The notes under the pieces: generated by a model
What the model was told of the DNA's origin: nothing
The model's input: the letters and a program-made list of their open reading frames with translations, nothing else
Databases searched by the model: none
Program-made: the position numbers and the translations under genes
In this document: positions 1-64,000 of the stretch, in pieces
Numbering within the stretch: position 1 is the first letter of the stretch
Layout of the letters: every line of letters begins with the position of its first letter
Source of the DNA: Heliocidaris erythrogramma
Lineage: Eukaryota; Echinodermata; Echinoidea; Camarodonta; Echinometridae
DNA: 64,000 nt
NCBI GenBank assembly: GCA_025617745.1
Contig: CM046854.1
Location: forward strand, 62,701,606-62,765,605
Direction: 5' to 3'

Positions 1-950
1 TGGCTGCTCCTTTCTCTGGATCAAAGTTCAAAGCGACTTCAGTTTATCGTGCGCAGCTAATAAAAGTTCGCACATTGACCCAAATCTGAGTAAACAAGAT
101 CGCGCGTTCTTTATTCCAGTATTTGAATCTCATTGGTCGGTTGCGTATGGAGGGATTCGAGTTAACGATCGCGCGAGGAATCCGGCAATAACATTCATTC
201 GGTAGCGCACGATTGGACCTGATTGTATCCGAATTTCCCCGAGTCAGGATTACGACTTGCCACTCCCTTTAAAGGTGTTACTCGGAGATGTACAATCAAA
301 TAAAAATGCAATAAATCTGGTATCAACGGAAAGGGAAAGATGCCCTGAAACATTCCATCAACATTCGAATTCCATAGGTTTTCATAAATTAATATTATTC
401 TGCTTCAAATGTGCGCCAAAATATTCGCGTATTTTCGCCCCGCGAGCAGTTTCTTTTTCAACCTTGGAAATGTGACGTAATACTCGGGACACACTTGCTT
501 GCTTCTAGCTAGCTCACGATCACGTCAATACAGCGCGCGCACATAACGTTCACGGTTCGAGGTAAGCTACTGATTTCTTCCAATCTTGTCGACAAAATGT
601 CTGATTTTTGCCCTGATTCAGATGTTAGAACCTGGAATCACATTCCATCAATCACTGGGTGAATCACTGCAGCAACCACACACACATATACGATTCATAC
701 AGCTACAGTACAGCCAAGACGTATACCGTAAGCTAGCTGTCCCGAGAATGACGTCATTTTTCTAGTACAAGAATTCTCGCTTTCGTGGCTCATCTGAGAC
801 CTTGGCAGGAGTCTTGAAAAAAAGTCCTGATAATCTTTTTGAACAAGCTTACATCTCTAAAATTTTATTTCATCGTATTCTTTGGGGGATTAGCTTTCCA
901 AAAATGTATAATTTGTCCTATTTCTAATTTTATGGGACATTTCTCCGGTT
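1..950. other. Intron segment of gene A, unclassified
   Basis: No exon is recognised here. The stretch has more CpG than the surrounding DNA (for example around 95-210 and 480-560) and has no counterpart in the equivalent intron of gene B, so it is probably an insertion of unknown class. The short open frames show no family motif. Confidence 0.4.
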
Positions 951-1053
951 ATCTGCTTTAAATCGTTTTCCCCTTTAATACATGTGTAATTATAAAATCA
1001 ATTATAGTAAATCATTATTGGATAAAAATCGCCTTTTTGTAACTATCTTACAG

Positions 1054-1548
1054 GTATACCATAATGAGTCGTTGCTGGGAGAAAGAAGGTCAAAATCGGA
1101 ACAGCTTTGATGAAATCCTGAAGAGTTTGGAGAGGATTCTAGAAAAGAGTCATGTAAGATGGAACTCAAATTCGCTACTTATTTGGCAGAATCTTGCTCC
1201 CTTTATTGTACATATCTGTATAAGTTCATTTATTGACCTCACTTAATAAAGGTATGATAAAAGTACGAAGTCATTAGAAATCTATCTTGTGAGAAGAAAT
1301 AATGAAGACAAATTTAAATGAAATGATCCTGATTCGTAACTCATTGTAATCTTTATCTTTCACATTCAATATCATTATTAAAAGCAGCATCTGTTACGGC
1401 AAAATTCTTCCTGATTTTATTCAACGTGAAAAATGATAAGTGTAGTAGAGATCCAGTGTTATTGTGACTGATTTTTTTTTTCTTCACAGAATTACCTGTC
1501 TCTCAATGACCTGGACGAAGGCTTATACGCGTCATCACTGGAGATATG

Positions 1549-1549
<1 letters not shown>
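1054..1549 (+). CDS. Gene A: last two coding exons of an Ig-receptor tyrosine-kinase-like gene
   Basis: These are the end of a gene that starts upstream of the window. Exon 1054-1153 follows an acceptor CAG at 1051-1053, opens with the last base of a split codon and reads [20 protein letters not shown], the alpha-H/alpha-I end of a tyrosine kinase C-lobe (MxxCW signature). It ends at CAT before gtaaga. Exon 1490-1549 follows CAG and encodes [19 protein letters not shown] then TGA at 1547-1549, a 19-residue tail with two tyrosines (YLSL, LYASS). Both exons match gene B (30489-30588 and 30921-30980) almost codon for codon. The preceding kinase exon is not in the window: homology with gene B's intron begins only near 960, so this intron has been enlarged. 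Its catalytic residues are unseen, so pseudokinase status for gene A is inferred from its paralogues only. Confidence 0.85.
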
Positions 1550-1589
<40 letters not shown>

Positions 1590-1996
1590 TGTTTCTTTTA
1601 TAGCGCCATATCCAGTTCAAACTGGTCAAAGCACTTTACAATTTATATAAATCAATTAATACTAACAACTTATACTGTAATATATCATAAATAGATGATT
1701 ATAGCCAAAACATTAACAGCGTAGACACATGTACCTAAATGGATGCACAATACAAATCAATTATTAAATAGGTATGTTTTAAGACATTTCTTAAACAACT
1801 CCACGGATGCACTGAAGCGCATCTGACATGGAAGTCTGTTCCATACTGTGGGGCCACTATATACAAAACTTCGCTCACCTAACTTTGTAATTGTTATGGG
1901 CACTTGAAGGGCCGTAGTGTCTGTAGTTGAGCGAAGTTTGTATATGGACCGCCTACGACCCTGCAACAATGATGCCAGGTATTGGGGACAGCAAAT
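1550..1996 (-). mobile_element. 5'-truncated CR1-like LINE, 3' end only
   Basis: On the minus strand this encodes the C-terminal end of a CR1-like ORF2, with the motif GERSFVYSGPTVWNRLP near its end, followed by a 3' tail of (TTA)n, seen on the plus strand as ATA repeats at 1551-1588. It sits between the stop codon of gene A and the older LINE. The same junction in gene B (30980-30990) has no such insertion, so this copy arrived after the tandem duplication. Confidence 0.7.
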
Positions 1997-1999
1997 ATG

Positions 2000-2299
2000 A
2001 AACCAGAATTCATCGTTGCGTTTTGACGTTCTTGAAAACAAGAGAGTGAAATATAAATATTGAACTTTTTAAGTCCAATATCAAAAATCAACCTTGGAAT
2101 GAAATTAGGGCATTTATAGATATTGATGAAGCAACGAATAAATGGAAATAACTTTTGCATCTTGTTATATATAAATTTATGCCTTATAAAACTAACAGAA
2201 TAACAAACAAACAATCCCCCGGGTTGATGAATTACGTTTTGAATTAATGAAGGATAGAAATAAAATGAACAAGAAAGCTATTTACCCCCCCCCCCCCCC

Positions 2300-2333
<34 letters not shown>

Positions 2334-2404
2334 AAATAAATAAAAAAAAAAAAAAAAATAATAATAATAATAATAATAAATAAAAAATAAATAAATAAAA
2401 TTAA

Positions 2405-2435
<31 letters not shown>

Positions 2436-4625
2436 TATAGCTTAGGATAGAATATAGACACTTGAGAAATAAAGTAACATCAGAAAATCGAAAGCTTAAA
2501 ACAAATATAATTCTGATAAATTATGTGAAAGTCAAGGCAGAAATCAATCTTGGAAGGTTTTAAAATCACAAATAAAAGCCCCTCATCAACTCTCCCCATT
2601 TCATCTAATGACACTCTAAGTGTTGCTATTAAATTTAATTTTCATTTTGCAAATGTAGAGAAAGATTTGATCAATGAATTGAGTAAAGTGTAAATTATTC
2701 TGTTAATACTTATAATGCTGATAATTTGTTCATTATACATACAATGAAGGAGGAAGATGTTTTTATAAAGGAAATCATTAAGCTGAAAAACAAGAAATCT
2801 ATTGGCGTTGATGGTATATTGACATTTATTTTAAAAACATGTCCAAACGAATTAACTGGATCTGTAACGGTCAAGTACCAGCCTCATGGAAGATAGCAAA
2901 AATAATTCCTTTACATAAAACAGGTGACGAATCAAATTCTGGTAACTATAGACCAATTTACATTCTTCCATGTATCTCAAAAGTCCTTGAAAAAATTGTC
3001 TTTAATCAGCTAAATAAGTTCATTGACATGAATAAAGTATTAGTCCCAGAGCAATCCGGATTTAGGGCAAAGCACTCAACCACAACAGCATTGATTAAAG
3101 TAACTGACGACTGGCTCAAAGCCATGGATAATGGGCAGTACACCGGGGCGATATTTATAGATTTACAAAAACCTTTCGATATGGTTAATCACGAGCTACT
3201 TTCATTTAAACTGGGTATAATTGGATAATCTCTTGACCGGTTTACAAGTTATTTATGAAATAGAAAAACTACAACTTTTATTAATAATGTGTTTTCAGAA
3301 GAATACTCAGTTAATAACGGAGTTCCCCAGGGGAGCTTCATTAGGGCAATTCTCTTAAATATTTATTGATGATTTAGCTTCTTTATTTGACAAATGTTCA
3401 TTTCATTTATATGCAGATGATATCATTTTGTATTTTTCTGACAAAGATCCGAAAGTCGTCGAAACAGTTTTAAAGTGACGAACCCGCCCAAGTGATCCAG
3501 TGGATGAATAAAAATAATTAAAATTAAATTGTACAAAAACTGTAGGTATGTTATTTGGAACGAGACAGATGTTAGCAAGGCACAGTGATTAAGGATTTAA
3601 AATTCATAATACAAAACTTAACGTAGACACTGTCAAATATCTTGGAGTTTTTATTGATAAAGAGCTTTAATGGAATAATCAAGTTGAAAAAAAGTGCTCA
3701 AATATAGGCAAAATGGTTTTCTTGGAAGACTGAGGTATTTTGTTAATGAATCTATTTTAAAAACTGTAGGCATATATTATTCCATTATTCTTCCCCATTT
3801 TGACTACAAAGTTAAATTTTGGCAGTCTGCCCCTAAGAAATATGTTACAAAAACTTCAGAACAGAGCAGGTAGAATCATATTAAAGATAAATCAATATTC
3901 CCATACCTCTACGTCTCATATTCATGACATTTAAAACGGAAGACATTGTGTGTCCATTAAGAAGAACATATGCATATTATGATGTTCAAAATTTGAAATG
4001 ATCTTGTACCTTTATATTTCAAACGCCCTATTGCTATTTCACCAGACATGTATTTTCTTCGTTCTATAGGTTATCTCAGTCTCTCAAATCCAAGAACCAA
4101 TAACTGTAAAAAAAAACATTCTACTACTGTAACAGAGGAGCTTCATTATACAACTAATTGCCATCAAATACCCGTAGTGATTTTACAATCCAAACTTTTA
4201 AATCCAATTTACAACATTATTTCAAAGTATATAACCGTGCACCAGGAAGTTTTAATCTCTCTCTTTCGTTCTATGTTTTTGTTGTTTATAGGGTTTGTAT
4301 TTATCTGTCTCCCTTATTACAGTATTATGTACTGCAAATATAATCGAAAAGAATTGTATTTTTAGATGATATCATGCATGTTCAATACATTGTTTTTTTT
4401 TGTTTTGTTTCGTTTCGTAGAATATAATTTTATGCATTCAATGGGACTTTGTAAGTCTTTTTTTTTTCGTCCAAGAATTGTCATTGTTATCAAGGACCTC
4501 ATGGAAGAACAGCCGTATTTTGGTAATACGGATGAAATGGGCTGTCCGCCGTATGTAAATCGTGATTTATATTATGTATAATTATTATTTATGTCATTGA
4601 TTACGGAAATAAAAGCAAACAAAGA
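2000..4625 (+). mobile_element. Decayed CR1/L2-like LINE, 3' part, after gene A
   Basis: A 5'-truncated, plus-strand non-LTR retrotransposon begins a few tens of bases after the gene A stop codon (interrupted by the younger 1550-1996 element). The reverse transcriptase region is clearest at 2839-3228 (NYRPIYILPCISKVLEK; motif A FIDLQKPFDMVNHELL). The VPQG-like block is near 3320 and YADD is at 3410-3421, in shifted frames. Its 3' end carries AATAAA at 4608-4613. Frames are broken in many places and homopolymers lie inside it at 2285-2432. A homologous copy lies at the same place after gene B (30990-33315), so the insertion predates the duplication. Confidence 0.8.
2285..2432. repeat. Poly-C/poly-A low-complexity block
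   Basis: A run of C is followed by long A and (TAA)n runs inside the LINE. The homologous place in the gene B LINE (near 31250) has only a short A run, so this is a local expansion or an assembly-prone tract. Confidence 0.8.
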
Positions 4626-4945
4626 AACAAATGGCTTCACGATCACGTTAACAAATCCTAGTACACTACAGGTTATAATGGATTTTTACGACATTACATT
4701 CGGTAATTGTTAAGATGTACTTTATCTGTCATTTTGGGTACGTGTAATTTTATGCTGATTGCAACAGAGAACTATGTCGTAAAAGGGATTAGACTGCAAG
4801 AAGAAGTATGATTCATAATTTGTTTGAAATTATTTTACAATTTAATTAATTGTTGATCCCGTTGTGTGTATTTTTATACAAGTCGACACACAACCATATA
4901 TATATATATATATATATATGCAGCAATTAAAATATGCAAATATGA

Positions 4946-4979
4946 GTCTACCCGGGGTAGGCCTCCTCCCCGGGTAGAC
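4946..4979. repeat. 12-bp perfect inverted repeat
   Basis: GTCTACCCGGGG at 4946-4957 is mirrored by CCCCGGGTAGAC at 4968-4979 with a 10-nt loop. It lies next to a (TA)n tract and just ahead of the 5028-5420 repeat array. The homologous spacer near 33868 keeps a slightly damaged version. Confidence 0.85.
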
Positions 4980-5027
4980 CAACCCCTGGTCGATTAGGGA
5001 ACTTACCATTTTACGTATGTTTCTGAC

Positions 5028-5420
5028 CATTTAGTCAACCCAGGGTAGATAACATTTCCAACTATTTATATCACAGGTGTCCCAGATGTTTTAATTCATT
5101 GTCAACCCAGAGCATTATTTGTGGCCGTTTAGTCCACCCGGTGTAGATGAAAATCCCAACTGCCTATATCACAATCATCCTAGACACTTTAGTTTATTGT
5201 CAACCCAGAGTAAGTAACAATTCCTACTGTCTATATCACAGGCAACCTAGACGATTTAGTGTGTCAATCCATAGTAGTTTTGGGGGTTCTTTAGTCATCC
5301 CAGGGTAGATGACAATTCCAACTGTTTATATCGCCCGTGTCGCAGATGTTTTAATTTATTTACCCCAAATCGTATTTGTTGATGCCCGTGATATAGACAG
5401 TAGGAATTGTTATCTACGGT
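5028..5420. repeat. ~100-bp imperfect tandem repeat array with inverted end
   Basis: About four imperfect units share the phrases 'GTCAACCCAGAGT', 'TATATCACAGGTGTCCCAGATG' and 'AACAATTCCAACTG'. The array closes with an inverted copy of the 'AACAATTCCTACTGTCTATATCAC'-type phrase at about 5390-5415. The same array is in the B-C spacer at 33900-34320, so it was part of the duplicated unit. Confidence 0.7.
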
Positions 5421-5439
5421 TACTGTTACTATAAGTTAG

Positions 5440-6784
5440 TAGAATATCACGTTTCATTGAAATATAATGACTCTAGCTAAATTGTCAATAAAGACCATTC
5501 AATTTTGATCTTAAATCATATTTAACGAACTGCTTACAAGAAACTTATCATCTGAGATTCTTCAAATCGGCAAGCTCAGTAAAATAATAAAAAAAAAAAA
5601 ACATATACTGAAACTTTGTGATTTACAATGCTCAATCACAAAGCGTCATGCAAATAACGAAACCGAGTGGCACGAGGAGTAGTGTCTGGAACGCAATAGT
5701 GATTGTGGTAAATTAAAAAAATTGTAATTTTACATAATATGTAGGGCATATTTGGAAATATTGAGCCTATTCAAGGTATTAGACGTATTTTTACCCACTA
5801 TATGTCGTAATTATGATTTTCAGAAAAAAAGCATTTTATTTACATATGTAATGGCAGTTTTGGGAATATTAAGCCTAATCAAGGTATTACACGTATTTTT
5901 ACCCTATTGTGTAATGATAGGACTATGTTTCTAACTTCATGCAATAAAATTAGGATTTTCAAATAATATAATTATGTATTTAACGTTCCGGACGCGTCTT
6001 TACGTGCCATACGTTTTGGTAAGCTACCAAATAAAAACGTAAGATATTGTGTCAATGATGTTGTAATTGCAGATCTTGTGTTGTGTTGTGTTGCTTCTTG
6101 GCTACCCTGTAGTCATACATGCATACGTACCGTCCCCGGTGTTTCAATCATTTTTTTTTTCAAAAGACAGAAACTTTTGTGCATTATAACACACATTGTG
6201 AAATCTAAAATCTCAACATTATCTGAGATTGTATCCAGCAGCTTTCTTTCAAAACGGAGATTATTTGGTCGTAATAACAAGTAACTCACTCGCTTACCCT
6301 TACACACCAGCGAAATTCGATGGTGCAACGGGATCTCCATTCGTGAGATCGCAAAAAAATGGCAGTCGTCTTTCAGAAGCTCCATTTATGGATGATTACT
6401 TTTCCTTATCGACCGGAACTTACAAAATTGAGGAATGTCTTGAGCATTACGTAAAACATGTCGGTTGTAAAAGTGAAGTCCACTATCGGACACATAGCTG
6501 AATGGTGGTAACGTCCCCTTGAGTAGCGATGACTGCGTGTCTTTAACCATCTTTTTTTTTCATCAATATTCCAAAATTCTGTTATTTTACATAGCACTTT
6601 ATAATCATGAATCTACATTTATGTACCTCGTAAAGGAAATCGTGTCAGTATGCTATATGTAGATGTATTTCAAAACCTTTTACATATTTTATCTCCTATG
6701 TCTGCTTAAAGTAAAATAAACTGAACTCAACTGTATAATGTTTTTCATATTTTATAATTATTATCGTCAAGCAGAGAACTGTTG
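5440..6784. other. Intergenic spacer, duplicated in the B-C spacer, with LINE/SINE-like tail
   Basis: This closely resembles 34330-35640. The part ending at 6735 has an AATAAA followed by ACTGAACTCAACTG, the kind of short-repeat tail seen on non-LTR elements here (also near 20960 and 59230). An open frame at 6229-6501 is not kept in frame in the duplicate, so I do not call a gene. Confidence 0.5.
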
Positions 6785-7060
6785 TGCAAAAAGTTTTAAA
6801 CAACTTCATTCAAACAACCTAGATGTTTTAAAGAATTGTTTTAAACAACAATTTTTTTAAACAATAGTTGTGAAAACAGTTTTAAACAACTGTGTGTTTT
6901 TAAACAACTTAATTTAAACAACCTAGTTGTTAAAGCTGTTGTTTAAAAAAATTGTTTAAAATTTTAAACAAGAGGCTGTTTAAAGTTTAAACAACCTTGG
7001 TTGTCTAACATTTTAAACAATAGTTATTAGAGTGGCCGGCTTAAACAGGGCTGTTTAAAA
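6785..7060. repeat. TTTAAACAAC minisatellite
   Basis: Variants of TTTTAAACAACT/AGTTGTTTAAA recur about every 12-25 bases on both orientations, so the tract is rich in short inverted repeats. It is absent from the otherwise similar B-C spacer, where different sequence (35640-35885) occupies the place. Confidence 0.85.
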
Positions 7061-7179
7061 AAAATTGAAGAGTTCTTTAAAATATTTTTTACGGTGTATG
7101 TTTATTAAGAAATGCATCCATGCATATTCCATTTTCTTGGGATTAATTAGAAATGCAGGAATCAGTTCTATGACGCATC

Positions 7180-7690
7180 CAAAAGCTATTTACCCTAATG
7201 ATGATGATAAAAATCCCTTTAATATGCTTTTCCGCTTCTTCAGTGTTTTCCTTGAAGTATTCAGTTTTCTCTTTCCGTTTTACTCTAGAGGGGGTTGGGC
7301 CCTTGATCCGCCTATCTTGTTGTAGATCCTTTAGGAAACTGATTCATGATCCGGGCGCTGGAAAGAAAAGTTATGTGATGATTGTTGGTATGTGAGTGCA
7401 CATGTCTCCAGACGACGTTCCATCGATAATATTCTTCAACTTTTTAACTCGACCGTGTATATTTTTGCGAATCTCGAGATTCGGCTTCAGTAAAATCTTG
7501 CTACCTTGGTATAAACTGCCCTCTCCAGGAAAAAAAACCCGACAAAACCAAACAAACCCAATAAAAAAACACACAACAGAAAACACAAAAGACAGAAACA
7601 AAATAAAGCAACACGAAAAAAAACAAAAACAAAAACAAAACAAACTAACGACAAAAAGACCGAACTCGCACGGTTGTATTTATGCTTGAG
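7180..7690. other. Intergenic block conserved upstream of genes B and C
   Basis: This matches 35975-36420 including an A/C-rich tract at 7530-7650. No coding signal is maintained between the copies. It ends at the conserved promoter-proximal block. Confidence 0.5.
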
Positions 7691-7775
7691 AATATCGTCC
7701 GCTAGCACTGCTAGCGAAGTGAATTCACTAATTCAAAGCACATAGCCTTTGTCGTGCAGCTAATTTGTTCCCGTG
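7691..7775 (+). promoter_or_regulatory. Conserved 85-bp promoter-proximal/5'UTR block of gene B
   Basis: The block is the same length as 36435-36519 upstream of gene C and nearly identical to it. It contains a shared run with CTAGCGAAGTGAATTCACTA. No TATA box or initiator can be assigned with confidence. Conservation partly reflects recent duplication, so the regulatory reading is an inference from position. Confidence 0.35.
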
Positions 7776-7811
7776 CACTCGCACTCTTAAATACTGAATT
7801 GATTTCATTCC

Positions 7812-7847
7812 ATGGAAAGCAACGAGAGGAAACCAATATGCCAGTAA
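7812..7847 (+). promoter_or_regulatory. Possible uORF overlapping the gene B start
   Basis: ATG at 7812 reads 11 codons and stops at TAA 7845-7847, past the main ATG at 7838. It lies in a 54-nt segment (7776-7829) where gene C has a single base. If this segment is in the mature 5'UTR it could lower translation of gene B relative to gene C. The transcription start is unknown. Confidence 0.35.
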
Positions 7848-7892
7848 GCTGTAAAGTGGTATACCTGATGTCTATTTTCGTCGTGAATTCAG
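7838..7892 (+). CDS. Gene B exon 1: signal peptide
   Basis: ATG at 7838 opens [19 protein letters not shown], a short hydrophobic leader typical of a secretory signal, ending phase 1 before gtatgt. The start was chosen because gene C keeps the same ATG, frame and length (36529-36583). An upstream ATG at 7812 in another frame overlaps it. Confidence 0.75.
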
Positions 7893-10800
7893 GTATGTAT
7901 TCATCTTTGTCATACAAATAACTTCACTCAAAATCACTGTTCGTTGAACAAAGTTACTAAAATATTGTAAATCGTAAAAATAAATTTTACGGGAATATCC
8001 TGCAGGGAATGAGCAAAACTGATTGGTATTTATATGTAGTTATTTATCTCACATTTTTAGACAGAGTACCCTGTTCATGCAGCTACATATTAAAAACAAC
8101 CTTGATTAATAAAAAAAATTAAATTAAAATTGAAATTTAAATCAAAATTTGTAATATACAACGTGCAGAACTGTCAGGGGTAACCCTAATTTACAGGTAT
8201 GAAATTAAAAAAAATCTCCAACAAAACAACAAGAAAACTTCCCCCGTGAACATCTGTAAATCCTTTTTAACTAAAGTCTTTTTTCTATATCTTGTTCATA
8301 TTCCATGATACCTTAGTATGTAATACCAGAGAGCTTATATTTGTCGGAGGACATACATGTATAACTCAACAGTACGTTCGACATGCATGGATATTATGAT
8401 GCTTATATAGGCAAGGGAAGTAAGGAACTATATAGTGTAGACCATTATACCTTCAGTGTATGGGCTGTTACTAGGTTAATAGAATATCACGTCTCATTTA
8501 AATCTGAAATTATATGTAACCAAATACTTTATCCAAACCGATCATCTGAAATTATACAAGTCGGCAAGTTCTATAATTTCAAACAAATTTTCTTCACGAG
8601 GAAGAACATATAATAAAACAGTGTGATTTACATTGATCAATCAAAGAGCGTCATGCATATAAGATAGCTTGGCGAAACGGACTGGCACGAAAAGTCGAGT
8701 CTGGAACCCAAACGGCGATAGAGGTAATTTAAAAGTTGTAATTTTACATAATTTATGTAATGGCAGTTTTGGTTTTATTACACTCTAAAAAGTGAAGTGC
8801 TGAAAAACGAGTGCTAATTGGAAGTTTGCACTTGACATGCTATTTCTAACACCTCACGTGCCAATTGCGTCTGGGAGATGATAAGGTGAAGAAAATTGAG
8901 TGCTAAGTAAGTGCTGAATGTTAGGACGCTCGTTTTACACTTCAAGTGCTGACCAACGTCCCGTGATTTTAGCACCCATGTTCGTTTAAAATTCACTGAG
9001 ATAAGCATCGACTGTGTAATGATTATTCATATATTGATTTAATTATACTTTTCATTAAATCCACTGAAAAGCAACAAAGTATTCATTGATGGTTGGTATT
9101 TGACAGTCTGCCAAATGATAGCCAACTTGCAAACAATGCGCTTTCCCAAGTGTTCATTGACGTACTATTCTAGTCTCCTGGTCTACGATATCTTTCTTTC
9201 ATAGAGTTTGAATTATGTAGGTTGCTATGTCGGGCAAGCTTACGTATTATCTTCCTTTGAAAAGATGCCTTTCCAAATGAACGAAGGGAAAGGTCATTTG
9301 CGAAAAGTTGCTCATGGGCCAATTACGAAATCGCTTATTACGCAACTGTAGTGCAAGAGCCATCATCTGCTGCACAGGCATGGCGTGGTAAATAAAAATT
9401 TAAGACATTAAATTTAGAACTTCTGTAATTTTATGCGAATAAAGGTATCAAATAATATGATATTTACATTAGTTTTTTTTTTGTGGTGGATATGAAACAT
9501 CATGAAAAGCAATGAAGTGGAAATGCCATGTTTCAGCATGTGTGGTGTGGGAGTGTGGCCAACCGTCTACGGTACGCGTTGTCGTTGACATGAAAATTGT
9601 TGATCATGCGGGGTCAGCCAGGTATGGGGCGCGATCGACCGCGCCGGCGGGCTCGGGAAGTTTGGAAGGCGGTGTGTATACTTTTTTTCGTTACGATTGC
9701 GGATTGCCGAAATGGAACAATTAAACCTCCGAAATTGCCACTTCTTGGTCTGAAGTAATTATCAGATGATTAAATCCACATGCCATGGTTTTAGTCCACA
9801 TCATCTATGTATACAACCAGTATCAATCTAAGATAAAATCTAGACCTTAGAGTAGGGCTGTTTAACAGAAGGGTGATTTTGTGCATACTGTTCGTGTGTG
9901 TTCTTTAGCACTATGTCGGGTGCTAAGTGTTAGCACTAGTAGTGCCGTTTTGGGGGCTCTAAAATGGGATATTTAATGCACTAGAAGTGCGGTTTTTGCG
10001 AGCTGCATGCGTCTAATAGGACCAGAAGTGTAAAAAGGCTTACACTTAAAGTGTTTAAAGTAGCACTTGGACTGGTGTTGAATTATAGCACTTGCACAAA
10101 TGCTTCTTTAGCACAATTTGTGCAGTCCCTATTCCTGCCCTTACAGGTGCTGCCTCCAAATCTTGAGGTGCTAAAAAATAGCACTTGAGTTTTTAGAGTG
10201 TAATGCCAGCAATTCTCGATCAGCGGACCCTGGTTCGAGGGTCACCAGAATCACGATTTTTCTTTCGTTATTTATTTTTTTAAATGAATGTTTAGCAGTT
10301 TAAGGAGCCGGTCCAGCTCCCGTGAAAGTGCTGAAATAGCACGCTGTGTGCATTCCAATAGCACTCTGAGTGCAGTCCCAATGCACGCCCTAAAAAAGTG
10401 CTAAATTCAGCCGTCATGGTGCTGAAAACAGCATTAAAGTTTTTAGAGTGTATATTATCCAATTTAAACATAGTTCAGTAATTTCTTGAGAGTTTTAAAC
10501 TTGTTTTTGTAATTTTGTACCAGGTATCCATGGTCAAGTAACTACACCACCATCTACTGCTGCTGCTCTTGGAGATGATGTATCATTGGAGTGTACCACT
10601 ACACAGAGTAATCCTACCTTTATTTGGAATGATGGGGATGATGGGTTTGGTATATACACAGGGACTATCAGAACTACAGGTGAACCAGAACATGGAAATA
10701 TACAACTAGGTACTAGTAGCGATCTACAGATGTCTGTACTCAATATCAATGCCATTGAGATGAATGATGATGGAAACTACTCCTGTTACCTTGCTGGACA

Positions 10801-13800
10801 ACCAACACCTGATGATGCTGAGGAGACTGTTGTGACTGTAGAAGGTAGATAAATAGAAGATGTTTACAGCGGCGGATCTATGATTTTTAATTCTGAAATA
10901 TTTCTGATAAAAAACAAAGGTCATCAACTTTGGGGGATGGGTACGCGTACGTTGTCGTTGACATGAAAATTGTTGATCATGCGGAGTCAGTCTCAGATGA
11001 TTTAATCGACATGCCATGGTTTTAGTCCACATCCTCTATGTGTACAACCAGTTCATATCAATCTTAAAATAAAATCTAGACCTTAGTGTACACCCTAAAA
11101 AGTGAAGTGCTGAAAAACGAGTGCTAATTGGAAGTTTGCACTTGACATGCTATTTCTAACACCTCACGTGCCATTTGCGTCTGGGAGATGATAAGGTGCA
11201 GAAAATTGAGTGCTAAAAGTAAGTGCTGAATGTTAGGACGCTCGTTTTGCACTTCAAGGGCCTGCTGCACAGGCATGGCGTGGTAAGTAAAAATTTAAGA
11301 CATTAAATTTAGAACTTCTGTAATTTTATGCGAATAAAGGTATCAAATAATATGATATTTACATTAATCTTTGTGGTGGTGGATATGAAACATGATGAAA
11401 AGCAATGAAGTGGAAATGCCATGTTTCAGCATGTGTGGTGTGGCCAAACGTCTACGGTACGCGTTGTCGTTGATATGAAAATTGTTGATCATGAGGGATC
11501 AGCAAGGCATGGGGCGCGATCGACCGCGCAGGCCGGGCCCGGGAAGTTTGGAAGGCGGTGTGTGTGCTTTTTTTTTCGTCACGATTGTGGATTGCCGAAA
11601 TGGAACAATTAAACCTCCGGAATTGCCACTTAAATCCACATGCCATGGTTTTAGTCCACATCATCATGTATACAAGCAGTTCATATCAATCTAAAAATAA
11701 AATCTAGACCTTAGTGTAGGGCTGTTTAACAGACTGTAGAAGGGTGAGTTCTCAGCACTACAGGTGTGATTTTGTGCATACTGTTTGTGTATGTAGGCCT
11801 ACTATATTGGGTGCAAAAGTGTTACCACTAGTAGTGCCGTTTTGGGGGCTCTAAAATGGGTTATTTAATGCACTAAAAGTGTGGTTTTTTTGCGAGCTGC
11901 ATGCGTCTAATAGCACCAAAAGTGTAAAAAAGCTTACACTTAAAGTGTTTAAAGTAGCACTAGGACTGGTGTTGAAGTATAGCACTTGTACAAGTGCTAC
12001 TTTAGCACAATTTGTGCAGTCCCTATGCGTGCCCTTAGAGGTACTGCCTCCAAATCTTGAGGTGCTAAAAATAGCACTTGAGTTTTTATAGTGTAGGGTT
12101 GTTTTATAACAAACTATAGAAGAGTGAGTTTTCAACACTACAGGTGTGATTTCGTGCATACCGTTTGTGTGTGTTCTTTAGCACTATATTGGGTCCAAAA
12201 AAGTTTGCACTAGAATTGCCGTTTTGGGGGCTCTAAAATGGGTTATTTAATGCCCTAGAAGTGAGGTTTTTTGCGAGCTGCATGCGTCTAATAGCACCAG
12301 AAGTGTAAAAAGGCTTACACTTAAAGTGTTTAAAGTAGCACTTGGTGCTGAATTATAGCACTTGTACAAGTGCTACTTTAGCATAGTTTGTGCAGTCCCA
12401 ATGCGTGCCCTTACAGGTGCTGCCTCCATATCTTGAGGTGCTAAAAATAGTACTTGATTTTTTTGAAGGAAAACAAATAAAGAAAATAGAAAGGTCATCA
12501 CAGGAGGTGTCTTTTTACTGCAAATTTTCTTATGCCACTCTTATGCCGTTTCAAAATGGGGGGGGGGGGGGGGGGGCAGGGCGCACAGAACCCATGAATC
12601 TGTCACTGGTTTTGATCGAACATGCAAATCTAAAAATGATCTATGTTCTTCATATATTTTCTACCTCCTTCTTAATATATGTTATACTCTTATTGTGTCA
12701 CACAGCGTTAAAACATTATTTTCACTATTATTTAGAAGTGCAACCTCTTTGAAGAGGTGTGTCTCGTCCCAACTTGTTTTGAAGCAAATGTCCTTATAGA
12801 CATTTAAATTCTATAGCGTATGCGCTATCGAAAAGCTTTAAAGATCTTCTTCAACATTAACATTATTATGCAAGGAAGTGTAGCGACTAAACCAGACGAT
12901 ATTCAATATAGGGATGGGGAAACTGTATTATGCAGCACATCAGAGAGATGAAACCATTGCTCATTGTTTAATACACGTTTGTTTTAGAAATTGCATATCA
13001 TTATAATTAGAACTATTATTTATTAATATTTACATTATTATTATTATTCTTATCACTATCATTATTATTATGATTACTATTTACCAGTTCTTCTCCTTCT
13101 GTTGTTTTATAGTTGGATCATCCCCACAGCCTATTATGTTGACATGTAATGACACCCACTACCAAGCAATATGTGATGCTGAAGAGAGTAAACCAGCAGA
13201 AACTATAACATGGATCTTAGATGGTGACGAACAATCTGATGGCATAGTGGTAATATACATTCGAGTTACTCTACCTCTATTTAGCAGGAGGAGCAATTTT
13301 ACATTTCTAGCAACCCGAGAGAACTTCAAAGTGGAATTGGTGTGTAACATCGATGGTCATCAAGTAACAAGATTGGATAGACAAGAATCAAGACTTGTGG
13401 ATTGTCATAGTAAGTATGAATTGTTTAAAGAAGAAACAACAAAAAGATAAAATCAATATTCTGATAGAGAAAATTGCAATGTTAAATCAACCTTGCGTTT
13501 CAACTACCCCACTCCCCTCTCAAATGAAGACATAGAGCCACATATTATAGCAAGAAGAGAGCATTTGATCAGATATGTTACTGATCAGTCAAGTTCATTT
13601 TATATCTATTTTGTAATTCAGCTCTTTGATCCAAATTCATAGTTGACATTGTTTTGTTTTTGTTCTTTTTGTTTTCATTATTTATTTATTCATGATAACA
13701 GTGCTAAATGAGCAATAATTGTGGCATTGTCTACACACTTAGAAAAAAAGGTTCAGCTTTGCACCCTAAATGCAACACTGGCAGCACCTTTTTGGGTGCA

Positions 13801-16800
13801 ATCTTGCACCCTACATGAAAAGGGTGCAAAAAATGCACTTTTTTGTTCTTGTTTGCACCCTTTAATGCCCGTTTACACCCTAAAAGGTGCAACTTTGCAC
13901 CTTTAAGGGTGCATACATTTTTGCATCCAAAGGGTGCAAATTTGTACCTTTTCTAAAAGGTACAACTCTGCACCCTTTAAGGGTGCAAAATGTAGCAAAC
14001 TGCACCCTTAAAAGTGCAAAAAGCTTCTGTTGGTGCAAAGTTGCACCAAAAAAGGTGCTGCCAGTGTTGCATTTGAAGGGTGCAAAATTGTACTTTTATT
14101 TCTAAGTGTGTACACTACATTAATAGTGTGCCGTTATATCTAACATTTCTATATAAACTCGACATGAGAGGCGGTGACAATTAGTTTAAAATTACTTTGT
14201 TTTCAGAAAAGTACTTAGGATTGTGAAAAAGTGAGATTTCATTAGGTTACATTGATTTGATTTTGTTTGTCCCTTGTTTTGTTTTGTTTTGTTTTTAATT
14301 CTTTCCCTAATTGTTAAGAAACATTTGTTAGCTTTCCAGAACTACATACTTATACATAAAGATTTGTGCTTTTCAAAAATTTTATTATTATAATTTTGTG
14401 TTTGTGATCATTCCAACAATTTATCAAGATGATTAACTTTTGAATTGTACTTTGTGTTCTCCTTTACTCATACGGGTCTTCCACAATCTGGAAGCATTGA
14501 TATTATAATAGATGTTCAAGAATCAACTCTTTTTGTGACGTGTGGAAGGAGTACTACAGTTGACCAAGCTACTCCAGCTATCACTAACTTCTATATCTAC
14601 TCCAATGGTACACTGATACCCAAGTCTACAGATTCAGTTAACACTGTCACTGTACCAAAGCCTGAGCAGAATACAGAGTTCAGATGTGAAGCTGGTAATT
14701 ACCTTGGAAATACAACAACTGAAACAACATATGAGCCTGGCAGTAAGTGAATTTCTATTTGTAGGTTGTGTGTAAGTGACTGAGAGATGTGTGTTAGTTT
14801 TGTTACACCACAGTGACTATGGGGTGAGTGCCATCTGTAGGCTGTGCTTCTTCCAAAAAAGTCTATTTGAAGGATCCAATTATAATTACATGACGTCATA
14901 CGTGCTTTAATTACAAAAGTATTCCGTCTGATCCTATAATTCTTTTTCATTTACTATTATTGATATAATTCTACTTTCTTTTTTCACTTTGCCATGTTGA
15001 GTAAATGTAATTCAAGAGATTGTATTGGAAATGTTTTGCCTAGTGTCACTAAAAGCAAGTGTCAGTAATATGGGGAAAGTGAAATCCTTTACATTTTTGT
15101 GATATATGTTATAGACATTTACTCAAATTAATTGTGTAAAGATAACGCAGAAAGCTGAAACATTCATCAGGCATCTTCTGATGTCAGTTTTAGTGGCAGG
15201 CAGGTCAGAGGGCATAATAGCCATATAAAGCCTAGGCAACTTTCATGTCATGGTAAAATGCATTGCTTTAGTGGCATTAAGCTTAATGACTTTGAAAGGT
15301 GCAATGATGTGTGGACTCTGGGGAATTTTAGGTCTGCTGTTTTTTTTATAATCATCCTGTATGTGATTGAAGTTTATACTTATTGAATACAGCTGGATTG
15401 AAGTCTGAATCATTATGATTGTGATATTGTTTTAAATGTTTGTATTTGTTTGAGTGATAGCCTGCGATGTGTGGAGCTTTTTGTTTGCGAATTGGGCTTT
15501 GTAAACTTAATGCATTGTTCTGTTTATACTTTTTCATCAAGATTTTCATCAATTTCATGTCAGGTATTTTTTATACTCATGTTTTCTCCCTCCAACTCCT
15601 TGATGCATCATTCTATTCACTTGTTTTTATTTTCATTACATGTTTGTAAGTTGTCTTTATTATTCGTATGCTCAGAGTTTAATCTGAAAAATGCATACCT
15701 AAAGCTGATTAGAAGCTATATCATATAAATGCCAACAATGGTATCAAATCCCTTTTAAGTAACCACTAGAATAAAAAAAAAATCTTGATGAAAAGAATAT
15801 TACTTTTACTTTTACAAAGCATTATCATTCTGGTTCAAACTTTCAGGAATGTTCTTTTTCTAACATTCTAAGTCAAATCAATAAACAAATTCAGCAACTG
15901 TCACACCAGTGTCAATATGTTAAGAGATATGTTAAGAGAATGGTATTCATAAATGCACGAAATTGTGCATTACATCCATACAAACATGTGTGAGTAAATG
16001 TACAGTAAATGTTGACATACAGTACATGTATATCTTCAACTAAACTTGCTGTCTTAGTATCCTGTTTCTACATCAGAAGAACAGCCTTTGCTGAAGAGGG
16101 TGATCCAGCCCATGTTTGGAAAATAAATAAAAAAAATAAATAAATAAAATAAAAAGGTAATGAAAATTAGTGAATATGACAGAGGAAATGACTTAGGGAT
16201 GAAAATGATGTACGTTTTAAGTATAGTTGTACACATCTTTTTTTTCTTCATTGATTATTTTTGTTCAGTCATTCTCATTAAATTGTAAAAAGGGAAATCC
16301 AATCTTAATGGTTAGTTGCTCCGAAAGAAAGCAGAAAAATCAGAGATGCAGATTGGTGAAAGTTTGAACGAAATCGGACACCAAATACGAAAGCTATGAT
16401 TTTTTTGAAGGTTATAATCATTATTCACAGGGGAATTTCAAATTGGCCTATTCGGTAATGCCACTGTGATGTAGCGGAGGAAAACTGTCCAATTGTTCCA
16501 ACACAAAAAAATGTGACTAAAATGTCAAATTTTCAAAAAATAATTCTCCGTTGGATCGTTTTCTTTTATGAGGTTCTATAACAATTTGCTATTTATATAT
16601 TTTAGTACTGTCCCGAGGGGAAAGGCGTTTAGGAGAAAACTGCAAATTAATGATATTTAAGTATACAACAAATGCGAGAGTTGACTGCCGACATGTCACA
16701 ATCGTCTCACCAAATTGCAATTTGAAATTCGCATAAATTGATCTCATTTTTCAAACATCCATGACTTTCTTATTTCTTGTCCGAATTCTTGCAAACTTTC

Positions 16801-19800
16801 ACCGTCTAATTTTCTATTCTATCAATATTTCTTTACTTATGCTTATTTATAAATTTCCATGATAATTTCTGTAATTCGTCTTTCATCTTTTATATTGTGG
16901 ATATTATTATTTAGGCTTATTATTTTATTAATTCAGCGTTGTTTACATATAATATAATTTTACCCTCCTCAGAAGAAATTAAATTAAAATCCAACCTTAA
17001 TGGCTTGTTGCTCTGACGGAAAACAAACAATCCTCGAGAAACTGACTGAGAAATTTTGAACGAAATCGGTCGAGCAATATGAAAGTTATGATTTAAAAGT
17101 TGTTATCACCAAATATTATCAAATTTCGAATTTCGAATTGGCCGAATAGGTAATGTCACTGTGATGTTGCGTCGGACAAGTCTCCCGTCTGTTCCAACAT
17201 ACAACATGACTAAAATGTAATTTTAAAAATGTATTGCTATGTGGGATATTTTTATTTTATATGTTGAGTACTGCCCCGAGGGTAAAGGCGCTTAGAAGAA
17301 AACCAGTAATGTATGACATGTTAGTGTACCGTCAAACGGGAGAGTTGAATATATCACAATTGACTGACCAGATTTCCAAGTTTGAGATTCGCATAGTTTT
17401 AGTGATCTCATTGTTTCAAAATTCATAACTTTCTTGTCTGATTTCTTGTCCTTTAATTTATAATTTTACCCTCCACATGGCAACCTCAATAGACGGTCTG
17501 GTAACCCCTGGCCAAGGAAATTTTTGTGTGCATTTCGATATTATCATGAATTAATATACAAATATCTACACATGTACATATGTTTGAGTCCATGCATTAT
17601 GAATGTTGAAAAATAAGTATTTCAGCACACCTTTTTGGAACACTTCTAGAAAATATATTTATATATTACTTTTGTCAAAATCATATAACACATGACAGTC
17701 ATCATGGAAACTATGAAGATGCAACAAGAACATGTCCATTGGCAACATGGACATTAAATTGAGCATGAACATTAAAATTGAACACAGACACATTCTAAAA
17801 AGATATTGGACAGAGAGGTGTTGATACATCAATATACACCATGCAAATAATGCACGAAATGGGGCAGAGCATGACAAGAATGCCACATGGTACTCTTTAA
17901 TTTTATTTTAACTTTTCGTTTTCTTGGAGGCTATTTTTCTACACCCCCTTTTTTATTTGTTTTATTTTCTCGTTGCTCTCTTCATATTTCATAAACAGGA
18001 CACACCATCCTTTCTCCAACGATAGGTATGCCGATCTTTTTTTCAGTGCTATCGTTCGGATGTCATTTTCACTATAAAACAAACCCTTTGTGTGCTTTAT
18101 TATTCACACACACAAAATGCTTTTCAATTTCTGATAAATTATACTAAATTTAGTTCAAATAGAAATAGATGTTACTGAAGAATGTGATTATTTCCTTAAT
18201 TTTTTGCTTTTATATGATTTTAGTACATTTATATTATCATGGAAATAGTTTATAAGAAGTTCCCTATTATAGGTTTTCCTGTCATACATGTACTCCTGTG
18301 TCATAGTCATCTGCTTTCTCTATTTCATCGACATTTCTATGTCACCTTGTTTGATTACCTGTCCACCCATTTCATGTACAGACACTCACATTAAAACTTG
18401 TGATTCCTCATGCATGTTATTTCTTGGCCGAAAATATGCATGTCCTAATATACGCATGTTCTCATAATTGTAGGCATATTAACATGTGCCACTAACCTTG
18501 TAAGGAATTCATAGTATTTAGTATCCATAGTTACTGTACTGTTCATTTTGAGCTCATTATGCACCTTTATGTGAATGTGAAGCAAATGTTTTTATGTTGA
18601 ACCACAAAGCACAAGATACTTTCATAAGTTGCATTTGAAATTGCTAATGAATTGTTTCTAGAGATATTGTTAATTCCGCTTTCAAAGTTAGTTACCTTTC
18701 CTCTATATGTAATTCCTTTTGAACCTAACTTTGACTTTTGATAATTTACCTTGCCTTAAATTTAAAAAAAAATGATACTCTTAGCGTTAACATAAAGGTT
18801 GTCGTCTAGTTGCTATAGGAAATAATTTGAAAGATGCACTTAACCTACTGATAATCTGTGATATATGCGAAATAACTTATAATAAAATTATATATATAAT
18901 AATGCCTCCTTGTACGGATAAAAAGTACCTATAGATTTTGATTATCTTAGACATATTGCCATTGGTCTGGACTTTGACAAATTTGACTAAGTGACTTTTT
19001 TAAAGGCTAAGTTTTATCATTGAAATTGACAACAAATATCACCCAAATATGGCAATAAAGTTCACGTATATATTCTAGCAATATCAGCACCGATTACACA
19101 GAAGGAACTACTACTCCAGACTCAAAAGGTGATGGTATTCTTTTTCAAGATAATTCAATTAATTGTCTAGGTTTTATTTTTTCAATGAATTGAAGTTTTA
19201 CATCATCTGTCTTTGACTAAGTGATTCAGAAAAGGAGAGGAAAAATGTTTTACTTGAATAAAAAGCTGTACAAAAAGGCCTTTGAAAATGTGTCTGGGTG
19301 AGGTAAAAGCCATGACAAATACATGTAAAATGGTAAGATAAACAGCCCATAACTGTTTATCTCAAAAGTAAAACCATGAATTAAGAATCATGTTTATAAA
19401 ATATATTTCCAACTAATAGCATAAATAGGTAAATAATTTCTTGGTACTACAAAATTTCAATATGGCACGAAAAAGAGACATGATAACGAAGCTTTTCGAC
19501 CTGCACTGATAACCTGATGAGTGCAGGTCGAAAAGCTTCGTTATCATGTCTCTTTTTTCGTGCCATATAAATTAGTAAATTAATATAACAAACGGAAAGG
19601 AAATCAATTGTTCTGTATTCCCTGTTCAGAATTCTATTAATGAATAATGAGTGGCGATCCCACCGGTGGTGGACATGGACCTTAAAATTTAAAATTTGGT
19701 ATTTGACTTCACTATGAACATTTTCTTTGGCCTACATAACTTGCAGAAACTTGCGCACACATTCGAAACCGTCATCAGTGGTTTACATGAAGGAAAAAAA

Positions 19801-22800
19801 AATCATTACTAAAAGTTAGAAAATGTTACAAATCAGCTATTTCTACACAATTTTGTGATGGTTTGCCTGAAAACTATGCATTTTAATATTGCTTATCTGA
19901 AAGTAAAATATCCAAAGATTTTTCCAGGATAAATGTAAAATTTAAATTTAAACTATATACATGCTTCTTGAGATAATCAAATGGTCAGTTTTCATCCAGT
20001 TGCTTGCGATAATATAACTTGTGATCCTTTTATTTTCCTTTTTTAAAATTAAATTTTATTTTGTTTAAATTTATTGATTTATCTATTCTTCTTTTTTTAT
20101 TGATCATTATTTTTTTTTCTGTCTCGGGGAAGAAAAATATATAATCGCACCGGCCTTTCATTCATTTAATTTTAAACTTGAGGAGGAAAACTTTACAGCA
20201 GCTTAGAATTGTTAGTATCTTGCTTTAACATTCATTGAACCTCAGAAACCTGACAAAAATTGTTTTGGGATTTACCAAAACTGTACTTGAAAGTTAACAA
20301 CGTAAGCAACATCGGATGGGCATTTATTCAGAAAGGATTGCAAACGGTGTTTTTATTATTATGAGTTTGATGACAAGGGTCGTGAAAACTGAACAGTAAA
20401 TATTAGCACACCCATTTTTGCCTTTATGTATTGAAAAGACTAGGTTGGACCGTACCCACAGTGCTCATGTTTATGTTACACAGAACAGACTCATAAAGTC
20501 TATGAAGAAGCGATTTTGATCATGTTGATTGAAATATATTCCTTCATGCTCTAAAAGTAATCACTGATGTGCTACTAATTAAATACAAGCTTTAAAGAAA
20601 GGGCAATGCAATATTCGTAATAAGTCGATTTGTGTGAAGGTAGAAAATTTGGAGAAACAGGATGATGTAAGTTTAAAAGAAATTGGTCAAAGAATAAGAA
20701 ATTTAGGAATGTTTGAAACATTAGATCACTAAATGTGTGCAATTCTCACACTGGTCAGTTGACGAGTCGATTGTGACGTATCCCCGGGTTTTTTCGTGCA
20801 CTAAATTATCATTTATGTACTTTATATACTTTATCTTCTATGTATTGGGTGTCAAGCATGTGCTTTTATGGGCATCCTAATCATTTAAACTGCATTTGCA
20901 ATGTTTGTAACATGTATGATTTGTATATTTGATTTGATTTTAAATGATTGAATAAACTGAACTGAACTGAACTGAATTAATTTCGTTTTCTCCTGGGCGA
21001 CTTTTACCTCGGGGCAGTAATCAAAATATATTGTAGATAGCAAATTGTTCACTACAAGAAAAACAAAATCCTACAGAGAAATAAACAGAAGTTTCCTAAA
21101 GTCATTTTGTGTGTGGGAGCAAAGAAAAGAGTTGTCCGTCACTATACAACACAATGCCAGTAGCGATTCCGCCAATTTGAAATTCCCGTATATATAGTCA
21201 GATAGATTCTGCGAATTTGTTCAAACTTTAATCTCATCGGCTGTTCTGATTTTTTCTTTCTTTCAGAATAATTTGCATTTAAGGTGGGAATTCCCTTTAC
21301 TGATGATAACTGCTATTCAAGGTTCCTTGTTGACAATGTATCATCAGTGAATCTTGAAAATTATATCGCTGTGAACTTAACTAGTGTTTTTTAATATACA
21401 CTCAGAATTCCATCAGAAACTAATTTGAAAATCATTCTTTTCAAAGAACCAGTACATCGTGGAAAATAATTACAAATAAATGATATTTGTGATTTCTTCA
21501 CGATGTATTTTTGTTCGTTTAAAGAATAAGTGATATACATTTACTCTGACCTGTTGTAAAAATACCGATTGGCCGAATCGGTGATGTCACTGTGATGTAA
21601 TGGCGGACAACTTCCCCATTTGCTCCAACACACACAATAACTAAAATGTCATTTTTTTTTTCAAAATGTAATACACAGTAAGATCTTTTTTTGCAATGAG
21701 GACCTATGAAAATGTGATATCTACAATATATTTTGAGTACTTCCTTGAGAGAAATTGCGCCCAGGAGAAAATTTGTAATATTTTAGTGCACCACAAATGG
21801 GAGAGTTGACCGCAAATATGTCACAATCGATTCACCAAATTGCCAATTTCAGATTCACATATATTTAGTGATCTCATTTTTCAAACAGCCATAACTTTGT
21901 TATTCCTTGTCGGATTTCTTTCAAACTTAAACTAACCTGTTTTTCTTATTTTCCTGCTTTCGCACAAATCATCTTATTACCAATGTTGGACCTTTAATGA
22001 ATATTTCCAAAGTAGAGGCTGCTTTGAAAAATAACGGTTGATAGCTACACATTATTATTTTCACTCTCTCTTTACCACAGGAACAGCTACTAGGCCTGCA
22101 GAACCCGAAAATGGTAAAATGGGTCATTTATTTTTCTTAATTAGTTTCACAATTGTAGCTTATAATCCTGTAACTTACAATGAAGACCAACGTAGTCGTG
22201 ACAAGTCGTAGCTTTTAAATATAATTTCAATTTCGAAGGATAAAGAGAATGAACTTTTGGAAGACGAAGAAAGAGAGAATCCACTGCATGGGCGTAAATC
22301 TGCAAGAATTTCTTTTAAACTGGAGGGGGGGGGGGGGATGACCATTCATGGAGAGCAAAGCCATCCCCCTGATGAAAAGGAGGAATGTATGGATTTACGC
22401 AAATGCTCCACCGTGAGTACTAATATTTCTGTCGCCTTTAGCGTTTAATTTTTTTCTTATTACGCAACTCAAAATTTGCAACGTGGCCTTCTACCAAGAA
22501 TTTAAATCTTACACTTCAATATCCATGAATGGTACATAATTGATATCTCTCTTCCCAGTGTCAGAACTATTCACTAACAACCATACTCCGACAGAAAATA
22601 AAGGAGGTAGGTGCTTTTTGAAATGAAATCTTTAAGCTGATAGTAAACATTGTTTACACTTTCATTATCATAATTATACTGTTCATTCATTCATTCAGTA
22701 TGATATAACGACAAATAAAATATCATGAGTGAAGCAATATTCCTATTGAAGAGAAAGGTCATATATTTTAAATCAGTTATTGTATAGTACAGTGCGTCCC

Positions 22801-25800
22801 AGGAATAAAAAAAACAACAACACGAAACTCTAAACAAATGGTTATTGTTGTCAAGCTATGTGCTCTATAAATCTAATTATCTTTTTCCCCACATAGTAGA
22901 GGTAATATGCTTTGAAAAGATACATTGATGGCAACAATCTGAACGTGCATTACCGAGCCCCATCGTTTTGAAATTGGTAAAAACCCAGTTGTATCAGATT
23001 TTGGTAAAACTGTGAAAACGTTTCATTCACACGCGAACTTGATCTGAAAAAAACAAACAAAATAACTTTAAAACCATATGAGAGGATTGGCTTCATATTG
23101 TTCTTTCAATACTTAGGGCCCCATCATTATAGACAAATTAATGTTGATGTCGAGGGTAAAGTCATCCTAACGTTTTCAGGGTTTTACCCAAAGCTGGCAC
23201 AAATTGATTTTTACTTGCCATTTTCAAAACGAAGTTGCTCTGTGAAGCGAGTATGGATTAGTGCCATCAAGGTATCATTTGAAAGGATATTACTTCTGCT
23301 TTATAATAAACAAGAAATTTAATTTATACATGTATAAATTTATACATCCTTAGTTCCCAATAATCATTTGTTTTTCGGGTTTTTTTCTGGGACACATTGT
23401 ATAGGTCATTAAACAAAATGAATGTGGAGAAGAAGTATAGTATAACGTTGAACTTTGATCAAAATGTTTCCCTATGTTTAAATGGAAGTGCATTTGTCTA
23501 GCCATGAGACCATGTTCAAACATATCATATGAAAACTCAAGACGGGTTGGTGAAATTTAATCCACTGGGCATGACATGTTCTTTCAACTTCCTTATTAGA
23601 ACTTGCTTGTAGGTATTGGCTTTGGGTTAAATTTACCTAAATGATATTCATATAGATTGAGAAATCATGCATAAAGGGAGGGGGGGGGGGGTGTTAAAAG
23701 GCAAGGTGTCTTTTTTGTTTACAAGATATCTTATTCTTATTATGTATAGAATATTCAAATATCCAGTTGGATACTTTACTCGATTTATGTGCTTATTTTG
23801 TCACCGTTTTGTAACTTCTTGAAATAATAGCTAAGATCATGCGCGATAATTTTAAAACAATAATATGCACTCTAAAGTGATGTTAAATCTGTACCCAACA
23901 CCAATCATATATCGTTATTACCATCTCTGTACAGAACCTTAGGGAAAGGACTAGACGTACAAGCTTTTATTCACATCATAGTTTAGCTATACGAATGTAT
24001 GATCTTGACCGATGTAAAAGTAATTTTTGCCCTTGACTCCTATACATGACTCAACCAAGTCATAAAATATGCCATTTTAGATGTGCTACACAAACAACAG
24101 AAATATCAATATCAAATGGCATGCATTGATACAAGCAACGTATATTGTTCCCATGTTACTTCAGCAAATATTAGGACAAGTATATTTGTGTATACAGACC
24201 AGGGTCTAAAGTTCAAATGATACCATGGTTGAACTGGTACATCACATTACTTGAGAACACACAGAATATAGTTCCTTAATTTCATAAGAGGGTTCCTGTT
24301 TTGAGGGGAATGAACTGAAAGGGGAATCCCCCCTGAATCTTTCAACTTATACGGTTGAAATTTCATTGCAGAAAAATTGAAAGTTGAAGCTTGATGGAAT
24401 TTGAACGATTTCCCCATCTCTTTATGGTCTTTTCTAGTCGAAAAAGAAAGAAAGAAAAAATAAAAAAATAATAATAACACGAAGAAAAAAACAAACATCT
24501 GTACTTATATTTTGTGTGTTTTCTGTTCAAATATATATACTGATATACCTTCAATTCTTAATTGTGTAATCTATCTAATTCACGTATCATGATCTAGTAC
24601 TTATGAAGATGGGGTAAATAGTAAATCTCATAGAGTATAGCGTTTAGCTCTAGATTTGTATGTAACATTGTATATTTCAGAGCCCACACCATGTATCTGT
24701 AAGCCAGCTGGACTAAGTTCCGGAGCTTCTACAGGCATTGCTGTCTTGTCAGTCCTCTTGGTGGGGTCTATCATCATCAATGTTATTCAGTTTATCGTGT
24801 GGAGGAGACATGGAACTAAACCAGGTTTATTAATGGATTGGGCACTATACCATATATTATACAGATGAAACATAAAGGAAGAAATAAATATGAAGGTTTA
24901 GTGTTGACAATTTCGGAATAACTTTATGATGATACCTGAATCAGTTTTTACCTCTAGATGCTCTACTGCAGTACCTACAGTGCAAGTACTTTGACAACCA
25001 AAATATATTTTTGAATTTTTGTTCTTTTTTATAGATATGTCAGTTCAAATCATATCAATCTACGTGCGTTTTAGGATATGAATGGGTTATAGATGCCATC
25101 GTCAGTATGTAATGTGCTATAGGCCTACACGTGTACATGTAAAAGGGGTATCTCCAAGAGAAGAGGAAATGAATTCAGGAATATTTGGTGGTTTTAAACT
25201 GGCATCTTGTGTATATTCAGATATTGTATCTTCCTAAATCTTATGCCATGTATTGAATGAAAACTTCGAAGTTATATGACGTGTCCAATTACAAGGTGCA
25301 TGATGTGTTGACGTAATGTTGTTGGACGACATTACCTATGCATAATACTAGAAATTAATAGTATGGATATTGTTTATTTATTCTGGCAAAAAAGACGAGT
25401 TATGATAATAGTCATCTTCCATCCCTTGATTGATGTGGTGTTTTAGATCATTCCATGAATTACTTTTCTTAATGTACAAGGCCTAAGTATACAACATCAC
25501 TAGCTCAGATAAGACATGCAGGAGAACCGTTTTATTCCATGTTGATCATAAATCAATGCACTTTTATGTTAAGAAAACACACATATTCTTGATTTCTCAT
25601 TTTACAGGTTTCGGAGAGTCTCAGAAAACTGCTTGCAGGTTAGGCTTAAAAAGATGGATTCATGTTTAATATTTGAAGTATATGTATAAGTTCCTCAACG
25701 AGTGCTACGTAGTATAGAGTATGAAACCTGATGCATTTTTAAATGAAAACAGAATCACTTATTCTTTGTTATCAGGAAATACATGTCAAAATATCAAAAT

Positions 25801-28800
25801 ATTGGGCTGATTATAACCTGTGATTGACTGATTATGATTCCTTCCTATGAACTAAATAAGCCGATATTCTACTAAATGTAATCCCTGGATAAAGATACAT
25901 GCATACATAAATTTCATATCTTTATTTGACAGATAAATCACTTTCCATTATACCAGTGGTTATGTGCATATCAGAAACTTTCATAGGCTAGATAAGACAA
26001 CACGAACCCTTTATTGTTTATACATGTATATACGTAGAGCTAGTGAAGGAAGAAATGAATCACAGGAGGCGAATGACAACACGGCGTATGAGATGATTAC
26101 AAGTGGAGGTAAAGGTAAGAATAGAAAACTGTAAAGGTAGCCAAGGATCAAAGACACCAAATATTCACAAACAACATAAATAAAATTTACAAAAATCACT
26201 ACTTGCAAATTTAAAAATGATACCGGTAGTTTTCTACACATGCGTTGACTCGATGCATTTAGAAAATTAATTAAAAGAGAGAACTGTTTTTTACAACCTA
26301 CACAATAATGATTTAGGAAGAAAATAACCGATACAAGATTGATGTAATAGGTTTATTTATTTCGTATTGATAACATAGTAAACCATACTTGTTATTAACC
26401 TGGGAAATAAACCCAAATCTGATTTTAAAAGAGATCTTCAACGCTCATGACACAATGTAACCCGTATTTACTAGCAACGTCTTTTTACCAGATCCTAAAT
26501 AAATTATGATCCCTTTGTAGCTGCCAAGTCATTGCATTATCTTAAATACTTACAGGCATTTGGGATACTATATTTCAATTTAACAGCATATACAGAACTT
26601 AAGGTCGGGCCTTCTGGGACATCTCACTCGCCCCTTATTGCTCCTGAAAACGTGAAGTTTTTCACCAGACTTGGTTCAATCGGACGAGGTGACTTCGGTG
26701 CTGTCTGGAAGGGTGAATTCCGCTCAAATCAGAGACAAACAGCAGTTGCTATCAGACAAATTCCAGGTCAGGTTTTGATAAAGCAAACAAATAAAAAATA
26801 ATAAGTTGGAAATTATGATATGAATTATCAAACAAGTTCATGTTCTAGAGGTGTTTTTTAGGGAGCATATGTGTATTCCCTTTCCAGAAACATTATATAC
26901 CTTACATTGATTAGTTTAGATCGTTCGTCAAAGAGAAACGCAAGGAATTTTTAAAAGTGAGTATTCAACAGAAAACAGTATATTGTTAATGCTGTTATGG
27001 TCCTGCAGACATATAACATGTTTCATATTCTACTGAAATAAGTAGTTACTTGCGTTATAAATACTTATAACAAATTCCGTTAGGTTTTAAATTGTAGCCT
27101 TTTCTTCAACAATCTTCGCACGACACTGTATACTGTATGCGCTAAACTGAAAGCATGGTATAATAATGAATCTGATAATCTTTCAGGTCAAATAACTACA
27201 TCGAGCAACGTACTCCAATCTATCAAGGTACTTTTTGAGCTTCCAGATCAACTGAATGTCGTTAAGTGTTTGGGATATTGTCAGCAACAAGGTAAAAAGC
27301 GGAAATTAGCTAGCGTATGTTTAATATTCCCTATTATATATAAACATAATACAATCAAACATGGGTAATACCTACTTACAATTACAACCAATGAGCAAAT
27401 TAATTATAAATTGGGCTAATAGTGCATTAACCTTAAGAATCTCGCACAGGACAGCTGAATGTTACATTGAAAAATCAAGGTTCAGCTTTTCACGCAACTG
27501 ACCAAACCAATAAAAGAATATATTGGTCTAGATCGGATACTTCCCTTGAGCTCAGTAATTGGTAAACATTTCCCTTTATCCTTATATTGTGGTGTACGAT
27601 GTAAACCATGTACTGTCCATCGTTTTCAACCATTCATTTACTTACCACTGATGCAGGTAGCGTCTTGTATGAGTTCATTTCTGGGGGTACACTGCTCACC
27701 CATCTTCAGACGACAGGGGTGCAATCTCAACCTACGTACAGCAACCTCAAACCAAACACGGTTCGTGTGGATCAAGGGAGTCTACTTAACTTTGCCTGGC
27801 AAATAGCAAAGGGAATGCAATTTCTTGCATCTAAGAAGGTAAACGTTGTTGTGTTTAATGGCCATGTAGAAAGATAACCAGTCATGCCGAGATTAAAACA
27901 AGAAATTAAGTACCCTCTACTTAAAGTAATAAAATAACGGATACATATTTAACCGGAACCTCTGTAAAGTGATATGATTATTGATATATGAAAGCATAGA
28001 TATACTACCGTTCGGTTGTATATCCATGTTGAAAGAGAGCGTAAAAAACCTGACAGAGGGTAATTTAGGTCACTTCCAGGGATTTACAGAATATTCTTCC
28101 TTTGGAAGAAAACAAACTGAAAACTTGATTTTTAAAGAATTTAACTATTTCTGAACTAAAATCATAATATTCTGATGAATTGGACATTGCAATTAAAACG
28201 ATAGATAAAAAAGAATAGGTGTGCAGAAAGAAGGAGAGAAGGTAATGGGAATGTATTTGTATTTGATTATGATAATGATAAGGAAATAAATGTATTTTGA
28301 ATCTGAATCTGAAGGTACAGATAAAAAAAGAAAATACATTGTAATTTCGGAGGAGGAGGAGCAAGACTGACAAGAACTATTTATTTTCATTTCGATTTTT
28401 TTACTTTTCCTAGATCATTCACGGAACTCTCTGTGCACACAATGTGTTACTAGATGAGAGAAAGCAATGCAAGTTATCTGATTATGGACTAGCCTCCTCA
28501 CTGTTCAGCAAAAGAGGTGTAAGTAGCCTACATGTGGTACTTTAATAATTAAAATTCCAAGCATTTCTGATGTTAGCCAACCGTAAAATTGAAACTACCA
28601 GCAAGAACTTTAAATTTCTCTAAATAATGTACCTCCATTAGTCTTTATATGAAAGGTTTGATTAGAATAATAATAATAAGATAAAAGATGCAATTATTAT
28701 TTCTTTGGCTCTTTCTTTGAATATAAATAAAGACAAAATAATCACTAAGTATCACAAGCCTAGTATTGCAAATGTTTGAATTATTCAATTGACTCCATTC

Positions 28801-30980
28801 TCTACTACCGTGACTACCTATGAATCCTATACTGAATAAGAGATTGATAGTACAACTGTAGCAAAGCATTGATTGTCAGTAGGAGTGCCATATCGAAATA
28901 AAGAGATGAATATTATCCTACTACCAGTTTTGAACAGTAAGGTTTTCATTTGTTCCATTTACTACGTCTTAGAAACCAACAAGATGGAGTTCACCAGAAA
29001 CCATGCTGACTGGTGTTCAGTCAACAGAAGGAGATATCTGGTCTTTTGGCATCGTCTTGTGGGAAATTGTGACTCTAGGTGTGAAAAAAATACTTCAGTA
29101 TTAAAAATGGAATCATGGGGATCAGGTTGTTTTATGCAGTAAAACAACAGACGTAACTTGATATGATGATTAAATAGATACGATTCATATCTGCGTCATG
29201 TAAACCATGCATTCTCGTTTATAAGACACATCCATAATACATGTATTTATATTTTTAAAATTGCATTGCTCTCATGCAAACACACAAGATAATACCATCT
29301 ATTCTCTTTTTTGTTTGCATGAATACCATTTTGTAGAATAACATGTTAATAGCCACTTCTATTTCTGGTAAAACTGAAGTATTTGTTTAGTTGGTCCATA
29401 GTCATATATTTAAATAATATGTTTCAATTGTTCTTGATTTGATTCATAAAGGTGCTCGGCCATACCCTAATACGACCTTTGACAATGTTCAGAAAGAGGT
29501 TGCTAATGGTTACAAGATGTCACGCCCTCGTCATTGTGGACAAGAAGTGTAAATAATCGTATTTCTATTAAGTCTTCCTCTTTGTTTTACAGAGTGTTTC
29601 ATAATTATCATACTTTATTTGAGTTAATTTATCATGTTAGATTTCATTATGAAATTACATTACATATATAGGTGGACATTTTTTTGAGCGTTATTCATTT
29701 CCGTACAATATGTGATATACTTAACTCTACTTTCATGCCCATATTGGTTCAGTTTAAAGAGGAGTGTTTTCTACCACTCCAAAAATATGTACATGTATTC
29801 AAATCAGTTATCTATAGAGTTAGGTGATATTTATTATGTCTTCCGCTACACCACAGTTACCATTTCAAAATATGAAAGCTCAAGTCCTATTGATTCGAGA
29901 AGGAGAATTTGATAAATGGAAATAGGGAGAAAAGGAGGATTAGTTTAAACCTAACCAGGAATTTTTTGTTGTACATATTTAAAGAAGAACAACGTTTTTT
30001 TCACGTTTGTGTAGTAAGAATATGACACTATGTGGATATGGAGTGCGCAGTTAGGATGCATTTAGGCATCAAGGCACGGCACCGGCAATAAATTTGAACT
30101 CGGGGCACAGAGAGATTTTAGAAATTGAAAATGTATAGCAAGTAACTCTCTGTAGTGTGCACATTCAAATCAATTGAACATTAAAAACTGGATTTGTGAG
30201 ATATTAAGTGACGTGATATAATAGAAACATATAGCATTATAGTACAGTGACATACATGTAATTATCGAATTGAAATCAGTCCAAGAGAAACATAAAATGT
30301 CACTTCATAAAAATTCAATGAATTTCTATTATTTTAGAGATTTTTGATAACACCAGAATGATATTGAGAAAGCTATGGTAGATAATTATACTTTCCCGTT
30401 TAATACATTAATGCCCTCTGTGTAATTACAAACATCGGTTATAGGAAATCATTATTACATAATAATCGCCTTTTTTGTAATCTTACAGGTATACCGTAAT
30501 GAGTCGTTGCTGGGAGAAAGAAGGTCAAAATCGGAGCAGCTTTGATGAAATCCTGAAGAGTTTGGAGAGGATTCTAGAAAAGAGTCATGTAAGATGGAAC
30601 TCAAATTCGCTACTTATTTGGCAGAATGTTGCGTCATTTATTGTACATCTTAATTATAAATAATTTTATTATTATATTGACCTCACTTAATATAGGCATG
30701 ATAAAAGTACGAAATCCTGTGAGGAGAAATAATGAAGACAAATTTAAATGAAATGATCCTGATTTCTAACTTATTGTGATCTTTATCTGTCACATTCAAT
30801 ATGATTATTAAAAGCAGCATCTGATACGGTAAAATTCTTCCTGATTTTATTAAACGTGAAAAATGATAAGTGTAGTAGAGTTTCAGTGTTATTGTGACTA
30901 ATTTGTATTTGTTTTCACAGAATTACCTGTCTCTCAATGACTTGGATGAAGGCTTATACGCGTCATCAATGGAGATATGA
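7838..30980 (+). CDS. Gene B: Ig-domain receptor pseudokinase (tyrosine-kinase-like), complete
   Basis: A spliced gene for a single-pass membrane receptor. Exons: 7838-7892, 10524-10844, 13113-13409, 14476-14742, 17999-18025, 22081-22113, 22559-22606, 24681-24824, 25608-25638, 26044-26114, 26587-26766, 27187-27291, 27657-27838, 28414-28518, 28973-29078, 29452-29548, 30489-30588, 30921-30980. They total 2229 nt, 743 codons with stop, and all junction phases agree. Order: signal peptide, three Ig-like domains, Thr/Pro-rich stalk, TM helix, juxtamembrane tyrosines, kinase-like domain, 19-residue tail. Gly loop IGRGDFG, DYG and SPE are present; the VAIK Lys is Arg and HRD is HGT, so phosphotransfer is unlikely. 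The Ig3 acceptor is GG instead of AG, so that exon may be skipped in frame, and a 41-nt stalk exon near 19088 is degenerate. The closest kinase type looks like the FGFR/Tie-like RTK group, but I cannot assign an orthologue. Confidence 0.85.
8781..10200. mobile_element. MITE-like element with TA target duplication and internal GTGCTA repeats
   Basis: The left end CACTCTAAAAA (8781-8791) and right end TTTTTAGAGTG (10190-10200) are perfect 11-bp inverted termini flanked by TA on both sides, as expected of Tc1/mariner-type non-autonomous elements. The interior is non-coding and rich in GTGCTA/TAGCAC units, with a unique middle at about 9000-9840. It lies in intron 1 of gene B. A related copy is at 11091-12093. 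Confidence 0.7.
10201..10523. repeat. Remnant of a second GTGCTA-type MITE
   Basis: A separate right terminus TTTTTAGAGTG at 10440-10450 is followed by TA. Its body (about 10320-10439) carries AGTGCTGAAATAGCAC-type units. No matching left terminus is visible, so it is partial. Confidence 0.55.
10524..10844 (+). CDS. Gene B exon 2: Ig-like domain 1
   Basis: Acceptor CAG at 10521-10523; 321 nt, phase 1 to 1. The domain has the V-set pattern: Cys in VSLECTTT, Trp in FIWNDGDDG, then DDGNYSCYL near the end (D-x-G-x-Y-x-C). NYS is a glycosylation sequon. One domain on one symmetrical exon fits exon shuffling and in-frame skipping. The gene C partner (42358-42677) is frameshifted. Confidence 0.85.
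11091..12093. mobile_element. Second copy of the CACTCTAAAAA-type MITE
   Basis: The left end CACCCTAAAAA (11091) and right end TTTTTATAGTG (ending 12093) are one-base variants of the termini of the 8781 element, again flanked by TA. Large parts match 8781-8945 and 9380-10200. The perfect palindrome AGCACTTGTACAAGTGCT is at 11981-11998. It lies in the intron after the Ig1 exon. Confidence 0.65.
12096..12465. repeat. Partial third GTGCTA array
   Basis: This repeats the right-hand third of the preceding MITE, including the same 18-bp palindrome at 12357-12374. The terminus is lost: the sequence runs into unrelated DNA after 12460. It may be an unequal-exchange product. Confidence 0.6.
12466..13112. 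other. Intron segment before Ig2
   Basis: A poly-G run at 12558-12576 and ATT-rich sequence at 13010-13070 are the only notable features. The poly-G neighbourhood also occurs in gene C near 43560-43640. Confidence 0.5.
13113..13409 (+). CDS. Gene B exon 3: Ig-like domain 2
   Basis: Acceptor TAG at 13110-13112; 297 nt, phase 1 to 1; donor gtaagt. Core residues: Cys in AICDAEES, Trp in [11 protein letters not shown], Cys in VELVCNIDG. An extra Cys pair (LTCND near the start, VDCH at the end) suggests a second disulfide. SNFT is a glycosylation sequon. Gene C 44224-44520 has the same length and frame. Confidence 0.85.
13733..14110. mobile_element. Foldback MITE with GGGTGCAA repeats, absent from gene C
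   Basis: The termini CACACTTAGAAA and TTTCTAAGTGTG are perfect inverted repeats, and the inner arms (a CACTGGCAGCACCTTTTT-type stretch on the left, mirrored near 14050) extend the hairpin. The interior is made of short GGGTGCAA units in both orientations. Gene C near 44825 shows the intact empty site, GTCTACACTACAT, which gives a TA target duplication. Confidence 0.85.
14476..14742 (+). CDS. Gene B exon 4: Ig-like domain 3 with lost splice acceptor
   Basis: The reading frame is intact (267 nt, phase 1 to 1): Cys in [18 protein letters not shown] at the core strand, Cys in TEFRCEAG, with NGT and NTT sequons, and a good donor gtaagt. The bases before it are TACGG where gene C (45169-45173) has the acceptor TACAG, so the invariant AG is missing. 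The nearest alternative AGs give stops or a frameshift. Skipping the exon would join phase 1 to phase 1 and give a two-Ig receptor. A polymorphism or base error is the simple alternative. Confidence 0.75.
14743..16280. other. Intron after Ig3 of gene B, first part
   Basis: I see no gene or clear repeat family here, only A-rich and AATAA-rich tracts near 15770 and 16125-16155. Gene C has the G-rich minisatellite at the start of the equivalent intron; gene B does not. Confidence 0.45.
16283..16835 (+). repeat. Dispersed ~500-bp repeat, copy 1
   Basis: Recognised by shared phrases with 16972-17462, 20640-21290 (reverse) and 21535-21945: 'GAACGAAATCGG', 'GGTAATGCCACTGTGATGT', 'TACTGTCCCGAGGGGAAAGG', 'GACATGTCACAATCG' and a closing 'TTCTTGTCCGAATTCTTGCA'. 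No open frame or obvious terminal repeats, so probably a non-autonomous element. Confidence 0.7.
16972..17462 (+). repeat. Dispersed ~500-bp repeat, copy 2
   Basis: Same order of landmarks as copy 1, about 150 bp after it and in the same direction: 'GAACGAAATCGGTCGAGC', 'GGTAATGTCACTGTGATGT', 'TACTGCCCCGAGGGTAAAGG'. Confidence 0.7.
17999..18025 (+). CDS. Gene B exon 5: 27-nt stalk mini-exon
   Basis: Acceptor ATAAACAG after a polypyrimidine tract; encodes RHTILSPTI, phase 1 to 1. The flanking intron phrase TTCATATTTCATAAACAG is shared with gene C mini-exons 47047-47073 and 54522-54548, which are richer in Thr/Pro. The role is likely a spacer between Ig domains and membrane. Confidence 0.65.
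   Translation, partial: DTPSFLQR
19088..19128 (+). pseudogene. Degenerate stalk mini-exon of gene B
   Basis: This aligns with gene C exons 52017-52064 (48 nt) and 55206-55250 (45 nt) and has a good donor (AAG before gtgatg). Relative to gene C it has lost the acceptor AG at the matching place and one base in the body. The 41 nt available would break the phase-1 frame; leaving it out gives an intact gene B frame. Confidence 0.6.
19461..19567. repeat. Long near-perfect hairpin, 47-bp arms
   Basis: The arm 19461-19507 pairs with 19520-19567 with a single-base bulge (five A versus six T) and a 12-nt loop. It lies in a gene B stalk intron. The matching part of gene C (about 52440-52470) has the flanks without the hairpin, so it was inserted or lost. 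It could be a foldback element or a source of small RNA. Confidence 0.9.
20640..21290 (-). repeat. Dispersed ~500-bp repeat, copy 3 (inverted, interrupted)
   Basis: Reverse-oriented relative of the 16283 repeat, recognised by TTTTCTCCTGGGCGACTTTT and CCTCGGGGCAGTA at about 20988-21018. It is interrupted by the insert at about 20815-20975. Confidence 0.65.
20815..20975 (+). mobile_element. Short non-LTR/SINE-like 3' tail nested in repeat copy 3
   Basis: It ends with AATAAA followed by ACTGAACTGAACTGAACTGAA, a short tandem tail typical of non-LTR ends, and splits the reverse-oriented repeat around it, so it is younger than that repeat. Similar tails are at about 6720, 35585 and 59230. Confidence 0.5.
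21535..21945 (+). repeat. Dispersed ~500-bp repeat, copy 4
   Basis: Contains 'GGTGATGTCACTGTGATGTAA', 'GTACTTCCTTGAGAGAAATTGCG' and 'ATGTCACAATCG' in the order seen in copies 1 and 2. Confidence 0.65.
22081..22113 (+). CDS. Gene B exon 6: 33-nt stalk mini-exon
   Basis: Acceptor TTTACCACAG; encodes [11 protein letters not shown], phase 1 to 1, before gtaaaa. It is paired with the 48-nt exon at 22559, echoing the short-plus-longer mini-exon cassette duplicated in gene C. Confidence 0.6.
22559..22606 (+). CDS. Gene B exon 7: 48-nt stalk mini-exon
   Basis: Acceptor CTTCCCAG; encodes [16 protein letters not shown] with an NHT sequon, phase 1 to 1, donor gtaggt. Same length and similar start (V-x-E/D) to gene C exon 52017-52064. 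Confidence 0.6.
22607..24680. other. Intron before the TM exon of gene B
   Basis: I see no gene here. The only features are short A- and G-runs (for example poly-G near 23682) and short open frames without family motifs. Confidence 0.5.
24681..24824 (+). CDS. Gene B exon 8: transmembrane exon
   Basis: Acceptor TTTCAG; 144 nt, phase 1 to 1. After a short Cys-containing stretch (TPCICKP) it encodes a hydrophobic helix (about AGIAVLSV-like start through [10 protein letters not shown]) followed by the basic stop-transfer WRRHGTKP. Gene C 58209-58340 keeps SGAS and [12 protein letters not shown], which fixes the frame. Confidence 0.85.
25608..25638 (+). CDS. Gene B exon 9: 31-nt juxtamembrane exon
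   Basis: Encodes [10 protein letters not shown] and ends phase 2; gene C 59979-60009 is the same length (GFEESQKTVSR). The short length suits the 71-nt exon that follows. Confidence 0.7.
26044..26114 (+). CDS. Gene B exon 10: juxtamembrane exon with first ITAM tyrosine
   Basis: 71 nt, phase 2 to 1, acceptor CTAG. Encodes [20 protein letters not shown] then SGGK. TAYEMI also fits an ITSM-like TxYxxI pattern. Joined to the next exon it gives [14 protein letters not shown]. Gene C 60837-60907 has NDNMAYEMV. Confidence 0.75.
26587..26766 (+). CDS. Gene B exon 11: kinase N-lobe, Gly loop and VAIR
   Basis: 180 nt, phase 1 to 1. Opens with AYTELKVG (second ITAM-like tyrosine), then a kinase start with [15 protein letters not shown], an intact glycine loop. 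Strand beta-3 reads [10 protein letters not shown], so the ATP-anchoring Lys of VAIK is Arg. Gene C 61776-61955 has the same change ([10 protein letters not shown]). Confidence 0.9.
27187..27291 (+). CDS. Gene B exon 12: kinase alpha-C region
   Basis: 105 nt, phase 1 to 1. Encodes [20 protein letters not shown] then [11 protein letters not shown], aligning with the alpha-C/beta-4 region of tyrosine kinases. No Glu sits at the usual alpha-C salt-bridge place; by eye it falls on Gln or Ser. That alignment is approximate. Confidence 0.8.
27657..27838 (+). CDS. Gene B exon 13: kinase hinge and alpha-E
   Basis: 182 nt, phase 1 to 0. Begins [17 protein letters not shown] (hinge and alpha-D), a linker with several Asn/Pro residues in the kinase-insert position, then [19 protein letters not shown], the alpha-E helix. 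Gene C 62796-62977 matches. Confidence 0.9.
28414..28518 (+). CDS. Gene B exon 14: catalytic-loop exon, HGTLCAHN
   Basis: 105 nt, phase 0 to 0, using donor gtaagt after GGT; this donor choice is required to keep frame with the next exon. Encodes [18 protein letters not shown], then [17 protein letters not shown]. The tyrosine-kinase HRDLAARN is HGTLCAHN: the catalytic Asp is Thr and the following Arg is His. Asn is kept, and DFG is DYG. The activation segment is short and has no tyrosine pair. Confidence 0.9.
28973..29078 (+). CDS. Gene B exon 15: APE-like motif and alpha-F
   Basis: Acceptor CTTAG; 106 nt, phase 0 to 1. Encodes [14 protein letters not shown] then [23 protein letters not shown] stands for APE and DIWSFG for DVWSFG, so the C-lobe fold is preserved. 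Confidence 0.9.
29452..29548 (+). CDS. Gene B exon 16: kinase C-lobe
   Basis: 97 nt, phase 1 to 2. Encodes [20 protein letters not shown] then [13 protein letters not shown], the usual Gx.PYP...G.R...P.C segment of tyrosine kinases. Confidence 0.9.
30489..30588 (+). CDS. Gene B exon 17: last kinase helix
   Basis: 100 nt, phase 2 to 0. Encodes [20 protein letters not shown] and the following [13 protein letters not shown]. Matches gene A 1054-1153 with few substitutions. Confidence 0.9.
30921..30980 (+). CDS. Gene B exon 18: C-terminal tail and stop
   Basis: Acceptor TTTCACAG; encodes [19 protein letters not shown] and TGA at 30978-30980. Two tyrosines are conserved with gene A. LINE sequence starts within a few tens of bases downstream. 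Confidence 0.9.
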   Translation, partial: NYLSLNDLDEGLYASSMEI

Positions 30981-30989
30981 TATGAAACC

Positions 30990-33315
30990 AGTATTCATCC
31001 TTGCGTTTTGACGTACTTACAGATATTGAAGCTTTTAAGTTTAATATTAAAATTCAAGCTTGGAGTAAAATTAGGGCATTTAAAGATAGTCATGAAGCAG
31101 CGAATAAACGGAAAGAACTTTTTCCTTAATGTTACTGATAAATGTATGCCTTATAAAACTAAAAGAATAATAAACAAACAATCCCCCGGGTTGAATGTAT
31201 TACTTTTTGAATTAATGAAGGATAGAAATAACATGAAAAGGAGAGGGGCTATTTTAAAAAAATGAATAGCTTTGGAAAGAATATAGACGCTTAAGAAATA
31301 AAGTAACATCAGAAAATCGTAAGATTAAACAGAAATATTCTGATAAATTATGTGAAAAATCAATGCAGAAATCAATCTTGGAAGGTTTTAAAATCACTTG
31401 CTACAAATGAAAGCCTTTCATCAACTATCCCCATTTCATCTAATGACACTTTAAGTGTTGCTAATAAATTTAATTTTCATTTTGCTAATGCAGCGAAAGA
31501 TTTGATCAATGAATTGAGTGAAAGCGTAAATTATTTTTAAAATAAATATAATTTATTAAGCTATAAAATAAGATCTATTGGCGTTGATGTTATATTGACA
31601 TTTATTTTAAAAACATGTGCAAACGAATTAATTAGATGTATAAAGGGTGACAAATCAAATCCTGATAACTATAGACAAATTTCCCTTCTTTCATGTATCT
31701 CAAACGTCCTTGAAAAACTGTCCTTAATCAGCTAAATAAGTTCATTGACATGAATAAAGTATTAATCCCAGAGCAATCCGGATTTAAGGCAAAGCACTCA
31801 ACCACAACAGCATTGATTAAAGTAACTGACTGCTGGCTCAAACCCATGGATAATCGGCAATACACAGAGGGGATATTTATAGATTTACAAAGAGCTTTCG
31901 ATATGGTTAACCACGAGCTACTTTTATTTAAACTATCACGGCTGGGTATAATTGGAAAAACTCTAGACTGGTTTACAAGTTACTTATCAATATGAAAATA
32001 ACAACTTTTATTAATCATGTGTTTTCAGAAGAATACTCAGTTAATAACAGAGTGCCCCAGGGGAGCTTAATTAGGGTAATTTTCTTTGTAATATTTATTG
32101 ATGATTTAGCTTCTTTATTGACAATTGTTCATTTCATTTATATGCAGATGATACCGTTTTGTATATTTCTGATAAAGACCCGAAAGTCGTCGAAACAGAT
32201 TTAAATGATGAACTCGCCGAAGTAATCCAGTGGATGAATAAAAATTAATTGAAATTAAATTGTACAAAAACTGTAGGTATGTTATCTGGAACGAGACAGA
32301 TGTTAGCAAGGCACAGTGATTTAAATTGTAAAAATCATATTACAAAAATTAAGAACGTAGACATTGTCAAATATCTTGGTGTTTTTACTGAAAAAGAGCT
32401 TAACTGGAATAACCAAGTTGAAAAAATGTGCTAAAAAATAGGCAAAATAGTTTTCTTGGAAGAATGAGGTATTTTGTTAATGAATCTATTAAAAAACTGT
32501 ATATTCTTCCATTATTCTTCCCCATTTTGACTACGCAGATAAAATTTGACAGTCTGCCCCTACGAGATATGTTAAAAATCTTCAGAACAGAGCAGGTAGT
32601 ACAGATAAATCCCCATACCTCTACTTCTCATATTCATGACATTTTAAATGGAAGAGATTGAGTGTCAGTTAAGAAAAACATATGCTATTATGATGTTCAA
32701 AATGTTAAATGATCTTGAACCTTTATACAGTATAATAAACGCCCTATTCGTATTAAACCAGACATGTATTTTCTTCGTTATAGGTAACCTCAGTCTCCCA
32801 AAACCAAGAACCAATAACTGTAAAAGAACATTCTACTACAGAGGAGCTTTATTATACAACAAATTGCCATCAAATACCCGTAGAGCTTTTACAATTCAAA
32901 CTTTTAAATCTACAAAATATAACCGTGCATAAGGAAGTTTTCATGTCTCTCTTTCATTCTATTTTTGTGTTTTGTGTATAGAATGTGTATTTATCTGTCT
33001 CCCTTATAAAACATTGAATAATTATGTACTGCAAATACTATATAGTTTTAAATGATATCATGCATGTTCAATACATTGTTTTTTGTTTTGTTTTGTTTCG
33101 TACAATATAATTTTATGTATTGAATAAGACTTTGTAAGTCTTTTTCCCCCAAGAATTGTAATATTTGTACATATCATTGTTATCAAGGACCCCATGGAAG
33201 AACAGCCGTATGTTGTTAATACGGCTATTGGGCTATCCATCGTATGAAAATCGTGATTTATATTATGTATATTATTTATGTCATTGATTACGTAAATAAA
33301 AACAAACAGACAAAC
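30990..33315 (+). mobile_element. Decayed CR1/L2-like LINE after gene B
   Basis: Homologue of the LINE at 2000-4625. Reverse transcriptase remnants at 31750-31995 (LIPEQSGFKAKHSTTTALIK; FIDLQRAFDMVNHELL), a VPQGS block near 32055 and an ADD motif near 32145, in broken frames. The 3' end has AATAAA at 33295-33300. With no other polyadenylation signal between the stop codon and the element, it may form the gene B 3'UTR. Confidence 0.8.
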
Positions 33316-33616
33316 AAATGGCTTCACGATCGCGTTAACAAACTCTAGTACAATACAGGTTATAAAGGATGTTTACGACATTACATTCGGTAATTGTTAA
33401 GATTTACTTATCTTTCATTTCGGGTACGTGTAATTTTATGATGATTGCAACAGAGAACTATAATATTATGTCGTAAAGGGATTAGACTGCAAGAAATATC
33501 TTTTCATTAGCGACCAATTATGATTCATAACCTATTTGAAATTATTTTACAATTTAATTAATTGTTGATCCCGTAGTGTGTATCTTTATAGTCGACACCC
33601 AACCATATTATATATA

Positions 33617-33826
33617 CAGCCCTGGAGAAAATTATTAGACCAAGCTTCTGTAATAAAGGTACTTTAATATGCATTCAAACTAATGAAAACGATTTGTCTT
33701 TGTATTTCATCGAATGAATAACAATTCCAGGAATTGTACCTTGCTTTTATGATATGTTATTTCCTTCTTACCACAAATATAACACTTTCAGTAACCATTC
33801 TTGGTCTAATAAGTTTTCCATGGCTG
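33617..33826. mobile_element. 210-bp TA-flanked MITE (Tc1/mariner-like ends)
   Basis: The left end CAGCCCTGGAGAAAATTATT continues into AGACCAAG; the right end is its imperfect reverse complement, closing in CCATGGCTG, and TA flanks both sides inside a (TA)n tract. The A-B spacer has the plain (TA)n there (4896-4918), so insertion followed the duplication. A second, left-truncated copy is at 58873-59062. Confidence 0.8.
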
Positions 33827-33867
33827 TACATATATATATATATATTGAAATATCCACATGGGTGTCT

Positions 33868-34325
33868 ACCCGGGGTAAGCCCCCTCCCCCGGTAGACCAA
33901 CCCTGGGTCGATTAGGGAACTTACCAATTTACGTATTTTACAGGTGTCCCAGATGTTTTAATTCATTGTCAACCCAGAGTACTATTTGTGGACATTTAGC
34001 CCACCCAGTGCAGATAAGAATCCAAACTGGCTATATCACAATTATCCTAGACACTTTAGTTTATTGCCAACCCAGAGTTGCCTTTGTGTCCATTTAGTCA
34101 ACCCAGGGTAAATAACAATTCCTACTGTATATATCACAGGCATCCTACACGTTTTAGTTTGTCAATCCAGAGGGGTTTTGTGGTTATTTAGTCAACCCAG
34201 AAGACAATTCCAACCGTTTATATCACACGTGTATCAGATTTTTAAATTTGTTGTCAACCCAAAATTGTATTTTTGGATGTCCGTTATATAGACAGTAGGA
34301 ATTGTTATCTATGGTTACTGTTGCT
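33868..34325. repeat. Copy of the ~100-bp repeat array in the B-C spacer
   Basis: Same phrases and same inverted end as 4946-5420, with some units shortened (for example near 34195). Confirms that this spacer belongs to the duplicated unit. Confidence 0.7.
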
Positions 34326-34329
34326 ATAG

Positions 34330-35640
34330 GTTAATAGAATAGCACGTTTCACTGAAATCTAAGGACTCTAGCTAAATTGTCAACAAAGGCCATTCAATTT
34401 TGATCTTAAATCAATAGAGAAATACAAGAAACACCTGAGATTCTTCAAATCGGCAAGCTCAATAAAATAATTTAAAAAAAAAATCTTCCCGAAGAAGAAC
34501 ATATACTAAAACATTGTGATTTACAGTGGTCAATCACAAAGCGTGATCAATCACAATAACGAAACGGAGTGGCACGAAAGTAGCGTCTGGAACGCAATAG
34601 TGATAGTGGTAAATTAAAAGTTGAAATTGTACATAATATGTAATGGCATATTTTGAAATATTGAGCCTAATCAAGTTATTGGACGTATTTTTACCCGCAG
34701 CATGTCGTAATTATGATCCCCCCCCCCCAAAAAAAATATATGCATTTTAGTTACATATGTAATTGCAGTTTTGGGAATATTAAGCCTAATCAAGGTATTA
34801 CACATATTTTTACCCTATGTATTGTGTAACGATGGGACCATGTTTGTAACTTCATGCAATAAAATTATTATTTTCAAATAATATATGCATTTAGCGTTCC
34901 GGAAGAGTCTTTACGTGCCATACGTTTCGATAATAAAACGTATGGTAATTATTGTGTCAGTAATGTCGTTGTAATTGCAGGTCTCATGTGCTGCTTCTTG
35001 GCTACCCTGTAGTCATACTTACCGTCCCCGGTGTTTTTCTATCAATTTGTTTTCAAAAGTCAGAACATTTTGTGTATTATAACACACATTGTGAAATCTA
35101 AAATCTCAACATTATCTGAAAGTGTATCCATCATCTTTCTTTCAAAACGGAGATTATTTGGGCGTCATAACAAGTTACTCACTCGCTTACCCTATAACAC
35201 ACCATCGAAATTCGTGAGATCGCAAAAATGGCAGTCGTCTTTCAGAAGCTCCATTAATGATGATTATTTTTCCTTATTGACCCGAACTTACGAAATTGAG
35301 GGAGATCTTGGGCATTACGTAAAACCTGTCAGTTGTAAAAGTGAAATCCGCTATCGGACACGTCGCTGAATAGTCTCAAAGTCCCCGTGAGAACATACGA
35401 CTGCGTGACTTTAACCATTTTTTCCATCAATATTCCAAAATTATGTTATTGTACACAGCACTTTATAATCCTGAATCTACATTTATGTACCTCGTAAGGA
35501 AATCGTGTCAGTATGCTATATGTATATGCATTTCAAAACCTTTGACATATGTTATCCCCTATGTCTGCTTAAAGTAAAATAAACTGAACTCAACTGTATA
35601 ATGTTTTTCATATTTTATAATTATTAGGGACAAAAAAACA
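34330..35640. other. B-C intergenic spacer, duplicate of 5440-6740
   Basis: Similar throughout to the A-B spacer, with indels and a poly-C/poly-A tract near 34719. No maintained coding frame. Confidence 0.5.
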
Positions 35641-35749
35641 ATTTTCGCCAAAACTTCAAAAACCTTCCAAAAACCGCTCAGTAAGAGGTTAGGGGTCCAG
35701 TTTGCCTCCATAATTCCCTGACAAGCAATAAAAAAAAAAGTGCCGGGAT

Positions 35750-35885
35750 AACAGACCCATTTCTAAGGATTTTTTTGGGGGAAAATGGGACCCATGTCTA
35801 ACGATTTTTTTGGGGGAAAATGGGACCCATGTCTAAGGATCTTTTTAATGAAAAGGGGACCCATGTCTAAGGATCTTTCTTCAAA
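35750..35885. repeat. ~40-bp minisatellite, three to four units
   Basis: Units resemble GGGACCCATGTCTAAGGAT plus TTTTTTGGGGGAAAAT. Present only in the B-C spacer, at the place where the A-B spacer has the TTTAAACAAC tract. A long poly-C follows at 35936-35954. Confidence 0.8.
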
Positions 35886-36390
35886 AAGTCACCCTTCCCA
35901 GCGGCACATCCCCGTATACCCAATATACGTGAGTACCCCCCCCCCCCCCCCCCGGGTCCAAAAGGTGTTTACCCTAATGATGATGATAAAAATCCCTTTA
36001 ATATGCTTTTCCCCTTCTTCAGTGTTTACCTTGAAGTATTCAGTTTTCTCTTTCCGTTTTACTCTAGAGGGGGTTGGGCCCTTGATCCGCCTATCTGTTG
36101 TAGATCTTTTAGGAAACTGGTTCGTGTTCTGGGCGCTGGAAAGAAAAGTTATGTCATGGGTGTTGGTATGTGAGTGCACATGTCAAACGAGGTTCCATCG
36201 ACTGTGTATATTTTTGTGATTCTCGAGATTCGGCTCCAGTAAAATCTTCCTACCTTGGTATAGCCCTAAACTGCCCTCTCCAAACAAAACAAACCAAATA
36301 AAAAAACCCACAACAGAAAACACAAAAGACAAAAAACAAAATAAAGCAACAAGAACAAAAAAAATAAAAAAAAATAACAACAACAAAAAT

Positions 36391-36434
36391 ACCGAACTCG
36401 CACAGCTGTATTTATACAGCCGTGCGAGTTCGGT
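36391..36434. repeat. 20-bp inverted repeat just upstream of gene C
   Basis: ACCGAACTCGCACAGCTGTA (36391-36410) pairs with 36415-36434 with one mismatch and a 4-nt loop. Gene B has only the left arm (around 7658-7680), so the second arm is new in gene C. It ends where the conserved promoter-proximal block begins, 95 bp before the ATG. Confidence 0.9.
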
Positions 36435-36519
36435 AATATCGTCCGCCCGCATTGCTAGCGAAGTGAATTCACTAATTCAAAGCACAGAACCTTTGTCGTG
36501 GAGTTCATTTGCTCCCGTG
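36435..36519 (+). promoter_or_regulatory. Conserved 85-bp promoter-proximal/5'UTR block of gene C
   Basis: Counterpart of 7691-7775, same length with few substitutions, ending 9 bases before the gene C ATG. Core promoter elements cannot be named. Confidence 0.35.
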
Positions 36520-36528
36520 TAAACCAAT

Positions 36529-36583
36529 ATGGCACAAAGCTGTAAAGTGTTGTACCTGATGTCTATTTTCGCCATGAATTCAG
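36529..36583 (+). CDS. Gene C exon 1: signal peptide
   Basis: Encodes MAQSCKVLYLMSIFAMNSG, a hydrophobic leader of the same length and phase as gene B exon 1, donor gtatgt. Confidence 0.75.
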
Positions 36584-39500
36584 GTATGTATTTATCTTTG
36601 TCATACAAATAACTTCACTCAAAGTCGCCGTTCGTTGAACATTATATTCACAAGTAACAAAGTTACAAAAATACTGTAAATCGTAAAAATAAATCTTACG
36701 GGAATATTCTGCAGGGAATGAGCAAAATTGATTTGTATTGATATGTAGTTATTTATCTCACACCTTTAGACAGAGTAACCTGTTCATGCAGCTATTGTAT
36801 ACATATTAAAAATAACCTTGATTAATAAAAAACCCCACTGGTTTACAACAGGGCTCTGGAAATTAAAATTTTAAATCAAAATGTCTAATATACAACGTGC
36901 AGAACTGACAGGGGTAACGCTCATTTACGGGTATGAAATTATAACAAAACTAGTTCGTACATATTCAGAAATTAGATTTTCAATATATGAGGGGGCAGAA
37001 CCATGTAATGCTCTCCAAGTAATAAGCATAATTTTATACTTGATACGCTCTCTGACTGATAGCCAATGTAACCCTTTCAAAATTGGTGAAATGTGATCCC
37101 TTTTACGTGTCCTAGACAATATTCTGGCAGCAGCATTTTGTGCTCTTTGTAGCTTAGCTATTTGAGAAGATGACACATTGTACAGAAGAGAATTGCAATA
37201 GTCAAGACGAGAAATTACAAATGCATGAATTATAGTGGTAACTGTTTTATCTGACAATATCTTTCTGATGTTACTGATACTACGTAGATGAAAATACATT
37301 GACTGACATGTTTTTTTTTGTACAAAATCATTCATTGTCATATTACTATCAAATAACACTCCAAGATTACGTGCACTGTTTTTAGGTAATACATGTGAAT
37401 CACCAATTCGGATGGAATAGAGTTGTAAGTCAACCTTCTGATACTGAGATGAAAGAATTAAAAATTCACTCTTAGCATCACTGAGCTTAAGCTTGTTCAA
37501 ACACATCCATGCCTTCATTTCAGCTGTACACCTTTCCAACTTCTGACGTCTGCTAATTACACTCTCAGGTCCAAAGGATTAAATGGTATATAAAGCTGAG
37601 TATCATCTGCATAAAGGTGGACATGGACATCATGTAATCGAGCAATCTCTGCAAGAGGTGTAGAGTAGATACTAAAGAGGGACGGGCCCAAAACTGACCC
37701 TTGTGGCACGCCGTAAGAGAGATTAACCTCTGGTGAAACGGAGTCGTTGATCTTTACGGACTGTGATCGATTATCCATATAAGAGCGAAACCAGGACAAG
37801 GCACAACCTTCAATGCCCACAGATGAAAGTCGGTGCTGTAGGATGTCATGATCGATAGTGTCGAAGGCCGACGATATATCAAGAAGCACTAGAAATACAG
37901 CCTGTTTGGAATCAAGAGCTTGCAAAGTGTTGTTATGTACCTTAAGTAAAGCCGTCTCTGTTCCATGGTGCTTTTTGTAGGCTGATTGGAAAGATTCATG
38001 GAGATTGCGATCTTCAAGATGATCATGGAGACGTACAGCTACAATCCTCCCTAACACTTTCGAGAGAAATTTCAGATTAGACACGGGGCGATAGTCCTTG
38101 AAATCATCCGTGTCTAAATTTGACTTTTTTCAAACAGAGGACACACAATAGCACTTTTAAATGAGTAGGGAAACACACCACGTTGAAGAGACTCATTTAT
38201 GATTTTCGTAATACATGGCAGCAAACATTTTATGTGCTTTTTCAGGATCCACGTTGGCAAGGGGTCATTAAAGGAGGAGGAGGATGGTGAACGAGTTATG
38301 ACCCTTAACACTTCATCTTCAGTCGCTGGATCAAAGGAGTGCAATGCCGGTAGGCCTGTATCGTTGGAAGAAGACATCTCACGTACCGGCACTGATGAAA
38401 CTGTGGAACATGTGGAGGTGTCAAGTTCCTGCCGAATCTTGATGATCTTTGAATCAAAGTAGTCTCTAAACTTTGCTGCAAGATCGAGATCAGTATCATG
38501 CACTGGAAATTTGGGGTAACTTCGATGATGGAGAAGGCTGTTGATAACTTTGTACAGCTCTCTAGGGTCATCTTCACAACTTAAAATCTGGTTCTCATAA
38601 TATGATGATTTAGACTCTTTGATCATATTCCAGACAAGATCCCTCAGGGAAGTATATAGTTGTCTGTCGATTTCAAGTTTTGATTTACGCCATCTCCGCT
38701 CAAGTCTCCTCCGAAGTTTTTTAGCTTCTGCAATCTCCTCTGAGTACCATCCATTAAATGGTCTAATAGTGATCATGCATTTCTTCAATGGAGCATGCTT
38801 CTCAAGAATCTCAGAAAGTGTACTTTCATATTGCTCGATTAAGCAGGTTAAGCTCTGGCTCTTGATTAGTGATCAAGACTGATGAGCTAAGATCTGCAGC
38901 AAAATCATCATGGTTAATGGATTTCAGCTTCCGATATGAAATGATCTGTCTATTTGTGGCTGGTTTATTGGTATTCAGAACACAGTGTAATGCAGCATGG
39001 TCACTGATAAAAGATGACACCTCAAAAGATTTGATGAGACTATCACAGGAGCGAGTAATAACATAGTCCAAGATATGACCATTCACATGAGTTCCATCCT
39101 GTACCATCTGGGTCAGACCGAAGGAGTTGAGAATATCTTTGAATTTCTGTGTCTCTGAACTGGTAGAATTATCCCAATGAAGGTTGAAATCACCCACAAT
39201 CAAAAGCTTGCATTGGGAAGATAGAAGTGTCGCTGTGTAATCTGCAAACTCATCGATAAACACAGCAGTAGAGATCTTGTTCTTTCGACTATAGGGAGGT
39301 CGGTACAACACCAAGATCTTGATCGGTGTGGAAGTCCCGGGAAACTGAATGTCGCAACACAGGCTCTCAAAGCTTGATGCAGTAAAGGTTGATGTAACAC
39401 CTCTCTTGATTGATGCCCTATGGAGAATGGCAATACCACCACCAAGACGATTAGGGCGAGGGACGTGATAAAATGTGAAGCCGGCTAACGTTAGATCACC

Positions 39501-42500
39501 AATCACCTTCCTGTGCTTCTCTGAATCGGAGAGCCAGGTCTCTGTGAGGCAAACAATGTCAAAGTCATGTTGAATGAAATGATCTGCCAGTAGGTCTGCT
39601 TTATTACAAACAGATTGGGCATTGATAACACACAACTTAGCACTGTTTTTGGCATGTACAACACTTGATTTATCAGAGGAAATGTAAGGGGGGCATAATC
39701 TATGATTGCAAGTGGTCCCATCGCTTGCATCAAGGTAGGGAAACGACCGTGCTGGAATACACCTTTGCTTTCTTCTCCCTGCTCTTTTACCTTTGTGAAT
39801 TGGTCGTTTCTGAATTCCCATAGAGTTTATGCCATACTTCCTCCTGCAGTGGACATGTTGTCAGGTTAAGTCTCTCAACATTAATATGTACCAATTTGTT
39901 TCTGTCATATGTCTTACGGTCATTTGTTGATGCATGAGCATTATAGCGATGCTCACCAGAGACAGAATTATGGCTGCTTGGTCCAGGATTCAGATCAATG
40001 TCCCCAGATAAAATAAGTCGTAGTTGGAAAGTCGAAGTTGTGTTTGCATAATATGCAATAAGATTTCCAGTAAACTTTGAGTGCTTCAACTGGAGTTGTG
40101 CATTACAACCATAGATCTTGGACTTCAATACATGAGGGCTGGTCAATGACTTTAGCTCCTTCCTTCCTACAGCAGATACAAGAACAATGGCCAGCAGGTT
40201 GAATGACTTCATTGTTAAGTCCATGTCCATTCAGGAAGACAATGGTATGTCTGGATGAGTGCACTTCAAAGGCCAAGACAAGAACATGGAGGACATGCAT
40301 GTAGTGATGGCTGAGTGTATGAAGACAGATTGCAAAAACTTTGTCCACTTTGATCTTCTAAAATAGCAGCGAAAAAACATCAAAAATAGTCTAGAGGGAT
40401 CCTGACTATATCACAAAAAGGCTGGTGTGCATAATGTAGCAAATCAGTCAAAAATAAACCAGCAACAGCACAAACTTGTAGAGCAAAGGAAGAGAGGGAC
40501 AGCCTGTCAGGCGCACACTCTCAATCTAATGATTCTAGCTAAATTGTCAACAAAGACCAATTTTGATCTAAAATTATATGTAACTAAATACTTTACCCAA
40601 ACTGATCATCTGAAATTATACAAATCGGCAAGTTCTATAATTTTAAACAAATTTTCTTTTCGAGGAAGAACATATAATAAAACATTGTGATTTACATTCA
40701 TCAATCAAAGAGCGTCATGCATATAGCCTGGCGAAACGGAGTGGCACGAAAAGTCGCGTCTGGAACCCAAACGGCGATAAAGGAAAATTAGAAGTTGTAA
40801 TTTTACATAATTATATAATGGAAGTTTTGGTTATATTAAGCATGATGAAGGTATTTGAGGTATTTTTACCCGCTATATGGTGTAATGATAGGCCTATGGA
40901 CGCATTTTTTTGTACCATGAATTTCACTAAGCTACATATTAAAGTATTCCTTGCCTGTCGTTTATCCGAGAGGATATGGGTATTTGAAAATTGATTTAAA
41001 TCACTGGTATCCGTGTGATCCCGAACGTGTATAAAAAAAGAATATGGCCGCGCAAAACAAACGAAAGTAATGAAAAGAAGAAAGAAAGAGAAGAAGAAGA
41101 AGAAGAAGAAGAAGAAGAGGAAAAAGTTTTGAGATCCTATATCTCTAAAAGTATTTATGCTTTGGACCTTAGAAAAAGAAGAGAAAGAAAGAAATAAAAA
41201 GTGTCAGCCGCCAGGCACTAAAAAAAAAAAAAAAAAGATTTTAAATTTAATTTTAGGTCTGTTTTTTTTTTTCTGGGTGAAATTATTAAAACAGCTATTT
41301 CAATAAGTGAAACTGAAGACTGAAAAGTTTAATTTAGGCTACAAGAGGTCCAAATTGATCACCGTAACTCCCCAGGGCTATGCATGATTTGAACTGTTTA
41401 AGAACCCAGCTGACGTAGTTTTACAAGTGAAATCAAAGATTCGAAGAATGATACTTTCGTCAGTATTTTTTTCTTCTTTTGTTCTTTTTGTGAAAAGTAA
41501 CTTACATTAAATCTTCATGAACGATTCTATTCATATGTTTCATGTTCAGTGAAGTTGATTAAGCCCTCTCAGTAATTTGCAATGATTTGATCTGTCTGAC
41601 CGTACACGTGCAATACTAATAGAGTACTAATACGTTGATTATGTTTTTTCTTTTTTCACCCATACCAGGGGTCTGGCAGACTTCGATTATCCACAAATGT
41701 AACTGGGGAACATACGATATACATGTCAACGCAATTCAGTTCAGTTTCAGTTCAGTTTTTATTCCACATCAAGCAAACATACGAATGCATGATGAGAGTG
41801 AGAGAGAGAGAGAGGGGGGGGGGGGGGGGGGAGAAGCAAAGTGAATAGACGCTGTGCATGCACGATATGACTACCTCTAAGAAATACTGCAAAATGTATA
41901 CGACCATCTAACTTTCCTTAAGTCGCATTAACCCATACTGGTGAACAGAGAACATATTACGATAGATTTCAAGATCGGCTATAGAACTGCCCTTTACCAT
42001 GCAGTTTATTTACCCCACCATGCCCCTATTCTGTAACTTTCCCCTTTGGCTGGCCACTGATAAAAAACATATAATAATTCGTATGTTTCATCTCATTTTA
42101 TCCTACTTTCCTTACATCCTACAACTAATTTTTAAATGAAATGTGTTCTCTCATATATCTTTTCAATAAATTCAACAAAATAATATAAATCATTTTCCGC
42201 CCTACATAAACGATTAAAGAAAGGTCGGAAAATGCCGCCAACGGCTAGCCCGGGCTGGAATATAGCTCACAGCATGGAAGGGCTTACATATGTAGCTTTT
42301 GCCATGTTTAATCACATTTCAGTAACTTTTAAACTTGTTTTTGTAATTTTGTACCAGGTATCCATGGTCAAGTAACTAGACCACCATCCACTGCTGCTGC
42401 TCTTGGAGATGATGTATCATTGCAGTGTACCACTACACAGAGTAATCCTACCTTTGTTTGGGTTGATGGAGATGATGGGATGGGTATATACACTGGGACT

Positions 42501-44148
42501 ATCAGAGTGACAGGTAACCCAGAACATGCTAACATAGAACTAGGTGCTAGTATAGTGATCCGCAGATGTCTGTACTGAATATCAATGACATTGAAATGGA
42601 TGATGATGGCAACTATACCTGTTATCTTACTGGACATCAACCATCTGAGGATGATGAGACTATGGTGACTGTAGAAGGTAAGAAAATACAGGATGTATAC
42701 AGCAGCGGATCCAGGATTTTAATTCGGAAAAAAGTTCTGACATAAAACAAAAGTCATCAATTTTAGGGATTTGTTTGTAACTCCAAAATTCTCTGACAAG
42801 CAAACCAACAAAAATCAAAACACACACATTAAAAAAAAGGGGGATGTACGTCACTCTGTATCTTTTCTTTATAGAAAATAGTTCGATAAATGAAAAAACT
42901 CTTATATGCATACAATTGCGCATGTGTGTGTAATTGACAGCGGCGACGGTGTCTCGTCATGACAGGGTGTGTGTGTGTGTGTGGGGGGGGGGGGGGAATT
43001 CCAGAAAACACCAGCGACCAAACGGGCAGGGTCTGTCAAGATACACCCGGAGAAGATTTACATTTTTGGAGGATAGCTACCATCCATTTTAGGCCTCGGT
43101 AAATTTTTATCGATGATTTGCGACCTCGCATAGTGACCGAGGGAAAATGAGATATTTCTTTTAATTTCTGGCTATGACATTTTTATATTTAAAACACTTT
43201 TGATTCGGGGCGGATCTAGGAATTTGTAGATAAGGGATCAACAATATATTTTAAAAATTCCGACGAGGATAAAAAAATAACGAAAATAGAAAGGTAATAA
43301 CAGGAGGTGTCTTTTTACTGCGAATTCTCTGACAAGCACCCCCCCCCCCAAAAAAAAACAAAACAAAAAAAAACAAAAACAAAAACACACACAGAACAAC
43401 CCCCTAAAACAAAACAAAAAAAAAAAAAACACGCACAAGTACATCCCCAAAACACACAAAAAAAGAAAGACAAACAAAAAGTGAACAAAACAAAACAAAA
43501 AATCATCACCTCAAAACAACCCCCCTCCCCCCCCCCCCCAAAGAAAAAAGAAAGCGCGCCGGTAGGGGGGGGGGTGGGAGGGGAGGGGGTACGCCACTTT
43601 TAGTTTCAAAATGGGGGGCAGGGCGCACATATCCCCTCAATCCATCACTGCTTTTGATTGAACATGCAAATCCAAGAATGACGTCTGTTCTTAAATCCTG
43701 TCTTTTTACTCTTAATGTGTCACACAGCGTTAAAGTAGCTATCCAAAGAAAATCACAAATATGGCAATTAATGTATCACTAGAAAGTGGGAAGCTTACAG
43801 ATGGCAATCGTATAAGTTTTATGTCAACTGTATTTTTACCGTTTTATAATTGATAATAATCATTACTTCAAATGTTTCCAAGCGTTGAATTTGGATAACC
43901 TTATTTAATTTATGCCATCTATGCAATAATAAGTATTAAGCCAATATTTATTTTGATGGAATTTTCTTGTAATGTGATCTTTAAAACATATTGTTTCAGC
44001 AAATTTCTAAATTCACCGATTGAGAAGGCAACCCCTTTGAAAGGAGAGGTGTGCCTCGTCCCATCTTATTTTGAAGCAATGGTCCTGATTGAAATTCATT
44101 GTTATTATTATTTATAATTATTTATAATATTATTAGCATTATCATTAC

Positions 44149-44191
<43 letters not shown>

Positions 44192-47100
44192 TACTATTTC
44201 CTTCTCCTTCTGTTGTTTTATAGTTGGATCATCCACACAGCCCATTGTTTTGACATGTAATGATACCCACTACCAAGCCACATGTGATGCTGAAGAGAGT
44301 AAACCGGCAGAAACCATAACATGGATCTTAGATGGTGACGAACAGTCTGATGGCATAGTGGTAACAGATCTTGGAGCTACTCCACCTCTATTTAGCATGA
44401 AGAGCATGTTCACATTTCTAGCAACCCGAGAGAACTTCAATATTGAATTGGTGTGTAACATCGGTGGTCATCAAGTAACCAGATTGAATAGACAAGAATC
44501 AAGACGTGTGGATTGTCATAGTAAGTATGATTTGTTTAAAGAGGAAACAACGATAAAATCAATCTTCTGATAGAGAAAATTGCAATGTTTAATTAACCTT
44601 GCATTTCAACTACCCCATTCCCCTTTCAGATGAAGACATAGAGCCATATATTATAGCAAGAAGAGAGTATTTAATAAGATTGCGTACCGATAAAGTCAAC
44701 TTCCTTTTACATATATTTTGTAATTGAGCTGTTTGATCCAGATTCATAGTTGACGTTGTTGTTGTTTTTTGTCATTACTTATCTATTCATAATAGCAGTG
44801 CTATATGAGAAATTGTGGCATTGTCTACACTACATGTATAACAATAAATAGTGTGCAGTTATGTGTAATATTTCTATATAAACTCTCTGTGAAAGGCGGT
44901 GACCAGTTTAAAAATTACTTCGTTTTCAGAAAAGTATTTTGGATTATGAGAATGTGAGATTTCATTAATAGGTTTAATTGATTTGATTTTTGTTTGTTTC
45001 TGTTTTCTTTTCTTTTGTTTATAATTCTTTTCCTGTTTGTTTAGAAATAGATAGATTTGTGCTTTTTTAAAAATATTATAATTATAATCCTGTGATTGTG
45101 CCCATTCCAACACTATATCAAGACAATTACCTTTTAAATTGTGCTGTGTTTGTGTTCTCCTTTACTAATACAGGTCTTCCACAATCTGGAAGCATTGATA
45201 TTATAATAGATGTTCAAGAATCAACTCTTGATGTGACATGTGAAAGGATTACTACAGTTGACCAACCTACTCCAGCTATCATTAACTTCTATATCTACTC
45301 CAATGATACACTGATACCCAAGTCTACAGATTCAGTCAACACTGTCACTGTACCAAAGCCCGATCATGATACAGAGTTCAGATGTGAAGCTGGTAATTAC
45401 CTTGGAAATACGACAACTACAAAGACATATGAGCCAGACAGTAAGTGAATTTTCTATTTGTATGGATAAACCCCCCAAGGTACACCACCATCTAGGACAA
45501 CTACCCCCTAGGACAACTACCGCCTAGGGCTACCACCCTCTAGAACGACTACCCCGGGACAATTACCCCCAGGAAAAAAAATCCCCCACATAAAATGACG
45601 ATAACCCCGACAATCCCCCTCCCCCGGAACAAAATTTTGGCCCCGGCCACCTTCCCGGACAACTACCCTAGAATCCGGGGGGGGGGGGGGGGAGGGGGTA
45701 GTTGTCCGGTGGGTAATTGTCCAGAGGGTAGTTGTTCTGAGGGTGGTTGTCCTAGGGGGTAGTTGTCCTAGGGGGTAGTTGTCCTAGAGGGTTGTTGTCC
45801 TAGGGGTAGTTAGTTGGGTGGTAATCATCATTGAGGGTAATTGTCCCGGGGGGGGGGGGGGGGTAGTCGCCCTAGAGGGTGGTTGCCTTAGGGGGTAGTT
45901 GTCCTAGAGGGCGGTTATCCTAGGGGTGGTTATCCGGGGGTGTACCCCAAATAAAGCCTCCCTTCCTTAAATAAGGGTTAGTTGTCCAGGGGCTATTGGC
46001 CAGGGAGTAGAGCGCCGTCTCCGTCCTTCATAAGATGGGGAGGCTGTTTTAACGGTATATGGGGCTACTTGTGCTAGGGGATAACTTTCGGGGGAAGGGG
46101 GAAATCCTCCAGGGGGGTAATGGTCCAGGGGTAGTAGTCTGGGGGAGGGGGGGGGGGCGAGGGTGGTTGTCCGGATGCGCTGGTTTCAAGACTTCATAAC
46201 TATCCTATTATTTCTCTAATTTCTATGCTGTCACTCAATTCAAATTGTTTAGTTTACATTGCCCAGTAAAGTGTATCTTTAATGAATTAAGACAAGGGTT
46301 ACTAAAAAACCTGTTTAATTTTTGTATAGATATTTATTTACCTAGGCTTTATTACATTACATTTTTGTTTCATCTTTTGAAATTGTGAATATTATTACTT
46401 AGGATTATTATTTCATTAATTGCAGTGTTGTTTACCTGTATGGTCTATCTATTCATATTTAGCTCCCCGATATATTTTAGAATTTGTATTTTGACAATTT
46501 TTATTCCTCAAACTTTGACTGATTTGTGAGAGTAAATATGTGGACTCTAACTTTAAACAAACTGTTCATTATAAGTCAAACTTGTCATGAAATACAAAAC
46601 CTAAAGAAATATTAATTCATTTTACAACCAAATAGGGGGTCTACTATAACATCAGAAACTTTCACATGTAAGAAACTCCAGGGAATATTGCTAGTTATCC
46701 ACACTTGGAAATTCATCCTTCCAAATCTATTAAATCGCAACATTGTTTATCTTGGAATGCGAAAATTTCTAACTGGGAAATCAGCCACTATAAGCAATTA
46801 ACATTTTTTTTTTTTTTTTTTTACAGTACATGCATATGATTTTGTACTTCTCATTTGCTTATTAATCCACATTGACAGGTCTTCTTTATAGTATTTCATA
46901 TAGTATTGCATATGATATAGATCACTCATGAAAACATGTTTTCATGAGTGAATTGTGCACGTGTCAAACAAATGGCTATTTTATTTCTAACATTCCTTTT
47001 TTTATTTGTTTCATTTTTTTTTGCTCTCTTCCCATTTCATAAACAGGACCAACAACCCCTCCACCAACGACAGGTATTTCCATTCATTTTTATTATATAA

Positions 47101-47706
47101 CATACATTTGTGTGCTGACCTATTATTCGCACGTGATGCTTCTTTTCAGTTTCTTCCAAATTATACTAAATTTATATCGAAGTTAGTTTCAAATAGAAAT
47201 TGATGTTTTTAAAATTTTTTTTTTTCAATTTTCTTATGTTTTGCTTTTATATGACTTTATGACTTTATATGACTTGCTTTTATATGACTTGAATTGATTT
47301 GCATTATCATGGAAATAGTTTATACATATTTAAGTAGTTCCCTATCATTGGTTTTTTCCTGTCATACATGTATTCATTCCTGTGTCATAGTCATCTGTTT
47401 TCTCTATTTCATTGACATTTTTTTTTCACCCTCTTTGAGTACCTGTCCACCCTCTTCATGTACCTACACTCATATTATAACTCCTTCTGATGCAAAACAT
47501 GCATGTTATATTTATGGCCAAAAATATGCATGTCGTAATACGCATGTTATCCCAATAATATTGACCTGTGGCACTAACCTTGTACGGAATTGATAATATT
47601 TAGTATCCATAGTAACTGTTCTGTTCATGTTGAGCTCATTATGCACTAATGTGAAGGTGATGAAATATTTTACATTCCACTTGACATTCACGTTGGGCCA
47701 CAAAAC

Positions 47707-47754
<48 letters not shown>

Positions 47755-50700
47755 GTTGCATTTATATGGCGCTTTATACGGGCGTTTCTAAGCGCACTGG
47801 TTGTCAGTCTAGGTAAGTAAACTAGTAAACACGATAACATAAAAGCAATACAGTAACTACATGTATGCGCCTCCATAAAATTACAACTGGTTAAAAAGAG
47901 GGGTTTTGAGGAGGATTTTAAATGATTCGATAGATGTGGCATTCTGAATATGGGATGGGAGTTTGTTCCAAAGGGTGTGGGGGCAATGGACGAAAAGGCT
48001 CGGTCGCTCGGTCGCCATACCGGGTTTTGGTACGTGGCCCATAAAATAATTGGAGAGAGGAAGATGAACGGAGGGGTCTGGCAGAAGAGGAGGAACGAAG
48101 GGTGACTAAGTCTTGAAGATATATGGGGGCAAGATTATGTGTGATTTTGTATGTGAGAAGTAGGATCTTGAAATTAATGCGAAAATGGACCGGTAGCCAA
48201 TGAAGTGAGCGGAGAACAGGAGTTTCATGTTTTCTGCTAAGAGTGACTAATCTAGCGGCTGAATTTTGGATACGTTGAAGTGGGGATATATGAGAAAGAG
48301 GGAGACCAGCAAGGAGGGAGTTGCAGTAGTCCAAATGAGAGGAGACAAAGGCGTGGACAAGTCGCTCAGCGGATGATTGGTCAGGTAGACGTCTGACCTT
48401 CCCTATTTTAAAAATACCCCAAGATGCAGGTTTGCAGATGTTTCTAATGTGGTGTTTAAGGGTTAAGTGTTTGTCCAAAGTAAAGCCAAGGTCTCTAACA
48501 CATTCAGAACTCTTTATTACTCCATCCTGAGTATTTAAATCTGCTAGAGGATCTGTATTCCTGAACTGAGACGAAAAATGGATGAGTTAAGACTTGTCTT
48601 CGTTCAGACGGAGTCTGTTAGCAGTGGACCAAGCTTTGATGTCCATGAGACATTCTCTCAGTGAGTTAACAGCAGCAATCCTATCACCAGGTGACAGAGT
48701 AATGTAAATTTGAGTGTCATCGGCGTACATAGCGTAGTTGACACCAGGATGACGATTGATGATTCTTGCGAGGGGACCTGTATAGAGGAGAAAAAGCAGG
48801 GGACCGGCAACGGACCCTTGTGGAACTCCACAGCTGAGAGAACAAGGAGTTGAACAAGTCTCACTGATTATCACCCTCTGTGTGCGATCTTGAAGGTATG
48901 ACTTGATCCATTGGATGACAGTGCCTGTGATGGAATAGTAATTACTTAGTCGTTGTAGAAGCAAGGTGTGATCGAGCGTGTCAAACGCAGCCGAATAATC
49001 CAGGAGAAGAAGAGCAGCCTCACTGCCCTTATCAACAGCAAGGAGGAGATCATTAAGCACTTTCAACAATGCAGTTTCTGTTGAGTGGAAGTTGCGATAC
49101 GCTGACTGGTTTACAGGAAGCAGATGATTACTGTCCACATGAAACATTAGCTGATTAGCCACAATCCTTTCAAGGAGCTTACTCACAAATGGCAGGTTGG
49201 CAATTGGTCGATAATTGCTGAGAACATCAGGATCGAGGTTTGGTTTCTTCAACTGAGGGGAAACAAGAGAAGATTTAAATGGTATTGGAACTATACCCGA
49301 TGACAATGATGTGTTGATGATATTTGATAGAACTGGAAGCAATTCATCAAGGCAATCTTTGAGCAGCCAAGTTGGAAGAGGGTCCAGACTGCAGGATTTC
49401 GGTGGTGATAACATGATAAGACGTCGAAGCTGTACTTCAGTAACTGGCATGAACTCGCTCAGGTTACAGTTCAAAGAGTTCCCAGGAGCTTGGACGGATA
49501 ACTCCAAATGATTAAGTTCAGATGCAAAGGAAGACACAATATAACACAATTCTTGAAGAATACACTGAACCTGGTCGCTAGTTCAGCATCAGATGAATGT
49601 TCAGGATAAATAGAAGACTGAGAAGGGGTGGACAGTTTCTTTACGAAGTTAAATAGCTGTTTAGTGTCCGCATTGGCGATCTTATTTCTCAGGTACTGCG
49701 ACTTAGCATCGGTGATCTGACTGTAATACAGCTCACATTCATGACGATACAGGTCCAAATCTATCTGCATGCCGGACTTCAACATGCGACTTTCAGCACG
49801 ACGCCTACGCCTCCTGGCCTTCCTTATCTCATTAGTGAACCAAGGGGCATTGGGTCTAATTGTAACAGTCACAGTTTTAACAGGGGCATGCTTGTCCATC
49901 AGATTACACAGTGTGTCATTATAAAATGAAACTGCTTCTGAAGGACAAGAAGGACACTTGGAAGTTAACAAAACCTGTTCAATATCCTGGCGGAAAGAGA
50001 TGGTGTCTATGTCACGAAGCTTCCTAAACCTCACTTTCCTTCTAGGGTTTTGTGGCCCTTTAAGATTAATGGTAGAAAGGATTGCGGAGTGATCAGATGG
50101 CAAAGATGGCAAGAGAATAATATGGGAAATAATATCTTCTGATTTCCTACTGAGAACTAAATCAAGTGTATGACCTGCCTGGTGGGTGGGACCCTGAACA
50201 TGCTGTTGGAACCCAAAGGCTTCAACAGCATTGAGGAAAGATTGGGCAAAACTATCAGTAAAATCATCAACATGTATATTAAAGTCACCAAGGAGGATGG
50301 CCGGGTGAACAGCGACAGCATCACTCTCCAGGAGAGTTAAAAACTCTTCAAGAAAATCGTTGCTGGTAAAGGTATTCCGAGAGGATTGGGGTGGGCGGTA
50401 GATACAGTGAACCCGTACAGTGGATGAAAAAGTAAGATGGATTGTCAGATCCAACAATTCAAATGAGCACATACCCTTCTCCAAGCAGTCAGAGGAAGCA
50501 GATGACTAGGCCTCCTATTTAACCGATGGATGTTATGTACACCATATGTGATACGATTCAATCGAGAATTACTGCAATTTTCGTTCGGAAATTGTGTTAC
50601 ATCTACTTCCTTATATGGACCTGGGTTTGTTTGAATATAACCAGATAGTAAGATGGCAAACTGAAAACATGCACATGTGTTGCTATAATATACAATAGGT

Positions 50701-53700
50701 TTACTACAGTATGCCTACAAACAGAAGAAAGTAGACTGTGATTGCAGTTACAAGTATCAGTTGGTAGAATGAATACATGGCTCACATTCAAAAGAAATAC
50801 AATCAGGGGTATACAAAAGAAGAGATGCCAGATCTTAAACCCCTCCATTGATGTGGAGGTGCTACTATTGACTGCACTTCAAAGGCAGAGGTGAAGTACA
50901 ATGTATAATGTGTAACAACAAAAGGTACTATTGACAGTACAAAGCAAGTACAGTACACATTATATAGATGTGCAAAGGAAATGTACAGCACTGGACATTG
51001 AAAATGGCAGTGCAGAGTCGGTTACAGTATTATGATACAGAATTTAACTGCTTAAACATGTGGCTGTGGCTGACTTACCAAAATATCGACTAAAAATGTC
51101 TAGCAATATCCTTGACACACACAGAATACTCAATAAACAACCAAATCTCAAATAATGCAACAAAATCCTAGTGAAAAGAACAAAATAATCAGAGCCCTAA
51201 ATGAGTGGGGCTACCTATGGAGGCGCACACCAATTCACATGTAACATTTGATATTTTTTTTGGATTGTTTGTGGTGGTAAATTTTATCTCCTTTCCCCCT
51301 CCAAAGCCAGTTACCTTTCCTCTTACTTCAAAATACCTTATCCCCTATATTTACTTTAAATATAACATATTGAAGTAGAATATCCTACATCCTCAACTGT
51401 CACAGGCCTGCAGATAAAGATTAAAAAAAAAAATGTTTTATTACTTGTTAGGAATACAGCTTGTTTGATATATCTTTAGATAATAAAAGGCCTGAAATAA
51501 ATAACCCCCTCCCCGTCCCTTCTTCATTTTCACTATTAAAATTAAAGATTTGTCCATGTGTCACATCTAATATGGTCGAGTACTGTTATATGTCATGTAT
51601 GTACATGCTCTTCATATTTTCAACCTTTATATTCTCTGTAAAACATTATACTTTTTTTGCATTTAACCTTTGACTTTAATAATATAACTTGCCTTGATAA
51701 AAAAGATATTCTAAGAGTTTACATACAGGTTGGAGGGGGAATCTTTTCAAAGATTTATTCAACTTACTTGTAATCTTTAGTACAGTGTGTATCTGAAATA
51801 ACTTTGTTTTCTAGTATCATAGCCGCCTCTATGTATGCAATTACGGATACAATGTACATGTCGATTTGATTATCTTAGAAATATACCATTTGTGTGGACT
51901 TTGTAAACTTTGACTATGGGATTTCTTTTTATAAGGAAATTTTTATTATTTAAATTGACAAGAAATATCATTTGCTTGATATATGATCCATCTATGCCAC
52001 GTATATGTTCTAACAGTACCAGACTATATTACAACAGAAAGAACTAATACTTCAGACCCAGAAGGTGAGGGTGTTTCTTTTTAAATTTTATTTTATAGAT
52101 AATTCTATTCTAAGAGTATTTTCTCAGTTTTGTTTTGAATAAATTTGAATTTTACATCATTTGTGTGTGATTTCAAGAATTTAGCTTACTTTCTCACTGA
52201 TCAATTTCTGAAATTGCTAACTTAACTGTTCTACCAAGTGACTCATAATAGAAGAGGAAAACTGTTTAACTAGAATGAAAAGATGTACAAAAAGTTATTT
52301 GAAAATGTGTCTAGGTGAGGTAAAATCCCAGAAAAATATATGTAAGAATGGTAGGTCCAGTACGAGAATCTTTGTAAGATAAATTACCAATAACTTTATA
52401 CCTGAAACATAAACCATAAATAAAGTCTCATGTCTCCAAATATATTTCTAATATGATAAATTATTAAATTAATATAACAAAAGGAAAGGGAATATTGTTC
52501 TTAATAAATTATATTAAATTTTATTAATGTAATTTTGTATTTTTTAAAGAGTAAATTTATGAATTTTTGCTCTCTTTCGGGTGTGTCAGAGCTTCAGTGT
52601 ATAATTATTCTTGCATACGTGTATATCTATTATTAATTTGACAGAGACTCTTACATTAGTTCTATGTTTTATTTATCTTACTGTGGATCCATGACCGTGA
52701 CTGTGTACCAAACCTCCGATAGTATTAGTCGAGTTATTTGGAGTTCCTGGTGGTTGGTGAAATTTGTATAAATGTCATCGCTTTACCCATATATCTCAAA
52801 AACTGAAGAAAAAAAAAGACATCTGAGAGAAAAAAAAACTTACGAATTTTCATTTATTTGTGGGTGGGACAGTGACATATTATCAAGTCAAGCTGCATGA
52901 TGTGCACAGTGATCTATCATGACTTGAAGAGCAATATAACTTAAGATGTACAATGTGCACCACAGAGAACTATGTCAATCATTAGCGACTGACTTCTACA
53001 CTGTACTATGTAGTCATTGTGATATAATGCTTCAATGATGTACATGCAGACAGTTGTTTGGCCTTCCTTTACTTACATCAATACCACAGGTATACAGCCT
53101 TGATTAGCATAACAACATGAGCTTAACCTCTTTGGTACAAAGTTCATTGCCGCGACCAGCTATCATTGTTATTGATCTGTATTTTCCTTGCACAGTTTTA
53201 ATATGGTGTCTGTATATTAGCTAATTTAGTGGACTGACTTGTAATTCCCCCCCCCCCCCTCATTTCATTGTGCTTGACATTTTGAAAACAAAAATGATAT
53301 GACTTCATACACGTAAGATATCAAGCTCTGTTGTTTATACAGACAATGGGAAATCCAGTTTATATAGAAAAAAATATAATAAGGTAATGCATGGCCAGTC
53401 TTCTTCAAATTATTTTTGAGAACAAGTAGATCCATAGGCATATTTCCTATGAATTGTCTTACTACTGATATAGTTTGCATGGTTAATTTCATTTAGGGAG
53501 TACCATGTATATGCTATAAATTACAGTGTTTTAATTGACATGTGATTGATTTCTTTTTAAAAATTATAATACCGGTAAGAGAAATAATGATTAATTTCGT
53601 TTCCTCATTATGTGTCTGGAAATTTGCTTTCTACAGCATTACAAACAACAACCAAAACAACAAACAAACAATCAGCAGTGAGCTGTGTTTAAGTACAGAT

Positions 53701-56700
53701 AACTTTATAAAGTCTTACAAAGAGTTTAGCATTTAGCTATTTCTGAGTTTAACAAGAAATTTTGCAAAGCTACTAATGCCCCAGAAATCAGTACAGACCC
53801 AGACTGTAAAATACAGTATAAACACAGTGGAGATTTTTATAAGCTAGAGAGTTTGATGGGGGTTTTTTTTCAGGCACAGTATAAAAATGAAAGTTCATCC
53901 TCTGGAATAAACTTCTGGTATAGTGTATAATTAATTCCAAATGCATTTTATAATAGGGACATATTTTCTCAAAGAGACTAATTGAGTTATGAAAATTAGG
54001 GGGAAATGGGGAACCATTATGATACAGCTGCCGAGTTTTTCAAGTTAGATAATGTATAATTAAATTTACGTGATTTTTTCAAAGTAAAAAACAAAAATCT
54101 CTTCTTATTGTTTTCTTTGGACGTGCACGCAAGAATTGTATTTGCCACACACTATTGAAATGAACTAAATGTCTGATTCGTATACAAATTCATACTTGTC
54201 ACAATATCAACAACCGTCTAATATAACCCCTTCTTTGAAGTGAAGCATCTTACTTATTTACTTTAATTGTAGGATAATTATCTATCAGACATCAACATCA
54301 AATAGAACTTATTATTTTATTTGGAAGGATTCCCAAATTAACTTTGACATGTTTGTACTTCTTTGTAACATTAAAGCAATGGCCCTCGTACTGTATGAAC
54401 ACGAGTGTTGAGTAAATGCATAATTCTAAGCAGCCTTATGCCCCATATACTCCTGATTTATATAAATCCCCTTTTTAATTTGTTTTATTTTCTGTTTGCT
54501 CTCTTCACATTTCATAAACAGGAACAACCACCCCTTCTCCAACGAAGGGTATGTCCATCTTTTTTCCGTTGTATCATTCATTTCATTTATTCTCATTATA
54601 AAACAAGCATTTGTGTGCTCTACTCTTATCCAGACACAAATGCTTGTTTTCAGTTTCTTCCAAATTAAACTATGCTCAGCCCCCTCATTTGCTTTGGCTC
54701 ATCACGCCAGTGATAGCTATTTAGATAGTAGAAGGCCTGGAATCATTGACCCCTTTCTCTCCCACTCCTTTCTTCATTTTCACAAAGAAAATTAAACCTT
54801 CTTTCATGGTCGAGTACTGTTATATGTACATGGTCTTCATATTTTCAAACTTTATTAAATTTAATTAATAATAATAATAATACCTGGCATTTATAAAGCG
54901 CCTTTCCCAAACTGGATCAAAGCGCTCATATATTTTATTACCCCGGTCATTGGATTCTGGCACGCCCGCACACAGTGTATGCACATTCTCCACTCCCTGG
55001 GGAGCATTCCAGCCAGTCGCCTGTTAAGCGCACATATGCTAAGCGAAGGACATTAACTTTCGCCATCCTACCGGGTACCCATTTAACACCTGGGTGGAGA
55101 GTGGCAAATGTAGATTAACGTCTTGCCAAATTGAGAAGAAATATCATTTTTTTTATATATCATTAATATATGACACCGCTAATGTTCACGTATGTGTTCA
55201 AACAGTGCCAGAACCAATTACATCAGAAGGAACTAATCCAGACCTGCCAGGTGAGGGTATTTCTCAGAGCAATTTATCAAATATCTTTTTGAATGAATTG
55301 ATGTTTAACATCATATGTTTTTGTCTTCAAGAATTTTGCTTACTTTCTCACTGATCTTTTTTTCAATTTGTTAACTTACTCTTTTACCTAGTAACTTTAT
55401 AATTAATAATATCATGTTAATTTATAATATAATTAATATAACTGAAAGGAAAGGAAAGAGGAGAGGAAAAATGTTTAATTTGATTTGAAATTTTTTTTAC
55501 AAATATATCTTTTAAAATGTTTCTAGGTGAGGTAAAAGCCGGGAAAAATACATGTAAAATGGTAGGTCCAGTGCGAAAATCTTTGTTAGATAATAGCCCC
55601 CAAACTTTTCATCTGAATGCTATCCATACATTAAGCATCAAGTCTCAAAATTTATTTCTAAGTAATATGATAAATTATCAAATTGATATAACAAAAGGAA
55701 AAGAAAACACTTGTTCTACGTTAATTCACTATTCGGAATTCTATCAATTAATTTGTAATGAGGGTCCTGAGCGTAGCAACTTAGAGCCGCAATGCAGTGC
55801 TAACAGAGTATTAGCTCATAAATAAGCCCTAGATACGTTATCACTAATTTTTAAGTTTCATATTAACATTAACTTTTAGTCTAAGTTAGTTTTTACATGT
55901 AGATATTTTGGTTGCACGAATTAATACTTCCATGTATTTGAACTGCTAATAGGAGTAGAAATTAGAGAGTATTCCCTTTAATATACTTTGAATAGAGAAA
56001 ACTTTACAAATATCTTAACGCCATCATTTCAGCATTCATGGTGAATCCTTTTGAGAAACAATATGTACATCATACTCAAATTGACTGAGGCAGCTGCGGT
56101 GTTTTTGAATATGTTCAAAGAAGAGAAGAGACTCATGAACTTTCATTTATTTGTGGGAGGGACAATTACATAATATCGAGTCAACTTTCATACTGTGCAC
56201 ACCATGTGCACAGTCATGTATCATGACTAGATAAGGAATATATTAACAGGATATACAATGTTTACTAGAGAGAACTGTGGCAGTCATTAGCTACTGACTT
56301 CTACAGTGTACCATGTAATCATTGTGACGTAAAGCTTCCATGAAGTAGACAAATACATGCAGGCAAGCACCTCCTCGTTTGGCCTTCCTTCACTTACAAC
56401 AATACCACAGGTATACAGCCTTGATTAGCATGACAAAAGGAGCGTAACCACTTTGGTACAAAGTTCATTGCTACGACCAGCTGTCATTGTTATTGATCTG
56501 TATTTACCTTGCACAGATTTAGTACGGTGTCTGTATATTAGCTGATTTAGTGGGCTGACTTGTTATTTTGCCCCCCTCATTTCCTTGTGCTTGACATTTT
56601 GAAAAAAAAAAATATATGACTTCATACACATAATAAATCAAGCAGTGTTGTTTATACAGACAATGAAAAATCCAGTTTATATATTTTAAAAAATATTAAG

Positions 56701-59700
56701 ATAATGCATGGCCAGTCTTCTTCAAATTATTGTATTTTTGAGAACAAGTAGATCCATAGGCATATTTCCTATGAGTTATCTTACTTCTGATTTAGTTTGC
56801 ATGGTTTATTTCAGACATTTAGGGAGTAACATGAATATGTTATACATTACAGTGTTTTAAGTGATACGTGAGTGTTTTCTTTTTTTTTTAAATGATAATA
56901 CCGGTAAGAGAAATAATGATTAATTTAATGTACTCATTCTGTGTCTGGAAATTTGCTTTGTACAGCATTGCAACAAAAACAACAACAAACAAACAATCAG
57001 TAATGAGCTGTGTTTAAGTAGGGATAACTCTCTCTTAAATCTTACAAAGATTTTACCGTTTAATTATTGCTGAGTTTAACAAGAAATTTTGCAAAGCACA
57101 TCTAGACAGTAAAATACAGTATAACTACAATGGAGTTTTGGAAAATGTTATTAGCTAGAGAGTTTGATGGGATTTTTTCATGCCCAGTATAAAAATGCAA
57201 GTTCAACTTCTGGAATCACCTAATATATTCATAAACAAGAATTTAGAGCAATTTAGAATTATACTAGTTCATTGTAGTTAAGACGAGTTTCCAAGACACA
57301 AATGACACGGATGTATTGAAGAAATTAGTCCGATGTGTTTTTAAGAAGTTCTCTACATATTACAGAAAGTAATCTCTATAGCATAATTTGGCTAACAACA
57401 CTGGTCAGTGTGGAGTCCATCTAGACAGGTGTTTAGTAATTGTATGCACAAAACCAATGAATACCTTTCACTACACTTCATCATCATCAGTGATTCTAAA
57501 GGTAGTCCAACACCGGTAACACATCTCGTTTATCTCCACTTCCTTATTTCATTGTTTTCATCAATATCCATTGCCTTTAATAGGCCTTATTGCCTTATTT
57601 CCTCAAAGAGACTTATTAATTACGGAGAAATGGGGAACCCTTATGATACTGCCGAGTTTTTCAAGTTAATACTGTATAATTAAATTTTAAAAAATATATT
57701 CTTATTGTTTTCTTTCGGCGTGCACGCAAGAAATGTATTTGCCACACGCTATTGAAATGAACTAAACGTCTGATTCGTACACAAATTCATACTTGTCACA
57801 ATGTCAACAACCGTCTAACATAGGCCTAACCCTTCTTTGAAGTGACACTAAATGCAGTTTGTGTTACTTATTTACTTTATTGTAGGATAATTATCTATGA
57901 GACATCAACATCAAATAGAACTTATTATTTTATTTGGAAGGATTGCCAAATGAACTTTGACATGTTTATACTTGTTTGTAACAGTAAAGCAATGTCCCTC
58001 ATACTGTATAAACACAAGTGTTTCCTGATGAAGCCCTATGGGCGAAAATTTGATTTCTTTCATCTCTTAACGGTTGTTTCATTCCTCATTGACTTTTGTG
58101 TATTTTTCATCAACCGAAGCTAGAACTCTTTAACAAGCTAGTTATCAATATCAAGAATTTCGTGAAGTTCACTGCAATATAATATATCTACTAATCCTTG
58201 CTATTCAGTACCCGTACAATGTACATGTCTGAGTTCTGGAGCCTCTGCAGGCATCACAGTCTTAGCAGTCCTCTTAGTGGTGTCTATCATCATCAATGTC
58301 ATTCAGTTCATCGTGTGGAGGAGACATGAAACCCAACCAGGTGACTGTGTTCATTAAATCTAATCAAGTAATTAAAGATGGAATCAATAGAAGGGTAAGC
58401 TACTGAGAAAAATAATTAATATAGACGTTTGATACCGACATGTAAAATAAATATATCATCAAAGATGTTAGTACGAAGACATTTATGATAGAGGAGGATC
58501 CAGGCACTTAATAGTAGCTCATTTTCAGGCCATTTACAACCCCGATTTGAAATTAAAACCCTAAAAGCTATTAACTGAACGGCAAGGAAGATAGTAATAA
58601 GTGAAATTAGACACGTCGATTGGTAATTGCCATAATATAGGGGGAAAACACATGTAGGAAAAAGAAGAAGCATTTACCTGTAACACACCCTTCACAATAC
58701 AATGGAGAATGGTACTAGAAAGTAACCTGATTCTGTAATGTTTTCATTTTTCTGTTTAGTTCCTCCATTCCTATAGCTTTCTTTTCCTTCCTTTCTTTAA
58801 TTCATCCTTTCTCCCTTCTACTATTATTTTCTTCTACATGTCTGTAAATTATTTATAAACTGGGGCCTATCCTTTTCTGTAATAAAGGTAATATAATAAT
58901 ATGCATTCAAACTAATGAAAATGAATTGTCTTTGTATTTCATTGAATGAATAACAAATTCCAGCGACTGTACCATGCTTTGATGATATTATGATATTTTA
59001 TTTCCTTATAAATATAACACTTTCAGTTACCATTCTTGGTTTAATAATTTTTTCCATGGCTGTATATACATGAACGAAAAACTTTGAATTACATGTACTC
59101 TCTTTATTTTCCTTTCCTTTCCTTATTGTGACATATCTGTTCTTTAATTATGTAATCGATTTCTATTATTCCAGAATGTATTCCAAATGATTGTATGTTG
59201 ATAGATTTGTGGGGAAATAAAGCTAACTGAAACTGAAACTGAAACTAATGTGGTGTGGACTAGAAAGTGACTTTGCACATGATTTATAAACATCTATATT
59301 CAAGTATTTGTATCATGAATATATAATTAGCTTTTAATGTAATAGATAACATAAGAATAACGAAATATTGCATATAAAAGAAATACATTCGAATTTCAAT
59401 AAGTGTGGATTATATTCGAATATTTTGTGCACAAAACATATTTGAGCGGAAATCTGGTTAGCAGCAATTGTCATAATGATCGTATTATATCTTATAGAAG
59501 TGGATAGAAATAGAATAATTTGATCTTACTATATTTGCCAAGCAAAATACATAAGTAAGTGTATTAACATTGAACCCCCCCCCCCACGAATCCTCGCCTG
59601 ATTATCTCATGCAACCTGACAACCCCCCCCCCCCCCCTCCTTCCAAGTTTATAGGTTATCATATAAAGCTATATTCGTAATTTATGTTTGTACAGGATAT

Positions 59701-62700
59701 TCACCCTTCACTGATTTATTGTCATTGGAAGTTGATGTGACTATTTTTCCTGCCAATAATATCCGTGTGAAATGACTGTCCTGAATGCTAAATACAGTGT
59801 TTTTGCCGAGTCATTTCCTCAGTGCTTTCCTTAATGGATTTACTCATCCTACGTCAATACCTCAGGATAGAGACGTATATTCTTAAGGCTACATCCTACT
59901 TCCTAATAAACGCACTTATAAACCAATGCACCTTCGAGCTTATAAATGATATCAAAATTTCTGTATTTGCTTTTGCAGGTTTCGAAGAGTCACAGAAAAC
60001 CGTCTCCCGGTTAGTATATTTTGGCAATTTGAAAAATTGAACAGAAAAAAGATATCACACACGCACACACACACACACACACACGCGTAAATAAATGAAT
60101 ACTTTAAATGAATTTTGCAGGGTAAAAATGTGAGAAATTGGCAACAGTGAGTACACATCAAGACAGTTTATGCATTATCTAAATGTATGTTATTAAACAT
60201 GTTAAAAAGGTAACTTTATCTCCAGCAGGAATCTGTGCCGATATACCAAGATATAAATGAAGTTTTTGTGTAATATCATTGTATTCATTCATGGTATTAA
60301 GCAGGACATTGACAAGGTGATGTAAAATCAATTTGAATGTGCACAGTGAAGACATAATTTTGCCACGTCGAAAACGAATCATAATAGCCATACAACCCTG
60401 ACACATAATTACTCATGTCTTCTGACATGAGTATTATGAATTTAGTTCAAATTCTACTTGTTAAAAGTTGATCTGGATATCAAAGAAATGCAGAATGGCG
60501 CATTTCATTATCCCACGGAGGCGAGCGTGTTTTGTAATTTTGGGGTTTTTCTCAATCACATTGTCTGTGTAAATGCATTCTGATCTAAAATTACTCTTTA
60601 ACCCCTGATCAACAAATAATATCTCCTTGAAAATGACAGTTTAATTGAAAGGAGTTCCTGTTTGGATACATATTCATTATGTTTTAAGTATGTCCGATTA
60701 GTTGATGTCTCTAACGCATTTCTTAATTGTCACTATGAAACGCCAGAGAAAATTAAGGAACACTGTCATCTATCAAAAGAAGAAACTAAAGTTACCTGAT
60801 TTATAAATGACTTATACATGAACATTTTTTTCACAGTGAAGGGAGAAATGCATTCCATGAGGTGAATGACAACATGGCGTATGAGATGGTTCAGAGTGGA
60901 GACAGAGGTAAGAAAATGTCGGTGCAAAATCAGTCAAAATTAAAAAAATAATAAAATAAGGAGAGAGAAAAAAGGACATCATTAAATACGAGGAGAAACA
61001 AACACCGAGTGAAATATCATTCCCAACATGATAGGTAGAGATACTTATGTCCCAATTTTGCCTACTTACGGTTCGACAAATGGACCCAGCAAACAAATAT
61101 AACACACAAATTGCTTATTATTTGTTGAAACACTAAAAACGATAAGAAGTTTTGCTTATATTTTCAATTGCCATGATTACATATTGTAAAAACATGTAAG
61201 ATATATAGCTAGGAAATTTTAAGTGACCATAGCTATAATCTCCTGCGGGGGGGGGGGGGGGGGGGAAGGGGGAGGGGTGATTGTTTTTTGTCTGGCAACC
61301 AGTCAGATTTGACTATTTTTGCCATATTAAATTCTTATATAAGTTATTCTATCCGATGGTATAAAAAAATAATTATACGCTAGGATACCTATTATACTTG
61401 GATTTACAAGTTCAAGAGGTCTTTCTCTAATTCCTATCAGCTTAAGGGAAAGAAAAAGAAAAGGAAAAGAAAAATGGGAAAGCAAAAGAAAGCAAGAGCT
61501 CTATAATAATGCATAATATTTCAACGTAGTCTCCTTAAAAAAAAAACAATCTGAAATAATTTCTTAAACTTGAGCACAGATTCTTACTGCCGAGAGAACA
61601 ATTTTAGCTCTGACCTCTAACAACTTTTTTTTTTGAAACCCAACAGTGTCAGCTTATGATGACTTTCAACAAGCCTATCTATTTAAGAAACATGAAATGT
61701 AGCATTAACCATATTTTGATTTTGAGCTTTCAAGTATCAGTAGCCTGGTGGTAATAATTTTTCTTCATTCCACAGCATACACAGCTCTTAAACTGGGTCC
61801 ATCGGGGAAACCTCGCTCGCCCATCATTGCTCCTGAAAACTTGACGTTTTTCACCAGACTTGGATCAATCGGCAGGGGTGACTTCGGCGGTGTCTGGAAG
61901 GGAGAACTCCGCTCAAATCAAGGACAAGTGGACGTTGCTATCAGACAAATTCCAGGTGAGTTATTAATAAGAAACATAGTTTCAAATATATTTAATTTTC
62001 AATCTAAAACAATATCATATTTTAGACGCCCCCTGTTCTATTATTTTATAACCATATGTGTGTTTAATGTATCATAAAATTATTTTAGCCCATCAGTGTA
62101 GCTTAGGCCTCTGAGTCAAACCCGTGTGATATTTCACGTTAAGCATTAAAAACCATATTCTAATTCTAACAAAGATTGTAACCTACAACCGAAGCGACGC
62201 CCCTCACCGCCCCCGTTGGAGACCCAAAACACTCAAACTTGAAGTAGAATCAGGATTTCGTCACTCTATCAATTTCAGGACACGCCTCTGATTTGTAAAA
62301 TTACTTCAACCATGTCACCCCTTTTTCTCACACTTGTCTGTTCGAAACTGATATCAAATATAGTTATATCAAGGTTATATCTCCTCTTAGATCAAGTGAC
62401 CAAATCAGCTAACGTGCTTCAATCTGTCAAGGTACTTTGTGATCTATCGGATCAACTGAATGTGGTCAAATGCCTTGGATATTGTCAACAGCAAGGTAAG
62501 AAATAACAATTACGTAATGTATATTTCTTGACGACAGACTTTCGTCAATTCCATAAATGTTAATAAATTAAAACTAACCCGAGTCGTAGAAATGAAGCAA
62601 AAAGTATATATATTTTTTTTATTATGAGGAGCACAACCCTAAAGATGAATGATACAGCGAAAAACTATAAAAGTCTTACCATGACAGTTTGAAAATCGAG

Positions 62701-64000
62701 TTTAAATGAAGACGTTTTCCTTTATCATGAAATATGATGTGAGGTATATTCATTATTGTTTGATACATACCATTTTGTCAATGCCATTGATGCAGGTAGC
62801 ATTCTGTATGAGTTCATTTCTGGGGGCACACTATTAACCCATCTTCAGACTACAGGGGTACAAGGTCAACCTACATATGGCAACCTTAAACCAAACAAGG
62901 TTCGTGTGGATGAAGGCAGTTTACTCAACTTTGCCTGGCAGATAGCGAAAGGAATGCAGTTTCTTGCATCCAAGAAGGTATGAAACTTCCATATTTATAT
63001 ACATGAAGTGTTTTATATATACACACAAGTGTAAAGTAAATAACATACACAACATCTTTGGCAACTCTCGTGGAAATAAATGAACATAATATATATATAT
63101 ATATATATATGCGTGTGTGTGTTTCTGTGTGTAAAATGTAATGGTAAAGGAAACAAAGACGTATGTGTAATTTACAGTTTAATTGCAACAAGCTTTCTGC
63201 TTTTAAAGTGACAGTAAACTATTAGCTCCTAAATAGCGCCAGGATTTGAAACACTTCTGTGTCTCTCATTTTCCCATCATGCCCCATTGTAGTTTGTAGA
63301 AGCTTGGAATGTACCTGCATTCAATTTTCCACATAATTTATGCAAAGCTAAAAATAATAATAGATAAATAAAAATAAATAAAATGTGCCTATTTTCCAAA
63401 CAGCTGTTTGTCGAAATTCAAAATAAAATGCAATTAAATTTCAAATTATAATCTCAATATAGCAGTTACTGTAACGTGGCGCTTTTCAGGTTTTACCAGT
63501 TTAATGCCATTTTAAGGCCCTTTTCCTGTTTCTGAGGAGAAATCGTCGGCCTTATGCCAAAAGGGTCTTAAGGCCATAGACTTTATACAGTGATAAGGCC
63601 CTTTTGGCATAAGGCCGACGAAATACAGAACACAAACACGATACTAATATTCATGTATAAGTGCGAAACAGGTTATTTAGATTACAGCCAAGATTTAAAG
63701 CTACATTTATTGCTAATTCCCTTGAAATTGTAAAAAATAGATCAAGCTGGTAGATTAGCTGGTAGATTAGCATAAAAAGCACAAGAAAAAAGATGAATAT
63801 AAATGAGAAAAAGAAGAACTGAAAGAGAATGGGGGTAATGTATTACTGTAATTTATTATTGTAATGTAGGGTTATTAGACATGAAGAGCAAGGAGAACCA
63901 AAACTGTCGTATCTCCCTTTTTATGTGTCCGTAATAATTTTATAGATAATCCATGGAACTCTCTGTGCACACAATGTCTTACTAGATGGTAGAAAGCATT
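36529..64000 (+). CDS. Gene C: Ig-domain receptor pseudokinase, 3' end beyond window
   Basis: Paralogue of gene B in the same orientation. Exons seen: 36529-36583, 42358-42677 (frameshifted), 44224-44520, 45174-45440, 47047-47073, 52017-52064, 54522-54548, 55206-55250, 58209-58340, 59979-60009, 60837-60907, 61776-61955, 62391-62495, 62796-62977 and 63946-64000 (cut by the window). Exon lengths match gene B apart from the stalk and TM exons and a net one base in Ig1. The kinase-like domain repeats the gene B losses ([12 protein letters not shown]). Two reverse-strand LINEs lie in its introns. Ig1 has a 2-nt insertion that brings in a TGA, so either the gene is damaged, the exon is skipped (phase 1-1), or the base call is wrong. 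Confidence 0.8.
36940..40520 (-). mobile_element. CR1-like LINE with N-terminal leader and 2A motif, in gene C intron 1
   Basis: Minus-strand retrotransposon, nearly complete at the 5' side. The first ORF (40230-39787) has a hydrophobic leader and the 2A motif at 39979-40023. The endonuclease (39821-38826) shows NAQSV, LTETWL, YRPP, GDFNLH and SDHAAL. The reverse transcriptase (38788-37557) shows SVLGPSLF and YADD at 37602-37613. The C-terminal region (37539-36949) shows SRLDYCNSLLYN. Frame breaks lie near 39800, 38825, 38110 and 37550. The normal 3' end (GdRSF...WNxLP, UTR, tail) is missing: the frame runs straight into gene C intron sequence shared with gene B near 8200. Confidence 0.85.
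39787..40230 (-). CDS. LINE N-terminal ORF with leader and 2A-like motif
   Basis: About 147 codons. Residues about 8-25 (MKSFNLLAIVLVSAVGRK) look like a signal or membrane leader. Residues 68-84 are FQLRLILSGDIDLNPGP, the 2A ribosome-skipping consensus D-x-(E/I)-x-N-P-G-P with its hydrophobic lead-in. Skipping would part the leader from the endonuclease/RT polyprotein that follows. The frame ends just before the endonuclease ORF, which overlaps it in another frame. The true start codon is uncertain. Confidence 0.75.
   Translation of the reverse strand: MDMDLTMKSFNLLAIVLVSAVGRKELKSLTSPHVLKSKIYGCNAQLQLKHSKFTGNLIAYYANTTSTFQLRLILSGDIDLNPGPSSHNSVSGEHRYNAHASTNDRKTYDRNKLVHINVERLNLTTCPLQEEVWHKLYGNSETTNSQR
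40521..42357. other. Gene C intron 1, downstream of the LINE
   Basis: 40540-40870 matches gene B 8500-8780 (pre-MITE intron). GAA repeats at 41090-41130, poly-A at 41221, poly-G at 41814-41832. No gene seen. The 8781-type MITE of gene B is not present here. Confidence 0.5.
42358..42677 (+). pseudogene. Gene C exon 2: Ig-like domain 1, frameshifted
   Basis: Acceptor CAG at 42355-42357 and donor gtaaga as in gene B. The first part reads like gene B ([20 protein letters not shown]). Around 42550-42556 it has two extra bases relative to gene B, so the frame meets TGA in CTGTACTGAAT near 42574. The remainder, with DDDGNYTCYL, is open in the other frame. All other Ig landmarks (Cys, Trp, Cys) survive, which suggests a recent lesion or a sequencing error. 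Confidence 0.75.
42678..44223. other. Gene C intron before Ig2, homopolymer-rich
   Basis: Holds poly-G at 42982-42996, C/A-rich low-complexity DNA at 43338-43560, poly-G/C near 43565-43590, and ATT repeats at 44100-44190. No gene seen. The MITE found in the equivalent gene B intron is not here. Confidence 0.5.
44224..44520 (+). CDS. Gene C exon 3: Ig-like domain 2
   Basis: 297 nt, phase 1 to 1. Landmarks: [18 protein letters not shown], then VELVCN-like IELVCNIGG, with VDCH at the end. NDT near the start is a sequon not present in that form in gene B. Most substitutions relative to gene B lie in the middle (VVTDLGATPPLF against [12 protein letters not shown]). Confidence 0.85.
45174..45440 (+). 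CDS. Gene C exon 4: Ig-like domain 3
   Basis: Intact acceptor TACAG at 45169-45173, 267 nt, phase 1 to 1, donor gtaagt. Cys in LDVTCERI and [11 protein letters not shown] and NTT sequons. This exon shows what the gene B acceptor has lost. Confidence 0.85.
45470..46175. repeat. G/C-rich minisatellite in inverted halves
   Basis: From about 45478 the plus strand reads GGACAACTACCCCCTAG units. After a poly-G at 45678 it switches to the reverse complement, CTAGGGGGTAGTTGTCC, until about 46170. The halves can fold on each other, and the second half has many runs of four or more G (for example 45849-45863, 46144-46157). It starts about 30 bp after the Ig3 exon and is absent from gene B. Confidence 0.9.
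46922..46951. repeat. 30-bp perfect palindrome
   Basis: The two 15-bp halves, starting TCACTCATGAAAACA, are exact reverse complements with no spacer. It lies about 95 bp upstream of the first stalk mini-exon of gene C. Confidence 0.9.
47047..47073 (+). CDS. Gene C exon 5: 27-nt stalk mini-exon
   Basis: After ATAAACAG; encodes RPTTPPPTT, phase 1 to 1. Thr/Pro-rich, so probably an extended, O-glycosylated stalk. Confidence 0.65.
47707..51230 (-). mobile_element. CR1-like LINE with degenerate 2A and deleted endonuclease N-terminus
   Basis: Minus strand, with an ATA/TAA tail at 47707-47752. C-terminal region 48478-47918 (SHLDYCNSLLAG, RSLHWLPV, GDRA). Reverse transcriptase 49549-48587 (NYRPIANLPFVSKLLERIV, LLLDYSAAFDTLDH, GVPQGSVAGPLLF, MYADDTQIY). 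Endonuclease C-terminal half 50484-about 49900 (YRPPQSS, LLGDFNIH, LPSDHSA). The N-terminal half of the endonuclease is missing, because only about 45 codons separate the 2A relic from it. A leader ORF starts at 50848. The 5' boundary, near 51230, is approximate. Confidence 0.85.
50603..50848 (-). CDS. LINE leader ORF with 2A relic
   Basis: Starts MEGFKIWHLFFCIPLIVFLL, a strong signal-like leader. After one frame change, FQFAILLSGYIQTNPGP lies at 50616-50666. Compared with D-x-E-x-NPGP it has Tyr for Asp and Gln for Glu, so ribosome skipping is expected to be weak or lost. The leader-then-2A order is the same as in the LINE at 36940-40520. Confidence 0.65.
   Translation of the reverse strand: MEGFKIWHLFFCIPLIVFLLNVSHVFILPTDTCNCNHSLLSSVCRHTVVNLLYIIATHVHVFSLPSYYLVIFKQTQVHIRK
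51231..52016. other. Gene C stalk intron, unit 1
   Basis: Ordinary AT-rich intron. 51480-51600 matches 54725-54850 of unit 2, and 51880-52010 matches 55110-55205. Confidence 0.5.
52017..52064 (+). CDS. Gene C exon 6: 48-nt stalk mini-exon
   Basis: Acceptor TAACAG; encodes VPDYITTERTNTSDPE, phase 1 to 1, donor gtgagg; NTS is a sequon. Duplicate of 55206-55250. Confidence 0.65.
54522..54548 (+). CDS. Gene C exon 7: 27-nt stalk mini-exon, second copy
   Basis: After ATAAACAG; encodes GTTTPSPTK, phase 1 to 1. Shares the polypyrimidine tract and acceptor with 47047-47073 and gene B 17999-18025. Confidence 0.65.
54866..55125. mobile_element. SINE/LINE-tail-like insert
   Basis: Starts in AATAATAATAATA followed by CTGGCATTTATAAAGCGCC and has 'GGGTACCCATTTAACACCTG' near the other end, a pattern I associate with short repeats of marine invertebrates. 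It is absent from unit 1 at the matching site (about 51605). Confidence 0.6.
55206..55250 (+). CDS. Gene C exon 8: 45-nt stalk mini-exon, second copy
   Basis: Acceptor AAACAG; encodes VPEPITSEGTNPDLP, phase 1 to 1, donor gtgagg as in 52017-52064. Confidence 0.65.
55251..58208. other. Gene C intron between stalk and TM exons
   Basis: Mostly unit 2 of the internal duplication (matches 52065-54415). No further mini-exon was found with the expected acceptor, phase and donor. The open frames here lack family motifs. Confidence 0.5.
58209..58340 (+). CDS. Gene C exon 9: transmembrane exon
   Basis: 132 nt, phase 1 to 1. Short CTC-containing lead, then SGASAGITVLAVLLVVSIII and [15 protein letters not shown]. 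Four codons shorter than gene B before the helix. Confidence 0.85.
58873..59062. mobile_element. Left-truncated copy of the 33617 MITE
   Basis: Shares the body with 33646-33826 and the right end CCATGGCTG followed by TA. The left terminal repeat is missing. Lies in the intron after the TM exon. Confidence 0.75.
59090..59260 (+). mobile_element. Short non-LTR-like tail
   Basis: Ends in AAATAAAGCTAACTGAAACTGAAACTGAAACT-type repeats (written here in part), like the tails near 6720 and 20960. No coding part remains. Confidence 0.4.
59979..60009 (+). CDS. Gene C exon 10: 31-nt juxtamembrane exon
   Basis: Encodes GFEESQKTVSR (last codon split), phase 1 to 2, matching gene B 25608-25638. An AC microsatellite lies just downstream at 60058-60084. 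Confidence 0.7.
60837..60907 (+). CDS. Gene C exon 11: juxtamembrane exon with YEMV
   Basis: 71 nt, phase 2 to 1. Encodes EGRNAFHEVNDNMAYEMVQS and GDR. Spliced to the next exon it gives YEMV-QSGDRA-YTAL. The first +3 residue is Val, so the match to an ITAM is looser than in gene B. Confidence 0.75.
61776..61955 (+). CDS. Gene C exon 12: kinase N-lobe, Gly loop and VAIR
   Basis: 180 nt, phase 1 to 1. AYTALKLG at the start; [15 protein letters not shown] glycine loop; [10 protein letters not shown] with Arg for the VAIK Lys, as in gene B. A poly-G run lies upstream at 61245-61265. Confidence 0.9.
62391..62495 (+). CDS. Gene C exon 13: kinase alpha-C region
   Basis: 105 nt, phase 1 to 1. Encodes KSANVLQSVKVLCDLSDQLN and [12 protein letters not shown]; again no clear alpha-C Glu. 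Confidence 0.8.
62796..62977 (+). CDS. Gene C exon 14: kinase hinge and alpha-E
   Basis: 182 nt, phase 1 to 0. Encodes [20 protein letters not shown], the insert-like linker and [19 protein letters not shown]. Nearly the same as gene B 27657-27838. Confidence 0.9.
63543..63621. repeat. 23-bp perfect inverted repeat, hairpin
   Basis: TCGTCGGCCTTATGCCAAAA plus GGG (63543-63565) pairs exactly with 63599-63621 around a 33-nt loop that contains a further AAGGCC. It lies in the last intron seen of gene C. Nothing similar was noticed in the matching gene B intron (27839-28413). Confidence 0.9.
63946..64000 (+). CDS. Gene C exon 15: catalytic-loop exon, cut by the window end
   Basis: Acceptor TTATAG; reads [18 protein letters not shown] before the window ends. 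The HRD Asp is missing exactly as in gene B, so the loss predates the B/C split. Confidence 0.9.
   Translation, partial: MIHGTLCAHNVLLDGRKH

Follow-up and report, generated by a model that had tools for sequence, protein, structure and literature searches.

Putative kinase-dead receptors with variable immunoglobulin ectodomains form a tandem gene family in the sea urchin Heliocidaris erythrogramma

The window analyzed here is a stretch of 64,000 nucleotides of the Heliocidaris erythrogramma genome (assembly GCA_025617745.1, contig CM046854.1, positions 62,701,606 to 62,765,605 of the forward strand). It holds the end of one gene (gene A), a second gene with immunoglobulin (Ig), transmembrane and kinase exons (gene B), and a third with the same kinds of exons (gene C) that runs past the window end. 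The exons are listed by their positions in the window.

1054..1153, + strand: gene A (copy p10A), exon k7 (G000:C2:62702659-62702758)
1490..1549, + strand: gene A (copy p10A), last exon (G000:C2:62703095-62703154)
10524..10844, + strand: gene B Ig1 (V-set), AG acceptor and GT donor; PF07686 36 bits and PF13927 36 bits (stretch 10526-10849)
13113..13409, + strand: gene B Ig2 (CD80-like C2-set_2), AG acceptor and GTAAGT donor; PF08205 29 bits (stretch 13115-13447)
14470..14742 (start approximate), + strand: gene B Ig3, non-consensus acceptor, donor GTAAGT; Ig_2 22.9 bits, below the cut-off of 27
24681..24824, + strand: gene B transmembrane exon, in one open frame with the kinase, its hydrophobic stretch closing with WRRH
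25608..25638, + strand: gene B juxtamembrane exon 1
26044..26114, + strand: gene B juxtamembrane exon 2, NDNTAYEMI, first Tyr of an ITAM-like pair
26587..26766, + strand: gene B kinase exon k1, YTEL, Gly loop GRGDFG, VAIR
27187..27291, + strand: gene B kinase exon k2, alpha-C helix with Ser in place of Glu
27657..27838, + strand: gene B kinase exon k3, hinge, alpha-D/E
28414..28518, + strand: gene B kinase exon k4, HGTLCAHN, DYG, short activation loop without Tyr
28973..29078, + strand: gene B kinase exon k5, SPE, DIWSFG
29452..29548, + strand: gene B kinase exon k6
30489..30588, + strand: gene B kinase exon k7
30921..30980, + strand: gene B last exon, C-tail of 19 residues, then stop codon
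42358..42690 (approximate ends), + strand: gene C Ig1, frame interrupted
44226..44567 (stretch as queried), + strand: gene C Ig2 (C2-set_2), PF08205 38 bits
45182..45445 (stretch as queried), + strand: gene C Ig3, no Pfam match on its own
60837..60907 (ends from alignment to gene B), + strand: gene C juxtamembrane exon 2, NDNMAYEMV
61776..61955, + strand: gene C kinase exon k1, VAIR
62391..62495, + strand: gene C kinase exon k2
62796..62977, + strand: gene C kinase exon k3
63946..64000 (runs past the window end), + strand: gene C kinase exon k4, HGTLCAHN

Exon-by-exon reading joined the eleven exons of gene B between 24681 and 30980 into one open frame from the transmembrane segment to the stop codon, with AG acceptors and GT donors at every junction (e.g., the donor GTAAGT at 28519 after k4), and a homologue of its transmembrane exon lies in gene C at about 58220-58340. 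The spliced kinase matched PF07714 with 218 bits over positions 6-258 of 258, using a query that carried one wrong residue (KREKP for KRGKP). Among PDB chains, the single-sequence search ranked a two-domain EGFR chain first, followed by Tie2 and RET, and the profile search placed the same EGFR chain before KIT, Tie2, and FGFR1. An earlier sequence-only reading had described a receptor kinase at 26587..28518 that lost both the Lys of VAIK and the Asp of HRD; both changes are real, and the coordinates of VAIR (k1) and HGTLCAHN (k4, HGT standing for HRD) are exact, as are those given for the same two changes in k1 and k4 of gene C. The Gly loop GRGDFG, DYG, SPE, and DIWSFG, which it had reported as kept, are all present, with the correction that SPE and DIWSFG lie in k5, outside the interval named; the Asn of the catalytic loop is kept as well. 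What had been missed is the loss of the alpha-C Glu, under whose position in Tie2 the HMMER alignment placed the Ser of NVLQSIKVL. A shortened activation loop is also seen in that alignment. Lys, alpha-C Glu, and Asp are all three absent in genes B and C. Changes of K to R and of D to N are classical means of killing a kinase in the laboratory. That other exons of gene B might supply Lys and Asp, a point on which the sequence-only reading would have had to yield, was rejected, as a six-frame motif scan of 24-31 kb found no alternative exon with VA[IVL]K or an HRD-type catalytic loop in any frame.

A protein search of the 1.06-Gb genome with gene B, combined with exon reading, recovered at least 26 copies, distributed over four places, copy counts being lower bounds in a search that scores best candidates only. 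The genome also contains a match to bindin (PF02084, 240 bits), which points to a probable echinoid. Nineteen copies (p01-p19) form a 1.3-Mb tandem array on contig C2 (61.84-63.14 Mb) that includes the window, where gene A, whose end lies at the window start, is p10A, gene B is p11B, and gene C is p12C; the copies outside the array are q1-q4 on C5, r1-r2 on C13, and s1 at 17.5 Mb on C2. Several copies are damaged or partial, namely p06, p15, q1, p09 (k1 only), p13 (k3 start), p14 (no k1-k2 found), q4 (no k1 found), and r2 (k1-k3 only, in the stretch examined), and for many copies k7 and k8 fell outside the stretches examined. In-frame length changes with usable splice sites adjoining occur in p01 k2, in k4 of p07, p12C, and p13, in k2 of the q copies, and in r1 k7, and the last exon of p18 was not found in the 649 bases after its k7.

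The catalytic changes run through the whole family. Arg occupies the beta-3 site in 21 of the 22 readable copies, always as the codon AGA, the sole Lys being that of p09, a one-exon fragment that reads VAIK. The HRD Asp is absent from 24/24 readable k4 exons (HGT in 16, HGS in five, HGN in three), and Glu is absent from the alpha-C column in 24/24 readable k2 exons; s1 has a Glu one place before this column and lacks the middle Gly in its Gly loop. Of 24 readable copies, 23 retain DYG, and p15 has a stop at this site. When seven members were aligned, the six others being 42-84% identical to gene B, Arg56, His158-Gly159, Asn165, Asp178-Tyr179-Gly180, Glu199, and Asp211 were invariant, and none of the seven had an activation-loop Tyr beyond DYG. 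WNK offers a precedent of an active kinase with its Lys placed in the Gly loop; no such Lys occurs in these seven members, in which G37 is invariant. A tree of 18 of the 26 copies recovered them as one clade with 100/99 support, apart from two kinases of this genome in which Lys and HRD are intact; the long branches leave the exact root unsure. The same losses in all 24 readable catalytic loops are not a matter of chance, and loss of the catalytic residues seems to have preceded the amplification of the family. Some of the near-identical copies could be uncollapsed haplotypes.

For dN/dS (Nei-Gojobori), the kinase exons of 19 of the 26 copies were used, damaged or length-changed exons being left out, and 123 of the 171 possible pairs passed the thresholds of >150 codons and dS >0.1. 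Gene B gave a dN/dS of 0.15 against gene C (dS 0.61), 0.15 against r1 (dS 2.1), and 0.22 against s1 (dS 2.4), the saturated dS values among these comparisons being rough; over the 123 pairs the median was 0.16 and the maximum 0.34, while the closest pairs (dS <0.03) scattered from 0 to 1.8 and were uninformative. The kinase exons are under purifying selection, and their low dN/dS rejects random decay of the kinase. The sequence-only reading had proposed a conserved pseudokinase lineage in place of random decay and named a dN/dS comparison between copies as a check; the comparison of gene B with gene C (about 0.15, as with r1) bears the proposal out, as do the Arg in 21/22 and the missing Asp in 24/24 readable copies. 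Gene B lacks Lys and the HRD Asp, keeps its kinase frame intact, and belongs to a family with a dN/dS of 0.16, and we infer from its sequence that its kinase is a pseudokinase.

Like the receptor tyrosine kinases (RTKs) of the Tie, KIT, FGFR, and PDGFR type, the family has a PF07714 domain, a single transmembrane segment, and an Ig ectodomain, but unlike them it is without the VAIK Lys, the alpha-C Glu, and the HRD Asp, has a short activation loop without Tyr, and counts about 26 copies. The Tie ectodomain combines Ig, EGF, and FN3 domains; the ectodomain exons so far recognized in gene B, by a Pfam scan outside 15-24 kb of the window, are Ig exons. In the kinase-homology domain of receptor guanylyl cyclases the catalytic loop reads HG[N/S]L and DYG stands for DFG, which resembles the s1, q, and r copies; gene B differs from these cyclases in that the rest of its domain is tyrosine-kinase-like, and it was ruled out as one of them because its stop follows 20 codons after k7 with no cyclase domain. 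No cyclase occurred among the best 60 of 1282 PDB matches to the s1 catalytic loop.

Ig exons homologous to those of gene B precede gene C, and over Ig2+Ig3 the two genes share 85% amino-acid identity. A search of the genome for Ig exons returned 75 matches (31-99% identity), 68 inside C2 61.77-63.23 Mb and the remaining seven at C2 67.7-67.9 Mb and on C17. Against the PDB, the Ig part matched, among others, Kirre-like, SYG-1/SYG-2, nectin, and Dscam chains as well as chains of antibodies and T-cell receptors, each of these matches being weak (best E 3e-5). Gene B Ig3 has no AG acceptor, which is present in C, p08, and p10A, and the frame of gene C Ig1 is shifted; given these lesions, decay of the ectodomain may be under way in genes B and C, or the lesions may be base errors of the assembly. 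Ig3 may also be skipped in gene B, as the exon phases would permit. On C13, a Sushi exon (22.9 bits, cut-off 20.7) lies <1 kb from the B-like transmembrane exon of r1, which suggests that ectodomains of different kinds have been joined to the transmembrane-pseudokinase module.

The outer and inner halves of these genes were compared in nine of the 26 copies, each ectodomain being paired with the next downstream kinase on the sole basis of genomic order, and Ig1 of p12C (shifted frame) and p03 being left out. The kinase proteins of p07 and p12C are identical (219 codons, dS 0.007), whereas their Ig2+Ig3 are 52% alike (dS 0.92); conversely, p08 and p11B are 84% alike in their Ig parts (dS 0.14) and have a kinase dS of 0.61. 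AU tests, on groups chosen after the distances were seen, rejected the clades p07+p12C (p 0.012) and p03+p08 (p 5e-5) with the Ig2+Ig3 data, and p08+p11B (p 1e-4) and the four-copy Ig clade (p 2e-4) with the kinase data. Around Ig1-Ig3 the alignment of genes B and C extends into the introns, mostly at 82-90%, and some blocks between Ig3 and the transmembrane exon align at 71-84%, whereas in the transmembrane-kinase part only the exons align (79-87%), a difference that points to probable recombination or gene conversion between Ig3 and the transmembrane exon. Ectodomain dN/dS was 0.4-0.7 in 34 of 36 pairs, and values >=0.8 for single domains were seen in 5 of 24 comparisons with few changes each. 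By these alignments and trees, the Ig exons diverge faster than the kinase exons and have a different genealogy, so that the nine copies, paired by genomic order, present a multigene array with a variable ectodomain of separate descent, as diversified immune receptor families do.

The ITAM consensus is YxxL/I-x(6-8)-YxxL/I in the cytoplasmic part of a receptor. Once spliced, the juxtamembrane segment of gene B reads YEMI-x6-YTEL, an exact YxxI-x6-YxxL with ITAM spacing, which is a motif match and not by itself a sign of phosphorylation; YEMI and YTEL are also found in p10A and p18. The coding pattern NDN-x-AYEM[I/V/M] matched 20 times in 1.06 Gb (17 in the C2 array, three on C5), the reversed pattern used as control had zero matches in the same 1.06 Gb, and no match to the pattern fell in p14, p15, q1, r1, r2, or s1. 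At position +3 of the first Tyr motif, where the pattern itself admits I/V/M and other residues would be invisible, Val stands in 13 of the 20 and Ile or Met in seven (Ile in p10A, p11B, and p18). Copies in which the start of k1 is undamaged open that exon with the second motif, YT[EAS]L, s1 being the exception. With Val at +3 in 13/20 and s1 devoid of the second motif, a strict ITAM is present in some copies only. The tails of A, B, q2, q3, and r1 contain at least two tyrosines each, the q and r tail matches being weak (E 0.03-0.08). This ITAM-like pair, like the 26 copies and the variable Ig ectodomains with their separate genealogy, had not been visible to the sequence-only reading.

We give a probability of roughly 0.5 to the reading that these genes encode a recombining family of kinase-dead Ig receptors that signal non-enzymatically, combining recognition of variable ligands with docking. 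Each member would be a single-pass receptor with a V-set, a C2-set-like, and a further Ig domain outside and one transmembrane helix; inside the cell, the two juxtamembrane tyrosines would be followed by a tyrosine-kinase domain without catalysis and by a short tail that contains two tyrosines. Its outer part may recognize variable ligands, whether microbial, allogeneic, or self-adhesion partners, and receptor clustering might then lead cellular kinases of the Src/Syk type to phosphorylate the YxxI-x6-YxxL pair and the tail tyrosines. For other kinases, fold and tail of the dead domain would be a dock or allosteric surface, not an enzyme; the receptor is most likely phosphorylated rather than phosphorylating. 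A narrower proposal, which we advance tentatively and consider rather unlikely, places the family in non-self recognition or allorecognition. Recombining V-set/C2-set ectodomains would then sit on an RTK tail that is conserved, kinase-dead, and equipped with an ITAM-like motif, and this immune-type family would have evolved through the joining of a variable recognition half to a homogenized dead-kinase half.

The same architecture could belong to an adhesion, developmental, or gamete-recognition family, in which Ig domains mediate homophilic or cell-type recognition and the dead kinase is a cytoskeletal or SH2 scaffold. V-set plus C2-set arrangements are common to adhesion receptors, and the Kirre-like, SYG-1/SYG-2, nectin, and Dscam matches (weak, best E 3e-5) agree with such a role; a tandem array, mosaicism between ectodomain and kinase, and fast ectodomain change would by analogy be more usual in recognition families, and we regard this role as possible if somewhat unlikely. 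ErbB3, EphB6, EphA10, PTK7, Ryk, and STYK1 are receptor-type kinase folds without catalytic residues that are conserved by selection, to our knowledge as one or two genes per genome. The sea urchin family, being a tandem multigene array with mosaic ectodomains, differs from these ErbB3-type pseudokinases, and it is unlikely in our view that its members act as ErbB3 does, heterodimerizing with an active RTK that they activate allosterically and for which they serve as substrate. Their receptor-type kinase fold near the Tie/KIT/FGFR group is compatible with this, and echinoderms provide a precedent in sea urchin KSR3, a pseudokinase with an altered VAIK and a missing HRD that is reported to activate RAF allosterically (PMC10322840). 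KSR3, however, is a cytoplasmic relative of the RAF family, whereas the array encodes receptors. No readable catalytic loop (0/24) has the Asp, and none of these copies thus stands out as an active paralogous partner, although a search of best candidates can miss distant partners.

That the domain is active by unusual means, with Lys and Asp compensated elsewhere within it, seems very improbable. Metal and nucleotide binding may persist, given that nearly all copies retain the Gly loop (its middle Gly lost in s1), the catalytic-loop Asn, and the Asp of DYG, and the displaced Glu of s1 could be read in the same direction; against this, Lys, alpha-C Glu, and Asp are gone jointly, there is no WNK-like Lys and no alternative exon by motif, and the seven members that were aligned have no Tyr in the activation loop. 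Pseudogene decay of formerly active receptors, to which we attach just as slight a probability, would account for the broken or partial p06, p15, q1, p09, p13 k3, and p14 and for the lesions in gene B Ig3 (acceptor) and gene C Ig1 (frame), but most copies have intact exons, the same losses recur across the family, and kinase dN/dS is about 0.15 at dS of 0.6 to 2. For the kinase of the family, decay was ruled out by dN/dS and splice sites.

A non-enzymatic receptor family of the kind we favor would resemble KIR, NITR, Dscam, FREP, and SpTransformer, which are likewise gene or exon arrays with variable Ig-type or other outer parts, although we know of none among them with a kinase-dead RTK domain; the pseudokinase receptors known to us are single genes. 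In another echinoderm, Apostichopus japonicus, an expanded and clustered family of 'tyrosine-protein kinase receptor' genes was reported (PMC5638244, repeated in PMC13228809), a clustered RTK-like expansion that is comparable by description only. The accessible parts of PMC5638244 and PMC13228809 make no mention of catalytic-residue loss or Ig mosaicism in that family, and those of PMC8662651 and PMC3703292 none of the sea urchin kinase-dead array family. Among the titles and abstract openings listed in our search, outside which most subscription papers fall, none described a kinase-dead Ig receptor family. Echinoderms have large innate repertoires. If the reading is true, a large recognition family can have a dead kinase as its signalling half, and V-set receptors with an ITAM-like pair would bear on how Ig domains and tyrosine signalling came to be united outside vertebrates. 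The family of some 26 copies also forms a natural series, with Thr, Ser, or Asn in place of the Asp and Ser, Thr, or Arg in place of the Glu, which would let one ask what selection retains in a pseudokinase.

The homology between genes A and B, two members of the kinase-dead Ig-receptor family in the window, is piecewise (positions 983-8217 vs. 30419-36951, 77-88% identity) and continues for ~6 kb past their stop codons, so that the duplicated unit exceeds the gene in size. In copies p18 (G000:C2:63045364) and p19 (63138050), kinase and Ig exons were repeated at ~90-93 kb spacing (kinase dS 0.021); either the segment was duplicated recently, or the assembly has left two haplotypes uncollapsed here. 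Four mutually related open frames, recognized by eye as reverse transcriptase-like (non-LTR retroelement), were also present in the window:

2812-3225, plus strand
31714-31992, plus strand
37560-38129, minus strand
48590-49582, minus strand

Further features were located elsewhere in the H. erythrogramma genome (G000):

C2:62609688-62609867, p09, solitary fragment of k1 (the exon with the Gly loop and beta-3 site), matching gene B at 98% across 50 residues
C2:62282711-62299882, minus strand, Ig exon set (genome search with Ig exons)
C2:63171353-63229863, Ig exon set (same search)
C3:6141236-6141817, further receptor-like kinase, catalytic loop with HGD, DFG replaced (KICTMS)
C13:34780999-34782000, minus strand, Sushi/CCP exon (PF00084, 22.9 bits)

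The p09 fragment reads VAIK, not VAIR, the sole lysine seen at the beta-3 site across the family. No family kinase exon was found near either Ig exon set among the matches listed in the genome search with the gene B protein; these sets are possibly ectodomain-only genes, or their kinases were missed. The C3 kinase resembles PTK7/CCK4. Within 1 kb of the C13 Sushi/CCP exon lies a transmembrane exon resembling that of gene B, and the sequence of this locus suggests a transmembrane-pseudokinase module as in gene B, joined to a different ectodomain.
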